NCBI RefSeq assembly: GCF_030269645.1
Contig: NZ_BSTR01000003.1
Coordinates: forward strand, 62,001 to 126,000
Direction of reading: 5' to 3'
Source: Actinokineospora sp. NBRC 105648
Lineage (GTDB): Bacteria; Actinomycetota; Actinomycetes; Mycobacteriales; Pseudonocardiaceae
DNA: 64,000 bases
How positions within the stretch are numbered: position 1 is the stretch's first letter; each line of letters opens with the position of its first letter. The notes under the pieces are model-generated. The model saw only the letters and a list, made by a program, of their open reading frames with translations, did not search any database and had not been told where the DNA came from. Below, one piece after another: positions 1 to 64,000 of the stretch. The translations under genes were made by a program, and so were the position numbers.

Positions 1-320
1 AGACGTGGGGCGATTTCGATCGTTCGCTGCCGGCTGAGCGGCAAGGGGCGGCGTTCGCCTGCGTCGATCCTTCCGGTGTGGGGCCGCGGTTGTACTTCCA
101 GCGCGTCCCCGAAGGCAAGGTCGTCAAGAACCGGGTGCACCTCGACGTGCGGGCGGGCACCGGGCTGGTGGGCGCCGAGCGGCTCGCCACTCTCGAGGCG
201 GAGTGCGCGCGACTGGTCGCGCTCGGGGCGGTGCGCGAGCGACTGCTGCCCGCCGATGACGACAACGAGTCGTGCATCGGCATGCGGGACGTCGAGGGCA
301 ACGAGTTCTGTCTCGACTGA
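1..320 (+). CDS. VOC (glyoxalase-like) domain protein, 3' end only
   Basis: The last ~106 residues of a gene whose start lies before the window; the frame is open from base 3 to the TGA at 318-320. The stretch PRLYFQRVPEGKVVKNRVHL followed by DVEGNEFCLD at the C terminus is typical of the glyoxalase-like/VOC group annotated DUF-type or bleomycin-resistance-like in actinomycetes, small metal-dependent or binding proteins of the vicinal oxygen chelate fold. The substrate cannot be told from this fragment. A GTG at 78 could be read as a start, but homology-like sequence (FACVDPSG) continues in frame upstream, so the gene is truncated by the window edge rather than short. Family membership is seen; function is unknown. 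Confidence 0.8.
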   Translation, partial: TWGDFDRSLPAERQGAAFACVDPSGVGPRLYFQRVPEGKVVKNRVHLDVRAGTGLVGAERLATLEAECARLVALGAVRERLLPADDDNESCIGMRDVEGNEFCLD

Positions 321-350
321 GGTGTTGTCGACGGTTGGGGGTTCGCGGGC

Positions 351-915
351 GTGAGCCGGCGGTTGTGTTCTGTGGCAGTGGTGATCGGGGTCGTCGTCGC
401 GGGGTGTTCGTCCTCGTCGGAGCGCCCTCCGGGCGGGACAGGTGCCTCGCCGTCCAGTCAGGTGGCCACTCCGGCGTCGAGTGCCGCTCCTGTGGTGGAG
501 GCGGACGATCCCGCGTTGGTGCAGGAGTTCAGGCGGTACGAACGGGACCTCTCCTCGGCCATCCCCGGGAGACCGCCGGGACACCAATACACCTCGGGCC
601 ATGGCGGGCGCCCTGGGCCGGTTCGCCGTTGGCGCCGCACTGTCCAAAGAGGACCGTTTGGTGTTAGTCGATTGGTTGCGGGACAACACCACCGGCAAGG
701 GCCTCGTGCGGGCCGGTGTGCCGACGGACTGGGTGGTGGGCGACAAGACCGGCAGCGCCGACCACGGCGGCCGCAACGACATCGCCGTGCTGTGGCCACC
801 GGGGCGGGAACCGATCGTCATCGCCGTGCTGACCAGCCGGGATCAGGAAGGCGCGGAACGATCCGACGCGCTGGTCGCCGACGCCGCCCGGGCAGTGGCG
901 GGCGCCTTCGGCTGA
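351..915 (+). pseudogene. Decayed class A beta-lactamase lipoprotein
   Basis: Two pieces in two frames. From GTG 351 a lipoprotein signal (VVAGC lipobox, then a Ser/Thr/Pro-rich linker) runs into RYERDLSSAIPG. From about base 570 the other forward frame continues with GDRRDTNTPRAMAGALG, VDWLRDNTTG and WVVGDKTGSADHGGRNDIAV, ending at 915. This is the C-terminal half of a class A beta-lactamase: YERDLS matches the Glu166 omega-loop region and KTG is the third active-site motif. The SxxK nucleophile and SDN motifs are absent, so about 100-120 residues are deleted between signal and omega loop, and a 1-base frameshift follows. The protein cannot hydrolyse beta-lactams. A sequencing error could explain the frameshift but not the deletion. 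Confidence 0.8.
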
Positions 916-1018
916 GTCCGGCCCGGACGCGCTCGCGGTGGCTGCCACCGGATCGCATCGTCCGGGACGTCGAAGCCCGCTACCGCCCGGAAGGCATCGC
1001 CGAGTGCGGGGGCGTGGC

Positions 1019-1357
1019 TCAGACCCGGACGCAGTTCAGTCCGATCACCTGGGTGCTGAAGCTGTCCTGCGAGGCGTAGCCGCTGAGGTTGGTCAGGGGG
1101 TCGGTGGCGGCGCACTGGGCAATGCCGGGGGCGCCGTTGAAGACCGCCACGGTGACGGTGAAGCTCCCGGTGATGAGGCCGTTCGCGGGAGCCCCACCGG
1201 AGGGCGTGCAGTACTGCGCGGCGAACAACTTCCCGGACAGTTGGGCGACCTGGCAGGCGTAGGCCCGGCTCGTGGTCGTCGCGGCCGCGGGTGACGCCGT
1301 GGCCGCGACCACCGCGGCGCTGAATACGAGTGCAGTCACAATGCGTAGCTTCGCCAT
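1019..1357 (-). CDS. Small secreted protein of unknown function
   Basis: 112 residues from ATG 1357 (MAKLRIVTALVFSAAVV), with AAGGA eight bases upstream. A second ATG at 1366 overlaps that ribosome site, so it is less likely. The N terminus is a clear Sec signal peptide with a probable AxA cleavage site near residue 26 (SPAAA). The mature part has four cysteines (YAC, QYC, AQC, NC), suggesting two disulfides, and no recognisable domain. It faces the kinase gene across a gene-free stretch and probably has its own promoter. I do not recognise the family; an exported, disulfide-stabilised small protein is all that can be said. Confidence 0.7.
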   Translation of the reverse strand: MAKLRIVTALVFSAAVVAATASPAAATTTSRAYACQVAQLSGKLFAAQYCTPSGGAPANGLITGSFTVTVAVFNGAPGIAQCAATDPLTNLSGYASQDSFSTQVIGLNCVRV

Positions 1358-1366
1358 GGTGTCCAT

Positions 1367-1704
1367 CCTTGACTCGTGGGTTCGGCTCCAGAAGTAGAGC
1401 AGCGCGGCACAACGCGGACAATAAAGCGAGCCGAACTGCTACTCTATCGAGTGAAATCTCCGACGAACCCGTATCCTCCGCCAAGTATGGCGAACCGGCG
1501 GCCGGAGTGGCCTGGGTGATCAATAACCGCTGGTCCAGGCCGTGCTCGGCGGGCGAGAAAATGATCGAGGACGGCGGCGCGACCCGATCATCTTTAGGGT
1601 GACCGGGTCGGCCTGTCGTTGGCTGCGCTCCACGCGTCCTTCAATTCCCGGAAACCGGTGATTTGAGTGTGGAAATGAATGCCCGAATTGGTTTCCGGCG
1701 CTCG
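1367..1704. other. Intergenic stretch, 338 bases
   Basis: Clearly richer in A/T than its surroundings and with no convincing ORF on either strand. It should contain the leftward promoter of the secreted-protein gene (start 1357) and, at its right end, a possible terminator for the kinase gene. No tRNA or repeat was seen. Confidence 0.5.
1648..1698 (-). terminator. Possible terminator of the kinase gene
   Basis: A perfect 9-base inverted repeat, CCGGAAACC (1648-1656) and GGTTTCCGG (1690-1698), lies seven bases past the kinase stop codon. The 33-base loop is long for an intrinsic terminator, so this is tentative. Confidence 0.35.
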
Positions 1705-3396
1705 TCAGTTGTCCCGGGCGTAGAGCTTGACCACTTTGCCGTCCAGGGTGGCCTGCAGGTAGGCGCCGCCGTAGTCGTCGCTGAGGTAGAGCCGCAGCGA
1801 TGGTTCGCCGTCGATGATGCCGGTGTCGACGATGATGTAGCGCAGCGTCGGTTTGGCGACGCCCAAGTCCTTGTTCGCGCGCTCCCACAGCGCGGGTAGC
1901 GCGTCCCAGTTGACCTTGCCGAGGTCGAGCACGGCGCGGTCGGCGTCCACTCGGTCCGGTCCGCTGCGGGTGGCCTTGCCGTTGCGGTACTCGAAGTCGT
2001 CGAAGCCGTTCTTGACCGCCGCGGCGGGCGCGGTGGCCACCGCGTAGTCGGGGTAGATCGTCAGGTCCGAGACCTTGGTGCCGCCCATCACCTCGCTCAG
2101 CGCGCCCGCGGCCGCGCGGGCGCCCGCCGGGGTGAGCAGGTCCTGGGCCGCGGCGGGGGTCGCCGCGGGCCGGGTCGCCTTCGACGCGGTCGCCGTCGCT
2201 GTGGTCGTCGTCGGGTCGGTGCGCGCCTCGGCACTGGACCTGGCCCGGGACGTGGTGGTCACCGGGCCGGGGGAGCCCGGGTTCGCGCTCGACGGTTCGT
2301 CGCTCGAGCCCAGGTAGCGGACCAGGAACAGGGTGGCCGCGATGATCAGCGCCACCGCGGTCAGCGAGAACACCACGGGCCCCAGGCGCTTGCCGTTGCC
2401 CGCCTGGACTGGGCGCGAGGCCGGTTGGGACTGCCAGTGGACGGGGTGGTGCGGCTGCTGCCAGGGCCCGGTGGACTGCGCTGGGAAGGCGGGCCCGGCG
2501 GGTGTTGGCGGGCCGGCAGGTCCGGCGGGCGTGGGCGGGCCCGCGGGCCCGGCCGTCCCGTGTTCGACGGCCGCGAGCATCCGGTCGAGGACCTCGCTAG
2601 CGGGCCGGGCGAGCGGATCGGGCACAAGGACCGCGCTGAGGACGGGACCGAGCGCGCCCGAGCGCCGCGGCGGCGGGACCGGCTCGGTCATCACCGCGGC
2701 GAGGGTCGCCATCGTGGTCGCGCGGCGCAGCGGGTGGTGGCCCTCGACGGCCACGTACAGCAGCATCGCCAGCGACCACAGGTCCGAGGCGGTCTTCGTC
2801 TCGTCGCCGAGCAACCGCTCGGGGGCGACGTACTCGGGCGACCCGATCACCTCACCGGTCGCGGTGAGCTGGCCGGAGTCGTGCAGCGCGGCGATCCCGA
2901 AGTCGGTGAGCACGGCGCTGCCGTCCGGCCGCAGCAGGACGTTGCCCGGCTTGACGTCGCGGTGCAGCACACCGGCGGCATGCGCCGCGCGCAGCGCCCC
3001 GAGCACACCGCGCCCGACGCGGGCGGCCTCCGCCGGGGCGAGCGCGCCGTCGCGCAGCCGCGCGTCCAGCGACACGCCGCGGACCAGCTCCATGACGATC
3101 CACGGGTACGGCGAGTCCGCCGACTCGATGATCTGGTAGATCGACACGACGTTCGGGTGCTGCAAGCGGGCGAGCGCGCGCGACTCGCGCAGCACCCGTT
3201 CCCGCTGCTGCACGGCCAGCTCGGGGTTGTGCTCGAACAGCGCGGCGTCGGCCGGACGCACCTCTTTGATGGCGACCTCGCGGTGCAGCCCCAGGTCGCG
3301 GGCGCGCCACACCGTTCCCATCCCACCGCTGCCGAGCCGATCCAGCAGCTCGAACCGGCCGCCGACCACCCGCCCGGTCTGTTCTCGCTCGGACAC
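1705..3396 (-). CDS. PknB-type serine/threonine protein kinase, membrane-anchored
   Basis: 563 residues. An N-terminal Hanks-type kinase domain occupies residues ~12-280: glycine loop GSGGMG, Lys44 in VAIKEV, catalytic HRDVKPGN with Asp147, DFG at 165-167, and the SPEYVAPE activation segment. A Pro/Ala/Gly-rich juxtamembrane linker with repeated AGPAGPPTP follows, then one transmembrane helix (~340-362) and an extracellular domain of ~200 residues that starts with a Thr/Ala-rich spacer and lacks PASTA repeats. The layout fits a receptor kinase that phosphorylates cytoplasmic Ser/Thr substrates in response to an extracellular signal. The ligand is unknown. The long upstream region 3397-3734 separates it from a divergent secreted-protein gene. 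All catalytic residues are present, so it is probably active. Confidence 0.93.
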   Translation of the reverse strand: MSEREQTGRVVGGRFELLDRLGSGGMGTVWRARDLGLHREVAIKEVRPADAALFEHNPELAVQQRERVLRESRALARLQHPNVVSIYQIIESADSPYPWIVMELVRGVSLDARLRDGALAPAEAARVGRGVLGALRAAHAAGVLHRDVKPGNVLLRPDGSAVLTDFGIAALHDSGQLTATGEVIGSPEYVAPERLLGDETKTASDLWSLAMLLYVAVEGHHPLRRATTMATLAAVMTEPVPPPRRSGALGPVLSAVLVPDPLARPASEVLDRMLAAVEHGTAGPAGPPTPAGPAGPPTPAGPAFPAQSTGPWQQPHHPVHWQSQPASRPVQAGNGKRLGPVVFSLTAVALIIAATLFLVRYLGSSDEPSSANPGSPGPVTTTSRARSSAEARTDPTTTTATATASKATRPAATPAAAQDLLTPAGARAAAGALSEVMGGTKVSDLTIYPDYAVATAPAAAVKNGFDDFEYRNGKATRSGPDRVDADRAVLDLGKVNWDALPALWERANKDLGVAKPTLRYIIVDTGIIDGEPSLRLYLSDDYGGAYLQATLDGKVVKLYARDN

Positions 3397-3734
3397 CGCG
3401 CCACGCTAGCAACCGGCCGCACGGGGCCGGCCGCCCGACCACCGACTCGTTCGCACTGGCAAACGCCCTCGTGCGCCTGGCGGGATGGGGAAAGGCCAGG
3501 TCAGAGGCAACGGCGGAGCGCCGAGCCGAACGCGGCAGCCAGTGGATCTCCCGTGTCCTTTGTAGAAGGTAGGGCGGTCGGTGCCCCCTGCTGTGCTGCC
3601 TACCGCGAGCCACAGCGGTTTTTGGCCTGTCACAACGCAAAGCCGCGGAACTCGGGACCATCCGTCCCTACCCGGCTGCCGCGCCGTGCGTGGACCCTGA
3701 TGGGCGTCGTATCCACGAAGCAGGGGGAAACTGC
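3397..3734. other. Divergent intergenic region, 338 bases
   Basis: Lies between the leftward kinase gene and the rightward HAF-repeat gene and must contain both promoters. No ORF with a plausible ribosome site, no repeat and no clear operator palindrome was seen. Confidence 0.4.
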
Positions 3735-4901
3735 ATGCGTTACCGCATTCTGTGCACACCTGTGTTGCTCGCCGCGCTGCTGGTCGCCGGCCCGGCACAC
3801 GAAGCCGTAGCCGAGGGCGCGGTGCCGTCGAGGGCTCCGGTCCTGACGACGGTGATCGACCTGCCGCCGGTTCCCGGGGACTGGACCACCTTCGCCAAGG
3901 ACGTCGACGACCAGGGCACGGTCGTCGGCTACTCCAGCAGGGAGTTCTCGTTGCTGCCCCACCGCCCGGCGCGGTGGGACCACGACGGCAACGTGGTCGA
4001 CCTCGGCACGATCGGCGGCGAGGACGGCGAGGCGCTGGCGATCGGCCCCAACGCGGTGGCCGTGGGCCGGTCCAAGACCGCCGCGGGGCAGTGGCACGCC
4101 ACCCGGTGGGCGTGCGGCCGGGCCGAGGACCTCGGCACGTTGCCCGGCGGCGCCGACAGCACGGCCACCGCCATCAGCCCCGACGGCACCGTGGCGGGCG
4201 ACTCCGCGACCGCCGACCCGAACGTTCGGCGGGCCGTGCGCTGGGGCCGCGACGGCCGGATCGCCGCGCTCGAGTCCGTGCCGGGGAGCGTGGGCAGCTG
4301 GGTGGAGGGCTTCAACGCCAACGGCATCGCCTACGGCGGCATCCGAACCGCGAGTGGGTCCCTGGCCGTGGTGTGGAGCCGTTCCGGGCGCGTCTCCGTG
4401 CTGGCGAGCCTCGGCGCGAACAGTGCCGTCAACGATGTGAACCGGTACGGGATCGCCGTCGGGCACTCCGGCGGCCGCCCGGTCCGCTGGAACCGCGACG
4501 GCGCGGTGACCGAGCTGCCCGGGCTCAGCAGGCCGGGCGGCAACGTCCTGGCCGTCACCGACGACGGCACCGCGACGGGGGTGGGCTACGTCGTCGACCC
4601 GTGGGTGGTCTCCCGCCCGGTGCGCTGGGACAGCCAGAACCGGATCACCGACCTGGGTGGCTTCGCGGGCGACCAAGAGGGCGAGGGCATCGACATCAAC
4701 CGGCACGGCACCATCGTCGGCGCGAGCGGTCAGGCCTCGCACCGCTACGGACTGACCTGGGCACCGGACTCCCCGATCGCCCCGCTGCCCGCCATCCCGC
4801 CGACCTCGCACGACGGGCCGATCAAGATCACCGACACCGGGTACGTCATCGGCTGGGCGGACCGCACCCTCGGCATCCCGCGCGCGTCCCTCTGGCACTG
4901 A
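3735..4901 (+). CDS. Secreted HAF-repeat (beta-propeller-like) protein
   Basis: 388 residues from ATG 3735, with AGGGGGAAA just upstream. An in-frame ATG at 3690 has no ribosome site and would add residues before the signal peptide. The N terminus (MRYRILCTPVLLAALLVAGP) is a Sec signal peptide. The mature protein is built from ~6-7 degenerate repeats of ~45-50 residues with the pattern RWxRDG...DLGTLPGG.DS.ATAISPDGTVAG, the HAF repeat of extracellular proteins, which probably folds as a beta-propeller. It is likely released or wall-associated; no catalytic residue is identifiable. It is monocistronic, followed by a strong hairpin at 4908-4951. The biological role of the family is unclear. Confidence 0.8.
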   Translation: MRYRILCTPVLLAALLVAGPAHEAVAEGAVPSRAPVLTTVIDLPPVPGDWTTFAKDVDDQGTVVGYSSREFSLLPHRPARWDHDGNVVDLGTIGGEDGEALAIGPNAVAVGRSKTAAGQWHATRWACGRAEDLGTLPGGADSTATAISPDGTVAGDSATADPNVRRAVRWGRDGRIAALESVPGSVGSWVEGFNANGIAYGGIRTASGSLAVVWSRSGRVSVLASLGANSAVNDVNRYGIAVGHSGGRPVRWNRDGAVTELPGLSRPGGNVLAVTDDGTATGVGYVVDPWVVSRPVRWDSQNRITDLGGFAGDQEGEGIDINRHGTIVGASGQASHRYGLTWAPDSPIAPLPAIPPTSHDGPIKITDTGYVIGWADRTLGIPRASLWH

Positions 4902-4907
4902 CCCGAC

Positions 4908-4951
4908 GGCGCGTGCCGTGCGGTGCCGCTGCGCACCGCACGGCACGCGCC
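4908..4951 (+). terminator. Strong hairpin terminator
   Basis: A perfect 19-base stem (4908-4926 with 4933-4951) and 6-base loop, six bases after the HAF-repeat stop codon. There is no U-tract, as is usual for GC-rich actinomycete terminators. Confidence 0.8.
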
Positions 4952-5003
4952 AGCCGCCGCACGCGGGCGGTCGCGCTGTCCTGAGTATTCCTCATCGCAG
5001 TTC

Positions 5004-5051
5004 GAAGTATTTCGGAGTCGTATTCTCGCTGGACGTCGTGCGAAATACTTC
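5004..5051. promoter_or_regulatory. Inverted repeat upstream of the FAD oxidoreductase
   Basis: A perfect 11-base inverted repeat, GAAGTATTTCG (5004-5014) and CGAAATACTTC (5041-5051), with a 26-base spacer, in an A/T-rich stretch 130-180 bases before the ATG at 5183. It could be a two-site operator for a dimeric regulator. No regulator gene is adjacent, so the protein that would bind is unknown. Confidence 0.4.
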
Positions 5052-5182
5052 CGGCATCCTCCACTCCGGACTGACGCGATTCACACAATTGTGTAGCCGC
5101 CCTGCGCCGCGGCAAGCGCGTCACTACTCTCGGCCGCGCCCGCGACGGCGTGGGGTCGAGAGAGTCGTTGGAGGAGAACACT

Positions 5183-6766
5183 ATGGCGAAGGTGTGCATT
5201 GTCGGCGGCGGCGCGACCGGTGTCGCACTCTTGTGGACGCTCGCCCAGGACCACAAGGTTCGGCGGGAATTGCAGGTGACCGTCCTGCACGACGAACCCG
5301 GGCTCGGTGGCCATTCGACGACCGTGCCGGTCGAGCACAACGGCAAGGTGTTCCAGGTCGACATCGGGGTGCAGTTCCTGTCCACGCTGCTCTACCCGAA
5401 CGTGGCCACCATGCTGGAGCTGGACGAGTTCACGGACGTGCCGGTGACGCCGTTCGACGAGCTCAAGGTCGCCTGCGCCTTCCCGCCCGACCCGGTGACC
5501 GGCGCGGCCCGCAACTGGGTCAACTTCCCGGATCCCGCGGACGGCCCGGGCAACGGCTTCTACGACGCCGCCATGCTGGCCGACGCGAAGGCCTTCCAGG
5601 AGTTCATCCGGAGCTCGGTGTGCCGGGGCTGGTACGACCGGACCCTGGCCGAGTTCTTCGCGAAGCCACCGATCGAGCTGGCGGACAAGCAGCGGTTCGT
5701 GGACTACTTCGTGGCGCCGTACATGAGCATCATGAACGGCTACGGCAGCGCCCAGCTCGACCAGGTGAAGTTCGTCGACCTGGTCGCCCTGTACTCGGTG
5801 GTCCCGTTCTACCAGACGCCGCTGGGCTCGTTCACCCAGCCGGGCAAGGGCTGGTCGCAGTTCGGCGGCGGCAGTTCCAGCTGGATCAGGGCGATGCGCG
5901 ACCAGGCCGTCGCGAAGATCAAGACTGACCTCCGGCTGTCGGCCAGGGCCACCGCGGTGTGGACCGACGTGACCACCGACGGCAGCCCGGTGCACGTCGC
6001 CTGGACCGACCCCGACGGCACGCACGAGGAGGTCTTCGACAAGGTCGTGCTCACCACCGACATGGACACCTGCGCGACGCTTCTGCGCACCGGCTCAGCC
6101 AGGACCGACAACACCTTCTGGCGCGATCTCTACCAGCGCTACGTCGCCACCGGGTGGCCACTGCTGCCGGGCGCCTGCTACATCCACACCGACGACTCGA
6201 TCCTCTCGCCCGACCTGGCCTCGCGGCAGGAGACGCTGCAGTTCACCGCGTACTACGCCGAGGCGGACACCGCGCCGGGCTACGACCTGGGGCGCACCTT
6301 CACCACGTTCCTGCTGAAGAACCTGCTGCGCGACGAGGACGCCGACGGCCTCTACCTCACGATGTACGGCGACACCACCGAGGACACCAGGATGCCGGAC
6401 CCGGCGAAGGTCCTGCACAGCCAGACCTGGACGCACGGCATGTGGGCGGCCACCTTCATGGGTGGTCCGAAGAAGACACTGCACCTGGCGCAGGGGCGCG
6501 GCAGGCACTGCCCTGACGACCAGCCCGACACCAACGTGTACTTCGCGGGCAACAACACCACGACCGACTCGGAGGAGGGCGCGCTCGACTCGGCGATGGC
6601 CATCGCGCACTACGTGTTCGGCGCGTGCTACCCCCTCGGGGTGAACCCGTCCTACCCGCTCGCCCTGCCGATGTACTGGTTCTTCTACTGCCTGATGTTC
6701 CCGCACCTGTCGGTGGAACACCGGCTCGCCACGCTCATGTCGATGCACCCGCACCAGCCGCGGTGA
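5183..6766 (+). CDS. FAD/NAD(P)-binding amine-oxidase-like oxidoreductase
   Basis: 527 residues from ATG 5183, preceded by GGAGGA; the frame is open further upstream but lacks a better site. The N-terminal Rossmann motif VCIVGGGATGVALLW and a C-terminal motif ending VYFAGNNTTTDSEEGALDSAMAIAHYV place it in the NAD(P)/FAD-dependent amine oxidase/phytoene desaturase-like group, similar to proteins called predicted NAD/FAD-binding protein. The C terminus carries a hydrophobic stretch (YPLALPMYWFFYCLMF) that may associate with membrane. The substrate is unknown. It overlaps the end of the convergent regulator gene by 32 bases. Nothing nearby indicates a pathway. Confidence 0.85.
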   Translation: MAKVCIVGGGATGVALLWTLAQDHKVRRELQVTVLHDEPGLGGHSTTVPVEHNGKVFQVDIGVQFLSTLLYPNVATMLELDEFTDVPVTPFDELKVACAFPPDPVTGAARNWVNFPDPADGPGNGFYDAAMLADAKAFQEFIRSSVCRGWYDRTLAEFFAKPPIELADKQRFVDYFVAPYMSIMNGYGSAQLDQVKFVDLVALYSVVPFYQTPLGSFTQPGKGWSQFGGGSSSWIRAMRDQAVAKIKTDLRLSARATAVWTDVTTDGSPVHVAWTDPDGTHEEVFDKVVLTTDMDTCATLLRTGSARTDNTFWRDLYQRYVATGWPLLPGACYIHTDDSILSPDLASRQETLQFTAYYAEADTAPGYDLGRTFTTFLLKNLLRDEDADGLYLTMYGDTTEDTRMPDPAKVLHSQTWTHGMWAATFMGGPKKTLHLAQGRGRHCPDDQPDTNVYFAGNNTTTDSEEGALDSAMAIAHYVFGACYPLGVNPSYPLALPMYWFFYCLMFPHLSVEHRLATLMSMHPHQPR

Positions 6767-9700
6767 TCTTGCGCAGCGTGCCCGTGAAACCCAGTCGCCG
6801 TGCGGTTTCCCCGGCGCGCGCCAGCAGTGACCGGGCGGCCGCGGTGTCCGCGCGTCGGCCGTGCCGCAGCAGTACCCGCGCCCAGCCGACCTGGGACTCG
6901 GCCGCCCAGTAGGGCAGCGGTGCCGCCTCGGCCGCGGTCAGGGCGGAGGCGAAGTGCCCGACGGCCGCTTCGAGGTCGCCCGCCGTGGCCGCGAGCAGGC
7001 CCAGCTGGTGGTCGATCGGGCCCTCGCGGGCTACCTGGTTGAGCAGGAACAAGCCCGCGCAGGCGCGCAGCCGCTCGTACAGCCAGACCGCCGCGGCCCG
7101 GTGCTCCAGCGCGCAGGCCAGCTCGGCCACCAGGCAGAGCGCCTGCACCTCCAGCTGGGAGCCGGGCGGCGGCAGCGGGGTGTCCAGCAGGTCTCCCGCC
7201 GCCGCCCGGGCCTCGTCCAGCGCGCCCGAGTCGGCGTTGATCAGCGCCAGGATCGGCCGCAGGTCGTAGTCGGCGAACCCCTGGGTGTCGCGCAGCGCGG
7301 GCAGCAGCTCGTCGGCCCGGCCCTGTTGGCGGCGCAGGTGCATCAGCTGGGCGCCGTAGGCGAGCACGGCGTCCGGCTCACCCGCGTCGGACCCTAGCCG
7401 CAGCGCTTCACCGGCCAGGTCCTCGGCCTCGGCGTGCCGCGACGACGCCTGCAGCCTGCCCCCGCGCGAGAGGGTGGCCACCCACCGCAGATACGGCTCC
7501 CCGATCTCGTCGGCGATGCGGCACTCGGCGGCGAGGTGCTCGTCGGACTCGGCGACCCGGCCGCTCTCCCAGCAGGCCAGGCTGCGCAGGCGGGCGGCCA
7601 AGAAGCGCAGCCGCCGGTCCGCCGAGGCCGTCGCGAGGTCGAGCAGCTCGGCGCTGTCGGCCAGCCTGCGGTGGTGGGTCGCGGGCGCCCAGGTCGCCTC
7701 GAAGCGCAGCGCGAGCACCCGACCGAGCACCTCCGGGTCGCCCAGCTCGCGCGCGCCGCGCACAGCCTCGTCCGCGAGCCGCTCTCTGCGCTCGGCGTGC
7801 CCGGGGCCCGGCAACTCGATGGCCAGTGTCGCGCCGAGCAACGGCCGCCGCGGGTGCGCGTGGTCACCGATGGCCGCCATCGCCGCCTCGAGCAGCGCGA
7901 TCCGGTCCGCGTCGAGCCTGCCGCTGCTGGACACCGCGCCGCGGTTGTTGGCCACGACGGCCCGCACCAGCCGCGCGGTGTCACCTGCGGACTCCGCGAG
8001 TCGCGCCGCGCCCAGCAGGGTCTCGCGGTAGCCCTGGTCGCCCACGCCGCGTTGGGCTTCGCCCAGCCCAACCAGGATGTCGACCCGCGGCCCGCACCTG
8101 GTCGAGCCGTTCGAATCAGTCGGGTCGGCTGGACCGTCCGGGCCGTCGAGGCAGTCCAGGGCGGCGCGGAACCAGACCAGCGCCTGGTCGGGGGCGAGGT
8201 CGGCCAGGGCCTGCTCACCCGCCCGCCGGGCCCGGTCCGCCGCGAGTGCCCGCTCGACCCGGTCCGCGCGGTCGTGGCCGAGCAGCCAGTGCCGGGCGAG
8301 GTCGCCTGCCCGGCCGGGCGGCCACGGCGTCGCCGACGCCTCGAGCGCCCGGGCGACCCGGCGGTGCGAGCGCCGCCTGCGGGTCCCGCCGACCCGTTCG
8401 TAGAGGGTCCGCTGGACCAGTGCGTGCCCGAACGCGAACCGCTCGCCGTCGCCGGGCACCTCGACCAGCAACCCGGCCGCGATGGCGTGGTCGAGGTCGT
8501 CGAGCACCGCGTCCTCGTCGGTCCCGACCACCCGGGCCAGCGTGGCCAGGTCGAAGTCCGACCCCAGCACCGCCGCCTGGGCCAGCACCGCGGCGCCGCG
8601 CTCACCCAGCCGGTCGACCCGTCGCCCGACGACGTCGCGGACCGTCTCCGGCAGGCCGAGTCCCGCGGGCCCGGCGGGCTCGGCGGTCGACCAGCCCGCG
8701 GCCACCGGGCAGTCGGTGAACCGGTCGGCCAGGTGCCGCAGCAGTTCCCGGGCGAAGAACGGGTTCCCGCCCGACTCCCGCCCTACCGCGCGCGCCCAGC
8801 CCAGTGCCGCCGGGCCCAACCGCCGCCCGGCGGCCGACTCCACCATCGGCACGATGTCGTCGTCGGCGAGGCCGTTCAGCTCCAACCGGTGCGCGCCGGG
8901 CTGGCGGGCCAGCTCCCGCACGGTGGCCGCGGCGTCACCGCCCTCGACGAGTTCGGTGCCCCGGTAGGTGGTCGCGAGCACGAGCCGCCCCGGGGCGGCG
9001 GCGGTCGCCAGGTAGCGCAGCAGCAGGAGCGAGGGCTTGTCGGCCCAGTGCAGGTCGTCGACGACCAGCACCACCGGCCGGTCGGTGGCCGCCCTGGTGA
9101 ACAACGCGGCGACGGCGCGGAAGAGCAGGTGCCGCTCGGTCTGCGGGTCCGTCCCGGGGTCCGGCGCGGTCCGCGGGACGCGCGAGCGCAGTTCGGGGAC
9201 CAAGCGGAGCAGACCAGTGCCGTAGCGGGCGAGGTGATCGGCGACGACGTCGGCGGGCAGGTGCTTCGTGATCTGGCTGAGGCCTTCCACGACCGGGCGG
9301 TAGGCGAGCGTCACCTCCTCGTCGCAGCGCCCGTAGAGCACCAGGGCACCCGCCGCGCAGGCGTCCCGGGCGGCGTGCGCGACCAGGGCCGTCTTGCCCA
9401 TACCCGGCTCACCCGAGATCAGCAGCACGCCCGGTGGACCGGTCGAGGTGGGCACCATCCGGCCGCGCAGCAGGTCGAGCTCGCGGGTCCGGCCGACCAG
9501 CAGTCCGATGGACTCGACCAGCAGCCGGGCCGGGAACTCCGGCGCGCCGGGCGTCGGCCCCGCCGCTGTCGCCGGTGGCGGGCAGGCCTCGGCGGTGAGC
9601 AGCTCCAAGTAGACGGCCTCGGTCTCCGGCGACGGGTCGACCCCGAGCTCCTCGGCCAGTAGCCGCCTGCACTGCTCGTAGGCCACCAGCGCCTGGGCCC

Positions 9701-10451
9701 GGTTGCCCCCGCCGGCCAGCGCCGAGATGAGCAGGCGGTGCGCGGACTCCCGGAACGGGTCGAGGTCGACGACCTCGCGGGCCACGGCCTCGGCGGGCAG
9801 CCCGGCCGCCATCCGCGCCCCGGTCAACGCCTCCAGCGCCCGGATGCGCAGCGCCCGGTTCTGGGTCCGCCGCTCGCGCACCCACGGCCCGTCGGCCTCG
9901 GGCAGGAACGGCCGCCGCGCGACCCGGTCCACCCGCTCGAGCCGGTCCGCGGCCTCCGCGGCGCGTCCCGCGGCCAGCGCGGCGAGGGCGTCCTCGACGT
10001 CGCCCTCGGCCTGCTCCAAGTCGACCACCGCGCCCGCGGGCAGGTGCAGTTGGTAGCACCCGAAGGTGGCGCGGACGGTGGCGCGCCCGTCGAGCCCCGC
10101 GTCCCGCAGGGCGGCCCGGACCCGCGCGACCGCCGTGCGCAGCACCGACTCCCAGGACGAGGGCGGCTCGTCGCCCCACAGCAGTTCCGAGAGCTCCTCG
10201 CGCCGGACCGGCCGGGCCCGCTCCAGGGTCAGCATGGCCAGCACGACCCGGGCGTGCCGGGAGCGCAGTTGCCGGTCGCCCGCCGCGACGCCGCCCACCT
10301 CGAGTGCGACGTCGCCGGTCAGTGACAAGTGCAGCGGGTGCGTGGCCGCGCCTTCCGTTCGGGTGCCTGCGGTGAGCCGACGCCAGTGTGGCGACTCACT
10401 GCGGACCGCGCGACCGCAGCGATCTGCGCTCGATCTGCGGACCGTCTGCAC
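6735..10451 (-). CDS. SARP-type regulator with AAA ATPase and TPR-like region
   Basis: 1,238 residues from GTG 10451, with AGGAG four bases upstream; the first ~40 residues are low-complexity and a later start is possible. Residues ~42-140 form an OmpR-like winged helix, and ~145-288 a bacterial transcriptional activator domain. Residues ~318-600 form an AAA/STAND ATPase with Walker A GEPGMGKT (347-354) and Walker B VLVVDD (461-466). The remaining ~600 residues are Ala/Leu/Arg-rich helical repeats. No LuxR C-terminal helix-turn-helix is present. This is the AfsR-like large-SARP architecture, which activates secondary-metabolite or secreted-protein genes. It is divergent from the GDSL hydrolase with only 78 bases between, so that hydrolase and the glycine-rich gene behind it are likely targets. 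Confidence 0.9.
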   Translation of the reverse strand: MQTVRRSSADRCGRAVRSESPHWRRLTAGTRTEGAATHPLHLSLTGDVALEVGGVAAGDRQLRSRHARVVLAMLTLERARPVRREELSELLWGDEPPSSWESVLRTAVARVRAALRDAGLDGRATVRATFGCYQLHLPAGAVVDLEQAEGDVEDALAALAAGRAAEAADRLERVDRVARRPFLPEADGPWVRERRTQNRALRIRALEALTGARMAAGLPAEAVAREVVDLDPFRESAHRLLISALAGGGNRAQALVAYEQCRRLLAEELGVDPSPETEAVYLELLTAEACPPPATAAGPTPGAPEFPARLLVESIGLLVGRTRELDLLRGRMVPTSTGPPGVLLISGEPGMGKTALVAHAARDACAAGALVLYGRCDEEVTLAYRPVVEGLSQITKHLPADVVADHLARYGTGLLRLVPELRSRVPRTAPDPGTDPQTERHLLFRAVAALFTRAATDRPVVLVVDDLHWADKPSLLLLRYLATAAAPGRLVLATTYRGTELVEGGDAAATVRELARQPGAHRLELNGLADDDIVPMVESAAGRRLGPAALGWARAVGRESGGNPFFARELLRHLADRFTDCPVAAGWSTAEPAGPAGLGLPETVRDVVGRRVDRLGERGAAVLAQAAVLGSDFDLATLARVVGTDEDAVLDDLDHAIAAGLLVEVPGDGERFAFGHALVQRTLYERVGGTRRRRSHRRVARALEASATPWPPGRAGDLARHWLLGHDRADRVERALAADRARRAGEQALADLAPDQALVWFRAALDCLDGPDGPADPTDSNGSTRCGPRVDILVGLGEAQRGVGDQGYRETLLGAARLAESAGDTARLVRAVVANNRGAVSSSGRLDADRIALLEAAMAAIGDHAHPRRPLLGATLAIELPGPGHAERRERLADEAVRGARELGDPEVLGRVLALRFEATWAPATHHRRLADSAELLDLATASADRRLRFLAARLRSLACWESGRVAESDEHLAAECRIADEIGEPYLRWVATLSRGGRLQASSRHAEAEDLAGEALRLGSDAGEPDAVLAYGAQLMHLRRQQGRADELLPALRDTQGFADYDLRPILALINADSGALDEARAAAGDLLDTPLPPPGSQLEVQALCLVAELACALEHRAAAVWLYERLRACAGLFLLNQVAREGPIDHQLGLLAATAGDLEAAVGHFASALTAAEAAPLPYWAAESQVGWARVLLRHGRRADTAAARSLLARAGETARRLGFTGTLRKITAAGAGAST

Positions 10452-10529
10452 ACGGCTCCTAGCTTTCGAGGCGGATCAACCGAACCGGTCTCGAACCAGG
10501 GACCGACCAGTTGCGGATGGGGAACAGAG

Positions 10530-11705
10530 ATGGACATTCGACAGTTGCGCGCTGTCCCGACGGCCGTCGCGTTGGTGCTTTCCGCCGGAGTGACCGCGGC
10601 GGTCGCGGGAACCGCACCGGCGCGGGCGGACACCTCGGCGGTGAAGGTCCCGGCGGTCATCTCCCTCGGGGACAGCTACATCTCGGGCGAGGCGGCCCGG
10701 TGGCGGGGGAACGGGGACACGATCTTGCCGGGCAGCAGATACGGCACAGACCTCGCCGCCTACGACTGCAATTCCAGTGAGACCTGGTGCTACCACGACC
10801 CCGAGCGGGTTTACGGGCAGTCCTATGAGAACGGCTGCGACCGGGCCAAGAAGGCCGAGATCACCAAGGTGGACAAGGTGCGGGTGGGCACCGTCGACTA
10901 CCCGATCGCCGCGGCCGACCGCGCCAACGTCGCGTGTTCCGGGGCCACCACGGCCGCGGTCGACAAGGACAGGTTCAAGGGCGAGGCACCGCAGGTGAAG
11001 CAGCTCGCCGACTACGCGAAGAAGAAGGCCGTCAAACTGGTTGCGCTGTCCATCGGCGGGAACGACCTCGGGTTCTCCGACATCGTCACCTACTGCATGG
11101 GCTACTACGTGGCCGGGCTCGGGCCGTGCAAGACCGGCTACGCCAAGGTGCTCCCGGGCAAGATCGCCAAGATGGCCGCCGCGGTGCGGACGACGCTGCA
11201 GCGGATCAGGGCGACCATGACCGCGGCCGGGTACCAGAACTCCGACTACCGCCTGGTGCTCCAGTCCTACCCGAGCCCGATCCCGCGCGGTCCGGACAAC
11301 CGCTACCCGGAGTTCCCCAAGCCCGGTGAGAAGTCCCGGACGTGGGACGGCGGGTGCCCGTTCTACAACGAGGACTCGAACTGGGCGTACGACACCGTCA
11401 TCCCCGGCATGGCCAGCGCGCTCGCGGGCGCGGCCACCAGCGAGCAGGCGGAGTTCCTGGACCTGCGGTTCGCACTGCGCGGGCACGAGGTCTGCGCGAA
11501 GGGCGTGCGGCAGGCCACCGCCAAGGAGACCCTCGCGCACCCGATCCCGAAGCCGGTCGCCGAGTGGGTCCGCTGGATCGGTGTCACCCAGGGCGCCATC
11601 CAGGAGGACATGCACCCGAACTCCTACGGCCAGGAGCAGTTCGGCGCTTGCCTGCGGACCGCCGCGACCGGCTCCGGTCGCACGCACACCTGCACCGCCC
11701 CATGA
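10530..11705 (+). CDS. Secreted SGNH/GDSL-family hydrolase
   Basis: 391 residues from ATG 10530, behind GGGGAACAGAG. The signal peptide is followed by ARADTSAV. The GDSL block I appears as SLGDSYISGEA with the nucleophilic Ser, block III as SIGGNDLGFSD, and the catalytic Asp-x-x-His block as QEDMHPNSYGQ near the C terminus. Six or more cysteines suggest disulfides in an exported esterase or lipase of the Streptomyces-type SGNH group. The acyl substrate is not evident. It is divergent from the large SARP regulator and is followed after 38 bases by the glycine-rich gene, so the two are probably cotranscribed. Confidence 0.9.
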   Translation: MDIRQLRAVPTAVALVLSAGVTAAVAGTAPARADTSAVKVPAVISLGDSYISGEAARWRGNGDTILPGSRYGTDLAAYDCNSSETWCYHDPERVYGQSYENGCDRAKKAEITKVDKVRVGTVDYPIAAADRANVACSGATTAAVDKDRFKGEAPQVKQLADYAKKKAVKLVALSIGGNDLGFSDIVTYCMGYYVAGLGPCKTGYAKVLPGKIAKMAAAVRTTLQRIRATMTAAGYQNSDYRLVLQSYPSPIPRGPDNRYPEFPKPGEKSRTWDGGCPFYNEDSNWAYDTVIPGMASALAGAATSEQAEFLDLRFALRGHEVCAKGVRQATAKETLAHPIPKPVAEWVRWIGVTQGAIQEDMHPNSYGQEQFGACLRTAATGSGRTHTCTAP

Positions 11706-11743
11706 CCCAGCCGCAACCGGCGGCGGAGAACCAAGGAGGAACC

Positions 11744-12553
11744 ATGACCGACACCACGAAAGCACCTGAGCAGACCGACGACTCGCCCGAGGACTTCGGT
11801 TTCCCGACCGAGTCGAGCACCGTGCTCTCGATCACGTTGGCGAACAAGGAGAAGCAGTTCATCGTGCCGACCGGCGTGAGCCACGCGGTCGTGCGCCTGG
11901 TCGGCGGCCAGGGCGCCTACGGCGACGGCAACTCGGGCGCACCCGGCCGGGGCGGCACGCTGCAGGCCACCATCCCGGTGACACCGGGGGAGACCCTCAC
12001 CGCCGTCATCGGCCAGCACCCCGGCGACCGGGGCGGCTCCGGCTTCAACCACGGCGGCAACGGCGGCGCTGGCCGAACGGCACGCGGCCGAGACGGCGGC
12101 GCCGGAGCGGGCTCCAGCGCACTGACCCGAAACGGCGTACCCCTGCTGGTGGCAGGCGGCGGAGGCGGCGCGGGCGGCGGTTCCCCACTGGCCGACGGCG
12201 GCAAGGGCGGCTCCGGCAACGTGGCCCCGGGCTCGGGCACGGCGGGCCAGTCGGGCAGCTTCGGCACCGGCGGCGCGGGCGGCACCGGCGGCGCAGCCAA
12301 GGGAACCCGAGGCGACAACGGCGGCGACGCCGCACACGGCTCCACTGCCGGCGGCGGTGGCGGAGGCGGCGGAGGCTACAACGCGGACGGCAAGTCGGGC
12401 GGCGGAGCCGGCGGCCAGCAGGGCGGTGGTGGAGGCGCGGGCGGCGGAGGCGGCGCAGGTGCTTCTTACGCCTACCAGGACGCCACGAACGTGTCATTCG
12501 GGACCTACAACAAGACCGGCAACGGCAAGGTCGAGATCCTGTCCTACTCCTAG
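11744..12553 (+). CDS. Glycine-rich (Gly_rich beta-domain) protein
   Basis: 269 residues from ATG 11744 with a perfect AAGGAGG site. The N-terminal ~30 residues are acidic and polar with no signal peptide. After them comes the start of a recognised glycine-rich domain (QFIVPTGVSHAVVRLVGGQG, then TLQATIPVTPGETLTAVIG), and then ~140 residues dominated by GG/GGA/GGG runs with a short C-terminal strand region. The pattern resembles ALK-type glycine-rich domains and actinobacterial surface proteins. How it would leave the cell is unclear because no Sec signal is visible. It follows the GDSL hydrolase by 38 bases and is closed by a hairpin at 12581-12630. Confidence 0.75.
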   Translation: MTDTTKAPEQTDDSPEDFGFPTESSTVLSITLANKEKQFIVPTGVSHAVVRLVGGQGAYGDGNSGAPGRGGTLQATIPVTPGETLTAVIGQHPGDRGGSGFNHGGNGGAGRTARGRDGGAGAGSSALTRNGVPLLVAGGGGGAGGGSPLADGGKGGSGNVAPGSGTAGQSGSFGTGGAGGTGGAAKGTRGDNGGDAAHGSTAGGGGGGGGGYNADGKSGGGAGGQQGGGGGAGGGGGAGASYAYQDATNVSFGTYNKTGNGKVEILSYS

Positions 12554-12580
12554 CCGGCGGTTTGAACGCGGTTGAACGAT

Positions 12581-12630
12581 GTGTGCACGGTCCTCAGGTG
12601 GCATCTGTGCCGCTCGAGGACCGTGCACAC
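12581..12630 (+). terminator. Hairpin after the glycine-rich gene
   Basis: A perfect 15-base stem, GTGTGCACGGTCCTC (12581-12595) with its complement at 12616-12630, loop 20 bases, starting 28 bases past the stop codon. Confidence 0.7.
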
Positions 12631-12684
12631 ACCGCTCTGATCCAATCCGCCAACCGCGGTGGAAAAGTCAGTTCCGTTGGCACG

Positions 12685-12856
12685 CAAGAGAATCCCGTCC
12701 CTCAGCAATCCGCAGCGATGAGGCAGACCAGACCCCGCTGGCAGGCAAGTGAATCCCGTTCCCCAGCAAACGGCAGCGGACAGGCCGACCCCGCTGACAC
12801 CCAAGCGAATCCCATCCCCCAGCAAACCGCAGCGGTCAGGCCGACCCCGCTGGAAC
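12685..12856. repeat. Three tandem copies of a ~58-base repeat
   Basis: The core GAATCCCGTCCCTCAGCAA-like block followed by a CGCAGCG...CAGGCCGACCCCGCTG block recurs with copies beginning near 12690, 12751 and 12807 (periods 61 and 56). Copies differ by several substitutions and small indels. No transposase, direct flanks or conserved-spacer structure is visible. An ORF can be drawn across it in both directions, but neither looks like protein. Confidence 0.7.
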
Positions 12857-12874
12857 GCGAGTCCCGTTACGGAT

Positions 12875-13253
12875 GCTCGATCTGGTGGACTCGCTTCGTG
12901 TGGGGGAGGAGCGCCGCTAAACTTGCCGTGGGTGGGGATGCCCTTACCCTGCCCCTTGCTCTCCACCGCGGTGCTCTAGGGGCCCCGCACGAAGCGAGTT
13001 CACTAGATCGAGCCCTGCTTGTAAATCGGGCAGCCCATGCGATGAGCCGCCAACAAGGTCGACCGTAGGTCGGCGTGCGGCACACCCCACGAGCTGCCCG
13101 AGTAAGAGCGGGGCTCGATTGGCTGGACTCCCTTCGCGTGGGGCCCCTAGAGCACCGCGGTGGCGAAAAAAGCGTGGGGTGAAGGGCATCCCCACCACAC
13201 GGCAAGTTTAGCGGTGCTCTCCCCCCACACGAAGGCAGTCCACCCAATCGAGC
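12875..13253. repeat. Giant palindrome of two inverted ~140-base elements
   Basis: Element 1 (12875-13013) and element 2 (13113-13253) are near-complementary copies in opposite orientation, separated by ~100 bases whose own ends (CGGGCAGC and GCTGCCCG) are also inverted. Each element is itself bounded by imperfect inverted repeats of ~30 bases that begin GCTCGATC/T and contain CTTCGTGTGGGG, and each contains the block AGCACCGC-TAAACTTGCCGTG (partly degenerate). No coding sequence is inside. This fits a non-autonomous MITE-like or large REP-like element inserted twice, or a foldback element. A solo arm is at 21311-21364. Confidence 0.8.
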
Positions 13254-13314
13254 ACTGGCGTAGCGGGTGTTGCGTACCAGCGGGCTTGGCATTTAGGGAT
13301 TAAGAACTGAAAGA

Positions 13315-13356
13315 CTAAGGGCTAAGGGCTAAGGGCTAAGGGCTAAGGGCTAAGGG
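13315..13356. repeat. CTAAGGG heptanucleotide microsatellite, six perfect copies
   Basis: Six uninterrupted CTAAGGG units are followed by decayed units (ATGAGGG, CTGGGGG) to about 13370. It sits just past the 3' end of the frameshifted reductase gene, next to the giant palindrome. Confidence 0.9.
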
Positions 13357-13406
13357 ATGAGGGCTGGGGGATTGAAGGGCTATACGTCTTGTGTTTGTCT
13401 GTGTGG

Positions 13407-14755
13407 TCAGGTTTGTTGGGAGGCTTGGATCATCTCTGCGCGCTCCACTACCTTGATCCGCTCTCGGCCGTGGGGTGCGCCCAGTGCTCGTTCGTAAGCG
13501 TCCAGGTTCTTCCAGCCCTGCCACGTTGTGAACTCGATGCCGCGTTCGTTCAGGAACCTCACCACGGCGTTGGGGTCGGGGTGGGCGGCTGGGCGCAGGG
13601 TTGGGGCGTCGGTGAGGAGTGCGGTAACCGTTTCCGAGGAGCAGCCCTTCGTGTGGCCGATGAGGCCGATCGGGCCGCGCTTGATCCAGCCCGACACATA
13701 GACGCCGGGGATGGGGGTGTCGTCCATGTCCAGGACGCGTCCCTGGCTGTGCGGGACGGTGCCGGTGACGTGGTCGAACGGGAGGTCGGTCAGGTGTGTC
13801 GACAGGTAGCCGACCGCTCGGTACACCGCTTGGACGTCCCAGTCGTGGAAGGTGCCGGTGCCGCGCACGGTGCCGTCGCCGGTCAGTTCGGTGCGTTCGG
13901 TGCGCAGGCCGGTGACGTGGCCGTCGGTGCCGAGGATGGCGGTGGGGGAGTGGAAGAAGTGCAGGTGGAGTCTGCGTGGACGGGTGCCGATGTCGCGGAT
14001 GGCCCATTCCTGCAGGGTCTTGACGACCATGTCGACCTGCTTCGAGGCGCGCAGCGCGGCAATGGAACCGTCGTCGAACTCGATGTCCTCGGGGTCGACG
14101 ATGACCTCGACGGTCGGCGAGTGGTCTAGTTCCCGCAGTTCCAGCGGGGTGAACTTGGCCTGGGCGGGTCCGCGCCTGCCGAAGACGTGCACGTCGGTGA
14201 CGGCGTTGGCGGCCAGGCCCGCGTGGACGTTGTCCGGGATCTCGGTCACCAGCATCTCCTCGGCCGATTTGGCCAGCACCCGGGCCACGTCGAGGGCCAC
14301 GTTGCCGACGCCGAGGACGGCGACTGAGCGGGCGGTGAGTGGCCAGTCGCGGGGGACGTCCGGGTGGCGTCGTACCAGGAGACGAAGTCGGCGGCGCCGT
14401 GGCTGTCTGTCAGGTCGGTGCCTGGGATGTCCAGGGGGCGGTCGGCCACGGCGCCGGTGGCGAAGACGACGGCGTCGTAGAACTGGCGCAGCTCCTCCAG
14501 TTTGAGGTCGGTGCCGTAGTCGACGTCGCCGAACAGCCGGACACCCGGCTTCTCCAGCACCCGGTGCAGGGCGTCGACGATGCCCTTGATCCGCGGGTGG
14601 TCGGGTGCGACGCCGTAGCGGATCAGGCCGAAGGGCGCGGGCATCCGCTCGAAGATGTCCACACTGACCTCGGCGCCGGACTTGAGGAGCGCGTCGACGG
14701 TGTAGATCCCGGCGGGGCCCGCGCCGACCACGGCGATTCGCAGGGGACGGCTCAA
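13407..14755 (-). pseudogene. fprA: Ferredoxin-NADP reductase (FprA type), frameshifted
   Basis: The N-terminal part starts at TTG 14755 (AGGAG six bases upstream) and reads RIAVVGAGPAGIYTVDALL, FERMPAPFGLIRYGVAPDHP and DAVVFATGA, to about base 14370. The rest is in another frame: VAVLGVGNVALDVARVLAKS, VFGRRGPAQAKFTPLELREL, GYVSGWIKRGPIGLIGHTK-like sequence and the usual C terminus, ending at 13407. Joined, the two give ~449 residues, the normal length of adrenodoxin-reductase-like FprA, which passes electrons from NADPH to ferredoxins for P450s or iron metabolism. One base appears to be missing in the run around 14366-14371. With otherwise perfect conservation this is either a very recent mutation or a sequencing error. 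Iron control is suggested by the box at 14798-14816. Confidence 0.85.
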
Positions 14756-14797
14756 CGGGGACTCCTGGGGTATGGTCGTGGGTGCTGCGTCCAGACT

Positions 14798-14816
14798 AAG
14801 GTAAGCCTAGCCTTAG
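14798..14816. promoter_or_regulatory. IdeR/DtxR iron box upstream of fprA
   Basis: TAAGGTAAGCCTAGCCTTA matches the published 19-base consensus TWAGGTWAGSCTWACCTWA at 18 of 19 positions. It lies 43 bases before the fprA start, where an iron-loaded IdeR/DtxR repressor would block transcription, so the gene would be induced by iron starvation. Confidence 0.8.
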
Positions 14817-15083
14817 TTTATTGTGATCCCGGCTACGGTGCCGCCCGTCCCGGTGGTCGACGGCTCGGGGGTCCCGTCGCGACCGATCCTCGACCGGTTC
14901 CAGCCCGTATGTGTCGCGTGGTCCATTGGTGTGAACAGGCAAAGAAGTATTTGTGGCCGCACTCGGGTCCAAGCGCAATTGCTGGACGTCGTTGGCACGT
15001 GTTGCTATCGTCGAGGAGACGACTGGGGTGGATCCGTTGCGCTTCTCGCGCGGGGTTCCTGCATTTCTAAGACTGGGGAAATT

Positions 15084-15566
15084 ATGCGTAGGACACGCAG
15101 GATTTTCGGCATGGGCGTGGCAGGCCTTCTCGTCTCGGCGGGATTCCTGGCGATCGGTCCGGCGAGCGCCGCGCAGGCGAGTCCGGCGAATTGCGCGGGC
15201 GGTGTCAACGGGTTCATCGACATCCCGGATTCCCTGCAGGGCACCGCGGTGAACGGGTCCGCGGCGGTGAACGACTACTCCCCGTACGGCACGGCGTCCT
15301 ACGCGCTGAACGTGGGGACGGTGAGCGGTCAGGTCCGGGGTTGGGGCCGCCTGCAGCCGAACCTGAACAGCGGGGAGGTGGGCAAGGTGTGGATGGACGT
15401 GAGCAACAACGCGGGCTCCAGCTGGATCCAGTGCGGCCCGTTCACCACCACCTTCCAGGGCGTGATCACCACCCCTGCCTACCCGACCAGTTCCTCGTCC
15501 AGCCGGGTGTTCCGGGTCTGCGCGCAGGTGAACAACTCGACCATCTCGTGCTCGGGTTGGTGGTGA
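15084..15566 (+). CDS. Small secreted protein of unknown function
   Basis: 160 residues from ATG 15084 (MRRTRRIFGMGVAGLLVSAG), a twin-arginine-flavoured but ordinary Sec signal peptide ending near ASAAQA. The mature ~130 residues are rich in Gly, Ser, Asn and aromatic residues with four cysteines (NCAGG, QCGPF, VCAQV, SCSGWW). They look like an all-beta exported domain, but I recognise no family. The ribosome site (GGGGAAATT) is acceptable. It is monocistronic with a strong hairpin right after it. The 270 bases upstream, shared with the iron box, hold its promoter. Confidence 0.75.
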   Translation: MRRTRRIFGMGVAGLLVSAGFLAIGPASAAQASPANCAGGVNGFIDIPDSLQGTAVNGSAAVNDYSPYGTASYALNVGTVSGQVRGWGRLQPNLNSGEVGKVWMDVSNNAGSSWIQCGPFTTTFQGVITTPAYPTSSSSSRVFRVCAQVNNSTISCSGWW

Positions 15567-15579
15567 GCGGGCGGTGACC

Positions 15580-15623
15580 CGTCGGTGGCCGTGGCGCGCC
15601 CGAGTGCGCCACGGCCACCGACG
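15580..15623 (+). terminator. Strong hairpin terminator
   Basis: A perfect 18-base stem (15580-15597 with 15606-15623) and 8-base loop, 14 bases past the stop of the secreted-protein gene. Confidence 0.8.
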
Positions 15624-15759
15624 CGCGCCACCGACGTCGCTGCAACGAAATGTGCCACTGGGACGATCAACCGGCTGCCACGACCTGAGGTCGACCGGTC
15701 GGGTACTCCCACGCTCGCGCGCGGCCCGACCGGGCACCGCGCTCGAACTGGGGAACACC

Positions 15760-16704
15760 ATGCGTCCTGCCCTCGCCCTGCCCGCACTCCTGCTGCTGGC
15801 GGCCTGCTCCACGCCCACCTCGACCGAGGCCGCGGGCCCGGCGCCCGCGCCCCCGGCACCGGTGTCGGACGCCGTCTTCGGCGACTACTCCACCGTCGAC
15901 TGGTGCTCCCTGATCGACCCCGGGGTGCTCTCCGCCCTCGGCACTCCCACCCAGGCCAAGCCCGAGGGGTACGACGGCTGCTACGCGGGCATCGCCGACC
16001 CGCGGGCCGGGTTCTCACCGATGACCTTGCACCTGGGCGCGCAAGACCCGCTCTCCCCGGAGTCCTTCGCCGTGGACACCCAGCGCGCGGACGACGGCGC
16101 GACGGTCATCACCCAGGTCGACATCGAGTCGGAGTGCCGCAAGCTGCTGACGTTGCCCAGCGGCTCCCGCGTGGCGGTGCGCCTCGAGGTGCTGGGCGAT
16201 CCCGTGACCACAGGCACCCCGTGCACCCCGGTCGACGCCCAGCTGAAGTCGTTGCGCACCAGCCTGAACTCCGGGCGGCCGGTAGCCCACCACCAGGTGA
16301 GCGCGCCGACGGCCCGTACTGCCGACCCGTGCGCCGCCGCCCCGGCCGACGTCGTCGCGGGCACTCCCGGCCTGGCTGGGACCGCACGGCGACGGCTCCC
16401 GGTGTCGCACCACTGCGTGTGGGAGCAGGGGAACGACCTACGGCTGAGCGTGTCCTTGTCCAGCGAGGGGCGCGGCGCCGGGGAGTTCCGCGAACACAAG
16501 ACCATCGAGGGCCAAGCGGTGACCCTGAGCCGATTCAGCGACGGTGCCTGCTGGCTGGTGCTGCCGGTCCGCCCGGTCGCGGGCGACACCGAGGGCGCGG
16601 TGGAGACGGTCCGGGTGCGCTACACCCCGCCGTCGCGCGACGTCGACTCCTGCGGCCTCGCGGCCAAGATCGCCATCGGCGCGCGGACAACCCTCACCGC
16701 CTGA
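15760..16704 (+). CDS. DUF3558-like lipoprotein
   Basis: 314 residues from ATG 15760 with CTGGGGAAC upstream; the open frame before it lacks a start with a site. The signal peptide MRPALALPALLLLAACS has a lipobox LAAC, so it is anchored to the outer face of the membrane. After a Pro/Ala spacer there are two similar halves, each with the pattern of Cys-containing DUF3558-type domains (DWCSLIDPGVLSALG... and DPCAAAPADVVAG...), common in Pseudonocardiales. The function of this family is unknown. It lies between two secreted-protein genes with no sign of an operon. Confidence 0.75.
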   Translation: MRPALALPALLLLAACSTPTSTEAAGPAPAPPAPVSDAVFGDYSTVDWCSLIDPGVLSALGTPTQAKPEGYDGCYAGIADPRAGFSPMTLHLGAQDPLSPESFAVDTQRADDGATVITQVDIESECRKLLTLPSGSRVAVRLEVLGDPVTTGTPCTPVDAQLKSLRTSLNSGRPVAHHQVSAPTARTADPCAAAPADVVAGTPGLAGTARRRLPVSHHCVWEQGNDLRLSVSLSSEGRGAGEFREHKTIEGQAVTLSRFSDGACWLVLPVRPVAGDTEGAVETVRVRYTPPSRDVDSCGLAAKIAIGARTTLTA

Positions 16705-17027
16705 TCGCGGCTCACCGTGCCGAACTTCACGCGGAGCGCTCTCGTGTCCGCGACAATGGCATTTCCCGGTGTTTGACGCTGGTCATCGGGTGTCAACCGA
16801 GAATTCGCCGGGCACCACCCGAGTTTCCTTTGGGAGATCCGGTCGGGTTGTTCGCGGTCATCGGGGTTGTGCGGAGTGGCTTGAGCAACTAGACAGATAA
16901 CGGGCGGCCACTGGGGGCGCCTTGGCGGGTCGCGCCGCGGCGCAGGGCATTCGCATCTGGGGATGCGTGAATCGGGTGTCGTGTTGCGGTGGCCGCGCTC
17001 TGCCGTCATTTCGTGAAGGAGTTCGCC
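16705..17027. other. Intergenic stretch, 323 bases
   Basis: Separates the lipoprotein gene from the I36-like inhibitor gene. A possible promoter pair TTGTGC, 17 bases, TAGACA lies near 16867-16896, but the -10 match is poor. No gene or repeat seen. Confidence 0.3.
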
Positions 17028-17411
17028 ATGCGCAAGAATGTCATGCGAGCGATGGTCGTGGCAGGCACCGCAGTTGCCGCGGTGGGGTTGGCGGTGGCTC
17101 CCGCCAACGCGGCCACCGGGTGGGACCGGTGTCCGAGCGGCTCGTTCTGCCTGTTCGCCAACGCCAACGGGCAGGGGACGATCGCCTGGTTCAGCTACGG
17201 TTCGCCGAACCTCGGCGGCCAGGGGATCGACAACGCGGCCACGTCGTTCTGGAACCGGACGGCGAGCGCCGCCTTCACCCTCTGCGACGGCTACAACGGC
17301 CTGGAGCCGGAAGTCACCACGGTGTTCTTCGGTGCGCAGGGCAACCTGAGCGCGAGCGAGGACAACCGGGCCAGTTCTGTGGTGCTGTACCCCCACAACT
17401 GCCACTACTGA
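17028..17411 (+). CDS. Secreted peptidase inhibitor I36-like protein
   Basis: 127 residues from ATG 17028, with GAAGGAG upstream. The signal peptide ends at APANAATG. The mature protein opens with WDRCPSGSFCLFANANGQG, the hallmark of the I36 (SMPI-like, crystallin-fold) family, and has matching cysteines at TLCDG and NCHY. Family members inhibit metalloproteases in some Streptomyces; inhibition here is not shown. It is a single gene with a very strong terminator 17 bases downstream. Confidence 0.82.
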   Translation: MRKNVMRAMVVAGTAVAAVGLAVAPANAATGWDRCPSGSFCLFANANGQGTIAWFSYGSPNLGGQGIDNAATSFWNRTASAAFTLCDGYNGLEPEVTTVFFGAQGNLSASEDNRASSVVLYPHNCHY

Positions 17412-17427
17412 TCGCGCGTCCGCAAAC

Positions 17428-17468
17428 GGAATGGCGCCCCGGAGGGAACTCCTCCGGGGCGCCATTCC
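17428..17468 (+). terminator. Strong hairpin terminator
   Basis: A perfect 18-base stem (17428-17445 with 17451-17468) around the loop GAACT. It isolates the I36 gene from the RAE-controlled operon downstream. Confidence 0.88.
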
Positions 17469-17644
17469 CGTTGTCATGGCAGGCTCGGGCAACCCGGCCG
17501 AGGCGAGCACCGTCGCCCCGGACCGCGACGACCAGGCGGCCGGGAACCCCCGGGTTCAATGCTGTGTGGTGGTGCTGAGGTGGTGTTGGGCCACTGGGAA
17601 GGGGGCGTACCCGCTCCTTCCACATCCAACTTATAGCGCACTGG

Positions 17645-17663
17645 GGGGCTTGCGGCAAGGCCC
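17645..17663 (+). promoter_or_regulatory. Rifamycin-associated element (RAE) upstream of rgt copy 1
   Basis: GGGGCTTGCGGCAAGGCCC, a 19-base inverted repeat, is preceded 13 bases upstream by the A/T-rich CTTATAGCG, a possible -10 region. The RAE is an established DNA signature upstream of rifamycin-resistance genes in actinomycetes and is linked to rifamycin-inducible expression. It sits 60 bases from the GTG of the glycosyltransferase. Confidence 0.88.
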
Positions 17664-17722
17664 CGGTGGTGCCCCAGAATCACCGGCCGAAGCCAGAACC
17701 GGTGGAACAGGGGAGCTCCGAA

Positions 17723-18946
17723 GTGCGTGTGGTGTTGTCGACGTACGGGTCGCGTGGGGACGTCGAACCGGTGGTGGGACTCGCGGTGCGGTTGCGCGCT
17801 CTCGGCGTGGAGGTGCGGGTGTGCGCGCCGCCGGACTTCTCGGGGCGGTTGGCTGAGGTCGGTGTGCCGATGGTGCCGGTGGGCCAGTCGGCGAGTGCCC
17901 TCACGAGGGCCGCGCCCGCGCCGTCGTCGTTGCCCCAGCGTGCGGCGGAGTTGATCGCCCGGCAGTTCGCGGCGGTCACCGAGGCGGCTGAGGGGTGTGA
18001 TGTCATGGTGGCCACCGGCATGGTGCCCGCTGTGGCGGGGGCGCGGTCGGTGGCCGAGGGACTGGGCATCCCCGCTGTGTCCGTGACCTTCCAGCAGCTC
18101 ACCCTGCCCTCGCCCCGCCACCGACCGCTGGCGTACCCGGGCAGGCCGTTCCCGCCGGGGGTGACCGACAACCGGGTGCTGTGGGAGCTGGACGCCCAGA
18201 GCATCGACGCGCTGTTCGGCGCGGCGCTCAACACGAGCCGGGCGGCGGTCGGCTTGCCGCCGGTGGACGGCGTGCGCGACTACGTCATCGGCGACCGCCC
18301 GTGGCTGGCGACCGATCCGGTGCTGGACCCGTGGCTGCCGACGCCGGACCTCGACGTCGTGCAGACCGGCGCGTGGACGGTGCCCGACACCCGCCCGCTC
18401 CCGGCCGAACTGGTGGCGTTCCTGGACGCGGGCCCACCCCCGGTGTACGTGGGCTTCGGCAGCATGCCCCTGCACGCGCAGGACGACATCGGCCAGGTCG
18501 CCATGGAAGCGGTCCGGGCGCACGGGCGCCGGGCGGTGGTCTCCCGTGGTTGGGGTGGGCTCGCGCTGGTCGACGACCGGGACGACTGCCTCGCCGTCGG
18601 CGAGGTCAACCACCAGGCGCTGTTCAGCCGGGTGGCCGCCGTCGTGCACCACGGTGGCGCGGGCACGACCACCGCGGCCGCCACGGCGGGCGCGCCCCAG
18701 GTCGTGGTGCCCCAGGCGACGGACCAGCCGTACTGGGCGGGCCGGGTGGTGGACCTGGGCATCGGCGCGGCGCACGACGGGCCGACGCCGACCGCGGAGT
18801 CGCTCTCCGCCGCGCTCGGCGCGGCGCTGGAGCCCGGGACCCGTGCCCGGGCGAGCGCCGTGGCGGGCACGGTCCGCACCGACGGGGCGGCGGTGGCCGC
18901 GGCGCTGCTGGTCGACGCGGTCGGCTGGGAAAGGCCGTCCGCGTGA
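17723..18946 (+). CDS. rgt: Rifampin glycosyltransferase, copy 1
   Basis: 407 residues from GTG 17723 with AGGGGAG seven bases upstream. The same GTG, in the same flanking sequence, starts the second copy at 53412, which decides the start. It is a GT1/MGT-fold glycosyltransferase: N-terminal VLSTYGSRGDVEPVVGLA, acceptor half, then the donor half with VYVGFGSMP, VGEVNHQALFSRVAAVVHHG, GGAGTTTAAATAGAPQVVVP and the terminal DQPYWAGRV signature binding UDP-sugar. The RAE immediately upstream and helR downstream make rifamycin the likely acceptor; known Rgt enzymes glucosylate the ansa-chain C23 hydroxyl. Specificity is inferred from context and overall resemblance. Confidence 0.85.
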   Translation: MRVVLSTYGSRGDVEPVVGLAVRLRALGVEVRVCAPPDFSGRLAEVGVPMVPVGQSASALTRAAPAPSSLPQRAAELIARQFAAVTEAAEGCDVMVATGMVPAVAGARSVAEGLGIPAVSVTFQQLTLPSPRHRPLAYPGRPFPPGVTDNRVLWELDAQSIDALFGAALNTSRAAVGLPPVDGVRDYVIGDRPWLATDPVLDPWLPTPDLDVVQTGAWTVPDTRPLPAELVAFLDAGPPPVYVGFGSMPLHAQDDIGQVAMEAVRAHGRRAVVSRGWGGLALVDDRDDCLAVGEVNHQALFSRVAAVVHHGGAGTTTAAATAGAPQVVVPQATDQPYWAGRVVDLGIGAAHDGPTPTAESLSAALGAALEPGTRARASAVAGTVRTDGAAVAAALLVDAVGWERPSA

Positions 18947-19072
18947 TCCCCGAGCCGGGGAAGTGGCGTGCGCGGACTTGACATGAGGTGGACAATAAAA
19001 AATCGGCGTGCCTCCACAAACCCAATGGAGAACCGCCGAATGCAAGGTCAGATTAGCCGCTGTGAGGGGCAT

Positions 19073-21262
19073 GTGTCAATTCAGGGGTATGAAGAGGAAT
19101 TGCGGTCCGAGCGGAGCTACGTGGCCGGGCTCTACACCCGGCTCGACGCCGAGCGCGCCCGGGTGAAGGGCCAGTACACCGCGGCGCTGCGGGGGACCGG
19201 TGGCACACCGATGGAGCGCGACGACCAGGTGCGCGCGTCGGCCAAGGAGGCGAGGCGGCTCGCCGTCGCGGACAACGGGCTGTGCTTCGGCCGCTTGGAC
19301 ACCCTGTCGGGGGAGCACTCCTACATCGGCCGGATCGGGCTCTTCGACGAGGACAACGACTACGAGCCGGTGCTGCTCGACTGGCGCGCGCCCGCGTCGC
19401 GCGCGTTCTACGTCGCCACCGCGGTGACCCCGGAGAACATGCGCAGGCGCCGCCAGTTCCACACCCGCGGGCGCCAGGTGGTCGACTTCACCGACGAGGT
19501 GCTCGGCCGCCCGGGCGGTGGCGAGCAGGGCGACGCGGCGCTGCTCGCGGCGGTCAACGCCCCGCGCGGCGACGGGATGCGCGACATCGTGGCCACGATC
19601 CAGGCCGAGCAGGACGCGATCATCCGGCTGGACCACCCCGGGGTGCTGGTGATCGAGGGTGGTCCGGGCACCGGGAAGACCGTGGTCGCGCTGCACCGCG
19701 TCGCGTACCTGCTCTACACCCAGCGGGAGCGGATGGAACGCCACGGTGTGCTGGTGGTCGGGCCAAACCCCGCGTTCCTCAACCACATCGGCCGGGTGCT
19801 GCCCTCGCTGGGTGAGTCCGACGTGGTGTTCATGACCACCGGCGACCTCGTCCCCGGCCTGCGCGTCACCGCCGAGGACCCCCCGGAAGCCGCGCGGCTC
19901 AAGGGATCGCTGAAGATCCTCGACGTGCTCGCCACCGCGGTCGCCCAGTACCAGCGGCTGCCGGAGCAGCCGGTGCCGATCGGACTGGGCACCGCCACGG
20001 TGCGGATCGACGCCGAGACCGCGGCGTGGGCCCGGGAGGAGGCCCGCGCGAGCGGGCTGCCGCACAACGAGGCCCGCGCGGTGTTCGCCGAGATCGTCAC
20101 CTACGTGCTCACCGAGCGGGCGACCTCCCGGATCGGCCGGGGCTGGCTGACCCGTTCGGACCGCGAGGGCTGGGAGCAACTGCGCTCGGAACTGCTGAAG
20201 GAACTCGCCGACGACGACACGTTCACCGCCGCGCTCGACGAGCTCTGGCCGGTGCTGACCCCGGAAACGGTACTGGGGCCGCTCTTCAGCTCGCCCGAGC
20301 GGCTGCGCGCCGCCGGTGGGGATCCGGTGCTCGCGCGCACCGACGGCACCGCTTGGACCGTGTCGGACGTGCCGCTGCTCGACGAGCTGGTCGACCTGCT
20401 GGGACGGGACAAGTCGGTCGACCAGGCCGCCGAGCGGGAGCGCCAGGTCCAGGCCAAGTACGCCGCCGACGTGCTGGACAGCATGATGGGCAGGCAGGAC
20501 TCGATGGACGACGAGGACCACCTGTACGCCACCGACCTGCTCTACGCCGAGGACCTGGCCGAGCGCTTCGTCGAGCAGGACACCCGCGACCTGGTCGAGC
20601 GGGCCACCGCGGACCGGGACTGGACCTACCGGCACGTCGTGGTCGACGAGGCCCAGGAACTGTCCGAAATGGACTGGCGAGTGCTGATGCGGCGCTGCCC
20701 CGGCCGGTCCTTCACGGTGGTCGGCGACCTCGCCCAACGCCGGTCGGCGGCGGGCGCGACCTCGTGGGGCGCGATGCTGGACCCGTACGTCCCCGGCCGC
20801 TGGGTCTACCGGTCGCTGTCGGTGAACTACCGCACCCCGGCGGAGATCATGACCATCGCCGCCGCCCTGCTCGCGGAGTTCGCCCCCGGCGTCCAGCCCC
20901 CGGAGTCGGTGCGCGCGTGCGGTGTCCAGCCGTGGTCCAGGCGGGTCGGCGACGACGACCTGCCCGCGGCCATCGACGAGTTCGTGTTGGCCGAGGCCGA
21001 CCGCGAGGGCACGAGCGTCGTGATCGGACCGCACGGTGTGCCGGGCGCGGTACCCGCGTCGGAGACGAAGGGCCTGGAGTTCGACGCGGTCCTGGTCGTG
21101 GAACCGGAGCAGATCCTCGCCGAGGGCCCCCGCGGCGCGGCCGAGCTCTACGTCGCCCTCACCCGCGCCACTCAACGCCTCGGTGTCCTGCACCGGGGTC
21201 CCTTGCCCCAAGCCCTGACCGGACTCACCGAGGTCTCTGCCCTCGCTGCCGATCCCGTGTAG
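19073..21262 (+). CDS. helR: HelR, HelD-like RNA polymerase recycling/protection ATPase
   Basis: 729 residues from GTG 19073 with GAGGGG five bases upstream; ATGs at 19025 and 19040 are alternatives. The N-terminal ~60 residues are a helical hairpin (YEEELRSERSYVAGLYTRLDAER) that in HelD proteins enters the polymerase secondary channel. A UvrD-like superfamily 1 helicase core follows: Walker A GGPGTGKT (~196-203), VVDEAQELS (motif II), GDLAQRRSA (III), and a C-terminal ETKGLEFDAVLVVEP/LYVALTRA. HelR displaces rifamycins from RNA polymerase. It begins 127 bases after rgt with no terminator between, so the RAE probably controls both genes, giving inactivation plus target protection. Confidence 0.88.
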   Translation: MSIQGYEEELRSERSYVAGLYTRLDAERARVKGQYTAALRGTGGTPMERDDQVRASAKEARRLAVADNGLCFGRLDTLSGEHSYIGRIGLFDEDNDYEPVLLDWRAPASRAFYVATAVTPENMRRRRQFHTRGRQVVDFTDEVLGRPGGGEQGDAALLAAVNAPRGDGMRDIVATIQAEQDAIIRLDHPGVLVIEGGPGTGKTVVALHRVAYLLYTQRERMERHGVLVVGPNPAFLNHIGRVLPSLGESDVVFMTTGDLVPGLRVTAEDPPEAARLKGSLKILDVLATAVAQYQRLPEQPVPIGLGTATVRIDAETAAWAREEARASGLPHNEARAVFAEIVTYVLTERATSRIGRGWLTRSDREGWEQLRSELLKELADDDTFTAALDELWPVLTPETVLGPLFSSPERLRAAGGDPVLARTDGTAWTVSDVPLLDELVDLLGRDKSVDQAAERERQVQAKYAADVLDSMMGRQDSMDDEDHLYATDLLYAEDLAERFVEQDTRDLVERATADRDWTYRHVVVDEAQELSEMDWRVLMRRCPGRSFTVVGDLAQRRSAAGATSWGAMLDPYVPGRWVYRSLSVNYRTPAEIMTIAAALLAEFAPGVQPPESVRACGVQPWSRRVGDDDLPAAIDEFVLAEADREGTSVVIGPHGVPGAVPASETKGLEFDAVLVVEPEQILAEGPRGAAELYVALTRATQRLGVLHRGPLPQALTGLTEVSALAADPV

Positions 21263-21274
21263 CCCAACGGATCC

Positions 21275-21304
21275 GCGGTGGCGCTCTCGGTCGAGCGCCA
21301 CCGC
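21275..21304 (+). terminator. Hairpin after helR
   Basis: A perfect 12-base stem (21275-21286 with 21293-21304) and 6-base loop, 13 bases past the helR stop. Confidence 0.65.
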
Positions 21305-21310
21305 CTGCCA

Positions 21311-21364
21311 CCTGCCCGGGCAAGAGCGGGGCTCGATCAGGTGGACTGCCTTCGTGTGGGCCCT
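21311..21364. repeat. Solo arm of the 140-base palindromic element
   Basis: The sequence TGCCCGGGCAAGAGCGGGGC followed by TCGATCAGGTGGACTGCCTT and CGTGTGGGCCCT matches the region 13092-13150 across ~50 bases with few differences, including the flank outside the element. Only one arm is present, so it is a remnant or a half-site. Confidence 0.7.
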
Positions 21365-21959
21365 GGGCTTGTCTGTTGTGGGGCGCGGGTGTCGTGGTGG
21401 TGCGCCAAGCTGTTTCCAGGGGTCATGGCGATGTTTCGTCCGACAATTTCTTTATCCGATCACGGAATCCACGATGATTTGCCTCGGGCTACTCCGCCGA
21501 TTGGTGCTGGACCTGTAGCGGCTCAAGCGAGGAACCTCGACCGCCCTGGGTAACACACTGCTCTGCGATCCAATCTTGCGAAGAACGTGGCGTGCCGGGG
21601 ACCTGAACCTGCGGGAAGTACCCGAACAGCGCAAGACTTCGCCCGTCGGCATGCGCTAGCCTCATATCGTTCATTGGAGTCAATCGTAAAAATATCAACC
21701 AGGTGGGGGTGCGCGCAGGATTGCGGAGCTGGATGTCCATGCTCGGGAAATCGGTCGCGATTGCCAGTGCGTGTCGGCATTGCCGTCCTTGAGTGCCGTT
21801 GGCGAGCGCGTCCACTTCTGGCGACCGTTGCGCGGCCTGGGCGGCGCCAGTTGGCCATCCCGCCGATTTGCGTGTGCACTGCAACGCGCAGACCAGCGGA
21901 CTTCCTGCATGCTGCCTCCACGGGATGTACGCCCACAACGAGTGGCTGGAGATATTGAA
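21365..21959. other. Gene-free stretch, ~595 bases
   Basis: Lower in G+C than the neighbouring genes, with several overlapping ORFs on both strands but none with credible codon usage, ribosome site or domain. It lies between helR and a TTG-started secreted protein and may contain decayed sequence. No RNA gene recognised. Confidence 0.4.
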
Positions 21960-22295
21960 TTGCAAACCTTGAGGCGTATCTCAGTAGCTGTCGCGTCGTT
22001 CGCCATCGCAGCCGGTGCACTGGTCGTGTTCGGCTCGACTGCTTCTGCTATACCGGACACAGCCGCGCTCCCCTCCCGGAGTTGCACCTACCACGAGTTC
22101 CAAGGTAGCGGTGGACATTGGGGAGCTGACGTCACCTGCACCGGCGGGTGGTTCAAGGGCACAATTCGATGCCATCGGTTTGACAACGGGTTCGAATATT
22201 GGCACTACGGACCGGTCTCCGGATCCGGAGGTACTTCGACCGTGTACTGCGACCTCAACGCCTACATCAACTACAAGACCTATACGGAGGTCTAG
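21960..22295 (+). CDS. Small secreted protein, TTG start
   Basis: 111 residues from TTG 21960 with GGAG eight bases upstream; a second TTG at 21969 is possible. The signal peptide (LRRISVAVASFAIAAGALVVF) ends at TASA. The mature part has four cysteines (SCTYHEF, TCTGGWF, RCHRF, YCDLN) and many Trp, Tyr and His residues, suggesting a small beta-rich, disulfide-bonded exported protein. I recognise no family. Base composition is lower in G+C than flanking genes, which may indicate transfer. Confidence 0.65.
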   Translation: MQTLRRISVAVASFAIAAGALVVFGSTASAIPDTAALPSRSCTYHEFQGSGGHWGADVTCTGGWFKGTIRCHRFDNGFEYWHYGPVSGSGGTSTVYCDLNAYINYKTYTEV

Positions 22296-22568
22296 AGGCC
22301 TGTTCAGAAGTGTTGATCACCTGTGGACAGTGCGACGGTCCGGACGTGTTCGGTGTGGGTCAGGCGACGATCTCACGGACATTCCGCCGGTTCTGCTGAC
22401 CAGTGGTGTCGGTCGTCGGTGATCCCGTCGGGGGCGCGGCGCGGTGGTTTTCCTTGCCTGTCGAGTGTTCTTCGGCGGGTGGCGGTGGGGGCTCGATGTC
22501 GTCCGGTGAATCGGACGCGCCGTGGACACCGTTCTGGGTGTGGGTGACGGGTCTGCCGTAGAGGCACA

Positions 22569-23192
22569 TCAGGACTGGGCGGGGATCGAGGTGGTCTCCC
22601 AGGTGAACCCGTCCGGGTCGGTCACGGGTCCGGCCGCGGCGCCGAGGGCGATCCGGTGGGATCCGGTGCCTTCGGAGGTGACGCCCGCGTCCTTGGCGAG
22701 GGCGCGGCGGCGGTACAGGGCCAGTTTGACCGGGCTGGTGCCGGAGTCGAACTCGACGTACACGCGGGCGAAGCTCTTCGCCACGGTGAGGCCGTGGTCG
22801 AGGTAGAACCGCTTGCTCGCGGCCATGTCGTTGACACCCAACAGGAGCACGACGTCGTCGATCCGCCGGGTGGCGGGGCCGTTGTCCTTCTTGGCGGAGG
22901 TCGCGACCTTCCAGATCGTCCCATCTGGAGCTCGCACAACCCCGCCGTAGCCCCACATCGACTTCGCGACGGGCTTGAGCACCGTCGCCCCGGCGTCGAC
23001 GGCGGCGTCGACCAGGGTGCGGACGTCGGCGGGCTGGGAGACCACCAGCGACAGGGTGAACCTGCGGAAGCCGGTGGTCGGCTCTGTCGAGGCGCGCAGG
23101 CGCAGCCGGTCGCCCAGCCCGAAGGCGGCGTAGAAGCGTTCGGCGGCCGGGAGGTCGGCCACCTCGAGGGTGATGCTGTCCAGTGAGGTCAT
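22569..23192 (-). CDS. VOC/glyoxalase family protein, two half-domains
   Basis: 207 residues from ATG 23192. Two beta-alpha-beta-beta-beta modules: residues ~1-105 (MTSLDSITLEVADLPAAERF...FGL, GFRRFTLSLVV, DPDG-type motif replaced by APDGTIWK) and ~110-205 (RRIDDVVLLLGVNDMAASKRFYLDHG, with a C-terminal VTDPDGFTWE). This is the pattern of glyoxalase/bleomycin-resistance/extradiol dioxygenase proteins. The substrate is unknown. It is divergent from another two-module VOC gene at 23402, with a ~210-base shared upstream region. Confidence 0.82.
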   Translation of the reverse strand: MTSLDSITLEVADLPAAERFYAAFGLGDRLRLRASTEPTTGFRRFTLSLVVSQPADVRTLVDAAVDAGATVLKPVAKSMWGYGGVVRAPDGTIWKVATSAKKDNGPATRRIDDVVLLLGVNDMAASKRFYLDHGLTVAKSFARVYVEFDSGTSPVKLALYRRRALAKDAGVTSEGTGSHRIALGAAAGPVTDPDGFTWETTSIPAQS

Positions 23193-23401
23193 GCCGGCAA
23201 CGCTAGGCGCGAGCCGGTGACCAGTGCTTCTCCATTCCTGACCGGTCTCGGCGCCGGGTCGTCGGTGGCGCCGCTGTCCAGTGCCGGTCGAGTGAGTCCC
23301 CGCGGCGCCATATCGTTTGCGCACCGGGGCCGGGAGCGCCTAGCGTCGCATTTTGCCCACGGTGTCGGCTTCCAGCCGGCGGATCGGAGATGCGGAGCGC
23401 G

Positions 23402-24112
23402 ATGACGTCTCACCTCCTGGCCCTCTGCTTCGACGCGAACGACCCGCCCCGCCTCGCGCGCTTCTGGGCCGGTCTCCTGGGCTGGGAGCTGGTCGACGAC
23501 GTCGTGCTCCTGCCGAGTGACGACACCGGCTTCCAGCTCCGCTTCCTGCCGACCGACGAGCCGAAGTCCCGCCAGAACCAGGCGCACTTCGACCTGACCA
23601 GCACGTCCCTCGAGGACCAGCGGCGGACGGTCGCGCGGGCGCTCGAGCTCGGCGCCCGGCACATCGACATCGGGCAGCTCCCGGAGGAGGAGCACGTCGT
23701 CCTCGCGGACCCGGAGGGCAACGAGTTCTGCGTCATCGAGCCGGGCAACAACTTCCTGGCGGACTGCGGGTTCGTCGGCGCGCTCGCCTGCGATGGCTCG
23801 CAGGAGGTCGGCTACTTCTGGAGCGCGGCGCTGGGCTGGCCGCTGGTCTGGGACCAGGACCAGGAGACCGCGATCCGGTCACCGCACGGCGGCCCCAAGA
23901 TCACTTGGGGCGGCCCGCCGCTGAACCCGAAGACCGGGAAGAACCGGCTGCACTTCGACCTCGCCCCACCCGCGGGCGGCGATCAGCGGGCCGAGGTCGA
24001 CCGGCTGACCTCCGTGGGGGCGATCAGCGTCGACGTCGGCCAGGGCGAGGTCGACTGGGTGGTCATGGCCGACCCCGACGGCAACGAGTTCTGCGTCCTG
24101 CCCCCGCGATAG
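23402..24112 (+). CDS. Two-domain VOC family (glyoxalase-like) protein
   Basis: 236 residues from ATG 23402 with GGAG upstream. Two similar modules, each starting with an ARFWAGLLGWEL or GYFWSAALGWPL helix and ending in ADPEGNEFCVIEP or ADPDGNEFCVLPP, the glyoxalase-like domain frequent in actinobacteria. The last motif closely resembles the fragment at the left edge of the window. Probably a single-gene unit with unknown ligand. Confidence 0.85.
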   Translation: MTSHLLALCFDANDPPRLARFWAGLLGWELVDDVVLLPSDDTGFQLRFLPTDEPKSRQNQAHFDLTSTSLEDQRRTVARALELGARHIDIGQLPEEEHVVLADPEGNEFCVIEPGNNFLADCGFVGALACDGSQEVGYFWSAALGWPLVWDQDQETAIRSPHGGPKITWGGPPLNPKTGKNRLHFDLAPPAGGDQRAEVDRLTSVGAISVDVGQGEVDWVVMADPDGNEFCVLPPR

Positions 24113-24236
24113 GGCCTGTGTGACGGATCACGGTCCGGGTCTCGCGCGGAGCCCGGACAATGATCCATAGCGGACCGGCACTGTCTTTCCTGGGGCCGCA
24201 TCGGCTTACGTCCACCGAACGGACGGAGACAACGGT

Positions 24237-24830
24237 ATGCGGCTCCCCGACACCGCGCACACCTTTCGGCCGTGGCGCATCCACGAGATCGCCCCCGACT
24301 TCCGCCTCGAGGACGTCTGGGCACTGCCCACCCCCGGCGGCGCCGACGACTTCCCCCGCCTGGTGCGGCTCGCCGCGAACCGCGACTCCGCCGACACGCC
24401 CTCCCGCGGCGCCCGTGCGCTGATCGCGATCCGCCGGAGGTTGGGCACGTGGTTCGGCTGGGACGCCCCGGACTCCGGCCTCGGCTCCCGGGTGGCGACG
24501 CTGCGCGATCGGCTGCCCGCCGACCTGCTGGCGGCGCCGCCAGGTCCGGTGTTCGCCAACCGCCCCTTCACTTCCGTCTACCTGACCGAGACCGAATGGG
24601 CGGCGGAGGTCGCCAATCGGACAGTGCACGCGGTCATGCACCTGGCCTGGGTCCCCGACGGCGCAGGTGGCTACCGGGGCCAGATGGCCGTGCTGGTCAA
24701 ACCGAACGGCAGACTCGGACAGGCCTACATGTTGGCCATCGCGCCGTTCCGGCACCTGATCGTCTACCCGCCGTTGATCCGGCACTTCGGCCAGGCGTGG
24801 CAGGCGACCCCGCCGAGCGAGACGACCTAG
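24237..24830 (+). CDS. DUF2867-like protein
   Basis: 197 residues from ATG 24237, preceded by GGACGGAGAC. It contains PDFRLEDVWALPTPGGADDFPRLV at the N terminus and NRTVHAVMHLAWV plus YMLAIAPFRHLIVYPPLIRHFG at the C terminus, features of DUF2867 proteins, often fused to or encoded near NAD(P)-binding epimerases. No signal or membrane segment. Role unknown. It follows the VOC gene by 124 bases and may have its own promoter. Confidence 0.7.
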   Translation: MRLPDTAHTFRPWRIHEIAPDFRLEDVWALPTPGGADDFPRLVRLAANRDSADTPSRGARALIAIRRRLGTWFGWDAPDSGLGSRVATLRDRLPADLLAAPPGPVFANRPFTSVYLTETEWAAEVANRTVHAVMHLAWVPDGAGGYRGQMAVLVKPNGRLGQAYMLAIAPFRHLIVYPPLIRHFGQAWQATPPSETT

Positions 24831-24890
24831 AACCTGGGTGTCTCGTTGTGTGGTGCGCGACGCCGATCGCCTGCTGTCCAATGAGGATGG

Positions 24891-25526
24891 TCAGAGCAGC
24901 GGAACCGGCGCCAAGCGCGGCACTGGGGGGAGGGGGGTTGGGTTCGGGGTGGCCTGGAGTGCCTGGATCGCGAGCGCGGCGAACCGTCGGGAGGCCGCGA
25001 TCCGGGCGGCTGGCGAGCCGACGTGGATGCCGCTGTTGGCCATGAACACGAGGATCACGTCGTCCACGACCACGTCGGGGCGCAGGGTGCCCGCTTCCCT
25101 GGCGCGGCGGGTCAGTTCGGCGACCGAGCTCAGGGATCGTTCGCGGACCACCGCGAAGTCGATCGCGTTGGGGAAGGTCGACATGAAGGCGGCGGTGAAG
25201 CCCCGGTCGCGGGCGTGCAGTTCGCAGATCTGCTCGATCACACGGCGCAGGCCGTGCCAGGGGTCCGGGTCGGCGAGTCCCTCGTCCACGATCACCTGAC
25301 AGGCGCGCATCTGGTCGGCGAAAGCCTCGGTGACCAGCGATTCCTTGGTCGGGAAGTGTTGGTAGAGGGTGGCCGGGCCGACTCCGGCGCGGCGGGCGAT
25401 CTCGCGGATCGGGGCGGTGAGACCCGCTGCGGCGAATACCGCGCGGGCCGCGTCGAGGATGCGTTCGCGGTTGTCCCGGGCGTCGGAGCGCGGGGTGCGA
25501 GGCAAACGGTCGGTCACCGCTCTCAC
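24891..25526 (-). CDS. TetR/AcrR family repressor
   Basis: 211 residues from GTG 25526 (GTG 25517 is an alternative with a better site). The N-terminal helix-turn-helix reads RERILDAARAVFAAAGLTAPIREIARRAGVGPATLYQHFPTKESLV-like, i.e. complete TetR domain, followed by a helical ligand domain. It is divergent from the quinone-oxidoreductase-like gene at 25597 with a 9-base-arm palindrome between, so it probably represses itself and that gene, responding to a small hydrophobic or electrophilic ligand. Confidence 0.9.
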   Translation of the reverse strand: MRAVTDRLPRTPRSDARDNRERILDAARAVFAAAGLTAPIREIARRAGVGPATLYQHFPTKESLVTEAFADQMRACQVIVDEGLADPDPWHGLRRVIEQICELHARDRGFTAAFMSTFPNAIDFAVVRERSLSSVAELTRRAREAGTLRPDVVVDDVILVFMANSGIHVGSPAARIAASRRFAALAIQALQATPNPTPLPPVPRLAPVPLL

Positions 25527-25537
25527 TTTAGCGAACC

Positions 25538-25568
25538 GGACGGCGGCGTCCGTTAACGTCCGCCGTCC
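25538..25568. promoter_or_regulatory. Probable TetR operator
   Basis: Inverted repeat GGACGGCGG (25538-25546) and CCGCCGTCC (25560-25568) with 13 bases between, extendable outward to ACCGG/CCGGT with one gap. It lies between the divergent TetR gene and the oxidoreductase gene, 28 bases from the latter's start. Confidence 0.6.
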
Positions 25569-25596
25569 CGGTCCGGTCAGAGCGCGGAGATGACAA

Positions 25597-26559
25597 GTGA
25601 AGGCAGTGGCGGTCCAGGTGTTCGGCGGTCCTGAGGGGCTGGCGGTCGTCGATCTCCCCGACCCGCGTCCGGGCCGCGGTCAGGTGCTGATCGCGACTGA
25701 GGCGATCGGTGTCGGCGGTGTCGACGCCGTGATCAGGAGCGGCGCCCTCGCCGCCTACGGGTTCGTGGAAGGGCACGTCCTCGGCGGCGAGATCGCGGGC
25801 ACGGTGACCGCGGTGGGTAGTGGCGTCGACGGGTCGTGGGTCGGCATGCGGGTGTGGGCGTTCGCCGGGGTCGGTGGCGGCTACGCCGAGCTCGTGATCG
25901 CGCCTGACGTGACGCTCGTTCCACTCCTCGGGGACATCTCCGCGATCGACGCCGTGACCCTGGGGAGTTCTGGCGCGGTGGCCCACTTCGGCCTCCGGCA
26001 TGCCCGCTTCGCTCCCGGCGAGTCGGTGTTGGTGCGTGGCGCGGCCGGTGGCATCGGGATCATGACGGTCCAACTCGCAGTGCGCGGCGGTGCGAGTGCG
26101 GTGGCCGTCACGACCTCTTCAGCCGAGCGCGGCGATCGGCTGCGCGAACTCGGGGCGACCCAGGTCCTGGATCGCGCGGGCGGCGGTGGTGAGGCCGGGT
26201 ACGACGTCATCATCGACGTCGTCGCGGGTGCGGGTCTGCCCTCGTTCTTCGCGAAGCTCAACCCGAACGGCCGGATGGTGGCTGTCGGCGCGGTCGCGGG
26301 TGACCCGCCCGCGGACTTCGGCGCGCAGCTGTTCGCGGCGTTCCAGAGGTCGATGTCGTTCGCGACCTTCAGCGGGGCCACCGTGTCCGACGCCGACCGT
26401 CGCGGGGTGATCGCGGAGCTGTTCGCCGCGGCGGGGCGCGGCGAGGTGCGCCCGGTGGTGCACGAGGTGCTGCCGTTGGACCAAGCCGTTCTGGCCCACC
26501 AGAAGATGGCGGCGGGGGAGGTGTTCGGCAGGATCGTGCTGACGACCATCGCGAGCTGA
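25597..26559 (+). CDS. Zinc-independent MDR/quinone oxidoreductase-like enzyme
   Basis: 320 residues from GTG 25597. The GroES-like N-terminal half (PRPGRGQVLIATEAIGVGGVDAVIRSG, VLGGEIAGTVTAVG) lacks the zinc-ligand Cys/His pattern, and the Rossmann half has VRGAAGGIGIMTVQLAV for NADP(H). This is the quinone oxidoreductase/enoyl reductase branch of the medium-chain dehydrogenase superfamily. It probably reduces quinones or conjugated carbonyls, and its link to a divergent TetR suggests inducible detoxification. Confidence 0.88.
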   Translation: MKAVAVQVFGGPEGLAVVDLPDPRPGRGQVLIATEAIGVGGVDAVIRSGALAAYGFVEGHVLGGEIAGTVTAVGSGVDGSWVGMRVWAFAGVGGGYAELVIAPDVTLVPLLGDISAIDAVTLGSSGAVAHFGLRHARFAPGESVLVRGAAGGIGIMTVQLAVRGGASAVAVTTSSAERGDRLRELGATQVLDRAGGGGEAGYDVIIDVVAGAGLPSFFAKLNPNGRMVAVGAVAGDPPADFGAQLFAAFQRSMSFATFSGATVSDADRRGVIAELFAAAGRGEVRPVVHEVLPLDQAVLAHQKMAAGEVFGRIVLTTIAS

Positions 26560-26576
26560 GTCCACTGTGGAGGGCG

Positions 26577-27503
26577 TCAGGCGTCGGCTCGGAGGTGCTC
26601 CTGCGCCCAGGTGTCGAAGCTGGTGAGCGGGATGCCGAAGGCGCGCGCGTACTCCGGGCGGCCCGGCTGGCCCGCCACGTTCAGCCACTCGTGAGTTGCG
26701 CCCATGGCGGGCATCCCGGCGGCGAGGGCCTCCGCCTCGGTCATGTCGGGTGCGGACAGCCGCGTGCCCAGCGCGCGGGAGAGGACCTCGGCGATCTCGG
26801 TCATCGACAGGTAGTCGCTCGCCAGTTCCAGTTCGACCCCGTCGAACCGCTCGGGTGCGGTGATGGCTGCCGCTGCGGCGCTGCCGATGTCGCGGACGGC
26901 GACCAGCGACAACCGGGTGTCCGGGTTCAGGACGCTGACCAGGCCGCCCTCGACGCCGCGCGGGAACAGGAACTTCATGGACGGGAGGAAGTTCTCCATG
27001 AAGAAGCCGGGCTTGAGCAGCGTCCAGTTCGTGAAGCCCGCTTCGCGGACCCGGTCCTGGATCGCGGTTTTGGCGCCCAGCGTGGGCTCCATCCGCGACC
27101 AACGACCCTCGGTCCAGCCGGGAACCGAGGTCTGCTTGCCCGCGCCGGTGACGGACGTGTGCACGAACTGCGGCACCCCGGCGGCTTTCGCGCCCTCGAC
27201 CAGGTTGGCGCCCTGGACCACCTCCCCGGCGAAGTCGAAGCCCTGCGCGGTGATCGCGGGCATCTGCACGGAGAAGACGGCGCGGGCGCCCTTGGCCGCC
27301 CGGATGACGGAATCGAGGTCGTGCAGGTCGCCGGTGACCAGTTCGACGCCGAGCGCCTCGACGGCCCTGGCCCGGTCGGCGGACGGGTCGCGCACCAGGG
27401 CGCGGACCGGAACCCCGGCCGCCAGCAGGGCGCGGGCGGTGGCGCCGCCCTGCCTGCCGGTGGCCCCGGTGACCAGGACGGGTGCGGAATCTTCGGTGGA
27501 CAT
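26577..27503 (-). CDS. NmrA-like NAD(P)-binding protein
   Basis: 308 residues from ATG 27503 with GGGGAG six bases upstream. The N-terminal VLVTGATGRQGGATARALL binds NAD(P). NmrA family features include NLVEGAKAAGVPQFVHTSV and WTLLKPGFFMENFLPS, and there is no SDR Tyr-x-x-x-Lys. Members sense redox state or act as atypical reductases. It is divergent from a TetR gene with a large operator-like palindrome between them, and it ends 17 bases from the convergent MDR gene. CCACTGTGG sits in that short gap. Confidence 0.87.
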   Translation of the reverse strand: MSTEDSAPVLVTGATGRQGGATARALLAAGVPVRALVRDPSADRARAVEALGVELVTGDLHDLDSVIRAAKGARAVFSVQMPAITAQGFDFAGEVVQGANLVEGAKAAGVPQFVHTSVTGAGKQTSVPGWTEGRWSRMEPTLGAKTAIQDRVREAGFTNWTLLKPGFFMENFLPSMKFLFPRGVEGGLVSVLNPDTRLSLVAVRDIGSAAAAAITAPERFDGVELELASDYLSMTEIAEVLSRALGTRLSAPDMTEAEALAAGMPAMGATHEWLNVAGQPGRPEYARAFGIPLTSFDTWAQEHLRADA

Positions 27504-27526
27504 GGTGCTCCCCAGGGTGATCGAGA

Positions 27527-27585
27527 CTAAGTGGCGGGGCCCGCCGTTTATGTTCCGGTACGATACGGCGGGGCCCGCCACTTAG
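27527..27585. promoter_or_regulatory. Long operator-like inverted repeat
   Basis: CTAAGTGGCGGGGCCCGCCG (27527-27546) and its near-perfect complement (27566-27585, one mismatch) with a 19-base spacer. Each arm also contains its own palindrome GGCGGG-G-CCCGCC, so it offers two dimer sites. It covers the start-proximal promoters of both the NmrA-like gene and the TetR gene. Confidence 0.75.
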
Positions 27586-27606
27586 CAACCCGCGGAGGGA
27601 GGCGCC

Positions 27607-28188
27607 GTGCCCGACCGCCAGCGCGCCGACGCCCGGCGCAACTTCGCCCGGATCCTGGCCGTGGCCGAGGCGGAGGTCGCCACCCACGGCGCGGGCGCCT
27701 CCCTGGAGCAGATCGCCCGCACCGCCGAGGTCGGCTCGGCGACCGTGCGCAGGCACTTCCCGACCCGCCGCGCGCTACTGGAGGCGGTCTCCCGCAAGCG
27801 GATCGAGGTCCTCTGCGCCCGCGCCCGCGACCTGACCGGCCACGGGGACAGCCGCGAGTCCCTCCTGGACTGGCTGACCGAGGTCGTCGACTACTCCGTC
27901 TCGGCCCGGGGGTTGGCGGCCGCGCTGGCCTACGACGGCGTCGAGTCGGACCCGGTGCACCAGAACAGCTGCTCGGCGGCCCTGGAGGTGGCGGCGGACC
28001 CGTTGCTGCGCCGAGCCGCCGAGGACGGCGTGGTGGCCGACGACGTCACGGTCGCGGACCTGATCACGCTGGTGGTCGGCATCGTCCTGGCCACCGAGCA
28101 CTACCCCGACCACGCCGCCCGGGCCGACCGGCTGTTCCGGCTGGCCGTGGCGGGACTGAGCCCGCAGAACTTGAGCCCGCGGAACTGA
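27607..28188 (+). CDS. TetR family repressor
   Basis: 193 residues from GTG 27607, with GGAGGGAGGC just upstream. The helix-turn-helix region is ARILAVAEAEVATHGAGASL followed by EQIARTAEVGSATVRRHFPT, and the C-terminal part is helical and Ala-rich, like SACE_7040-type TetR regulators. It is divergent from the NmrA-like gene and almost certainly binds the double palindrome between them. The ligand is unknown. Confidence 0.9.
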   Translation: MPDRQRADARRNFARILAVAEAEVATHGAGASLEQIARTAEVGSATVRRHFPTRRALLEAVSRKRIEVLCARARDLTGHGDSRESLLDWLTEVVDYSVSARGLAAALAYDGVESDPVHQNSCSAALEVAADPLLRRAAEDGVVADDVTVADLITLVVGIVLATEHYPDHAARADRLFRLAVAGLSPQNLSPRN

Positions 28189-28378
28189 GCCGAACGGCGG
28201 GCTGCCCCGGACGGCCGGTGAGCCGGGTGGAGTGCGCGCGGCGGCCGTTCGGACGAGGTCGGGTGGCGGCCCGGGTGACGTGGGTCCGAATACTGGTGGA
28301 AACCGCTCCACTTTCGCCGGGATCGCTATGGTGGCGCACGGTTCGGGGACGGTGTCACACGGGTGCGAGGGGTTGCGG

Positions 28379-31300
28379 GTGCGGTCCGTACTGGGCGGTT
28401 TTCTGACTGCGGCGGCGGATAACTGGGAAAGGACCGCGGTTTCCGGTTGCGGGCAGTCCCTCACATTCCGAGAGCTCGACGTGGCGTCGGCGGCGCTGGC
28501 TGGCCTGCTCGCCGGCGCGGGCGTGCGGGCCGGGGACGTGGTCGGCGTCCGGCTCGAACGGCAGCCGCTCACGCTGGTGTCGATGCTCGCGCTGTTCCGC
28601 CTCCGCGCCGCGTACCTGCCGCTCGACCCGTCGCACCCGGTGGCGCGCCAGCGCTACACGGTGGAGCGCTCGGCGGCGCGACTTGTCGTGACGGACCGCA
28701 GGTCGGAAGCCCGAACCGGGGACGAACTGGTGGTCTGCGCGGACACCCTCGCCGCCGATCCGGCGGTCGACCCGGCGGCGTGGCCGGACCCCGGCCCGGT
28801 GCCGGGGGACCTGGCGTACGTGATCTTCACCAGCGGCACGACCGGGCGGCCGAAGGGGGTGCTGATCGAGCACGGCGGCCTCGTCGGGCACCTCCGGGCC
28901 AAGATCGCGGACCTGTCGCTGACCCGGTCGGACGTGGTAGCCCAAACGGCCGCACAATGCTTCGACATTTCCCTCTGGCAGTTCCTCGCGCCGATCTGCG
29001 CCGGTGCTTCCGTCGAAATCATCGATTCCGCCGTTCAGCGGGACCCCGGCGTTCTTTCGGACGTATTGCGCGACCGTCGGGTGACCGTCGTGCAATACGT
29101 TCCGTCGCTGTTGCGCGCATTCCTCGGTGGGCCCGCCCGGCCGTTGCCTGACCTCCGCGTGATCGCCGCGGTCGGCGAGCAGCTCCCACCGGACACCGTT
29201 GCGCGCTGGTTCGAACGCCACCCGGACGTGCCGCTGCTCAACCACTACGGCCCGACCGAGTGCTCCGACGGCGTCACCCACCACCTGCTCACCGCGCCGC
29301 TGCCGCCGGACGAGCGGTGGACGCCGATCGGCAGGCCGATCCCCGGGCTGACCGCGCACGTGGTCGCTCCCGGCACCGATGTCGAGGTCGCGCCGGGGGA
29401 GGTGGGCGAACTGCTGGTGGCCGGGGCGGGTGTCGGTCGCGGCTACGCGGGCGAGACCGAGCGCGCGGGCGGGTTCACCGCGAACCCGTTCGGCCCCGGC
29501 CGCGCCTACCGGACCGGAGACCTGGCGCGGCTGCGCCCGGACGGGCTCCTGGAGTGCCACGGCAGGCTGGACCGCCAGGTCAAGGTGCGCGGCCACCGGA
29601 TCGAACTGGCCGAGATCGAGACCGTCCTCGAGCAGCACCCGGCGGTCCGGGGCGCTGCGGTCGTGCTCCGCGCGGGCAGGCCGGAGAAGCTGACCGCCCG
29701 CGAGACGCTGGTGTCGGCCGAGGAGCCCGCGGGCAGGCTGGTCGGCTACCTCCAGTGGCACGACGCCCCGGCGGGCCGGGCCGACCTGCACGCCCACGCC
29801 GCCCGCCTGCTGCCCGCCCACATGATCCCCGACTGGCTGGTCGAGGTGGATGGATTTCCCTTATCCAGCAACGGGAAGCTCGACCACGCCGCACTTCCCG
29901 CGCCGGAGCTGCTGCGCCCGCTCGGCGCGCCCCGCTACGTCGAGCCCCTGCCCGGACCGCAGAGCGCGCTGCGCGACATCTGGGCCTATGTCCTCGGCAT
30001 CGACCTCATCGGACGCCACGACCGCTTCGTGGAACTGGGCGGGGACTCGCTGACCGCGATGCGCGTGGTGAACCGGATGCGCGCCGAGGGCGCGGCGCTG
30101 TCGGTGGGCGACCTGTTCGACTCGGACCTCGAAGCACTGGCCGAGCGCGTGGTCGGTGGCACGCGGACTGTCCACGGAGCACCCGTGCCCGCCTACGTCG
30201 AAGTTCCGCCCACGCAGATCCAGCGGCACCTGTGGTTCCTCTGGCAGCTAGACCCGGACGAGTGCGACTACGTGCTCCAAGCCGCGCTCGAGATCGACGG
30301 CGACCTGGACCACGGGGTCCTGGCGCGCACCTGGACCGAGCTGGTGCGACGGTTCGACACATTGCGCGCGCGGTTCCCGGCCCGGGACGGGCGCCCGCTG
30401 CTGGTCGTCGACGAACCGTTCGAGCCCGTCCTGGAGTTGGTCGACGCGCCCGGCGGCCCGGCCGACCCGGTGGTGGCCCAGCGGCGGGCGGAGGGCCTCG
30501 CGCGCGGTTTCGACCTGGAGAACGACCGGCTGTTCCGCTTGGTCCTGTTCCGCCACACCGACGACCGGCACACGCTGCTGATCACCACGCACGAGATCGT
30601 CATGGACGCGTGGTCGCTCTCGGTGCTCACCCGACACCTGCGGTCGATCTACGCCGCGTTCACCACCGGTGGCAGCCCGCTCCCGCCGCCGGTCACCGGG
30701 CTGCGCGATCACGCGGCCCGCGAGGCCGCCCCGGACCCGGCCGATCGCGAACACTGGGCGGCACAGCTCAAGGGCGAGCTCACCCCCACCCGGCTGCCAC
30801 GCCGCCCGGACGCCCGCAAGGCCGGGAGCGCGGGCGCGTCCGCCGGAGTGCTGCTGGACGCGGGCACCAGCAGCGGGCTGCGCGCACTGGCCGCGGCCGC
30901 GCACGGGACCTTGTACAGCGTGCTGGTCACCGGAGTCTTGGCGGTGCTGCACCGCTACACCGGCCAGGAGGACCTGGTGATCGGCTCCCCGCACGTGGTT
31001 CGAGAGGACCCGGGCACCGAGGACCTGCTCGGCTTCTTCCTCAACATGCTTCCGATCCGGGCCGGTGTGCGCGGGGACGACCGGGTTACCGACCTGCACG
31101 AGCGGGTGCGCGCGACCATCCGCCAGGCGCTCTCCCACGCCCGCTACCCGTTCAGCGCCATGGTCACCGACGCGCGCGTGGACCGGGGCGCGGCCACGTC
31201 GCCGGTGTTCCAAGTGATGGTGAACGTGTACTCGGAGCGGGCCGAGCCGGTCGGTGACGGGGGCCTGCGCGTGCGGGTGCGCGAACTCGAGACCGGGCAC

Positions 31301-34300
31301 ACCAAGTACGACCTGACGGTGTACGCGCAGGAGGAAGGCGACGGCGTGTACCTCCAGGTGTCTTGGCGCACGGGTGTGCTGCCGGACGGCTTCGGCGGCG
31401 CCGTGCTGACTGCCCTGGCCGAGGCGTTGCGCGCGGCCGCCGCCGACCCGGAGGTGACCGTCGGCGGGCTTCCGTTGCCCACGGTGGAAATCGCCGGCGC
31501 GGTCTCGGCGCCGCACGCGGACGGCCTGGCAGCGCTGTTCACCGAGCGGGTGCGCGACACCCCGGACGCCGTCGCTCTGCTCTCTTCGTCCGGGTCGGTC
31601 ACCTATGCCGCCCTGGACGCCGAGGTGGAGGCGCTGGCCACGGCGCTGCGTGGGACCGCTCCGGCCCGACCGGTGCTGGTCGCGGACGACCGCGAGCGCG
31701 CCGGGGTGGTCGCCGTGCTGGCGTGTGTGCGGGCCGGGCGGGTGTACGCCGTGCTGCCCGAGCACTGCCCGCCCGCGCGGGCAGCCGAGATCACCGCGCA
31801 CCTCGCGCCATCCGCGATGGTGGAGGGCGGGCAGGTGCGTGCCGTTGATCCCGGGGAGGTGCCGGTCGCTGACCTGCGCGGGGTGTTGCACGTGGTGTAC
31901 ACGTCTGGGTCGACCGGGGTGCCGAAGGGCGTGGTGGTCCCGGAAAGCGCGGTGCTGAACCGGCTGCGCTGGATGTGGCGGGCGCTCCCGTTCGGCGACC
32001 GCGAGGTGGCGGTGCTGCAGAAGTCGCTCAGCCTGGTGGCCAGCACGTGGGAGCTGTTCGGCGGGCTGCTGCGCGGCGTACCGACGGTGTTGGTGTCCGG
32101 CAACGAGTTGCGCGACCCCGACCGGTTCCTGGCGTTGCTGGAGCGGCACCGCGCCACTCGGCTCCTCGCGTCACCGCCGGTGCTGTCCGGGTTGGTCGAG
32201 GCCGGGGGACTGGGCCGCGCTCCGGATCTGCGGATGGTCACCTCGAGCACCGAGGTGCTGCCGCCCGCGTTGGCCACCCGCTGGTACCGCACGTTCCCCG
32301 GTACGTCGCTGTACAACCTCTACGGCTCAACGGAATGCTGCTCCAACGCCGCCTGGCACGAGGTGGACCGCGACCGGGCCTACGAGTCGATCCCGTTGGG
32401 CGCCGCGGTGGACAACGTCGCCTTGGTCGTGCTCGATGAACGCGGCGATCCCGCCCCGGCGGGTGCGGTTGGGGAGATCGGCGTGCTGGGGGCGTGCCTG
32501 GCCGTCGGGTACTGGCGCGACGATGACCTGACCGCCCGGAGCTTCGGCGACCTGGACGGTCGCCGGGTGTACCGGACCGGCGACCTCGGGCGGGTGAACG
32601 TCGACGGGGAGCTGGAGTTCGCCGGGCGGGCCGACGACCAGGTGAAGATCCGCGGCTACCGGGTGGAACTCGCCGAGGTGACCAGGGCGCTTTCTGTCCA
32701 CAGTGGAGCTGATTCGGCGGCGCATTGGTGGCCAACGCGGGAATTGCTGGTGGGGTACGTGGCGACCGATGTGGACGAGGCCGAGTTGCGCGCCGCGGTG
32801 GCTTCCGTCCTGCCCGCGTACATGGTCCCGGCGCGGATCGTCTCGTTGCCCGCGCTGCCGCGGTTGGCGTCGGGGAAGCTGGACCGGTCCCGGTTACCGC
32901 TGCCGCAAGGTCGTCCGTCCGATGTGGATGATCCTCCGGTGGGGGAGGTCGAGCGCGATATCGCCGCGGTCTGGGCTGAGTTGTTGCGCGTGGACGTCAC
33001 GCGTGGCACGGACTTCTTCGCCGCCGGGGGTGACTCGATGCTGAGTGTCCGGTGCGTGACCCGGCTGAGGCGCGCCGGACTGCGGGTGCGGGTCGCCGAC
33101 CTGCACGACGCCCCGGTGCTGCGCGACCTGGCCCGGCTGGCGACCCGGGTGGAGACGGCGGGGGTGGTCGCGCCCGGGGTGATCGGGCTGTCGCCGACCG
33201 CGCTCAGCATGCACCGGCTCCAAGGCTTCGCCGAGCACTACAACATGTGCGACTGCTGGGAATTCGGTGTCGACGGACCATCTGCCGCCGGGCTGCGGGC
33301 GGCTCTGGACCGGCTCGTCGTGGCGTACCCGTCGTTGGCCGCAGTCATGACCCGGACGTCCGATGGGCTCGAACTGCGGGTGCCGGAGGTGCCGCGGCTG
33401 GTCCTCGAGGAACACGACGTGAGCTTCGCGCCTGACCCCCGTGCGGTGGTCGGCGAAGTGGCGCGTGCGGCGCAGCACGAGTTCCGGTTCGACGGGTCGT
33501 CACCGCTGATCCGACTCGTCCGCTTCGACGCGGGAGACCGGAGTTGGGCGCTCCTGCTGGTCCACCACTTCCTCCTGGACGGCTACGCCTACCGCTTGTT
33601 GATCACCGACCTGGAGCGGCTCCTCGCCGACCCGGCCGCGCGCCCCGCACATGACGACGGTGCCGTGCTGCGCGCGTGGACCGGCGGTCTACAGCAGGCA
33701 TGTGTCGAACGCGCGGACGAGATCACCGCATACTGGTCGGCCCTGCCCTGGGCGGACCTCGATCCGGAACGCCTGACCTGGGTGGCGCCCGCACCATCCG
33801 AAGTGGACCCGTCGGCGGGTGCCCGGGTGCGTGAGATGCTTGCCGCGGGGGAGGGTGGCGCCGAGTTCGAGGACCTGTGCGACCGGCTGTCCGTGCGATA
33901 CGTGCGGCTGGACGTCCCGACCACGGACCGGCTGCTGAGGCGGTTCGGCGCGGTCGGGCTGCACGACGCGCTGATGGTCGTGCTCACGCTGGAGCTCGGC
34001 GTGGGGGAGCGGACCCGCGTGCTCTGGGTGGACAGCCTGATGATGGGCCGCACACCGGTGCTGCCGTCGGTGGACCTGTCCGGCGCCCTCGCGTTCACCG
34101 CCGAGCTGGTGCCGTTCCCCTGCGTGATCGACGTTGAGTCCACAGTGGATGAACAGGTGGCGGCGGTGGAACGGCACCGGCTGACCGCGCCACTGGGCGG
34201 GATCAGCTTCCGGGCGATGCGCGAACTACCGGGCCTCGCAGCGCACCGCGACGTGTTCAGAGCCTTCCCGGCCCCGAGGGTAGTGCTCAACCACCGCGCA

Positions 34301-34519
34301 CCACTGGGCGGTATGCGCGGCCGGGTGCTGGCAGGCGGCGCCGAAGCGGAGATCTTCCTCGGCGACCCGATGCCGCCCAACCGCCAGCACTGGGTCCGCG
34401 CCCACGTGGACTTCGTGGACGGTGCGCTGCGGGTGTTCGTGCAGTACTCGCGCCTGACCCACGCGGACAGCCGAGCACTGGCCGGTCGCTTGGCGGCGCG
34501 ACTGCGGGAGTTCGCGTGA
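28379..34519 (+). CDS. Nonribosomal peptide synthetase, A-T-C-A-T-C
   Basis: 2,046 residues from GTG 28379 (GAGGGG eight bases upstream; ATG 28328 is in frame but has a poor site). Order: adenylation A1 (core FTSGTTGRPKG near residue 151, YGPTE), carrier T1 (ELGGDSL, ~558), condensation C1 (THEIVMDAWS, ~738), adenylation A2 (YTSGSTGVPKG, ~1178), carrier T2 (AAGGDSM, ~1551) and a full terminal C2 with intact HHFLLDG (~1731). There is no thioesterase, reductase or epimerase. A1 has FDISLWQ, keeping the Asp that binds an alpha-amino group. In A2 that Asp is replaced (LVASTWE), so A2 may take a non-alpha-amino acid. C1 keeps the second His and Asp of HHxxxDG but not the first His or Gly. C2 could release product by amide formation with a free amine. 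Its stop overlaps a following GTG. Confidence 0.92.
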   Translation: MRSVLGGFLTAAADNWERTAVSGCGQSLTFRELDVASAALAGLLAGAGVRAGDVVGVRLERQPLTLVSMLALFRLRAAYLPLDPSHPVARQRYTVERSAARLVVTDRRSEARTGDELVVCADTLAADPAVDPAAWPDPGPVPGDLAYVIFTSGTTGRPKGVLIEHGGLVGHLRAKIADLSLTRSDVVAQTAAQCFDISLWQFLAPICAGASVEIIDSAVQRDPGVLSDVLRDRRVTVVQYVPSLLRAFLGGPARPLPDLRVIAAVGEQLPPDTVARWFERHPDVPLLNHYGPTECSDGVTHHLLTAPLPPDERWTPIGRPIPGLTAHVVAPGTDVEVAPGEVGELLVAGAGVGRGYAGETERAGGFTANPFGPGRAYRTGDLARLRPDGLLECHGRLDRQVKVRGHRIELAEIETVLEQHPAVRGAAVVLRAGRPEKLTARETLVSAEEPAGRLVGYLQWHDAPAGRADLHAHAARLLPAHMIPDWLVEVDGFPLSSNGKLDHAALPAPELLRPLGAPRYVEPLPGPQSALRDIWAYVLGIDLIGRHDRFVELGGDSLTAMRVVNRMRAEGAALSVGDLFDSDLEALAERVVGGTRTVHGAPVPAYVEVPPTQIQRHLWFLWQLDPDECDYVLQAALEIDGDLDHGVLARTWTELVRRFDTLRARFPARDGRPLLVVDEPFEPVLELVDAPGGPADPVVAQRRAEGLARGFDLENDRLFRLVLFRHTDDRHTLLITTHEIVMDAWSLSVLTRHLRSIYAAFTTGGSPLPPPVTGLRDHAAREAAPDPADREHWAAQLKGELTPTRLPRRPDARKAGSAGASAGVLLDAGTSSGLRALAAAAHGTLYSVLVTGVLAVLHRYTGQEDLVIGSPHVVREDPGTEDLLGFFLNMLPIRAGVRGDDRVTDLHERVRATIRQALSHARYPFSAMVTDARVDRGAATSPVFQVMVNVYSERAEPVGDGGLRVRVRELETGHTKYDLTVYAQEEGDGVYLQVSWRTGVLPDGFGGAVLTALAEALRAAAADPEVTVGGLPLPTVEIAGAVSAPHADGLAALFTERVRDTPDAVALLSSSGSVTYAALDAEVEALATALRGTAPARPVLVADDRERAGVVAVLACVRAGRVYAVLPEHCPPARAAEITAHLAPSAMVEGGQVRAVDPGEVPVADLRGVLHVVYTSGSTGVPKGVVVPESAVLNRLRWMWRALPFGDREVAVLQKSLSLVASTWELFGGLLRGVPTVLVSGNELRDPDRFLALLERHRATRLLASPPVLSGLVEAGGLGRAPDLRMVTSSTEVLPPALATRWYRTFPGTSLYNLYGSTECCSNAAWHEVDRDRAYESIPLGAAVDNVALVVLDERGDPAPAGAVGEIGVLGACLAVGYWRDDDLTARSFGDLDGRRVYRTGDLGRVNVDGELEFAGRADDQVKIRGYRVELAEVTRALSVHSGADSAAHWWPTRELLVGYVATDVDEAELRAAVASVLPAYMVPARIVSLPALPRLASGKLDRSRLPLPQGRPSDVDDPPVGEVERDIAAVWAELLRVDVTRGTDFFAAGGDSMLSVRCVTRLRRAGLRVRVADLHDAPVLRDLARLATRVETAGVVAPGVIGLSPTALSMHRLQGFAEHYNMCDCWEFGVDGPSAAGLRAALDRLVVAYPSLAAVMTRTSDGLELRVPEVPRLVLEEHDVSFAPDPRAVVGEVARAAQHEFRFDGSSPLIRLVRFDAGDRSWALLLVHHFLLDGYAYRLLITDLERLLADPAARPAHDDGAVLRAWTGGLQQACVERADEITAYWSALPWADLDPERLTWVAPAPSEVDPSAGARVREMLAAGEGGAEFEDLCDRLSVRYVRLDVPTTDRLLRRFGAVGLHDALMVVLTLELGVGERTRVLWVDSLMMGRTPVLPSVDLSGALAFTAELVPFPCVIDVESTVDEQVAAVERHRLTAPLGGISFRAMRELPGLAAHRDVFRAFPAPRVVLNHRAPLGGMRGRVLAGGAEAEIFLGDPMPPNRQHWVRAHVDFVDGALRVFVQYSRLTHADSRALAGRLAARLREFA

Positions 34520-35066
34520 GCGCGTCGGTCGAGGGACTGCGCATCGGATCGGCCGGTCTGCCCGGATCGGCGCCGGCTGAGCGACTGGCGGTGCGGTGCA
34601 GTCGCGGAGTCCTCCTGAGTACGTCGGTGGAGCGGTCGCGCGTTGCCGAGACGCACGTTGGCCGGTTCTCTGGTGGCGTTGCCGCGGGAGTTCCCGCAAG
34701 CGCACCGGTTGGTGCACTGCGGACCCGGTCAGCCGCGCTGCCGGCACGTGCGCCAGCTGGGGCATTGGCTGTGCGGTGTGGCCGCGACGGGTTCGGAGTG
34801 GGCGGCGATCGAGCAGTCGCGCACCACCTGCGCCGTGGGATCGGCGCCTACTCCGGCCGGGCGCTGGGCGCGGCCACGGGGGTTCGCGTGGGCGTGCCGG
34901 TCGGGCTGTCGCATGTCGGGTTGTCCGCACGAGGTCTCCATGGTGGTCGTGGCGGGGAGGCTTCGAGAGTTTCGATGAGCGCGACGGCTCGGGAGTCGGA
35001 TGCCGGATTGTTCCCGCGATTGGGTTCCGTGCTCGTTCGACGTTCGTCACGACTGTGGAGGTTCGT
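34520..35066 (+). other. Spacer between NRPS and MATE genes with reiterated sequence
   Basis: A frame of 184 codons (34516-35070) overlaps the NRPS stop and the MATE start by four bases each, as real coupled genes do. But its product is a run of Ala/Gly/Arg/Val/Ser with no fold-like pattern. It contains two similar stretches (LRIGSAGLPGSAPAERLAVR and LRTRSAALPARAPAGALAVR), and both it and the MATE protein begin SASVE. It looks like a decayed duplication of the MATE 5' end. A weakly supported small protein cannot be excluded. Confidence 0.4.
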
Positions 35067-36398
35067 GTGAGCGCGTCGGTTGAACGGTTGCGTACCGAGG
35101 CGCCCGCGCGGCTGGTTCCCGCGTTGGCAGTGCCGACCGTGATCGGTCTTGTGGCCAGTGTCGCCTACCAGTTCATGAACACTTTCTTCGTCGCCCGCAT
35201 CGGTGTGGCCGCCGTGGCGGCGGTGATCGTCGTCTTTCCTGTGACCCTCGTTGTCACCGCCGCCGCGTCTGGGCTGGGGCAGGGCTTGTCGTCGGTAGTC
35301 TCCCGTGCCCTTGGCGCCGGCGAGCGTGACACCACAGACGCGGCCGCTCGTACTGGGCTCATCGCGGGGGTGACCATGGGTGCGGTGTTGGCCGCCGTGC
35401 TTGGGGTCGCGCTGTCGGTCGGCGGGTTGCGCCTGCTCGGTGTCCCGGGCGACGTTCGCGACCTGGCCGTGGCCTACGCCGTCCCGACCCTGGCCGGGTA
35501 CGCGGTGATGACCGTCAACATCCTGTGCGGCTTCCTCGCCCGGGCCGAGGGCAACACCAAGTTCTCGATGCGGACGCAGCTGATCGCGTTCCTCACCAAC
35601 CTGGTGCTGGACCCGCTGCTGATCTTCGGCCTGGACCTGGGCGTGGCAGGCGCGGGAATGGCCACCCTGCTGGCCCAGCTGGCCGCCGCCCTCGCCTACC
35701 GGTGGTACTTCCGGGCCGGACCGGGCACGATCCGCCCGGGTTCCGCTACCACCCGACTCGCTGTGCTGCGCCCGGCGCTGGCGGTCGGTGCGCCCACCAC
35801 GATCGGTCTGCTCCTCGGCAGCGTGACCCTGAGCTACCTCAACAGCGTGGCCGCCGGGTACTCCGCCGACCACTTGGCCGCGATCGGCGTGGTGCTGCGG
35901 CTCTACCTGCTCGGTGTGCTCGTGGTGACCGGCTTCTGCATGGGGTCACAGGGCCTGCTCGGCTACACCGCTGGCCGAGGCGACCAGCCGAGACTCCGCT
36001 CGGTGGTGCGCGTGCTCACGCTCTACGTGCTCGGCGTGGCGGCACTCCTCAGCGCGCTGGCGTGGGCGTTCCCCGGGCCGGTGGCGGCCCTGTTCGCCGC
36101 CCCTGGCCCGGTTCGCGCCCTGATCGCGGCCGCGTTGCCGGTTGTGTTCTCCGGCCTTCCCGCCTTGGGCCTGGTGATCGTGGCGACAACCCTGTTCCAA
36201 GCCGAGGGGCGACCCCGGCCCGCCCTGGGCACGACGTTGCTGCGCAACGGGATCCTGCTCGTGCCCGCGATCACCGCGGCCACCGCGCTCTACGGTGCCT
36301 CAGGCATCGCCACCGGTCAGTTGGTGTCCGATCTCGCCGCGGGCCTGGTCGGCGCGGTAATCCTGGCCCGGCGCGGGGGACCTACGACTCGCCGGTGA
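35067..36398 (+). CDS. MATE family efflux transporter
   Basis: 443 residues from GTG 35067, overlapping the preceding open frame by GTGA. About 12 hydrophobic segments in two halves (for example PTVIGLVASVAYQFMNTFFV, LIAFLTNLVLDPLLIFGLDL and YLLGVLVVTGFCMGSQGLLG) give the MATE layout of cation-driven multidrug exporters. Position behind the NRPS suggests export of, or immunity to, its product. It overlaps the end of the convergent PEBP-like gene by 17 bases. Confidence 0.92.
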   Translation: MSASVERLRTEAPARLVPALAVPTVIGLVASVAYQFMNTFFVARIGVAAVAAVIVVFPVTLVVTAAASGLGQGLSSVVSRALGAGERDTTDAAARTGLIAGVTMGAVLAAVLGVALSVGGLRLLGVPGDVRDLAVAYAVPTLAGYAVMTVNILCGFLARAEGNTKFSMRTQLIAFLTNLVLDPLLIFGLDLGVAGAGMATLLAQLAAALAYRWYFRAGPGTIRPGSATTRLAVLRPALAVGAPTTIGLLLGSVTLSYLNSVAAGYSADHLAAIGVVLRLYLLGVLVVTGFCMGSQGLLGYTAGRGDQPRLRSVVRVLTLYVLGVAALLSALAWAFPGPVAALFAAPGPVRALIAAALPVVFSGLPALGLVIVATTLFQAEGRPRPALGTTLLRNGILLVPAITAATALYGASGIATGQLVSDLAAGLVGAVILARRGGPTTRR

Positions 36399-36948
36399 TC
36401 TTGGTTGAGCCGATCGAGGCCGCGGCGATCGCCTTGGCGGCGGTCTGGGTCGACGAGCTGGAGGTCAGGCTGGTCAGCGACGCGCGGTTGAGCGCGTGGA
36501 CGACGAACTCGTAGGTGTTCACCGTCGAGGGCGAGCACGGACCCTGGTAGCCGTAGAGGCTCGCACTCCCGCGGTAGTAGATCTGCCTGGCGCCTGCGGG
36601 GACTGCTGGGCGGTAGGCGTGTTCGACGTTCTGCGGGAGCGAGGTCGCGCTGACGGGGATGTCGTAGATGACCCAGTGGATGAGGTTGGCGTTGTCGAGG
36701 TCGCGCATGACGATCGCGTAGCTCTTCGCCCCAGCAGGCGCGCCTGACCAGGCCAGCGGCGGCGACTCGTTCTTCTTGGCGGGATCGTTGCCACCACCAC
36801 TGGTGCACTCGTGGACCTTGGGGATCAAGCCGCCGTTGGCAAAAGCGGCGCTGGACAACGCGAACGCGCTCGCTGATGCGGTGGCGGACGAGAGGCTGAC
36901 CGTCGAGGTGATGAGCATGGCGAACAGCACGATGCTTGTGCTTCTCAC
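36382..36948 (-). CDS. Secreted PEBP (YbhB/YbcL, Raf kinase inhibitor-like) protein
   Basis: 188 residues from GTG 36948 with GGGAG six bases upstream. A signal peptide is followed by the PEBP fold signatures SPPLAWSGAPAGAKSYAIVM and HWVIYDIPVSATSLPQ, then GYQGPCSP and YEFVVHALNRA. Bacterial PEBPs are small ligand-binding proteins of unclear role, and this one is exported. It probably does not belong to the biosynthetic set; it has its own promoter and lies between MATE and the phosphatase operon end. Confidence 0.85.
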   Translation of the reverse strand: MRSTSIVLFAMLITSTVSLSSATASASAFALSSAAFANGGLIPKVHECTSGGGNDPAKKNESPPLAWSGAPAGAKSYAIVMRDLDNANLIHWVIYDIPVSATSLPQNVEHAYRPAVPAGARQIYYRGSASLYGYQGPCSPSTVNTYEFVVHALNRASLTSLTSSSSTQTAAKAIAAASIGSTKITGES

Positions 36949-37155
36949 AGCAGGCTCCCGAGGATGCTCGTGATTCCGTTGGCCGTCCGTGGGACACCGT
37001 GATACGGCTGTGGGACAGAGCAGTGCAGCCGTGGGACGAGGTGTCGCCGGTGCGGCGGAAATCAGCGTAGGCGCCCTGGTTCCGGACGGCCAACCCCGGG
37101 AATTTCCCACCCGGCCAACGACTCGACGATCGAGGCAATTCGTCCACTGTGGACT

Positions 37156-37191
37156 GCGAGCGGCCCGGCGCGATCCCGCCGGGCCGCTCGC
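37156..37191 (-). terminator. Terminator of the leftward biosynthetic operon
   Basis: A perfect 14-base stem (37156-37169 with 37178-37191) and 8-base loop, five bases past the HAD-phosphatase stop codon. It marks the left border of the long leftward gene set. Confidence 0.82.
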
Positions 37192-37195
37192 GTGC

Positions 37196-37885
37196 TCATT
37201 CCGCGGCGACTCCCACCCACCGCTCGCCGTCGACGGCGGCGGAGACGGCCTCCGCGAGGCTGCCCACGACCGGCACCCCGAGCGGGGTGAAGTGGTCCAT
37301 CGTGTGCAGGGCGTCGTCGCCCGCGTGGTAGAGCACGCAGGCCACCCCGCACTCGCGAGCGGCGATCGCGTCGTCCACGCTGTCGCCGACCAGCAGCACC
37401 CGGGCCGGGTCGGCGTCCAGCCGCGCCAAGTGCCGTCGCAGGTGCGGGGCCTTGTTGCGGGTCTCGGTGTCGCGCAGCCCGTCCACCGCGGTGAAGTACC
37501 GGTCGATGCCGAAGTGCTCCACGAGCGGCAGTAGCCGGTCGTGCGGGTACATCGACAGCAGCGACTGGCTGCGCCGCCGGGCCAGCCACTGCCGCATGGT
37601 GCGCTCCGCCTCCGGGTTCAGCGCGATGGCGTCCCGACGACTCAGGTAGGCCCGTTGGAACTGCCGGTCGAGCGCGGCCTGCTCCGCGGCGGTCAGGGTG
37701 CGACCTAGCAGGGCGTCGTAGAACGCGGAGATCGGCTGGCGGTGCTTGGCCTGGTAGTCGGTCCGGGTGATCGGCGGCAGGCCCAGCGCCCGGAACGCGT
37801 CGATGGTCGAGTCGATGAGGGCCGGGCCGTCGGCGAACAGCGTGCCGTTCCAGTCCCAGACGATGTGCTCCACAGCGGTGGCCAC
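37196..37885 (-). CDS. HAD superfamily phosphatase
   Basis: 229 residues from GTG 37885 with AGAAGGA upstream. Nucleophile motif VWDWNGTLFADG (Asp in DWNGT), motif III Lys in ETRNKAPHLRRHL, and motif IV VLLVGDSVDDAIAARECG match phosphoglycolate-phosphatase-like HAD hydrolases. It is the last gene of the leftward set, 13 bases after the histidine phosphatase. In a cyclitol/nucleoside pathway it would remove a phosphate from an intermediate; a proofreading or salvage role is also possible. Confidence 0.88.
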   Translation of the reverse strand: MATAVEHIVWDWNGTLFADGPALIDSTIDAFRALGLPPITRTDYQAKHRQPISAFYDALLGRTLTAAEQAALDRQFQRAYLSRRDAIALNPEAERTMRQWLARRRSQSLLSMYPHDRLLPLVEHFGIDRYFTAVDGLRDTETRNKAPHLRRHLARLDADPARVLLVGDSVDDAIAARECGVACVLYHAGDDALHTMDHFTPLGVPVVGSLAEAVSAAVDGERWVGVAAE

Positions 37886-37898
37886 GGTCCTTCTCCCG

Positions 37899-38552
37899 TC
37901 AGGTGTCGATGTGGTCGGGGTCCGCCCGCCACTCGGGCGGCAGGTGGTCGAGCTCGCCCACCGCCCGCAGCGTCGCACGGCCGTCGGACAACCGCAGCCG
38001 GGTCACCGAACCCACGGTCACCGCGGCGATCTCCCGGTAGCGCGACGGCGGCAGGCCGAGGAAGAACGACATGATCAACCGGACCGGTGCCTTGTGGGTC
38101 ACCACCGCCACCCGCGACGAGTGCTCGAGCGCGTCGCGCACCGCGGCCACGGCGCGGGCCATCACCGCCAGACCGGACTCACCTCCGGGTGGGGTGAACA
38201 GGGCCGGGTCCTCGGTCCACCGCTGGTGCGCGGGGGTGTCGGCGACCTCTGCCGGCAACCGGTCCTCCCAGGCACCGAAGGACAACTCACGCAGGCGGTC
38301 GTCGACGGTGACCGGCAGGCCGGTCCGGCCGCCGATCGGCTCGGCGGTCGCCAGCGCCCGGCGCGCCGGGCTGCACAACAGCAGCTCCGTGCCCGCCAGC
38401 GCCGGGTGTTCGGCGAGGTAGCCACCCATCCGCTCGCCCACGGGCGAGAGCCCGCCGTCGTGGTCGCCGCAGAACCGGCCCTGCCGCGTGCAGTGCGTCT
38501 GGCCGTGCCTGATCAGCACGAGCTCGCCGGACAACCCGACGCGGGCGCTCAC
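37899..38552 (-). CDS. Histidine phosphatase family protein
   Basis: 217 residues from GTG 38552, whose GTGA overlaps the stop of the upstream phosphorylase gene. The catalytic LVLIRHGQTHCTRQGRFCGD, the RELSFGAWEDRL motif and the second His in VAVVTHKAPVRLI define the phosphoglycerate-mutase-like (branch 1) histidine phosphatases, which go through a phosphohistidine intermediate. The nearest characterised types act on sugar, cobalamin-precursor or nucleoside phosphates. Tight coupling to the nucleoside phosphorylase suggests removal of a phosphate from a pathway intermediate. Confidence 0.9.
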   Translation of the reverse strand: MSARVGLSGELVLIRHGQTHCTRQGRFCGDHDGGLSPVGERMGGYLAEHPALAGTELLLCSPARRALATAEPIGGRTGLPVTVDDRLRELSFGAWEDRLPAEVADTPAHQRWTEDPALFTPPGGESGLAVMARAVAAVRDALEHSSRVAVVTHKAPVRLIMSFFLGLPPSRYREIAAVTVGSVTRLRLSDGRATLRAVGELDHLPPEWRADPDHIDT

Positions 38553-39355
38553 GTCCTGGCTTCGGCCAGCGCGGACCGGCAGGGGCAGGCCGTCTCCTCC
38601 GGCAGCGCCGCGACGATCCGCCGCACGATGTCGAGCACCCGGTCGGAGTCTGCGTTGAAGGCCTTGAGCACGTTGTGGTGCGAGACGATGTCCGCGCGCT
38701 CCGCGCCGACCACCTCGGCGGCCGCCACGTCGTAGTCGGTGATGTAGGACAGGTTGGCGTAGCACAGTTCCAGCTCCCGGGCCAGGACGACCTCGGGGTA
38801 CTGGGTCATGTTCACCAGGTGCCAGCCCTGCGAGCTGAACCACTTGCTCTCCGCGCGGGTGGAGAACCGCGGCCCCTGGATGACCACCACCGTCCCGCTC
38901 GGGTGCACGGTGGCGTCGGCGCCCTGCAGCGCCTCGTGGGCCAGCGTGCGGATGCGGCCGCAGTACGGCTCGGCGGAGCTGATGTGGGCGCCGGTGTCAC
39001 CGGAGAAGAAGGTGTCCGCCCGGCCCCAGGTGCGGTCGACGAACTGGTCGGCCAACACGAAGTCGCCCTTGCGGTAGTCGGGTTGCAGGCTGCCGACGGT
39101 GTTGAACGCCACCGTCTGCCGCACGCCGAGCTCCTTGAGCGCCCAGAGGTTCGCCCGGTAGGGCACGTCGGCGGGCAGGTAGTCGTGGTTGTTGCCGTGC
39201 CGGGGCACGAACGCGACCGACTTGCCCGCGACCTCGGCCACGCTGATCGGCGCGCTGGTCTCCCCGTAGGGGGTGGACATGGTGACCTGCTCGGCGCCCT
39301 CCAGGAACTCGTAGAAGCCGGTCCCGCCGATGATGGCGATGCCTGGTTGCGACAT
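38549..39355 (-). CDS. 5'-methylthioadenosine/purine nucleoside phosphorylase family
   Basis: 268 residues from ATG 39355 with GGAGGAAC upstream. MTAP/PNP motifs are complete: IAIIGGTGFYEFL, FVPRHGNNHDYLPADVPYRA, FNTVGSLQPDYRKGDFVLAD and QGPRFSTRAESKWF. In primary metabolism these cleave methylthioadenosine with phosphate to adenine and 5-methylthioribose-1-phosphate. No other methionine-salvage gene is present here. Surrounded by a PfkB kinase, mutase and cyclitol synthase, the enzyme may instead run toward glycosidic bond formation, joining adenine to a cyclic sugar-1-phosphate analogue, or protect against a nucleoside. That role is inference. Confidence 0.88.
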   Translation of the reverse strand: MSQPGIAIIGGTGFYEFLEGAEQVTMSTPYGETSAPISVAEVAGKSVAFVPRHGNNHDYLPADVPYRANLWALKELGVRQTVAFNTVGSLQPDYRKGDFVLADQFVDRTWGRADTFFSGDTGAHISSAEPYCGRIRTLAHEALQGADATVHPSGTVVVIQGPRFSTRAESKWFSSQGWHLVNMTQYPEVVLARELELCYANLSYITDYDVAAAEVVGAERADIVSHHNVLKAFNADSDRVLDIVRRIVAALPEETACPCRSALAEART

Positions 39356-39381
39356 TTCCCGTTCCTCCCATGCAGAGTGTG

Positions 39382-40725
39382 TTACCGCCGGATGGCGTCG
39401 ACGAGCACGGCGGGGACGCCCTGGTCGCGGGTCTCCCCGTAGACCCTGATGCCGCCCTCGGTGGTGGAGGCGCGCAGCAGCAGCCACTGCCCGCCGTCGA
39501 GCCAGAACTTCACACCGTCCACAGTGGTCACACCGGTCACCGCGCCCGCCTGCCCGGCCACCGCCAGTGCCCGGTGCCCGAGCTCGGTCAGGTCCACCGC
39601 CGACCGCCCGGCGACCAGGTACTCGAACCAGGTGAGCGGACCGACCTCGGCGCGCAGGTCGTCGACCAGCGCGGCCAGCGGGCGGCCGCTGGTGGCCAGC
39701 AGGTCGGCCAGCAGGACCGCGACGGCGAACGGGTCGCGGTCGGTGCCGAACTCGGCGAAGCCCAGGTCGCCGACCCCACCGCCCGCCGCGTCCACCTCGC
39801 CCGCGGCGAGGAGCGGGGACAGGTGCTTGAACCCGATGCCCACCTCGTGGACCGGGATGCCCAGCCGGGCCGCGACCGCCCGGGCCGCGGTCCCGCTCGC
39901 CGCCGTCACCCCGAGCCCGACACCGGGTTCCCGGTGCGCCAGCAGCAGGGCGAGCAACTCGTGCGGGTACACCGTCGCGCCCCGGTGGTCCAGCAGGTAG
40001 ACCCGGTCGCCGTCGCCGTCGAGCACCACGCCGAGGTCGGCCCGCTCGGCCACCACCCGATCCCGAGCCCGCTGCCGGGCCGCCGGGATCGTCGGGTCGG
40101 GAACCAGGCGGCCGAAGTCCGGCGCCGGTCCGCCGTCGACGGACAGCGCGCGCCAGCCCAGCCGCCCGGCGAACTCGGCGAACGGCGCCCCGGCGATGCC
40201 GCCGAGTCCGTCCACCACGACCGAGAGCTCGGATCGCGCGGACAGCCGGGACAGCACATCGGCCATGTGCGCGTCCAGCCATGGCGCCAACGGCTCGGCG
40301 GGCACCGGGTCCGGGGCAGCGGTGACGGGCCCCGGGTCGGCCGTCTCGATGGCCGCCTCCACCGCGCGCGGCAGCGGACCGCCGGGGGCCACCTTCACCT
40401 TGAGCCCGTTGAAGTGCGCGGGGTTGTGGCTGGCGGTGATCAGCAGGGCGAGGTCGACCAAACCGAGCCGGACCGCCGCGGTCGCCGTCGGGGTGGGCAG
40501 GTGCGCGACCAGCCGCACCTCCGCCGCGCCTGCGGCTACGGCCGCCGAGACCACTGCCTGGGCCGCGTCCGCCCCACCCTCGCGGCAGTCGTACCCGACC
40601 AGCACCCGCTTGCTGTCGACTGCTTTGACCACGCGGGAGGCCAGCACCGCCGCGGTGGCCGGGGTGAAGTCGGTTCCGATCACGCCGCGCCAGCCGTCGG
40701 CGCTGGCCCTGGCCTGCCAACTCAT
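39382..40725 (-). CDS. Phosphohexomutase-family (PMM/PGM) protein
   Basis: 447 residues; its start overlaps the PfkB stop by four bases. The phosphoserine loop ALLITASHNPAHFNGLKV, the metal loop VVLDGDGDRVYLLD and a C-terminal phosphate-binding RASTTEGGIRVYGETRDQG replacing RxSGTEP are recognisable. The sugar-binding GEMSG/GEESAG loop is not conserved (VGDLGFAEFGTDRDP), so the substrate probably differs from glucose or mannose phosphate. In this operon it would move a phosphate between positions (for example 5/6 to 1) to make the donor for the nucleoside phosphorylase. Confidence 0.85.
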   Translation of the reverse strand: MSWQARASADGWRGVIGTDFTPATAAVLASRVVKAVDSKRVLVGYDCREGGADAAQAVVSAAVAAGAAEVRLVAHLPTPTATAAVRLGLVDLALLITASHNPAHFNGLKVKVAPGGPLPRAVEAAIETADPGPVTAAPDPVPAEPLAPWLDAHMADVLSRLSARSELSVVVDGLGGIAGAPFAEFAGRLGWRALSVDGGPAPDFGRLVPDPTIPAARQRARDRVVAERADLGVVLDGDGDRVYLLDHRGATVYPHELLALLLAHREPGVGLGVTAASGTAARAVAARLGIPVHEVGIGFKHLSPLLAAGEVDAAGGGVGDLGFAEFGTDRDPFAVAVLLADLLATSGRPLAALVDDLRAEVGPLTWFEYLVAGRSAVDLTELGHRALAVAGQAGAVTGVTTVDGVKFWLDGGQWLLLRASTTEGGIRVYGETRDQGVPAVLVDAIRR

Positions 40726-41612
40726 GGCCGGTCCCGGGTGAGCGCGGACAGCAGGTCCGGCACCGTGGCCGGGCGGCCGCGGGCGCCGACCGCGCCGACG
40801 GCCAAGGCGCCTGCCGCGTTGCCCGCGGCCAAGCGGGAGCTGGGTGGCAACCCGGCCAAGTGCGCGAGCAGGTAGGCCGCGGCGAAGGCGTCACCCGCTC
40901 CGGTCGGGTCCACCACCGGTACCGGGTGGGCGTGGACGGTCACCTCCTGCGCACCGCGGCGCAGCGTCGAGCCCACCGCGCCCAGGGTGATGACCACGTC
41001 GGTGTCCGGTCCGGGGGCGGTGGCGAGCTCGTCGTGTTCGAACCGGTTGACGAACAGGATGTCGGTGTGCGGCAGCACTGTGGCAGTGACCGGGTCGCCC
41101 GCGAAGACCCCGCCCGGGGTCCAGCAGAGCAGGGTCGCGCAGGCGCCGACGGCCCGCAAGGCGTCCCGCGGTGGGTCGAAGAGCATCACGGCGTCGTAGT
41201 CGCCGGCGAGCGCCTCGCGCAGGTCGGTCGGGCCGAAGGTGTCGTTCGCGCCGCGGCAGAGCAGCATGTAGTGCCGGTCCCCGAACACCGGGATGACCAC
41301 GCGCCCAGTGGGTTCGGCGCGGCGGCGCACGGCGGCGACGTCCACCCCGCGCCCGCGCAGGTCCGCGACCAGGCGGTCGCCGTCGTCGTCGGCGCCGACC
41401 GCGCCCGCCACCGCCACCGAGACGCCCAGGGCGGCCAGGGCGGCCGCGCAGTTGCCCGCGTGCCCGCCGACCTCGGTGCTCACCGAGCGGACCGTCACCG
41501 CGCTCTCGTCAACCGGTTCCCGATCGGCGACCAGGATGAGGTCGACGTTGAGCGAGCCGATGACCAGCACCCGGACGCGGGCCGCGGCCGCGCGCACCGC
41601 GGCCGAGATCAC
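40722..41612 (-). CDS. PfkB family carbohydrate/nucleoside kinase
   Basis: 296 residues from GTG 41612, which overlaps the Rid-protein stop (GTGA). The N-terminal signature VLVIGSLNVDLILVADREP, a glycine-rich EVGGHAGNCAAAL and the catalytic PVVDPTGAGDAFAAAYL are intact, so it is probably an active ribokinase-type kinase. The substrate could be a sugar, cyclitol or nucleoside. Between a Rid protein and a mutase gene it fits phosphorylation of a cyclitol intermediate. Confidence 0.92.
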   Translation of the reverse strand: MISAAVRAAAARVRVLVIGSLNVDLILVADREPVDESAVTVRSVSTEVGGHAGNCAAALAALGVSVAVAGAVGADDDGDRLVADLRGRGVDVAAVRRRAEPTGRVVIPVFGDRHYMLLCRGANDTFGPTDLREALAGDYDAVMLFDPPRDALRAVGACATLLCWTPGGVFAGDPVTATVLPHTDILFVNRFEHDELATAPGPDTDVVITLGAVGSTLRRGAQEVTVHAHPVPVVDPTGAGDAFAAAYLLAHLAGLPPSSRLAAGNAAGALAVGAVGARGRPATVPDLLSALTRDRP

Positions 41613-42034
41613 GGCTCGGCCCGCGCGGTGGTCAGCGCGATGCCGCTGATCTCCACCAGGCAGCCCGACTCGGCCAGCCGGGCAACCTCGACCAGGGTGC
41701 TCGCCGGCGCCGGGTCGCCCAGCACGCGGTTGCGCACCGTCGAGACGGCACCGAAGTCGCGGACGACGTCGGTCAGGTAGACCACCACGCTGACCAGGTC
41801 CGCCGGGGTGGCGCCCGCCTCGGCGAGCACCTCGGCGATCCGGGTGAAGACGACCTCGGCCTGCCCGCCCGCGTCGCCCGGGTGCAGCACCGCGCCGGTG
41901 TCGTCGGTGGCCACCTGGCCGCTGACGAACACCAGCCTGCTCCCCGGGCCGACGTCGACGGCCACGCCGGGGCTGTACTTGCCGATGGGTTTGGAGTGGC
42001 GGTCCGGGGTCAGTGCCCGCGCGTCAGTGCCCAC
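41609..42034 (-). CDS. Rid family protein lacking the RidA arginine
   Basis: 141 residues from GTG 42034, overlapping the SDR stop by 25 bases. The YjgF/YER057c/UK114 fold is clear (FVSGQVATDDTGAVLHPGDA, VFTRIAEVLAEAGATPADLV). RidA enamine/imine deaminases have PARS with a catalytic Arg; here the site reads DPAPASTLVEVARL, without Arg. It therefore is unlikely to be a standard 2-aminoacrylate deaminase and may bind or process another intermediate, as the Rid homologues in other pathways do. Confidence 0.85.
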   Translation of the reverse strand: MGTDARALTPDRHSKPIGKYSPGVAVDVGPGSRLVFVSGQVATDDTGAVLHPGDAGGQAEVVFTRIAEVLAEAGATPADLVSVVVYLTDVVRDFGAVSTVRNRVLGDPAPASTLVEVARLAESGCLVEISGIALTTARAEP

Positions 42035-42771
42035 TGCTCGACCCTTTCCGGGAACGGTCCGTAGGTGGCGGTCATGGCGGCCAGTTGCAGGTGCCGGATC
42101 TCGACGCCGGGCGGCGCGGCGAACAGGGTGGCGACCACCCCGGCCACCTCGGCGGCGGTCAGCGCGCCCACCCTGGTGCCCGGCGCGGCGTCGGCGTGGC
42201 TGCCCTGGAAGTGGGTGTCGACGCGGCTGGGCAGCAGCGCGGACACCCGCACCCCCAGGTGGCGCACCTCCCGGCGCACCGACTCGAGCAGCGCGCCCAT
42301 CCCCGCCTTCGACGCCGAGTACGCCGTGCGGTCGGCGTGCGGGTAGAGCACGGAGTCGGACAGCACGCCGACGATCAGTCCCGCGCGCCGCGCGACAAGC
42401 CGCGGCACGGTGGCGCGCAACGTGTGGAAGGCGCCGTGCAGGTTGGTCCGCAGCGTGCGGTCCCAGTCATCTAAGTCCACATCGGACAATGGGGACCACC
42501 GGCCGGAGCCCGCGTTGAGCACCACCCCGGCGAGTGGCTCGGCCAGGTGCGCCGATGCGGCGGTCACCTGGTCGGCGTCGCCGACGTCGACCACTGCGGT
42601 GCGCACCGCCCCGCCTGCGGCCTCGACCGCGGCCGCGGTCGAGGCCAGTCCGTCGGCGGACCTGGCCCACAGCACCAGGTCGAAGCCGTCGGTGGCCAGT
42701 CGCTCCGCCACCGCCGCCCCGATGCCGCGGCTGGCCCCGGTCACCAGCACCCACCCGCGCCGCCCGGTCAC
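42010..42771 (-). CDS. Short-chain dehydrogenase/reductase
   Basis: 253 residues from GTG 42771, whose GTGA overlaps the DJ-1-like gene stop. Classical SDR: cofactor motif VLVTGASRGIGAAVAERL, VVLNAGSG, catalytic Ser in GVLSDSVLYP and Tyr-x-x-x-Lys in AYSASKAG. The RS after the cofactor beta2 strand (LWARSADG) suggests NADP(H). Likely oxidises or reduces a hydroxyl/ketone of the cyclitol intermediate. Confidence 0.92.
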   Translation of the reverse strand: MTGRRGWVLVTGASRGIGAAVAERLATDGFDLVLWARSADGLASTAAAVEAAGGAVRTAVVDVGDADQVTAASAHLAEPLAGVVLNAGSGRWSPLSDVDLDDWDRTLRTNLHGAFHTLRATVPRLVARRAGLIVGVLSDSVLYPHADRTAYSASKAGMGALLESVRREVRHLGVRVSALLPSRVDTHFQGSHADAAPGTRVGALTAAEVAGVVATLFAAPPGVEIRHLQLAAMTATYGPFPERVEQWALTRGH

Positions 42772-43361
42772 CGCGGCGCCGCCTGACCGCGCCCGGGGAC
42801 GATCTCCATCCGCTCGGCCACCGCGCGCACCGCGCCGGGAGCGCGGTCGGCCAGCAGCGCGAAGGCCAGGTCGACCGACTTCACCGACGGCGCGGCGTCG
42901 CCGCCCACCGTGCACAGCCGCCCATCGCGCACCAGACCGGTGACGATCTCGCCCACCGGGTGCGTGCGCAGCAGCGCCCGCTTGCCGTGGTGGACCGCGA
43001 CCCGGCGGGACGCCGCCAAGCCCGCGGCGGCGATGAGCAGCACCCCGGAGCAGACCGCGTAGAAGGTCCCACCGCGCTCGGCCGCCGCCCGCAACGCCGC
43101 CAGCAGGTCGGCGTCGGTGGCGGCCGACGCCGCGCCCCGACCGCCCGGCACCACCACGACGTCGGCGTCGGCGACGTCCGCCAGGTCCGCGCCCACCGCC
43201 AGGGAGACCCCGCAGGACGTGGTCGCCCGCCGGTCCTTGGCCGCCAGCCGGACGCGCAGACCCGCGTCCGCCTCGGCGGCCTTGACCAGGACCGAGTGCG
43301 CGCCGAACAGGTCCAGCGCGTCGACCAGCGGGTAGGCGAGCACCGCGACCTCGGTGGTCAC
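42768..43361 (-). CDS. DJ-1/PfpI (class I glutamine amidotransferase-like) protein
   Basis: 197 residues from GTG 43361 (GTGA overlap with the cyclitol synthase stop). VVVVPGGRGAASAAT and the nucleophile elbow YAVCSGVLLIAAAGL with the Cys, followed by VAVHHGKRALL, match DJ-1/PfpI proteins, close to isonitrile hydratase-like or the N-terminal half of GATase-type AraC regulators, but no DNA-binding domain is present. The role in the cluster is not clear; hydrolysis or hydration of a small metabolite is possible. Confidence 0.85.
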   Translation of the reverse strand: MTTEVAVLAYPLVDALDLFGAHSVLVKAAEADAGLRVRLAAKDRRATTSCGVSLAVGADLADVADADVVVVPGGRGAASAATDADLLAALRAAAERGGTFYAVCSGVLLIAAAGLAASRRVAVHHGKRALLRTHPVGEIVTGLVRDGRLCTVGGDAAPSVKSVDLAFALLADRAPGAVRAVAERMEIVPGRGQAAPR

Positions 43362-44452
43362 GGGTGCGCGTTCGCGGCGGGCCGCGCGGTGTCGTCGAGC
43401 GCGCGCAGGCTCGCGGCGACGACCTCCGGTGAATGGGCCCCGTGCCCGCCCGCGGGCGACTTGAGCACGCCCGCGGCGGCGGGGCAGAACCCGCCGATCC
43501 CCGACCGCAGCGCCGCCGCCGCGATCCGGACCAGGTCGATGATCACCCCGGAGGCGTTGCTGGAGTCCTGCACCTTCAGCTTCAGGTCGAGCGAGACCGG
43601 CGTGCCCGCCCACCCCCGGCCCTCCAGGTTGAGGACCGCGACCTTGTTGTCTTTGAGCTGGCCGATGAACCCCGCCGACGGGATCACCTCGACCCGGCTG
43701 GTGTCGACGCCGTCCTGGGCCAGGGCGTTGAGCTTGGACTGCTGCTTGCTCGCGCCCTGGTCCCGCAGGTTGCGGAAGTCCTCGTTGCCGCCGAAGTTGA
43801 GCTGGTAGGAGCTGACCAGCGTGATGCCGCGGGCGGCGAGCAGGCCCAGCAGCGCCCGGTGCACCACCGAGGTGCCGAACTGGCTGGCCAGGTCGTCGCC
43901 GATGAGCGGCACCCCGGCCCGCTCGAAGTCGGCCAGCAGCTCGGGGTCGCGGGCCATCAGCTCCGGCGTGCAGTTGACCGCGGCGACCCCGGCGGCCAGC
44001 GCCGCCCGCGCGTAGGCCGTCGCCGTCTTCTGCAGGCCGGTCGGCAGCGAGTACAGCAGCACCTCGGCGCGGCTCTGCCGCAGCCGCTCGACCACCCGGT
44101 CGAAGGCGGCGGACCCGGGTTCGGAGTCGGCCACCCGCATGCCCTCGTCGACGACCACGTCGACCTCGGGCAGCTCGACGTCGAGCCGGGGGTAGTTGTT
44201 GGGCGGGCACAGGACCGCGTCGGTGAACGCGGCGCCCACCTTGGCCGGGTGCACGTCGAACGCGGCCACGAAGCGGAGGTCGGACACCCCCAGCCCGGCG
44301 ACCCGGGGCAGCCGGATTCCGGGGAAGCTGTCCTCGGTTATTCCTTCGGCGTCGGCGCGCCGATAGTATTCGGCGCCTTGGAACAGCGCCGAGATGTTGT
44401 TTCCCACCCCGGCGACCGCGAGGCGAAGCGGCTCCATCACGTGCGTCACCAT
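43358..44452 (-). CDS. myo-Inositol-1-phosphate synthase family cyclase
   Basis: 364 residues from ATG 44452. Inositol-phosphate-synthase features: NAD site LAVAGVGNNISALFQGAEYY, VSSYQLNFGGNEDFRNL, a SKQQSK lysine loop, SAGFIGQLKDNKVAVLNLEGR with the catalytic DxK lysine, and DSSNASGVIIDLVRIAAAA. It is shaped like the short bacterial Ino1 type but differs in the substrate-binding region (LPTGLQ in place of LPVGS). It lies inside an operon with sugar-processing enzymes, not with mycothiol or phosphatidylinositol genes. A relative, Ari2, makes a five-membered cyclitol phosphate from fructose 6-phosphate in aristeromycin biosynthesis. Ring size and substrate here are unknown. Confidence 0.88.
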   Translation of the reverse strand: MVTHVMEPLRLAVAGVGNNISALFQGAEYYRRADAEGITEDSFPGIRLPRVAGLGVSDLRFVAAFDVHPAKVGAAFTDAVLCPPNNYPRLDVELPEVDVVVDEGMRVADSEPGSAAFDRVVERLRQSRAEVLLYSLPTGLQKTATAYARAALAAGVAAVNCTPELMARDPELLADFERAGVPLIGDDLASQFGTSVVHRALLGLLAARGITLVSSYQLNFGGNEDFRNLRDQGASKQQSKLNALAQDGVDTSRVEVIPSAGFIGQLKDNKVAVLNLEGRGWAGTPVSLDLKLKVQDSSNASGVIIDLVRIAAAALRSGIGGFCPAAAGVLKSPAGGHGAHSPEVVAASLRALDDTARPAANAHP

Positions 44453-44549
44453 TCCTCAAAGTAGGCATGCATAGGCGAGCCGACCACGCGCGCGGAGAAT
44501 TCCCCGAATTGTGGTCGAGCTACTCGGCGGTGTTCGATGGAGCTAGTGG

Positions 44550-45551
44550 TCAGTGCGAGATCGGTTTGTCGCACCCGGCCCGCAGCGCTTGTTCGACAAG
44601 GGCCTGGGCGGCGTGGCCCGCGGTGAAATCGGCGACGGTGACCGGGTCGTCGCCGGAGAGCAGCCCGGGGTAGGGGTTCATCGGGTCCGGCCCGAAGTCG
44701 GTCGACGAGCCCGCCGGGTGGCGGCGCAGGGTCGCGCTGCCGTCGTCCGGGTTCGCGCTGACCTCGGCCGAGCCGTCGGCGCCCTGCACCCGCACCCGCA
44801 GCGCGCGCTCGCCGGTCGACACCCGGGAGACGAACACGCGCGCCCTGGCCGCGCCGTCGTCGCGGCCCAGCAGGACCTCGGCGACGTCATCGGTCTCGCA
44901 GGCCACCTGGTCAGGGCCGTGCGAGCGGCGCGGCCACACCACCGACGCCGTGCCCGCGGTGACCGCCCACGAGCCCGGTGCCAGCCACGCCAGCAGGTCG
45001 AACAGGTGCACGCCCTGGTCGCCCAGGGCGCCCGCACCCGCGGTCTCCCACCGGTGCCGCCACGGCCACGCGGTCCGCGGCCCGGCGAGGAAGTCGTGCC
45101 GGAAGTCCAGGTCGAGGTGGACCAGTTCGCCGAGTTCGCCGCGCGCGCACAGCTCGCGCAGGACCCGCAGCGCCCGGTTCGCCCGCCACTGGAAGCTCAC
45201 CGCCGCGCGGCCGGGGTGCCCGGCCGCCGCCTCGGCCAGCCGGGCCGCGGTGGGCAGGTCGTGGGCCAGCGGCTTGTCGCTGACCACGCGCAGCCCGGCG
45301 GCCAGGCCCGCCGCCAGGTAGCGCTCGTGGGTGTCCGGGGGACTGGCCACGACCAGCGCGTCCACCGCCCCCGCGGTGATGGCCGAGAGCGGGTCGGCGG
45401 TGGCGGTGGCGCCCGGGAAGCGGGCGGCGAGCCGCCGCGCGCGGTCCCCGTCGCGCCGGTACCCGATGAGCCGCACCCGCGCGCCGGGGCATTCGGAAAT
45501 CCACGTCAAATGTTGCTCGCCAAATCCGGCCCCGACCACCAAGAAGTCCAT
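44550..45551 (-). CDS. Gfo/Idh/MocA family oxidoreductase
   Basis: 333 residues from ATG 45551 with GGGGGA upstream. Rossmann motif LVVGAGFGEQHLTW, then DALVVASPPDTHERYLAAG and the DKP motif (VVSDKPLAHD, the family EKP position), and a C-terminal beta-sheet domain with ALGDQGVHLFDLLAWLA. Members oxidise or reduce sugars, cyclitols and their amino derivatives with NAD(P). It is the gene before the cyclitol synthase in transcription order, 97 bases upstream, and has a 295-base region before it that could hold an internal promoter. Confidence 0.9.
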   Translation of the reverse strand: MDFLVVGAGFGEQHLTWISECPGARVRLIGYRRDGDRARRLAARFPGATATADPLSAITAGAVDALVVASPPDTHERYLAAGLAAGLRVVSDKPLAHDLPTAARLAEAAAGHPGRAAVSFQWRANRALRVLRELCARGELGELVHLDLDFRHDFLAGPRTAWPWRHRWETAGAGALGDQGVHLFDLLAWLAPGSWAVTAGTASVVWPRRSHGPDQVACETDDVAEVLLGRDDGAARARVFVSRVSTGERALRVRVQGADGSAEVSANPDDGSATLRRHPAGSSTDFGPDPMNPYPGLLSGDDPVTVADFTAGHAAQALVEQALRAGCDKPISH

Positions 45552-45846
45552 GTTGGTCCCCCGAGATAGAAACCCGCGCCAGAAAGAGTGTCCGGTCTGC
45601 TGGATTTTCACGCCCGGCCTCCAGGAAACCACAGCCGAGCCCGGGAGTGCAAGTAGCGGTGCTGGAGCGCGCATTCCCAATGCGACAGTCACCTAAAGTC
45701 ATCGGTGCCACTGCTCCGGCCGGGTGAGCCGCCGCTGCGGGTGGTCCGGCGAACGCGGCAGCTCATTCCGGTGAATGCGCGGTCGCCAAATAGGTAAGAT
45801 GGGATTAGTGCGCCCGCCGAACCCGCGCGGGGTGACCGGTCGCGTT

Positions 45847-46863
45847 TTACGACTCGTTGACCCGGGCGAGGACCGCGGGGACGACCTCGGTGGCGAAGGC
45901 GGTCACCGCCGCCACCGCCTGGGCGTGGTCGAGACCGGGCAGCCTGCCCCACAGGCACAGGTGGTCGAACGGCACCCGCCGGTGCAGGGCGACGACCTTG
46001 TCGGCCACCGTGGCCGGTGAGCCCACCAGGTAGTTGTCCCGGTCGAGGCCCGCCGCGTCCGGGACCGGGGGTCGTGGTGCCCCCGCGGGGAGCCGGTGCG
46101 CGGCGAAACCGTGCTCCAGCAGGGCTATCGCCGGTCCGGCCACCCGCCACGCCGACTCGTCGTCGGGCCCGACGTGCGCTGTCGCGCCGAGGACGACCGG
46201 TACGTGCCCGGTCCGCCCGGCCCGGCCGAGGGCGTCCACCCACAGGCCGTACCGCTCCTCGACGCCGCCGTCGCCCGCGTAGATCAGCACCCCGTCGGCC
46301 AAGCGCGCCGCGCGCTCGAAGGCGGGCCGGGCGAAGGCGCCGAGCTGGATCGGGATCGGGCGGGCGGGCCGCGGGCCGAACGGACCCGCGGGCAGCTGCC
46401 ACCGCCTGCCGTGGAACTCGGTCTCGCCGGTGCTCCACACCTGCCTGCACAACGCGATCGCGTCCTCCACAAGGGACGGACGGTTCCTGGGCGGCACACC
46501 GAGGAGCGCGTTCTCGTGGTCGACGTAACCCTGCCCGAGGGTCAGGGTCAGCCTGCCGCCGGAGAGCAGGTCGACCACGGCCGCGTCCTCGGCCAGGCGC
46601 AGCGGGTGGTGCAGCGGGGCGATGACCGCGTTGGTGCCGATGCCGATCCGGCTCGTGCGCGCGGCCACCGCGGCGGCCGCGACCAGCGGGGCGGGCAGGA
46701 ACCCGTCCGCGCTGCCGTGGTGCTCGGGCAGCCACACCATGCTGTAGCCCAGCCGCTCGGCCAGTTCGATCTCGGCCAGCCGCTCGGCGTAGTGCGCCGC
46801 GTCGGTCACACCGGGCGCGGCACAACGGAAGTCGTGCACCACGCCGAAGGTCGGGGCGCTCAC
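45847..46863 (-). CDS. LLM-class flavin-dependent oxidoreductase
   Basis: 338 residues from GTG 46863, overlapping the SAH-hydrolase/cupin stop (GTGA). Luciferase-like TIM barrel: YSMVWLPEHHG, IGIGTNAVIAPLHHPLRLAEDAAV, DLLSGGRLTLTLGQGY, and a C-terminal YLVGSPATVADKVVAL. It should use FMNH2 or F420H2 to oxygenate or reduce a substrate. In this operon it may introduce a hydroxyl or cleave a bond; the reaction cannot be told from sequence. Confidence 0.88.
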   Translation of the reverse strand: MSAPTFGVVHDFRCAAPGVTDAAHYAERLAEIELAERLGYSMVWLPEHHGSADGFLPAPLVAAAAVAARTSRIGIGTNAVIAPLHHPLRLAEDAAVVDLLSGGRLTLTLGQGYVDHENALLGVPPRNRPSLVEDAIALCRQVWSTGETEFHGRRWQLPAGPFGPRPARPIPIQLGAFARPAFERAARLADGVLIYAGDGGVEERYGLWVDALGRAGRTGHVPVVLGATAHVGPDDESAWRVAGPAIALLEHGFAAHRLPAGAPRPPVPDAAGLDRDNYLVGSPATVADKVVALHRRVPFDHLCLWGRLPGLDHAQAVAAVTAFATEVVPAVLARVNES

Positions 46864-48380
46864 TCGGCCACCTCGCCGTGGTCATCAGCGTGGTGGTCGT
46901 CCGCGCTCCAGGACGGGCTGGACACCGCCCAGAAGGCCAGCCCGCGCTCGCCCGCGACGAAACCGTGCCGGACCCCCGGCGGCACCACCACGACCTGCCC
47001 GGCGGTCACCGGCGTCGGCACCCCGTCGAGGATGGCGGTCCCGGAGCCCGCGCCGAGGACGAAGGTCTCCTCGGTGACCCGGTGGTGGTGCACCGGCACC
47101 GACGCCCCCGGGGCCAGCGTGGAGTGGGCGATGCTGTGGCCGCGGTGCGCGCGGCCCAGGTGCGCGCCGACGACCTCCCGCAGCGCGTGCGCCGGGTCGT
47201 CGGTGACCGGGGCCAGGTCGGCGACGGTGATCACTTCCGCGTGCGCGGGCGGGCGTTCGGCCAACATCAACTCGGCGAGTCTGCGCTGCTCCCGCTCGGG
47301 GAAGTCGACGAGACCCGGTGGCGCGTCCCGCCACGACCCGTCGAGCAACCACGCGCAGCCCAGCATCATCAGCGCGTTGAACGGGTCCCACAGGTCGTCG
47401 CCGAGCGAGGCGTGCGGGTAGGCCAGGTTGAGCGGGCTGGCGCCGCCGAGGACGAAGACCGTCCGGCCACCGGGCCGGTGGTGCTCGACGACCCCCGGCC
47501 GCGACTCGCGGCTCGGCCAGCGGGCCAGGTGGGCGAGGTCGATCTCGGTGGGCGCGTGGCCCGCGTTGACCACCACCGCCCCGGCGGGCAGCCGGTCGAG
47601 GACGGCGGCGTCGACCACACCGTCGATCCCCGTCGCGGTGACGATCACCTCGGCGTCCGCCGCCGCCTGCGCCGCGTGCTCGGCGACAGCGCACCCGTGC
47701 AGCCGGGCCGCGACGCGCCGCAGCGGGTCGGGCTCGGCCACGGTGACCAGCGCGCCGAGCGCGCGGGCCCGCTCGGCGACGCCCTTGCCGACGTTGCCGA
47801 ACCCGACGACCAGCACCCGGCGCCCCAGCAGCCCGATCCCGGTCAGTGCCGAGAAGGCCGTCCAGACCGCCTCCGCGACGTGGAACCGGTGTTCCACCTG
47901 CTGCTTGAACGGGATGTCGTTCCAGTTGAGCACCGGCATGGGCAGCGATCCGGCGGCGCGGATGCGGTGGATGCCGGTGGTCGTGGACTCCATCGCCGCG
48001 CGCGGCGGGCACCCCGCCCGGACCAGTGCGGCGATCAGTTCACCACCCATCTCGCTCACCTCGGTCGGCCGCCACGCGACGGCCCGCGCGAGCAGGTCCG
48101 CGTGCCGCTCAGGGGTTTCCGCGAGCACCAGGGCTCCCCGCCCGCGCAGGTGGTCGATCACCGCGGGGTCGGCGGTGGTGGGGTCACAACTACCGAACAG
48201 CACGGTCGCACCGGTGTCGAGCAGCCAGTCGAACAGGGGCACCGCGTTGTCCACCAGGTGCACCCAGCAGGCCAGTCTGCTCTCGGGAAAGCACTGATCG
48301 CCCAGTTCGTCGGCCATCCGCGCGGTCACCGGCATGGCCCGCCGCGGCCAAGCCGGGCGTTCAGCGCTGTTCGAGTCCAC
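46860..48380 (-). CDS. S-adenosylhomocysteine-hydrolase-like protein fused to a cupin
   Basis: 506 residues from GTG 48380 with GGGAG upstream. Residues ~20-370 resemble SAH hydrolase: WVHLVDNAVPLFDWLLDTGA, MESTTTGIHRI, LNWNDIPFKQQVEHRFHVAE, the NAD site VLVVGFGNVGKGVAERA and VVNAGHAPTEIDL. Family active-site positions are partly kept (His55, Glu156, Lys186, His301 equivalents) and partly changed (Asp131, Asp190 to Glu, Cys195). The usual C-terminal tail that completes the neighbouring NAD site is replaced by a cupin (~395-490; VPVHHHRVTEETFVLG and PPGVRH metal ligands). It may perform NAD-dependent redox/elimination on a nucleoside or cyclitol, or act as a resistance homologue. Confidence 0.85.
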   Translation of the reverse strand: MDSNSAERPAWPRRAMPVTARMADELGDQCFPESRLACWVHLVDNAVPLFDWLLDTGATVLFGSCDPTTADPAVIDHLRGRGALVLAETPERHADLLARAVAWRPTEVSEMGGELIAALVRAGCPPRAAMESTTTGIHRIRAAGSLPMPVLNWNDIPFKQQVEHRFHVAEAVWTAFSALTGIGLLGRRVLVVGFGNVGKGVAERARALGALVTVAEPDPLRRVAARLHGCAVAEHAAQAAADAEVIVTATGIDGVVDAAVLDRLPAGAVVVNAGHAPTEIDLAHLARWPSRESRPGVVEHHRPGGRTVFVLGGASPLNLAYPHASLGDDLWDPFNALMMLGCAWLLDGSWRDAPPGLVDFPEREQRRLAELMLAERPPAHAEVITVADLAPVTDDPAHALREVVGAHLGRAHRGHSIAHSTLAPGASVPVHHHRVTEETFVLGAGSGTAILDGVPTPVTAGQVVVVPPGVRHGFVAGERGLAFWAVSSPSWSADDHHADDHGEVAE

Positions 48381-48405
48381 TCCGGCTCCCTGTCCCTGCG
48401 GTGGT

Positions 48406-49602
48406 CTATCGGAGGTCCGCGCCCGCCTCGCTGTCCGACCTGGCGAACGACGGCGCCGACAGCACCACCAGGAACGCCAGCGTGGCGGCGATACCGGCCA
48501 CCGCGAAGGTGGGGGCCAACCCGAGGTGGGGCAGGACCGCGCCCGCCGCGCCCGACCCCGCCGCGCTGCCGCCCAGGAACACCGCGGTGACCCAGGCGAA
48601 CGCCTCGGTGACGGTTCCGCGCCGGGCCACCTTCCCGATGAGCACGAAGGTGCAGGTGAGCACCGGCGCCAGGCCCAGGCCCGCGAAGGTGATCAGCACG
48701 ACCATGGTGGGCCGGTCGGCGACCACCACCAGCGGCCAGGTGCACGCCGCCATGGCGACCAGCAGCCAGAGCAGCCTGCGCAGCGGCTCACCCGACCAGC
48801 TCCGCGCGCCGTAGGCGAGCCCGCCGACCAGGCTGCCCACCGAGAAGGCGCCGAGCAGCACCCCGGAGAACCCGGGGGCCCCGGTGCGCTCGGCGTAGGC
48901 CACCGTGGCGACGTTGAACACGCCGACGACCGCGCCCACGAACAGCATCCCGGCCAGGAGCACGACCAGCAGGGGCGAGCGCAGCGCCCCGGCCCAGTGC
49001 CGCGGCCGCTGCTCGCCCCGCCACCGGCGCACCGGCGGGTTCGCCGTGTAGAGCAGCGTTCCCAGCACGCCGAGGACGCCGATCACCAGCAGCGTGGTCG
49101 TGGTCGAGGTCGCGCCCACCAGCAGGACCACCACCAGCGGACCCGCTACGAAGAGGATGTTCTGCAGCGCGGTGTCCAGCGCGTAGGCGACCTCCACAGT
49201 GGACGCGTCGGGCAGCACGCTCGGCCACATGCTGCGCAGCGCCGGTTCCAGTGGCGGCATGAAGAACCCCGCGACCGCCACACCGGCGAGTGCCGCCGGG
49301 AAGGACGAACCGCCCAGCCAGGCCAGCAGCGCGAACCCGGCGCCGGAACCGACCGCGCCCACGAGCAGGGTGGTGGACTGGCCCCGGCGGTCGACGATCC
49401 GACCCAGGACGGGACTGCCGATCGCCGTGCAGACGCCGTACACCGCGGCCACCGCGCCGACCCGACCGTAGGACACGTCGTTGGCCCGCAGGAAGAGCAC
49501 GGTCGCCAGCGCTCCCATGCCGTTGGGCAGTCGACCGAGGAAGTTGACCGCCAGCAACCGGAGCGCGTACGGCTGGCGCAGGCAATGCCAGTACTTCCGC
49601 AC
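48406..49602 (-). CDS. MFS transporter
   Basis: 398 residues from GTG 49602 with GGGGAGGA eight bases upstream. Twelve predicted membrane segments; the MFS loop 2-3 motif appears as GSPVLGRIVDRRGQST. The drug/nucleoside exporter type is likely from position: it is the first gene of the leftward set, 25 bases before the SAH-hydrolase/cupin gene, and divergent from the GMC oxidoreductase. Probably exports the cluster product. Confidence 0.92.
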   Translation of the reverse strand: MRKYWHCLRQPYALRLLAVNFLGRLPNGMGALATVLFLRANDVSYGRVGAVAAVYGVCTAIGSPVLGRIVDRRGQSTTLLVGAVGSGAGFALLAWLGGSSFPAALAGVAVAGFFMPPLEPALRSMWPSVLPDASTVEVAYALDTALQNILFVAGPLVVVLLVGATSTTTTLLVIGVLGVLGTLLYTANPPVRRWRGEQRPRHWAGALRSPLLVVLLAGMLFVGAVVGVFNVATVAYAERTGAPGFSGVLLGAFSVGSLVGGLAYGARSWSGEPLRRLLWLLVAMAACTWPLVVVADRPTMVVLITFAGLGLAPVLTCTFVLIGKVARRGTVTEAFAWVTAVFLGGSAAGSGAAGAVLPHLGLAPTFAVAGIAATLAFLVVLSAPSFARSDSEAGADLR

Positions 49603-49826
49603 AGTCGAGGTCCTCCCCAGGTGTCGACCCGTCCGTCCCCGATGATCGTCGCCCATCCCGGAACCGGTGACAATCGCTCGATCAGACCGTAGACGCCCCG
49701 GAAGGGGCTGTGCCACACTCCGAAGCCAGGACCGCTTCGCCCGGTCCCCGCGCCCGGTCCCGTGGGCGCCCTCGATACCCCTCCGCCGTGTCTGATTTCC
49801 TCCGCCCCCTCGTGCCGGGAGAACCC

Positions 49827-51323
49827 ATGACCGACTCCGATTTTCCGTCGCACCACGACGTCCTCGTCCTCGGCGGCGGGGTGGCCGGTTGCGTGCTGGC
49901 CGCCCGGCTCAGCGCAGATACCGACCGCTCGGTATGCCTGGTGGAGGCGGGACCGGACTACGGGCCGGACAGCCCGAACTGGCCGCAGACCATGCTCGAC
50001 GCCCGCGTGCTGCCTCGCGACGAGGTGTGGGAGACCGAACCGGCGCCGCACCGGATCAGGGCGAAGGTGCTGGGCGGGTCGTCGTGCATCAACGGGTGCT
50101 GGCACACCTGGGGATCAGAGCAGGACCACGCCGGGTGGGCCGCTCGTGGTGGCCCGGACTGGTCGGCCGCCGGGCTCGAGCCGTTCCGGCAGGTGGCCGT
50201 GGAGCGGATGCGGCTGCGCGCCATCCCCGACGCCGAGCTGTCGGTGTGGAGCAGCGGGGCACTGGCCGCCGCCGCCGAGTTGGGCTACCCGGAGGTGGCC
50301 GACCTGGCCGCGCCCGGCGTCGGCCCGGGGTACGGCTGCCCGCCGGTCAACGCCATCGGAGACCTGCGCTGGAACGCCGCCTTCGCCTACCTGAACCCGG
50401 CGCGCGACCGGCCGAACCTGAGCATCCTCAGCGGCACCACGGTGCACCGGCTGATCGTGCGCGCCGGAGTGGTCCAAGGCGTCGAGGTCGACCAAGGCGG
50501 AACGCCCCGCACGCTCACCGCCGACACCTACATCCTGACCGCGGGCGCGTACGGCTCGCCCGCGGTGTTGCTGCGCAGCGGGATCGGACCGGCCGACCAC
50601 CTGAGCGAGCTGGGCGTGCCCGTCGAGGTCGACCTGCCCGCGGTGGGCTCGAACCTGACCGACCACCCCTGCCTGGTCCTGCCGCTGACGCCCACGGCGG
50701 AGCTGAACGCCGCACTCGCCCGCAAGGAGGCGGCGGGCGAGCTGTACGCCAGCCAGGTCGCCCTCAAGGCAGCCAGCGAGCTCTGCCCCGAGGGTGGGTG
50801 GGACCTGCACCTGCTGCCCACCGCGGGCCCGCCGCTGTTCGGCTCGCTGCCACCGGGGGAGTACGAGGTCGGCATCGCCGCCTTCCTGATGAGCCCGCTG
50901 TCGCGCGGGTCCCTGCGGCTGCGGTCGGCCGATCCCGACGTCCCGGTCGACATCGACCTCGCGCTGTTCACCGACCCGGACGGCCGTGACCTGGCGGTGG
51001 CCCGCGACGGCCTGCGCCTGGCGGCGGAGCTGGCCGCGTCGTCGGCGTTGAAGTCGTGGGCGACCCCCGCGGCCGGGGGCGACCCCGCCGCGCTGGGCGA
51101 CGACGAGCTGCGTTCCCGCGCGGGCACCTACTGGCACCCGGTCGGCACCTGCGCCATGGGCACCGGCGACGACGCCGTGGTGGACCCCGAGGGGAGGGTG
51201 CGCGGGGTGGCCAACCTGCGAGTGGTCGACGCCTCCATCCTGCCCACCGTGCCCGCCGCCAACACCCAGCTCCCGGTGCTGGCGGTCGCCGAGCTGCTGG
51301 CCGAGCGGCTGATCCGTGGCTGA
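49827..51323 (+). CDS. GMC-family FAD-dependent oxidoreductase
   Basis: 498 residues from ATG 49827 with GGGAGAAC. FAD site DVLVLGGGVAGCVLAARLSA ending CLVEAG, GMC signature VLGGSSCINGCWHTWGSEQD, second signature TAGAYGSPAVLLRSGIGPA, and the catalytic His in YWHPVGTCAMGTGDD. Members oxidise alcohols (choline, sugars, cyclitols) to carbonyls. It starts the rightward arm of the cluster, 224 bases from the divergent MFS gene, and is followed directly by an SDR. Confidence 0.93.
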   Translation: MTDSDFPSHHDVLVLGGGVAGCVLAARLSADTDRSVCLVEAGPDYGPDSPNWPQTMLDARVLPRDEVWETEPAPHRIRAKVLGGSSCINGCWHTWGSEQDHAGWAARGGPDWSAAGLEPFRQVAVERMRLRAIPDAELSVWSSGALAAAAELGYPEVADLAAPGVGPGYGCPPVNAIGDLRWNAAFAYLNPARDRPNLSILSGTTVHRLIVRAGVVQGVEVDQGGTPRTLTADTYILTAGAYGSPAVLLRSGIGPADHLSELGVPVEVDLPAVGSNLTDHPCLVLPLTPTAELNAALARKEAAGELYASQVALKAASELCPEGGWDLHLLPTAGPPLFGSLPPGEYEVGIAAFLMSPLSRGSLRLRSADPDVPVDIDLALFTDPDGRDLAVARDGLRLAAELAASSALKSWATPAAGGDPAALGDDELRSRAGTYWHPVGTCAMGTGDDAVVDPEGRVRGVANLRVVDASILPTVPAANTQLPVLAVAELLAERLIRG

Positions 51324-51339
51324 GCCGGGGGAGACCACT

Positions 51340-52068
51340 GTGGACGGACAGGTCGCCCTGGTTACCGGGGCCTCCCGGGGCATCGGCGCGGCGATCGCGG
51401 TCGACCTCGCCCGTGCGGGCTACACGGTCGTGATCAACCACCGCGACTCGGCCGAGGACGCGCGCCGGGTGGCCGAGGCCGGCGGCCCGACCGCCACGGT
51501 GATCGCCGCCGACGTGGCCGACCACGCGGCGGTCCGGCGGCTGACCGAGGAGGTGACCGACCGGCACGGCAGGCTCGACGTCCTGGTCAACAACGCGGGC
51601 GTCACCCTGCCCGACGACTGGCGCACGCTCGACCCGGCTCGGTGGCAGCGATGCCTCGACGTCAACGTGACCGGGGTGTTCCACTGCGTCCAGGCGCTGG
51701 CCCCGCTGCTCGAGGCCACCGGCCGCGGCCGGATCGTCAACATCGGCTCCACCTACGCGGGCATGGGCGTCGGCGCGATCGCAGCCTACGCCGCGGCCAA
51801 GGCGGGCATCGCAGCGCTGACGACGGCCTTCGCCAAGGAGCTCGCACCGGTGGTGACGGTCAACCTGGTCGCGCCGGGCAACATCGACACCGACATGACC
51901 CGCTCCGTGGGCGAGGAGTTCGTCGCGGCCACCGTCGCCCAGACCCCGCTGCGCAGGCTCGGCACCCCCGAGGAGATCGCCCGCCTCGTCCGGTTCGTCG
52001 TGTCCGAGGACGCGGCGTTCATCACCGGCCAAACCCTGGTGTGCGACGGCGGCCACTCGCTGCGGTGA
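51340..52068 (+). CDS. Short-chain dehydrogenase/reductase
   Basis: 242 residues from GTG 51340, with GGGGGAG six bases upstream; an in-frame GTG at 51316 inside the GMC gene is an alternative that would overlap it. Classical SDR: ALVTGASRGIGAAIAVDLA, LVNNAGVT, Ser in NIGSTYAGMG, AAYAAAKAG (catalytic Tyr/Lys) and a FabG-like C terminus FITGQTLVCDGGHSLR. Probably cotranscribed with the GMC gene and acting on the ketone it makes. A terminator follows at 52122. Confidence 0.92.
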   Translation: MDGQVALVTGASRGIGAAIAVDLARAGYTVVINHRDSAEDARRVAEAGGPTATVIAADVADHAAVRRLTEEVTDRHGRLDVLVNNAGVTLPDDWRTLDPARWQRCLDVNVTGVFHCVQALAPLLEATGRGRIVNIGSTYAGMGVGAIAAYAAAKAGIAALTTAFAKELAPVVTVNLVAPGNIDTDMTRSVGEEFVAATVAQTPLRRLGTPEEIARLVRFVVSEDAAFITGQTLVCDGGHSLR

Positions 52069-52121
52069 CCGCCCGGCGGTAGATCCCCCTTGCTGGTCAC
52101 GGAAGGACGCCGAGACTGCTC

Positions 52122-52163
52122 CCACGGTCTATAGTGGACATAAGTGTCCACTATAGACCGTGG
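52122..52163. terminator. Bidirectional terminator
   Basis: A perfect 19-base stem (52122-52140 with 52145-52163) and TAAG loop, between the convergent SDR and rgt copy 2 genes. It serves both and marks the right border of the biosynthetic set. Confidence 0.9.
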
Positions 52164-52176
52164 ATGACTCCCCAGG

Positions 52177-53412
52177 TCACGCGGTGGCGGATGGCCTTTC
52201 CGGAGTGGTGCCGTCGAGGAGCAGTTTCGCCGCCACCGCCGCCCCGTCGCCGCGGACCGTGCCTGCCACGGCCCTGGCCCGCGTTCCGGTGGTGGGGGAC
52301 AGCGCTGTGGTGAGCGCGGCGGACAGGGAGTCGACGGTCGGGGTCGAACCCTCGTGTGCCGCGCCGATGCCCAACTCGGCGATTCGGCCTGCCCAGTACG
52401 GCTGGTCCGCGATCCGCGGGACCACCACCTGGGGCGCACCTGCTCGAGCGGCCGTCGTGGTGGTGCCCGCGCCGCCGTGGTGCACGACGGCGGCCACCCT
52501 GGGGAACAGGGCCTGCTGGTTGACCTCGCCGACGACGAAGCAGTCGTCGGCGTCGTCGATCGGGGCCAGCCCAGCCCACCCGCGGGCGAGCACGACGCGG
52601 CGGCCTTGCGCGCGGGCAGCCTCGGTGGCCACGCGGGCGATCTCGGCCGGTGCATGGCTTGCCATGCTGCCGAAGCCGACGTACACCGGTGGCTCGCCCG
52701 CGTCGAGGAACGCCTCCAACCCGTCCGGGAGCGGGCGGTCGTCGGGCAGGATCCACGCTCCTGTCTGGACGACGTCGAGGTCGGTCTTACCTTGCGAGGG
52801 ACACAGGACCGGATCCGCGGCCAGCCACGGCCGGGCGGTGAGAACGTGGTCGCGGACGTTGTCCACCGGCGGCAGGCCGATCGCCGCCCGGTGCCGGTTG
52901 AGCGCCTCGCCGTACAGGCCGTTCACCCGCTGGGCGTCCTGCTCCCACAGCACCCGGTTGTCGGTCTCGTCCACCGGGGACGGTGTACCCGGCCGGGCCC
53001 CCGGAGCGGAGTGCCGCGACGGCAGCCCGAGCAGGTGGAAGCACGCGAGCACGTAGCGAATGCCCAGTTTCTCGGCCACGTCCGGCGCACCCGCGGGCAT
53101 CAGGCCGGTCGCCACCAGCGCGTCACACCCCTCGGCCGCCGCGCCCAGCGTCTCGAACCGCGCGGCGACCAGCTCCGGAGCGAGCCGGAAGGCGTCCTGC
53201 GCCGTCGGTGGCCGCGTACCCGCGACCACCGACCGCACCGACGGTCCCAACGGCACCATCGGCACACCGACCCGCGCCAGCAACTCCACGAAGTCCTCGT
53301 CCGGCGGGGCGCACACCAGCGCCTCGGCGCCGAGGTCCCGCAACGCGACCGCGAGGCCCACCAGCGGTTCGACATCCCCGCGCGATCCCCACGTCGTCAA
53401 CAGCACACGCAC
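52177..53412 (-). CDS. rgt: Rifampin glycosyltransferase, copy 2
   Basis: 411 residues from GTG 53412, the same start as copy 1; an ATG at 53439 is possible but not conserved. MGT-fold features: VLLTTWGSRGDVEPLVGLAV, GLMPAGAPDVAEKLGIRYVL, VYVGFGSMASH, VGEVNQQALFPRVAAVVHHG and DQPYWAGRIAELGIG. Its sequence looks closer to characterised rifampin glycosyltransferases than copy 1 does, by eye. The RAE at 53472-53490 supports rifamycin-linked control. It stands alone between terminators and is not next to helR. Confidence 0.88.
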   Translation of the reverse strand: MRVLLTTWGSRGDVEPLVGLAVALRDLGAEALVCAPPDEDFVELLARVGVPMVPLGPSVRSVVAGTRPPTAQDAFRLAPELVAARFETLGAAAEGCDALVATGLMPAGAPDVAEKLGIRYVLACFHLLGLPSRHSAPGARPGTPSPVDETDNRVLWEQDAQRVNGLYGEALNRHRAAIGLPPVDNVRDHVLTARPWLAADPVLCPSQGKTDLDVVQTGAWILPDDRPLPDGLEAFLDAGEPPVYVGFGSMASHAPAEIARVATEAARAQGRRVVLARGWAGLAPIDDADDCFVVGEVNQQALFPRVAAVVHHGGAGTTTTAARAGAPQVVVPRIADQPYWAGRIAELGIGAAHEGSTPTVDSLSAALTTALSPTTGTRARAVAGTVRGDGAAVAAKLLLDGTTPERPSATA

Positions 53413-53471
53413 TTCTGAATCCCCATTTCCCCAGGTCATGGCTTACGGCGGGCAATTGTGGGGTACGACCC

Positions 53472-53490
53472 GGGCCTTGCCGCAAGTCCC
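53472..53490 (-). promoter_or_regulatory. Rifamycin-associated element upstream of rgt copy 2
   Basis: On the minus strand GGGACTTGCGGCAAGGCCC, identical to the first RAE except one base, 60 bases from the GTG. The A/T-rich CTTATAGCG found before RAE 1 is also conserved here (around 53497-53505, minus strand), so the whole promoter leader is shared. Confidence 0.88.
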
Positions 53491-53731
53491 CCAGTCCGCT
53501 ATAAGTTGAAGGGGAGGGGGAGTTCGTCCCCTCCACTCTGGACAGGCAGCCCCCACGCGACGTGCGGCACAATCTGCACTGGGTATCGGTCGTGGGCTTC
53601 CGCCGCGGAAATCGCCGCTCGAGCGTGCGTTCCCCGCTCGGGGCGATCCGGACACCTGATCGGATCGGACCGGGGAAGTCGGGCGCCGCCAGTGGACCGT
53701 CCACCAGTGTCGACCTCGAAGGGGGGCCGCT
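53491..53731. other. Divergent promoter region of rgt copy 2 and the AraC-type gene
   Basis: No gene is supported here. It holds the rgt promoter at its left end and, at its right, AAGGGGGG as ribosome site for the AraC/GyrI gene (GTG 53732). Confidence 0.4.
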
Positions 53732-54601
53732 GTGATCTCGGCACTCAACGGCGTCGTGGACCTCGTCGAGGAGCACCTCACCGAGGTGCTCGACGTCGAC
53801 GGACTGGCCAGGGCGCACGGCACGACGGAGTACCACCTGCGCCGGATGTTCTCGTCGCTGGCGGGCATGCCGTTGTCGGAGTACGTCCGACGCCGCCGGA
53901 TGACCGTCGCCGCCGCCGATGTCGTCCGCGGCGAGGACGACCTGTTGACCATCGCCGTGCGGCACGGCTACGGCTCGACCGAGGCGTTCGGTCGCGCCTT
54001 CCGGGCCGTGCACGGCGCCGGTCCCGGCGACGTCCGCCGCGACGGCGGTCCCCTTCGCGCACAACCCCAGCTCAGGTTCCGCCTGACCGTCGAAGGGAGC
54101 ACCCCCATGGACACCCGTGTCATCGACCGCCCCGCGTTCCGCCTCATCGGACACGCGGCCCGGGTCCCGCTCATCCACCAGGGCGTCAACCCGCACATCC
54201 AGCGCCACATCACCGCGCTGCCGCAGCAGGAGCACGCCCGGCTCAAGGCCCTCGCCGACACCGACCCGCCGGGTCTGCTGCAGGTCTGCGACGACCTCGA
54301 CCCCGACAGCACCGAGGGCAGCGAACTGACCTACCTGCACGGCGTCGCCGTCGCCGCGGACAGCCCGGTCCCCGACGACCTCGACATCATCGAGGTCCCG
54401 GCAGGCCGGTGGGCCGTCTTCCGCAGCACCGGACCCCACCCGCAGACCCTCCAGGACACCTGGGCGGCCACCGCGACCGACTGGTTCCCCGCCAACCCGT
54501 GGCGCCTGCGGCCAGGGCCCGCGATCGTGACGATCCTCGACCACGCGGCCGACTTCAGCACCGCGACCTGCGAGCTGTGGCTGGCCGTCGAACCGGGCTG
54601 A
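53732..54601 (+). CDS. AraC family regulator with GyrI-like effector domain
   Basis: 289 residues from GTG 53732. The N-terminal two helix-turn-helices (HLTEVLDVDGLARAHGTTEYHLRRMF and LTIAVRHGYGSTEAFGRAFRAVHG) are followed at ~115-288 by a GyrI/SbmC-like small-molecule-binding domain (RVIDRPAFRLIGHAARVPL, VPAGRWAVFRSTGPHP, and EXXPWELWL replaced by CELWLAVEP). This is the Rob/BmrR-like architecture of multidrug-sensing activators. Divergent position suggests possible control of the neighbouring rgt, but the RAE is the known signal there. Confidence 0.9.
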   Translation: MISALNGVVDLVEEHLTEVLDVDGLARAHGTTEYHLRRMFSSLAGMPLSEYVRRRRMTVAAADVVRGEDDLLTIAVRHGYGSTEAFGRAFRAVHGAGPGDVRRDGGPLRAQPQLRFRLTVEGSTPMDTRVIDRPAFRLIGHAARVPLIHQGVNPHIQRHITALPQQEHARLKALADTDPPGLLQVCDDLDPDSTEGSELTYLHGVAVAADSPVPDDLDIIEVPAGRWAVFRSTGPHPQTLQDTWAATATDWFPANPWRLRPGPAIVTILDHAADFSTATCELWLAVEPG

Positions 54602-54616
54602 CGCGCGACCAGTCCA

Positions 54617-54658
54617 CCACGGTGGTCCACTGTATATGTCCACAGTGGACCACCGTGG
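54617..54658. terminator. Bidirectional terminator
   Basis: A perfect 17-base stem (54617-54633 with 54642-54658) and 8-base loop between the convergent AraC-type and LysR genes. Confidence 0.88.
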
Positions 54659-54682
54659 GTGGTCGCTTGCGGCAGACAAGGG

Positions 54683-55609
54683 TCAGGCAGGACATTCAGC
54701 CGCAGCGGAATCGTTGTCGGACAAGTGGCACAGGCAACGGACGCAAGAGTCGACGAACACCTGCACGGCCTCCCGGCGGTCCTCGGTCCGCCACACCACG
54801 GCGAGCCTGCCGGGCGACAGGTCGGGCACCGGGCGGTAGACCACGTCGGCCCGCGCGGAGATCTCGGCGTTCTCGGCGGGCAGCAGGACGACACCCACCC
54901 CCGCGGCGACGAGTTCGAAGCTCTCGTCCGGGTTCGCAGCCTCGGCCACGACTCGCGCGGGCGCGGGCCGCTGGTCGGCGGCCAGCCAGAAGTCTCGCAG
55001 CGCGCCCGCGGACCGGGGGTGGGCGATGAACGGCTCGTCGACCAGGTCGGCGAACCGGATGGTGGTGCGCCCGGCCAGCGGGTGCCCGACCGGCAGCGCC
55101 ACCCAGCGGTCCTCGGTGCTGACCACCTTCCAGGTGAACTCGCCGGTGTCGGGAACGGGGAGCCAGGTCACGGCCAGGTCGACCTCGCCCGCGGCCAGGC
55201 CCGCCGACGGGTCGCCCCAGGAGACCTGCCGGAACCGCAGTCGCCACCGGGGGAGCAGCGTGCCCATCTTGGCCGTGACCGCCGGGATCAGGCCGCGCCC
55301 GATGCGGTTCTGGAACCCGACGGTGAGGACCATGTCCCGCTCGGCGACGGCCTCGGCCACCGCGTGCCGCGCGGTCTCCCACCGCTCGATGACCTGGTGG
55401 GCGTGCGGGAGCAGGGCGCGGCCCGCGGCGGTCAGCGCGACCGAACGCCGGTCCCGCTCGAACAGCGCGGTGCGCAGGGACAGCTCGAGGTGCCGGATCT
55501 GCTTGCTCAGCGTGGGTTGGGCGATGAACAACCGGTTCGCCGCCCTGGTGAAGCTCAGCTCCTCGGCGACGGCCACGAAGTACCTGAGGTCCCGCACGTG
55601 CACGTCCAT
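54683..55609 (-). CDS. LysR family transcriptional regulator
   Basis: 308 residues from ATG 55609. N-terminal winged helix VRDLRYFVAVAEELSFTRAA-NRLFIAQPTLSKQIRHLE and a LysR substrate-binding domain with LTVGFQNRIGRGLIPAVT and GVGVVLLPAE. It is divergent from the LLM oxidoreductase at 55701; a T-N11-A box covers its own start, which suggests autoregulation and control of the enzyme gene. Confidence 0.92.
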   Translation of the reverse strand: MDVHVRDLRYFVAVAEELSFTRAANRLFIAQPTLSKQIRHLELSLRTALFERDRRSVALTAAGRALLPHAHQVIERWETARHAVAEAVAERDMVLTVGFQNRIGRGLIPAVTAKMGTLLPRWRLRFRQVSWGDPSAGLAAGEVDLAVTWLPVPDTGEFTWKVVSTEDRWVALPVGHPLAGRTTIRFADLVDEPFIAHPRSAGALRDFWLAADQRPAPARVVAEAANPDESFELVAAGVGVVLLPAENAEISARADVVYRPVPDLSPGRLAVVWRTEDRREAVQVFVDSCVRCLCHLSDNDSAAAECPA

Positions 55610-55622
55610 AGCCGCAGGCTAT
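55608..55622. promoter_or_regulatory. LysR-type box (T-N11-A)
   Basis: ATAGCC-GCA-GGCTAT is a perfect interrupted palindrome that fits the T-N11-A rule for LysR proteins. It overlaps the start codon of the LysR gene and lies 79 bases before the divergent LLM gene start. Confidence 0.55.
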
Positions 55623-55700
55623 GACAGGACCTCTTGGACCGGCGGGGCGGACGGACCGAGAATCGGTCACGAACTCGGAGATCAACCGGAGGTGTCGCTC

Positions 55701-56555
55701 GTGGAGCCAGGCGTGTACGGGTTGAGTGCGAAGGCCACCCTCGGGCCGGTCGAGACCAGGCGACTGGCCCGGCTGGCCGAGGACCTCGGCTACCGGTCGT
55801 GGTGGTGCGGCGAGCACGTGGTCCTGCCCAGCCCGCGGGTACCCGAGGCGGCGATGGCGCCGGAGGACCCGATCCTCGACCCGCTGGTCCACCTGGCCTA
55901 CGTGGCCGCGGTGACCGAGCGGATCGAGCTGGGCACCGGGATCGTGATCCTGCCGCAGCGCAACCCGCTGGTGCTGGCCAAGCAGGCGGCGAGCCTGGAC
56001 GTGCTCTCCGGCGGCAGACTGCTGCTCGGCGTGGCGGGCGGCTACCTCGAGCCCGAGCTCGCCGCCTTCGGCGTCCCGCTCGCGGAGCGCGGCACTCGCA
56101 CCGACGAGTACCTCGACGCCATGCGCGCGCTGTGGAACGACCCGGCACCGGTGGCCTTCGAGGGCAGGCACGTGTCCTTCCGCGGCCTCGACGCCCACCC
56201 CCGACCCACGACGCCGGGCGGTCCCCGCGTCGTGATCGGCGGCCACAGCCCCGCGGCGTTCCGCCGAGCGGTCGCCAGGGCCCACGGCTGGTTCGGGACC
56301 GGCTCGACCCCCGACGACCTCGCCGGGCACCTGCGCGGGCTGGCCCGGGCGGCACAACAGGTCGAGCGCCCCGCCCACCTCGGCCGGCTGGAGATCAACT
56401 TCATGCAGGTCGACCCGGTCGAGGTCACCACCGAAGCCGCCCACCGCTACGCCGAACTGGGCGTCACCCGGCTCACGCTCTACCCACTGCCCCTGGAAGA
56501 CCCCGACGACGTCGCCAGATTCCTGGAACGCCACGCGAACCTGCCCTGGACCTGA
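55701..56555 (+). CDS. LLM-class (probably F420-dependent) oxidoreductase
   Basis: 284 residues from GTG 55701 with GGAGG eight bases upstream. Motifs YRSWWCGEHVVLPSP, ILPQRNPLVLAKQAASLDVL, SGGRLLLGVAGGYLEPELAAF and a C-terminal YAELGVTRLTLYPLP are typical of the probable F420-dependent oxidoreductases (MSMEG_2516-like) of actinobacteria. The substrate is unknown. Divergent from the LysR gene and likely its target; a hairpin follows. Confidence 0.88.
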   Translation: MEPGVYGLSAKATLGPVETRRLARLAEDLGYRSWWCGEHVVLPSPRVPEAAMAPEDPILDPLVHLAYVAAVTERIELGTGIVILPQRNPLVLAKQAASLDVLSGGRLLLGVAGGYLEPELAAFGVPLAERGTRTDEYLDAMRALWNDPAPVAFEGRHVSFRGLDAHPRPTTPGGPRVVIGGHSPAAFRRAVARAHGWFGTGSTPDDLAGHLRGLARAAQQVERPAHLGRLEINFMQVDPVEVTTEAAHRYAELGVTRLTLYPLPLEDPDDVARFLERHANLPWT

Positions 56556-56562
56556 CAGGACG

Positions 56563-56598
56563 CCGGGCGCGACCACGCCCCGACGCGGTCGCGCCCGG
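56563..56598 (+). terminator. Hairpin after the LLM gene
   Basis: A perfect 12-base stem (56563-56574 with 56587-56598) and 12-base loop, eight bases past the stop. Confidence 0.65.
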
Positions 56599-56731
56599 AG
56601 ATCCAGGCGGGTTCAGATGATTTGGCCATTCCCGCAGAGGCTAACCGATAGGACATCCCGCTCCATTGACGAATACCCGGGTCAGTTCCAGACGCCGACA
56701 ACGCCAGGTCGGTGTGCCCAACCCGCACAGG

Positions 56732-57223
56732 TCACCGCGATGCCCATTGCTGGCTCGGGCCGCCGTGGCAGGGGTAGATCACCGCCGGGCTGTAGTCGTT
56801 GTAGGACTGCAAATCCAGGCACTTGTTGCCACCCTCGTTGCGGACGGTGTAGTTGGAGCTGAGGATCCACCGCTGGCTGGGACCGCCGTGGCACCCGTAG
56901 AGGTGCACCGGGGCGTTGTCGTTGTAGGTGGTCACGTCCAGGCACATCCGGCGTCCTGAGCCGTAACTGCTGATGGTCCCGTTGTTCTCCAGCACCCAGA
57001 TCTGGCTGGGACCGCTGTGGCAGCCGTACAGCGTCGCCCGGGTGCCGCTGTTGTAAGAGGTGAGGTCCAGGCACCTGTCCCGGGAACCGACGCTCACGAT
57101 CACCACCGCCGTGGCTTGGGTACCGAGCACATCCGCCTTCGGCGCCTCGGCAGCGCTCGCGCCCGCAGTGCCGACAATGGCGGCGCACGCGATCGTGCAC
57201 ACCGCGAGCATTCGCGAAAGCAT
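56732..57223 (-). CDS. Secreted ricin-type beta-trefoil lectin
   Basis: 163 residues from ATG 57223 (GAGGGG ten bases upstream; ATG 57265 or 57259 would lengthen the signal peptide). The signal peptide is followed by a ricin B-type domain of three repeats, each with the (C/M)LD...YN...LYGCHGGPSQxW pattern: RCLDLTSYN-CHSGPSQIW, MCLDVTTYN-CHGGPSQRW and KCLDLQSYN-CHGGPSQQW. The three QxW motifs give the beta-trefoil hydrophobic core. Such single-domain secreted lectins bind galactose or other sugars; no enzyme is fused. It stands alone. Confidence 0.92.
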   Translation of the reverse strand: MLSRMLAVCTIACAAIVGTAGASAAEAPKADVLGTQATAVVIVSVGSRDRCLDLTSYNSGTRATLYGCHSGPSQIWVLENNGTISSYGSGRRMCLDVTTYNDNAPVHLYGCHGGPSQRWILSSNYTVRNEGGNKCLDLQSYNDYSPAVIYPCHGGPSQQWASR

Positions 57224-57885
57224 TTTCGGAAATCCCCTCTTCGCTGTCGACAATTGCATCCCCAATTGACTTCAGACCGATGTGGCGCGATCCACCATCG
57301 CCGCTGAGCTTGTCGCGAGATCTGGCACCGTGTCAACGGAATCGGACGTTTCCACCCAAAGGCATCAACCGCCCGCCAGCGTGACGATTATCGGGAACTC
57401 GTCGTTCACCGCCGCGGTGCGGTGGACCTGTCCCGTGTCTGCGTCACGAGCGCGCTCGGGGTGCCGCCGCCGGTGAGGATCCGGAACCGGGGGTGTCAAC
57501 GACCTCGCAATCAAGGGTCGCTGTGATGATCTACACCTGCAACGGTACCAACCCCAGGCCGGAAGCGGCTGTGATCCGCACCGTCCTCTTCGGAATCGCT
57601 CGCGACAGCCTGGAAACCCCAATTTCCAGGGAACTTTGCTGCCGACCCCGCTGTCAGCACTCCTGTCACGCGGCATTTCAACCACCGCAATACCGCTGGT
57701 CATATCCCTCTCGCGGCCCCCGTCCGGAACGGCGATTGGTAGTCCAAAAAGGACGAATTGGTCGCCGTTGCACCTTACCCGCGAACGCGGCGCAGTCCAT
57801 TCCCTGGGACAATGCGCGCGGGGCGCCGCCGCGGGGTCGATCCCGGTAGCATTTTGGCGATTCCGGCGATCTGAGGGGAATTACC
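57224..57885. other. Gene-free stretch, ~660 bases
   Basis: Contains the lectin promoter at its left end and the promoter of the receiver-TetR gene at its right end. Several short ORFs exist but none has a site or domain that supports it. No repeat or RNA gene recognised. Confidence 0.4.
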
Positions 57886-58915
57886 GTGCGCCTGCTGTTG
57901 GTGGAAGCCGATCCCGCGGTCGCCGGTGCCCTGGCCGAAGAGCTGCGGGGGCGCGGCTACGGCGTGGACCTCGTGCGCACCGGTGGCCAGCTGCTCGGCG
58001 GTCCGCTGCTGGCCGATCTCGTGCTGCTGGACCTCGACCTGCCGGACCTGGACGGCCTGGAGGTGTGCAGGCGGTTGCGGGCGCGCAGCGGGGTGCCGGT
58101 CATCGCCCTGTCGGGGCGGGACTCCGAGCTCGACCGGGTGCTCGGGTTCCAGGCCGGTCTCGACGACTACGTGACCAGGCCGGTCCAGGTGGCCGAGCTG
58201 GTGGCGCGGATCGTGGCGGTGACCCGGCGGGTGCGGGGGCAGGCGGGGGAGCAGGACCCGCCCGCGCCGGACACGATCGTGCGGGAGCCGTTGCGTCGCG
58301 ACACGACGCAGAAGCGCCGGTCCATCGTGACCGGGGCGCTGAGCGTGTTCGGCCGCGTGGGCTACCTCGGCGCGAGTATCGAGATGATCGCCGCCGAGGC
58401 GGGGGTGTCCACCCGGACCATCTACAACCACTTCGAGAACAAGAAGGAACTGTTCGTCACGGTGCTGATGGAGAGCTCCACCCGGGTGGCCGCCACCCGC
58501 GAGGCGCTGATCGAACGCCACCTCGACCACGTCACGGACCTGGAGGCCTCGCTGATCGCGCTGGCCAAGGAGTGGGTGCGGCCCAGCCCGGACTTCGCCG
58601 ACCACTTCCGCATCGTCCGGCGGCTGCGCGTCGAGGCCGAGCGCTTCCCACCGGAGATGGTCCGCAGCTGGCAAGAGGCGGGCCCGCTGCGCGCCCGACG
58701 CGCGTTGGCCACCCGGATGGCGGAGCTGGCCACTCGTGGACTGCTCGCGGCGGGGGACCCGGAAGTCGCCGCGCAGCAGTTTCATGGCGCTCGTGACCGA
58801 CACGACGGTCAGCCGGGCGGAGTTCAGCGCGAACGCGCTGGAATCGGAGATCGACCGCATCGCCCGGGCCGGGGTGCACACGTTCCTGTACGGGTACCTG
58901 CCCAGGAAGGGATGA
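57886..58915 (+). pseudogene. Response-regulator receiver fused to a TetR domain, 3' frameshift
   Basis: From GTG 57886, residues ~1-118 are a receiver domain: LLLVEADPAV, phosphorylatable Asp49 in VLLDLDLPDLDG, Ser75 (IALSG), and Arg in place of the conserved Lys (DDYVTRPV). Without interruption the frame continues into a TetR helix-turn-helix (RSIVTGALSVFGRVGYLGAS, EAGVSTRTIYNHFENKKELF) and a helical ligand domain. At 58780-58784 an extra base shifts the frame: the expected C terminus (MALVTDTTVSRAEFSANALE to a TGA at 58915) is in the next frame, while the original frame runs on as junk. So the last ~44 residues are lost, or there is a sequence error. An OmpR DNA-binding domain is missing. 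Confidence 0.75.
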
Positions 58916-59535
58916 GCCACCTCGTCGATCACCCCGGGCTCGACCGGGGAGAAAGTCAGTGTGGGGCGGGCAGGTCCATCAGCGCGAGCTCGGCGGGTCG
59001 CGGGCCGCCGCGAGGAACTCATGGACCACCTCGCGCTGTCCACGCCCGGCGCTGGTCGGCCGCGAGCTGGCCCGCGCCTCCCGGCGGGCGCGTCGTCGAG
59101 GGTCACGACGTACCCGGGCGGCCGGTCGTCGTAGGAGACCTCGGGGCTGGTCTGCCGCGACCGCAGCACATCGAGGCTGATGCGGCTGACCACAGTGGTC
59201 AACCAACCCGCGAGGTTGTCGATGATGGCGGTGTCCTGGCGGGACAGCCGCAGCCAGGTGTCCTGGACAACGTCCTCGGCGTCGTAGTGCGATCCAGCAC
59301 CTGCACAGGGCGATCGCCGCGGGCGGCGTCGACCCGAACTCCTTCAACCGGCTCAACCGCACGGTCAAGGAACCCGCGGCAAGACCTGGGGCTGAGCCCG
59401 GCGCCGCGTACCCGCATGCCCGCGGTGACCCGGCTCGTCGGGAGATCCCGGTGATCTCCCGACGAGCCCGGCGCTGCTCGCCCGCAGGCGAGCCGTTCCG
59501 CTCGTGATTCCCATGACCACCAGGGAGATCGCCGA
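58916..59535. other. Degraded region between the receiver-TetR gene and the NmrA-like gene
   Basis: Holds the sigma-factor remnant described separately. Beyond it, on the plus strand near 59293-59397, a short frame reads LHRAIAAGGVDPNSFNRLNR-like sequence and could be the 3' end of another lost gene. Nothing intact is seen. Confidence 0.5.
58990..59290 (-). pseudogene. ECF sigma factor remnant
   Basis: On the minus strand YDAEDVVQDTWLRLSRQD, then NLAGWLTTVVSRISLDVLRS and a degenerate linker (YDDRPPGYVVTLDD), is the end of sigma region 2 of an ECF sigma factor of the SigJ-like group. After at least one frameshift, REVVHEFLAAARD from the SnoaL-like tail follows near 59000-59035. Region 4, the start of region 2 and most of the tail are gone. 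It is not functional. Confidence 0.65.
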
Positions 59536-60447
59536 TCAGCGCCTGCTGCCGAGCACTGCCGTCATGAGCCAGCCGACGGGGGCGGGAGCTGTCCACCGAG
59601 GGGGTGTGAACGCGGTGGCGTGCTCGCGGAGGAAGTCGTCCAGGCGCCGGTGCGGGTGACCGGTCACGTCCGGCACGGTGCTGTTGGGGGTCTCAGGGCA
59701 CGCGACCGTCAGCGCTTGGATTTCGAGGATGTGCTCGACGAGCCAGTCGGGGAGGTCGGCTCGGCGGAGTCCGCCGCGCAGTTTGTCGGGGCTCTGGTCG
59801 ATGTAACGCACCGGGCGCCCGGCCTGGGAAAGGCGCGTGGCGACCTCGGGGTAGCTGACGGCTTCGGGTCCAGTTAGGACAAGCGGGGTTCCCCGGTGTT
59901 CCGGCTGGGTGAGGGCGACGGCCGCGACGTCGGCGATGTCGCGGGCGTCGACCATGTTGACGGGGCTGTCGCCGGTCGCCCCGAAGAACACGCCGGTGGC
60001 GCGGATGGTGGCGGCGTGGTTGAGGAGGTTCTGCATGAACGCGTACGGGCGCAGGAACGTGTGCGGCACGCCACTGGCCTCGATCGCCTGCTCGACCGCG
60101 AAGTGGGTGCGCGAGATGGCGACGGGCACGTCTGGTCCCACGACCGGCGCCGAGACCTTGACGATGTGCTCGACCCCCGCCGCTGCGGCAGCCGCGGTGA
60201 TGCCCAGTTCGATGTCCTGTTGGCGGGGCCCGTTTCCCATGGCCAGGAACAGTTGCTCCACGCCGGTCATGGCGCCGCGGAGCGAAGTCGGGTCGGCGGC
60301 GTCACCGAGCACGTAGTCGATGCCGTCGACCGGCGCCCTGTTCGGTGATCCGGGGCGGACGAGTGCCCTGGCGGGCACCCCCAGTGCGACGAGCCGATGC
60401 AGCAGAGCCTTGCCGGTGGTCCCGGTTCCGCCGATGACGAGGATCAT
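59536..60447 (-). CDS. NmrA-like/SDR-a NAD(P)-binding protein
   Basis: 303 residues from ATG 60447, whose ATGA overlaps the stop of the membrane-protein gene. N-terminal MILVIGGTGTTGKALLHRLV, then GVEHIVKVSAPVVGPDVPVA and FLRPYAFMQNLLNHAATIRA with DARDIADVAAVALTQ, as in NmrA/azoreductase-type NAD(P)H-binding proteins. Second member of a probable two-gene operon divergent from a LysR gene, so it is probably an inducible redox enzyme. Confidence 0.9.
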   Translation of the reverse strand: MILVIGGTGTTGKALLHRLVALGVPARALVRPGSPNRAPVDGIDYVLGDAADPTSLRGAMTGVEQLFLAMGNGPRQQDIELGITAAAAAAGVEHIVKVSAPVVGPDVPVAISRTHFAVEQAIEASGVPHTFLRPYAFMQNLLNHAATIRATGVFFGATGDSPVNMVDARDIADVAAVALTQPEHRGTPLVLTGPEAVSYPEVATRLSQAGRPVRYIDQSPDKLRGGLRRADLPDWLVEHILEIQALTVACPETPNSTVPDVTGHPHRRLDDFLREHATAFTPPRWTAPAPVGWLMTAVLGSRR

Positions 60448-60914
60448 CGCGCGCTCGCCGAGTGCGCGAGGTCCCGGGCGGCGGGGCGGGTGTCGGCGGC
60501 CGCTCGCGTCGTGCGGGACGCGGTCACCCGGGCGGCAGTGATGGCACCGCCGATCGCGGCCGAGATCGGCGCGCCGATGAGGGTCGTGACGTCGAAGGTG
60601 CCGTTCGCGACCAGTACCGCACAAACCCCGGCGGCGAGAGCGGCAGCGCCCACGGCTCCCACGACGAGGGCCTTCGTCACCCTGACCCACCGCCTGCGGA
60701 CGGCCGCGACCGGCACGGCGAGTGCGACGAGGGACACCAGGAGCGCCGCCAAGGCCGAGGGGATGGCCACGGTCGTGAACGCGGTGCCCGCCAGTTGCTC
60801 GTTCCCCAGAACACGAGCGCTCGCGTAACTCGTCACGGCCGGCGCGATGTAGGCGGGCGGCACGTTGGCCACGACGGTCTTCAACACCTTGGGCCGTGCG
60901 GGTTTCGGGCTCAC
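60444..60914 (-). CDS. DUF6069-like small membrane protein
   Basis: 156 residues from ATG 60914, with GGAGG upstream. Three to four membrane segments (AFTTVAIPSALAALLVSLVALAVPV, ALVVGAVGAAALAAGVCAVLVA, LIGAPISAAIGGAITAARV) with a basic Thr/Ala/Arg tail. This resembles DUF6069 proteins of actinobacteria, function unknown. It is translationally coupled to the NmrA-like gene. Confidence 0.75.
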   Translation of the reverse strand: MSPKPARPKVLKTVVANVPPAYIAPAVTSYASARVLGNEQLAGTAFTTVAIPSALAALLVSLVALAVPVAAVRRRWVRVTKALVVGAVGAAALAAGVCAVLVANGTFDVTTLIGAPISAAIGGAITAARVTASRTTRAAADTRPAARDLAHSASAR

Positions 60915-60984
60915 GGAACCTCCTGGTCAGCTTGGTCTTGGGTTCCGTTTGAGCGTATGACTGTTGCCAAGATTCGAGTAGTCG

Positions 60985-61019
60985 TCAATTATTGAACAGA
61001 CTGTTCCACTGCCGGAACA
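60985..61019. promoter_or_regulatory. Operator region between LysR and the two-gene operon
   Basis: Two palindromes: TCAATTATTGA (60985-60995) and TGTTCC-N6-GGAACA (61002-61007, 61014-61019); the second includes a T-N11-A match. Located 18-70 bases before the LysR start and 70-105 bases before the divergent membrane-protein gene. Confidence 0.5.
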
Positions 61020-61036
61020 ATTATGGAGGCGCCTCA

Positions 61037-61924
61037 GTGGGCGAGATCGACTTGGGTGACGTCGCCGTGTTCGCGCGCGTGGTCGACGCGGGCGGCTTCA
61101 GCGCCGCCGCCACAGCGCTGCGCGCCCCGAAGTCCTCGGTGTCCAGACGCGTGGCACGCCTGGAGAGCGCGCTCGGCACCCGTCTGCTGCACCGCACCAC
61201 CCGGTCGGTGACCCTGACCGAGGCGGGCCGCGCCTACTACGCGCGGGTGTCCAACGCGCTCGCGGAGATGAGCGAGGCCGCCGCCGCCGCGCTCGACGCG
61301 CGGGAGGAACCCCGCGGCACCATCCGGATGACCGCCCCACCCGACGTCGGCGCGGAGATCCTGCCCGGGCTCATCGCGGGGTTCGTCGCCCGCCACCCGC
61401 ACGTCCGGGTCGAGGTCGACTTCGTCGCCGAGACACCGAGCCTCGTCCACGGCGGCTACGACCTCGGCCTGCACGGCGGCCGACCAGACCCCTCGCTCGC
61501 GGCGACCAAGCTCCAGGACACCGCGTTCCGCCTCTACGCCGCCGAGACCTACCTCGCGAGGGCGGGGGTGCCACACCGCGCCGAGGATCTCGCGGGGCAC
61601 GCCTGCGTCCTCTTCCGCGTCAAGGACGGCACCACCCGCTTGAACCTGCGCCACCGCGACGGCGACATCAACGTCGAGGTCAGCGGCCCAATCGCCGCCA
61701 ATGACCTCTCGTTCGTCCGACGCGCCGCGATCGCCGGCGCGGGCATCGCCCTCATCCCGGCCCTGGTCGGCGCCCGCTCAGTGGCGAACGGCCGACTCGT
61801 GGCCGTACTCCCCGACTACCACGCCACCGGCATCCCGCTGAACCTGGTGTACCCCTCCACCCGACACGTGCCGCTGCACGTCCGAGCCCTCCGCGACCAC
61901 CTGCTCACCCACTTCCCCCAGTAG
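61037..61924 (+). CDS. LysR family transcriptional regulator
   Basis: 295 residues from GTG 61037 with GGAGG seven bases upstream. Winged helix FARVVDAGGFSAAATALRAP followed by KSSVSRRVARLESALGTRLL, and a substrate-binding domain of the PA2220/CrgA-like group (GTIRMTAPPDVGAEILPGLI, GYDLGLHGGRPDPSL). Likely controls the divergent membrane-protein/NmrA operon and itself. Confidence 0.92.
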   Translation: MGEIDLGDVAVFARVVDAGGFSAAATALRAPKSSVSRRVARLESALGTRLLHRTTRSVTLTEAGRAYYARVSNALAEMSEAAAAALDAREEPRGTIRMTAPPDVGAEILPGLIAGFVARHPHVRVEVDFVAETPSLVHGGYDLGLHGGRPDPSLAATKLQDTAFRLYAAETYLARAGVPHRAEDLAGHACVLFRVKDGTTRLNLRHRDGDINVEVSGPIAANDLSFVRRAAIAGAGIALIPALVGARSVANGRLVAVLPDYHATGIPLNLVYPSTRHVPLHVRALRDHLLTHFPQ

Positions 61925-61969
61925 CGACCGAGCCCCACCGGCTCGTGCTCCGTCGCTGGGCGGAGACAG

Positions 61970-64000
61970 TCAGCGGCCGATGTGGATGTGTGCGGACCAG
62001 GCCAACGGGTGGCCCGGGAACCGCCCGCGCAGTGCCAGCGTGGCCCGGTGCACCGCCTCGGCCGCCGAGTCGGTGTCGGGTCCCATGGCCGTGTAGAAGT
62101 CCCGGGCGAACTTCACGGCCATGCCGTCCCGGATGGGCCACAGCGCCGCCACGACGTGCCGGTAGCCGGCCAGTTGGAACGCCGAGGCCAGGTGGATCGC
62201 CTCGTCGGCCAAGGTGGGGGTGGTGCCCGCGGTGGAGCACGCGGACAGGAAGGCGAGGTCGGCGTCGAGCTCCAGACGGGTGATGTCGAGGACGGTCAGC
62301 GGCGCCTCGTCGTGGTCGGCGAGCACCAGGTGGCCCCGCGACGGTGAGTCGGCGTCGGTCACCCCGTGGCAGGCGAAATGCGCGCGGGCGTAGTTGCCGA
62401 GTTCGGCGAGCACCCGGTCGCGGCGGCAGTGCGGGCCCACCAACTCCATCGGCGGACGGGACAGGACGGTACCGAGCACTTGCCGTTCGGCTCGTACACC
62501 GGGCAGTGGCGCGAAGCCAGGCGCGTCCGGCACCGCGACCAGCAACGTCCGGCCATCGGCGGTGGGTGCCTCGCGGTCGCGGCGGGCGTGCAGCAACGCG
62601 CGGGCGGTGGTCGTGTACGACGACGTGACCCGGTCGACCACCGCACGGCCGACATCGGCGTGGTACCCGGCGGCGTGCAGTGGCAGGAAGGTCAGCGGCC
62701 CGGACGGACACCACCACACTCTGGGCCAGGGTCGTCCCGCGACGGGTGGTCCATGGTGCCCGAGGGCCGCGAGGACGGGCTCGGTGACCTTGTCCCACAA
62801 CCACTCCAGGGTGCGGCCGGCGGTCGCGTTGTCGTCACCGTCGACCGCGTCGAGGAACACCCGGGCCCGTTCACCCACCTCGTCGCGGGTCACACCGGTC
62901 AGTGGCACCGCTCGCACCCCGTCGCGGGTGACGACCAAGGCGTCGATCCGTTGCTCACCCAGCGCGAAGAGCACCAGCGGGCCGTCGGCCGCGGCCACCG
63001 ACAGGTCGGCGGGCGGCCTGAGGAAGCCGTCGAATCCGGGAAGGCGGCGTACTTCGTCGACCAACTCGCCCCAGCGCACCGCAGAGCGGTGGTGCCGGTC
63101 GGTGTCCGCGGACGCGGTCGCCGTCCACTCGGCCAGGGTCCAGCGGAGTGCGTCCAACTCCCTGGCGACCTCCGGGTGCCGCCCGGCCAACTCGCTGAAG
63201 TCGTCGCGGTTCTCCAACACCTGGGCGAAGAGTATTCCCCGGCCGTGGTCGACCAGCGTGGCCGCGCGGTTCGCGGAACCGGCGAGCACGGCGGCGGCCG
63301 CCGCGTCGCCCAGCTGGTCGGTCAGCCCGACGAGCCTGCGCTCCTGGTCGGCGCGGACCAGCCCGCGGGACGCCATGAGGGGGAACAGTTCGATGGCCGC
63401 GGCGTGGATCTCGACCGCCACCTCCCAGTCACCGCAGGCAGCGGCGGTGTTCGCCGCACCCCGCAGGTGTTCGATGCGGGTGCCCACCGGCACGCGGTGA
63501 TCCGCACCAGACCCACGCAGGATCAGCAGCGTCTCGCGAGCGACCTCCGGCTCGCGCGTGCGTAGGAACAACGAGTGCAGCAGCGCACCCAGGGCCGCGA
63601 CCAACAGGCACCGACCGGTGCGGTCCGCGGGGATCTCCCGCAGCCGCGCTCGGGCCGCGGCCACCGCCGCCCGGCACGCGTCCAGGTCGTCGACCAGCAC
63701 GCTGTGGTGGCCGAGCACCCCCAGCGCGTTGGCCAGGAGCCCGGGAGCGTCCGGGTAGGCCGCCGGCATCGTCGCCACGACCTTCCGGGCGAGGTGGGCG
63801 GCTTCGGTGATGTCGTCAACACGGCCGCTGAGCCGGTGTCGGGAGTAGAGCCGCGCGGCGAGCCTCATGAGCATCCCGGTCGCGAGAGCGGACGGTTCCG
63901 AACCTGCTTGGACCTCGCGTCCGAGCGCGATGGACCGATCGAGCGCGGCCGCGTCACCGGTGTGCTGGAACAGCCCGTGCAGCGCCTCACCCAGGTTGTG
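61970..64000 (-). CDS. TPR-CHAT protease-like protein, 5' end outside the window
   Basis: 677 residues are visible and the frame is open to the right edge (HNLGEALHGLFQHTGDAAAL), so the start lies beyond. The N-terminal part is TPR-like helical repeats (LGEALHGLFQHTGD; GLLANALGVLGHHS). The C-terminal ~350 residues are a CHAT domain with the caspase-type dyad: His in ARAHFACHGVTD and Cys in LAFLSACSTAGTTPTLADEA, followed by FQLAGYRHVVAALWPI. CHAT proteins are clan CD peptidases, related to separase and caspases, used in signalling or defence. Both catalytic residues are present. No partner gene is visible to the left. Confidence 0.9.
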   Translation of the reverse strand, partial: HNLGEALHGLFQHTGDAAALDRSIALGREVQAGSEPSALATGMLMRLAARLYSRHRLSGRVDDITEAAHLARKVVATMPAAYPDAPGLLANALGVLGHHSVLVDDLDACRAAVAAARARLREIPADRTGRCLLVAALGALLHSLFLRTREPEVARETLLILRGSGADHRVPVGTRIEHLRGAANTAAACGDWEVAVEIHAAAIELFPLMASRGLVRADQERRLVGLTDQLGDAAAAAVLAGSANRAATLVDHGRGILFAQVLENRDDFSELAGRHPEVARELDALRWTLAEWTATASADTDRHHRSAVRWGELVDEVRRLPGFDGFLRPPADLSVAAADGPLVLFALGEQRIDALVVTRDGVRAVPLTGVTRDEVGERARVFLDAVDGDDNATAGRTLEWLWDKVTEPVLAALGHHGPPVAGRPWPRVWWCPSGPLTFLPLHAAGYHADVGRAVVDRVTSSYTTTARALLHARRDREAPTADGRTLLVAVPDAPGFAPLPGVRAERQVLGTVLSRPPMELVGPHCRRDRVLAELGNYARAHFACHGVTDADSPSRGHLVLADHDEAPLTVLDITRLELDADLAFLSACSTAGTTPTLADEAIHLASAFQLAGYRHVVAALWPIRDGMAVKFARDFYTAMGPDTDSAAEAVHRATLALRGRFPGHPLAWSAHIHIGR

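Follow-up and report, generated by a model that had tools for sequence, protein, structure and literature searches.

The DNA analysed here, a 64,000-nucleotide stretch from Actinokineospora sp. NBRC 105648 (the window), contains a gene that joins an SAH hydrolase (SAHH)-like protein to a cupin. Is such a protein still a SAH hydrolase, and if not, what could the two domains do together? The open reading frame has a GTG start and a strong coding composition (GC3 of 0.93), and is divided as follows.

46860..48380, minus strand: SAHH-cupin fusion of the MacW type, 506 aa
47262..48359, minus strand: SAHH-like part, residues 8-373, with substrate-binding and NAD domains
46917..47189, minus strand: cupin domain, residues 398-488

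Fold and reading frame of the fusion

The fusion of an SAHH-like protein with a cupin carrying a metal motif, proposed by the initial annotation, is confirmed by Pfam, a PDB sequence search and an AlphaFold2 model. Pfam places AdoHcyase_NAD at residues 178-320 (3.8e-23) and Cupin_2 at residues 420-476 (2.8e-11). The PDB search matches Thermotoga maritima SAHH (3x2e) over residues 8-373 (E 8.8e-34), hence both SAHH domains are present rather than the NAD domain alone. The model (mean pLDDT 84.1, pTM 0.73) finds its best structural matches in T. maritima and Pyrococcus furiosus SAHH, with a TM-score of 0.83 to 3x2f by target length. Sequence search and model thus agree on the overall SAHH fold. 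The curated SAHH models are not reached, with 142.1 bits for TIGR00936 (cut-off 497.6) and 169.6 for NF004005 (cut-off 275), and the same genome encodes a separate canonical SAHH (L062:824-2347). Together with the active-site residues, these scores and the canonical copy rule out an ordinary SAHH. An assembly or frame artefact is ruled out by the occurrence of the fusion as one open reading frame in three genera.

Active-site residues of the SAHH-like part

Residues were compared in an alignment of 28 SAHH-like sequences with the canonical SAHH of the genome as control; human SAHH serves only as a ruler for numbering. The fusion retains H55, T157, T159, K186, K226, E243, H301 and N346 as well as the NAD motif GFGNVGKG, in line with the earlier view that the NAD site and several catalytic residues are kept. 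In the fusion's own numbering, H41 corresponds to H55, N45 to E59, M111 to D131, S132 to E156, T133 to T157, K159 to K186, E163 to D190, H164 to N191 and H275 to H301. The replacements pointed out previously, D131 to Met, D190 to Glu and C195 to Val, hold, and the alignment adds E59 to Asn, Q85 to Asp, E156 to Ser, N191 to His and M358 to Trp. The C195 change is uninformative, however, since the position is not conserved in the canonical control, where it is Ile. The K426/Y430 tail, described as replaced by the cupin, is indeed missing, but its loss carries little weight because all aligned cluster SAHH paralogues and the archaeal-type SAHHs also lack it (PMC13406329, PMC7765604).

Within the SAHH catalytic set (H55, D131, E156, K186, D190, N191 and H301), the fusion is altered at D131, E156, D190 and N191. 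Against the essential set of AgmF (His56, Asp129, Lys184, Asp188 and His299), Asp129 is replaced by Met in the window and by Thr in both orthologues, and Asp188 by Glu. By these residue tests, the fusion is a member of neither the SAHHs nor the AgmF dehydratases. In SAHH, the 2'-OH is held by E156 and D190 and the 3'-OH by T157 and K186; H55, D131 and H301 surround the 5'-OH, and D131 moves the C4' proton (PMC4647836). Read against these roles, the pattern of kept and changed residues suggests that the oxidation machinery is retained, the C4' base lost and the 2' side rebuilt. The adenine pocket is altered in all three known fusions (E59N, M358W, F362N/A), and the substrate may thus be something other than an adenine nucleoside. 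The three other SAHH paralogues of the mac cluster retain E59, M358 and F362. A hypoxanthine-type SAHH is ruled out, as the HxExK signature of Euryarchaeota SAHHs (PMC10978960) is absent and HLVDN or HLTxN stands in its place. HxExK is present in stand-alone SAHH-like proteins from the window's own family (L028-L033), which have Asn at D131.

Among known enzymes, the archaeal-type SAHHs (T. maritima 3x2e and P. furiosus 7r37) share with the fusion the fold, the NAD motif, K186, H55, H301 and the missing Lys/Tyr tail. The fusion differs from them at D131, E156, N191 and E59 and by the added cupin, at 27-28% identity. AgmF, the angustmycin A dehydratase, is another SAHH homologue that a nucleoside antibiotic pathway has recruited, but it keeps all catalytic residues including Asp129 and has no reported cupin.

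The cupin domain

The metal motif of the cupin (H431-x-H433-x4-E438 ... H472) is invariant in the three orthologues, and the Cupin_2 motif G(X)5HXH(X)4E(X)6G is complete together with the second His motif. Searched alone by fold, the domain gives ordinary small-cupin matches, and its neighbours include Pac13, DddK, KdgF, ectoine synthase and phosphomannose isomerase. The DMSP lyase family PF16867 matches the cupin region of the fusion from Streptomyces sp. NBRC 110611 (1.3e-6). Quercetin dioxygenase ranks first in a profile search with the cupin, and neither sequence nor fold comparison singles out a cupin subfamily for the fusion. The residue two positions after the metal Glu is Tyr in the orthologues and Phe in the window fusion. 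A comparable known enzyme is Pac13, the pacidamycin nucleoside dehydratase, which is a small cupin and works on an oxidised nucleoside. Unlike the fusion cupin with its full HxH-E-H motif, Pac13 is a separate, metal-free protein, and identity between the two is 16-17%.

The gene cluster and its relation to mac

The fusion sits in a 15-kb cluster of the carbocyclic-nucleoside type.

37196..37978, minus strand: HAD phosphatase
37911..38525, minus strand: histidine phosphatase
38549..39355, minus strand: MTAP-type nucleoside phosphorylase, Ari9/MacI position
39382..40725, minus strand: phosphosugar mutase, GlmM/PGM family
40722..41612, minus strand: PfkB kinase, ribokinase / ribose-1-phosphate kinase-like
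41609..42034, minus strand: RidA family protein
42010..42915, minus strand: SDR dehydrogenase
42786..43361, minus strand: DJ-1/PfpI family protein
43358..44452, minus strand: MIPS-family cyclitol phosphate synthase, Ari2/MacB position
44550..45692, minus strand: Gfo/Idh/MocA dehydrogenase, MacA position
45847..46863, minus strand: LLM oxidoreductase, luciferase-like, F420/FMN type
48406..49716, minus strand: MFS transporter, 69% to the Kutzneria orthologue
49710..51323, plus strand: GMC oxidoreductase, conserved in the Kutzneria cluster (70%)
51316..52068, plus strand: second SDR, conserved in the Kutzneria cluster (67%)

For the HAD phosphatase, the SDR dehydrogenase at 42010..42915, the Gfo/Idh/MocA dehydrogenase and the MFS transporter, translation probably begins downstream of the listed ORF start. 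The GMC oxidoreductase and the second SDR diverge from the cluster genes that share one strand. Two glycosyltransferase-like genes with similar N-termini flank the cluster (17666-18946 and 52177-53439) and were not seen in the Kutzneria block. The LLM start overlaps the fusion stop by 4 bp (GTGA). An LLM orthologue is absent from the genomes of Micromonospora haikouensis, Streptomyces sp. NBRC 110611 and Kutzneria buriramensis; its absence from both orthologous clusters means that a partnership with the fusion is not general.

According to PMC12648386, which cites Xu et al. 2018, the mac cluster of M. haikouensis DSM 45626 comprises 24 genes and makes both aristeromycin and coformycin; macWGJK are attributed to the former and macXMNO to the latter. 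The same paper names Ari9 and MacI/T together as search probes, and Ari9 is called an adenosine phosphorylase elsewhere (PMC8599513). Counting the Gfo gene of the M. haikouensis locus as A, MIPS comes second and a phosphorylase ninth, in agreement with Ari2 and Ari9. In this count, the letters I and T belong to phosphorylases, M to SAICAR synthetase, N to an SDR, and G, J and K to the three SAHH-like genes; upstream, the fusion takes W and HisG takes X. From this gene order, with several independent fixed points, we infer that the M. haikouensis fusion is macW. The window gene fits the MacW type, being one open reading frame with both domains beside the MIPS/phosphorylase core.

MacW and the window fusion share the same two domains at 51% identity over the whole length, and both clusters share the neighbours Gfo-MIPS-DJ-1-SDR-RidA-PfkB-PGM-phosphorylase. 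Three additional SAHH-like genes and the HisG, SAICAR and SDR genes of a coformycin cassette occur in mac and not in the window, whereas the LLM gene is found in the window only. A PenC-type query for the coformycin cassette gave no match in the window's genome. The mac cluster also contains adenosine deaminase and IMP dehydrogenase homologues (L071:7038-9506), which may explain carbocyclic inosine or have a role in self-protection.

Distribution, selection and origin

The fusion was expected to be an unusual architecture, and a search for the same two-domain arrangement bears this out. Orthologues occur as single open reading frames at 51-52% identity in M. haikouensis DSM 45626 (L040) and Streptomyces sp. 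NBRC 110611 (L041), both adjoining the same cluster core, so that all three fusions lie inside carbocyclic nucleoside clusters. The fusion is not widespread: no further one was found in ~1,740 genome searches, with some genomes sampled twice. The profile searches took in class, order, Micromonospora and Streptomyces genomes and recovered their positive controls with E below 1e-270; at the family level, no match covered the cupin except the window itself. A description of an SAHH-cupin fusion was not found in the open-access papers searched.

Both domains are under purifying selection, with dN/dS of ~0.25 for the SAHH part and ~0.22 for the cupin when the two closer orthologues, from M. haikouensis and Streptomyces sp. 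NBRC 110611, are compared. The fusion is a real, rare and conserved variant of SAHH-like enzymes recruited to nucleoside antibiotics. In a maximum-likelihood tree, the three fusions group together (100/99), which points to one origin. Their sister is a stand-alone SAHH-like protein from another genome of the window's family (L025; 100/99, long branch). The initial annotation had asked whether the domains separate in close relatives lacking cluster context. This nearest SAHH relative is stand-alone and outside such a cluster, but at 39-41% identity it is an outgroup. A single clade of the fusions with cluster paralogues of the MacG/J/K type was rejected (p-AU 0.0005, long branches present), hence the fusion was probably recruited separately from MacG/J/K.

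The K. buriramensis cluster (L042) has neither fusion nor LLM, and the MFS gene is directly followed by Gfo. Its genes at 5178-17201 are 53-74% identical, gene by gene, to the window cluster and include no SAHH-like gene. The clusters of Saccharopolyspora elongata (L043) and Longimycelium tulufanense (L044) also lack the fusion and contain other SAHH-like genes.

Proposed function and alternatives

Given the aristeromycin-like type of the cluster, the fusion is probably an undescribed tailoring enzyme of such a pathway rather than a SAH hydrolase. Our tentative reading of the sequence evidence, plausible if somewhat short of probable, is a MacW-type tailoring oxidoreductase that uses NAD on a carbocyclic nucleoside or cyclitol and whose metal-cupin acts on the ketone. 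The SAHH part would bind NAD+, and the equivalents of Lys186 and Thr157 might oxidise the ring hydroxyl matching the 3'-OH in a carbocyclic nucleoside or cyclitol precursor. Oxidation of the 3' type is proposed because SAHH itself turns aristeromycin into its 3'-ketone (PMC4647836). As a prediction, the oxidation suggested initially is supported by the macW context, the MIPS and phosphorylase neighbours and the retained K186, T157 and NAD site. With Met or Thr in place of the Asp131 base, proton transfer at C4' of the SAHH/AgmF type would be absent, and standard chemistry at this carbon is unlikely. The changes E156S, D190E and N191H cluster around the 2'-OH contacts.

The metal-cupin may then act on the ketone, with acid-base catalysis of a lyase or isomerase kind (enolisation, epimerisation or beta-elimination) as its likeliest role. 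Pac13, whose dehydration of a nucleoside aldehyde probably follows an E1cB course (PMC5656905), and the lyase and isomerase cupins among the fold neighbours provide precedents. A cupin follow-up step, also part of the initial annotation, is compatible with these neighbours and with the invariant metal motif, even though they do not settle on one subfamily. The LLM enzyme, whose gene is translationally coupled to the fusion, may reduce the product in the window cluster. Several observations speak against this tailoring oxidoreductase: the adenine pocket is lost although the mac paralogues keep it, the Tyr near the metal Glu is replaced by Phe in the window, and the ketone must travel between two pockets. 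The top profile match, quercetin dioxygenase, argues against a lyase or isomerase cupin. A stricter version, in which an NAD domain without C4' base makes the ketone and the metal-cupin adds a new C2'-side reaction (elimination, epimerisation or loss of the base), is doubtful, if worth considering. We know of no follow-up reaction of that type described for any SAHH relative.

Neplanocin A contains a ring alkene, and an AgmF-like dehydratase could form such a double bond by 3'-oxidation, C4' elimination and re-reduction in one SAHH pocket, leaving the cupin a structural role. AgmF is an SAHH homologue doing such chemistry in angustmycin A (PMC8599513), PMC12648386 reports neplanocin A from the mac producer, and H55, K186 and H301 are kept in the fusion. 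However, the D129A variant of AgmF is inactive (PMC8599513), and because the equivalent residue is Met or Thr in all three fusions, the fusion is unlikely to be a dehydratase of this type. A structural role also fits poorly with the conservation of both domains, metal ligands included, and for adenine nucleosides MacG, J and K, whose adenine pocket is kept, are the better candidates. The lost pocket could instead be explained by action before base attachment, on a cyclopentane cyclitol (phosphate), for example in hydroxyl removal or inversion; the core genes supply a MIPS-derived cyclitol (PMC11188666). This seems improbable, as the Kutzneria cluster lacks the fusion despite sharing the core genes, and the SAHH substrate domain otherwise binds nucleosides.

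Self-protection or turnover, in which the fusion binds or destroys SAHH-inhibiting carbocyclic nucleosides, for example by 3'-oxidation followed by cupin-assisted base loss, appears less probable still. In its favour, C1' is beta to a 3'-ketone, the altered residues lie on the 2' side, aristeromycin is bound and oxidised by SAHH (PMC4647836), and nucleobase leaks from SAHHs as a side product (PMC10978960). Yet the Kutzneria, Longimycelium and Saccharopolyspora clusters do without the fusion, its adenine pocket is poor, and macW belongs to the genes that PMC12648386 reports for aristeromycin synthesis.

Aristeromycin and neplanocin are SAHH inhibitors and antiviral leads, and the fusion bears on how they are finished after ring formation. 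The mac cluster has four SAHH-like genes; the window cluster has the core genes and only the odd one, MacW, with MacG, J and K absent. With MacW alone in the window and a version without it in Kutzneria, the MacW step is directly testable by comparison.

Related clusters

Scanned genome-wide, the MIPS alignment matched 22 loci, 14 of which (L040-L052 and L059) carry at least SDR and RidA core homologues, with further core genes varying. In L047, L049 and L050 (Streptosporangium, S. hygroscopicus and S. poriferorum), MIPS, SDR, RidA and PfkB were detected without phosphomutase or phosphorylase; these clusters perhaps make a different cyclopentane product. MIPS relatives of 52-57% in Streptomyces, Catellatospora, Actinoplanes and Micromonospora (L053-L058) have most other core genes not nearby. 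At a contig end, S. elongata carries two adjoining SAHH-like genes (L037:13657-15612 and L037:14340-16685), the latter of which no longer has H55, K186 or H301 and resembles a pseudoenzyme. Four Alphaproteobacteria loci (L045, L048, L051 and L059) contain carbocyclic-core clusters with MIPS, DJ-1, SDR, RidA, PfkB and phosphomutase, to which L045 and L059 add a phosphorylase and two SAHH-like genes. These core clusters may represent carbocyclic nucleoside producers outside the actinomycetes.
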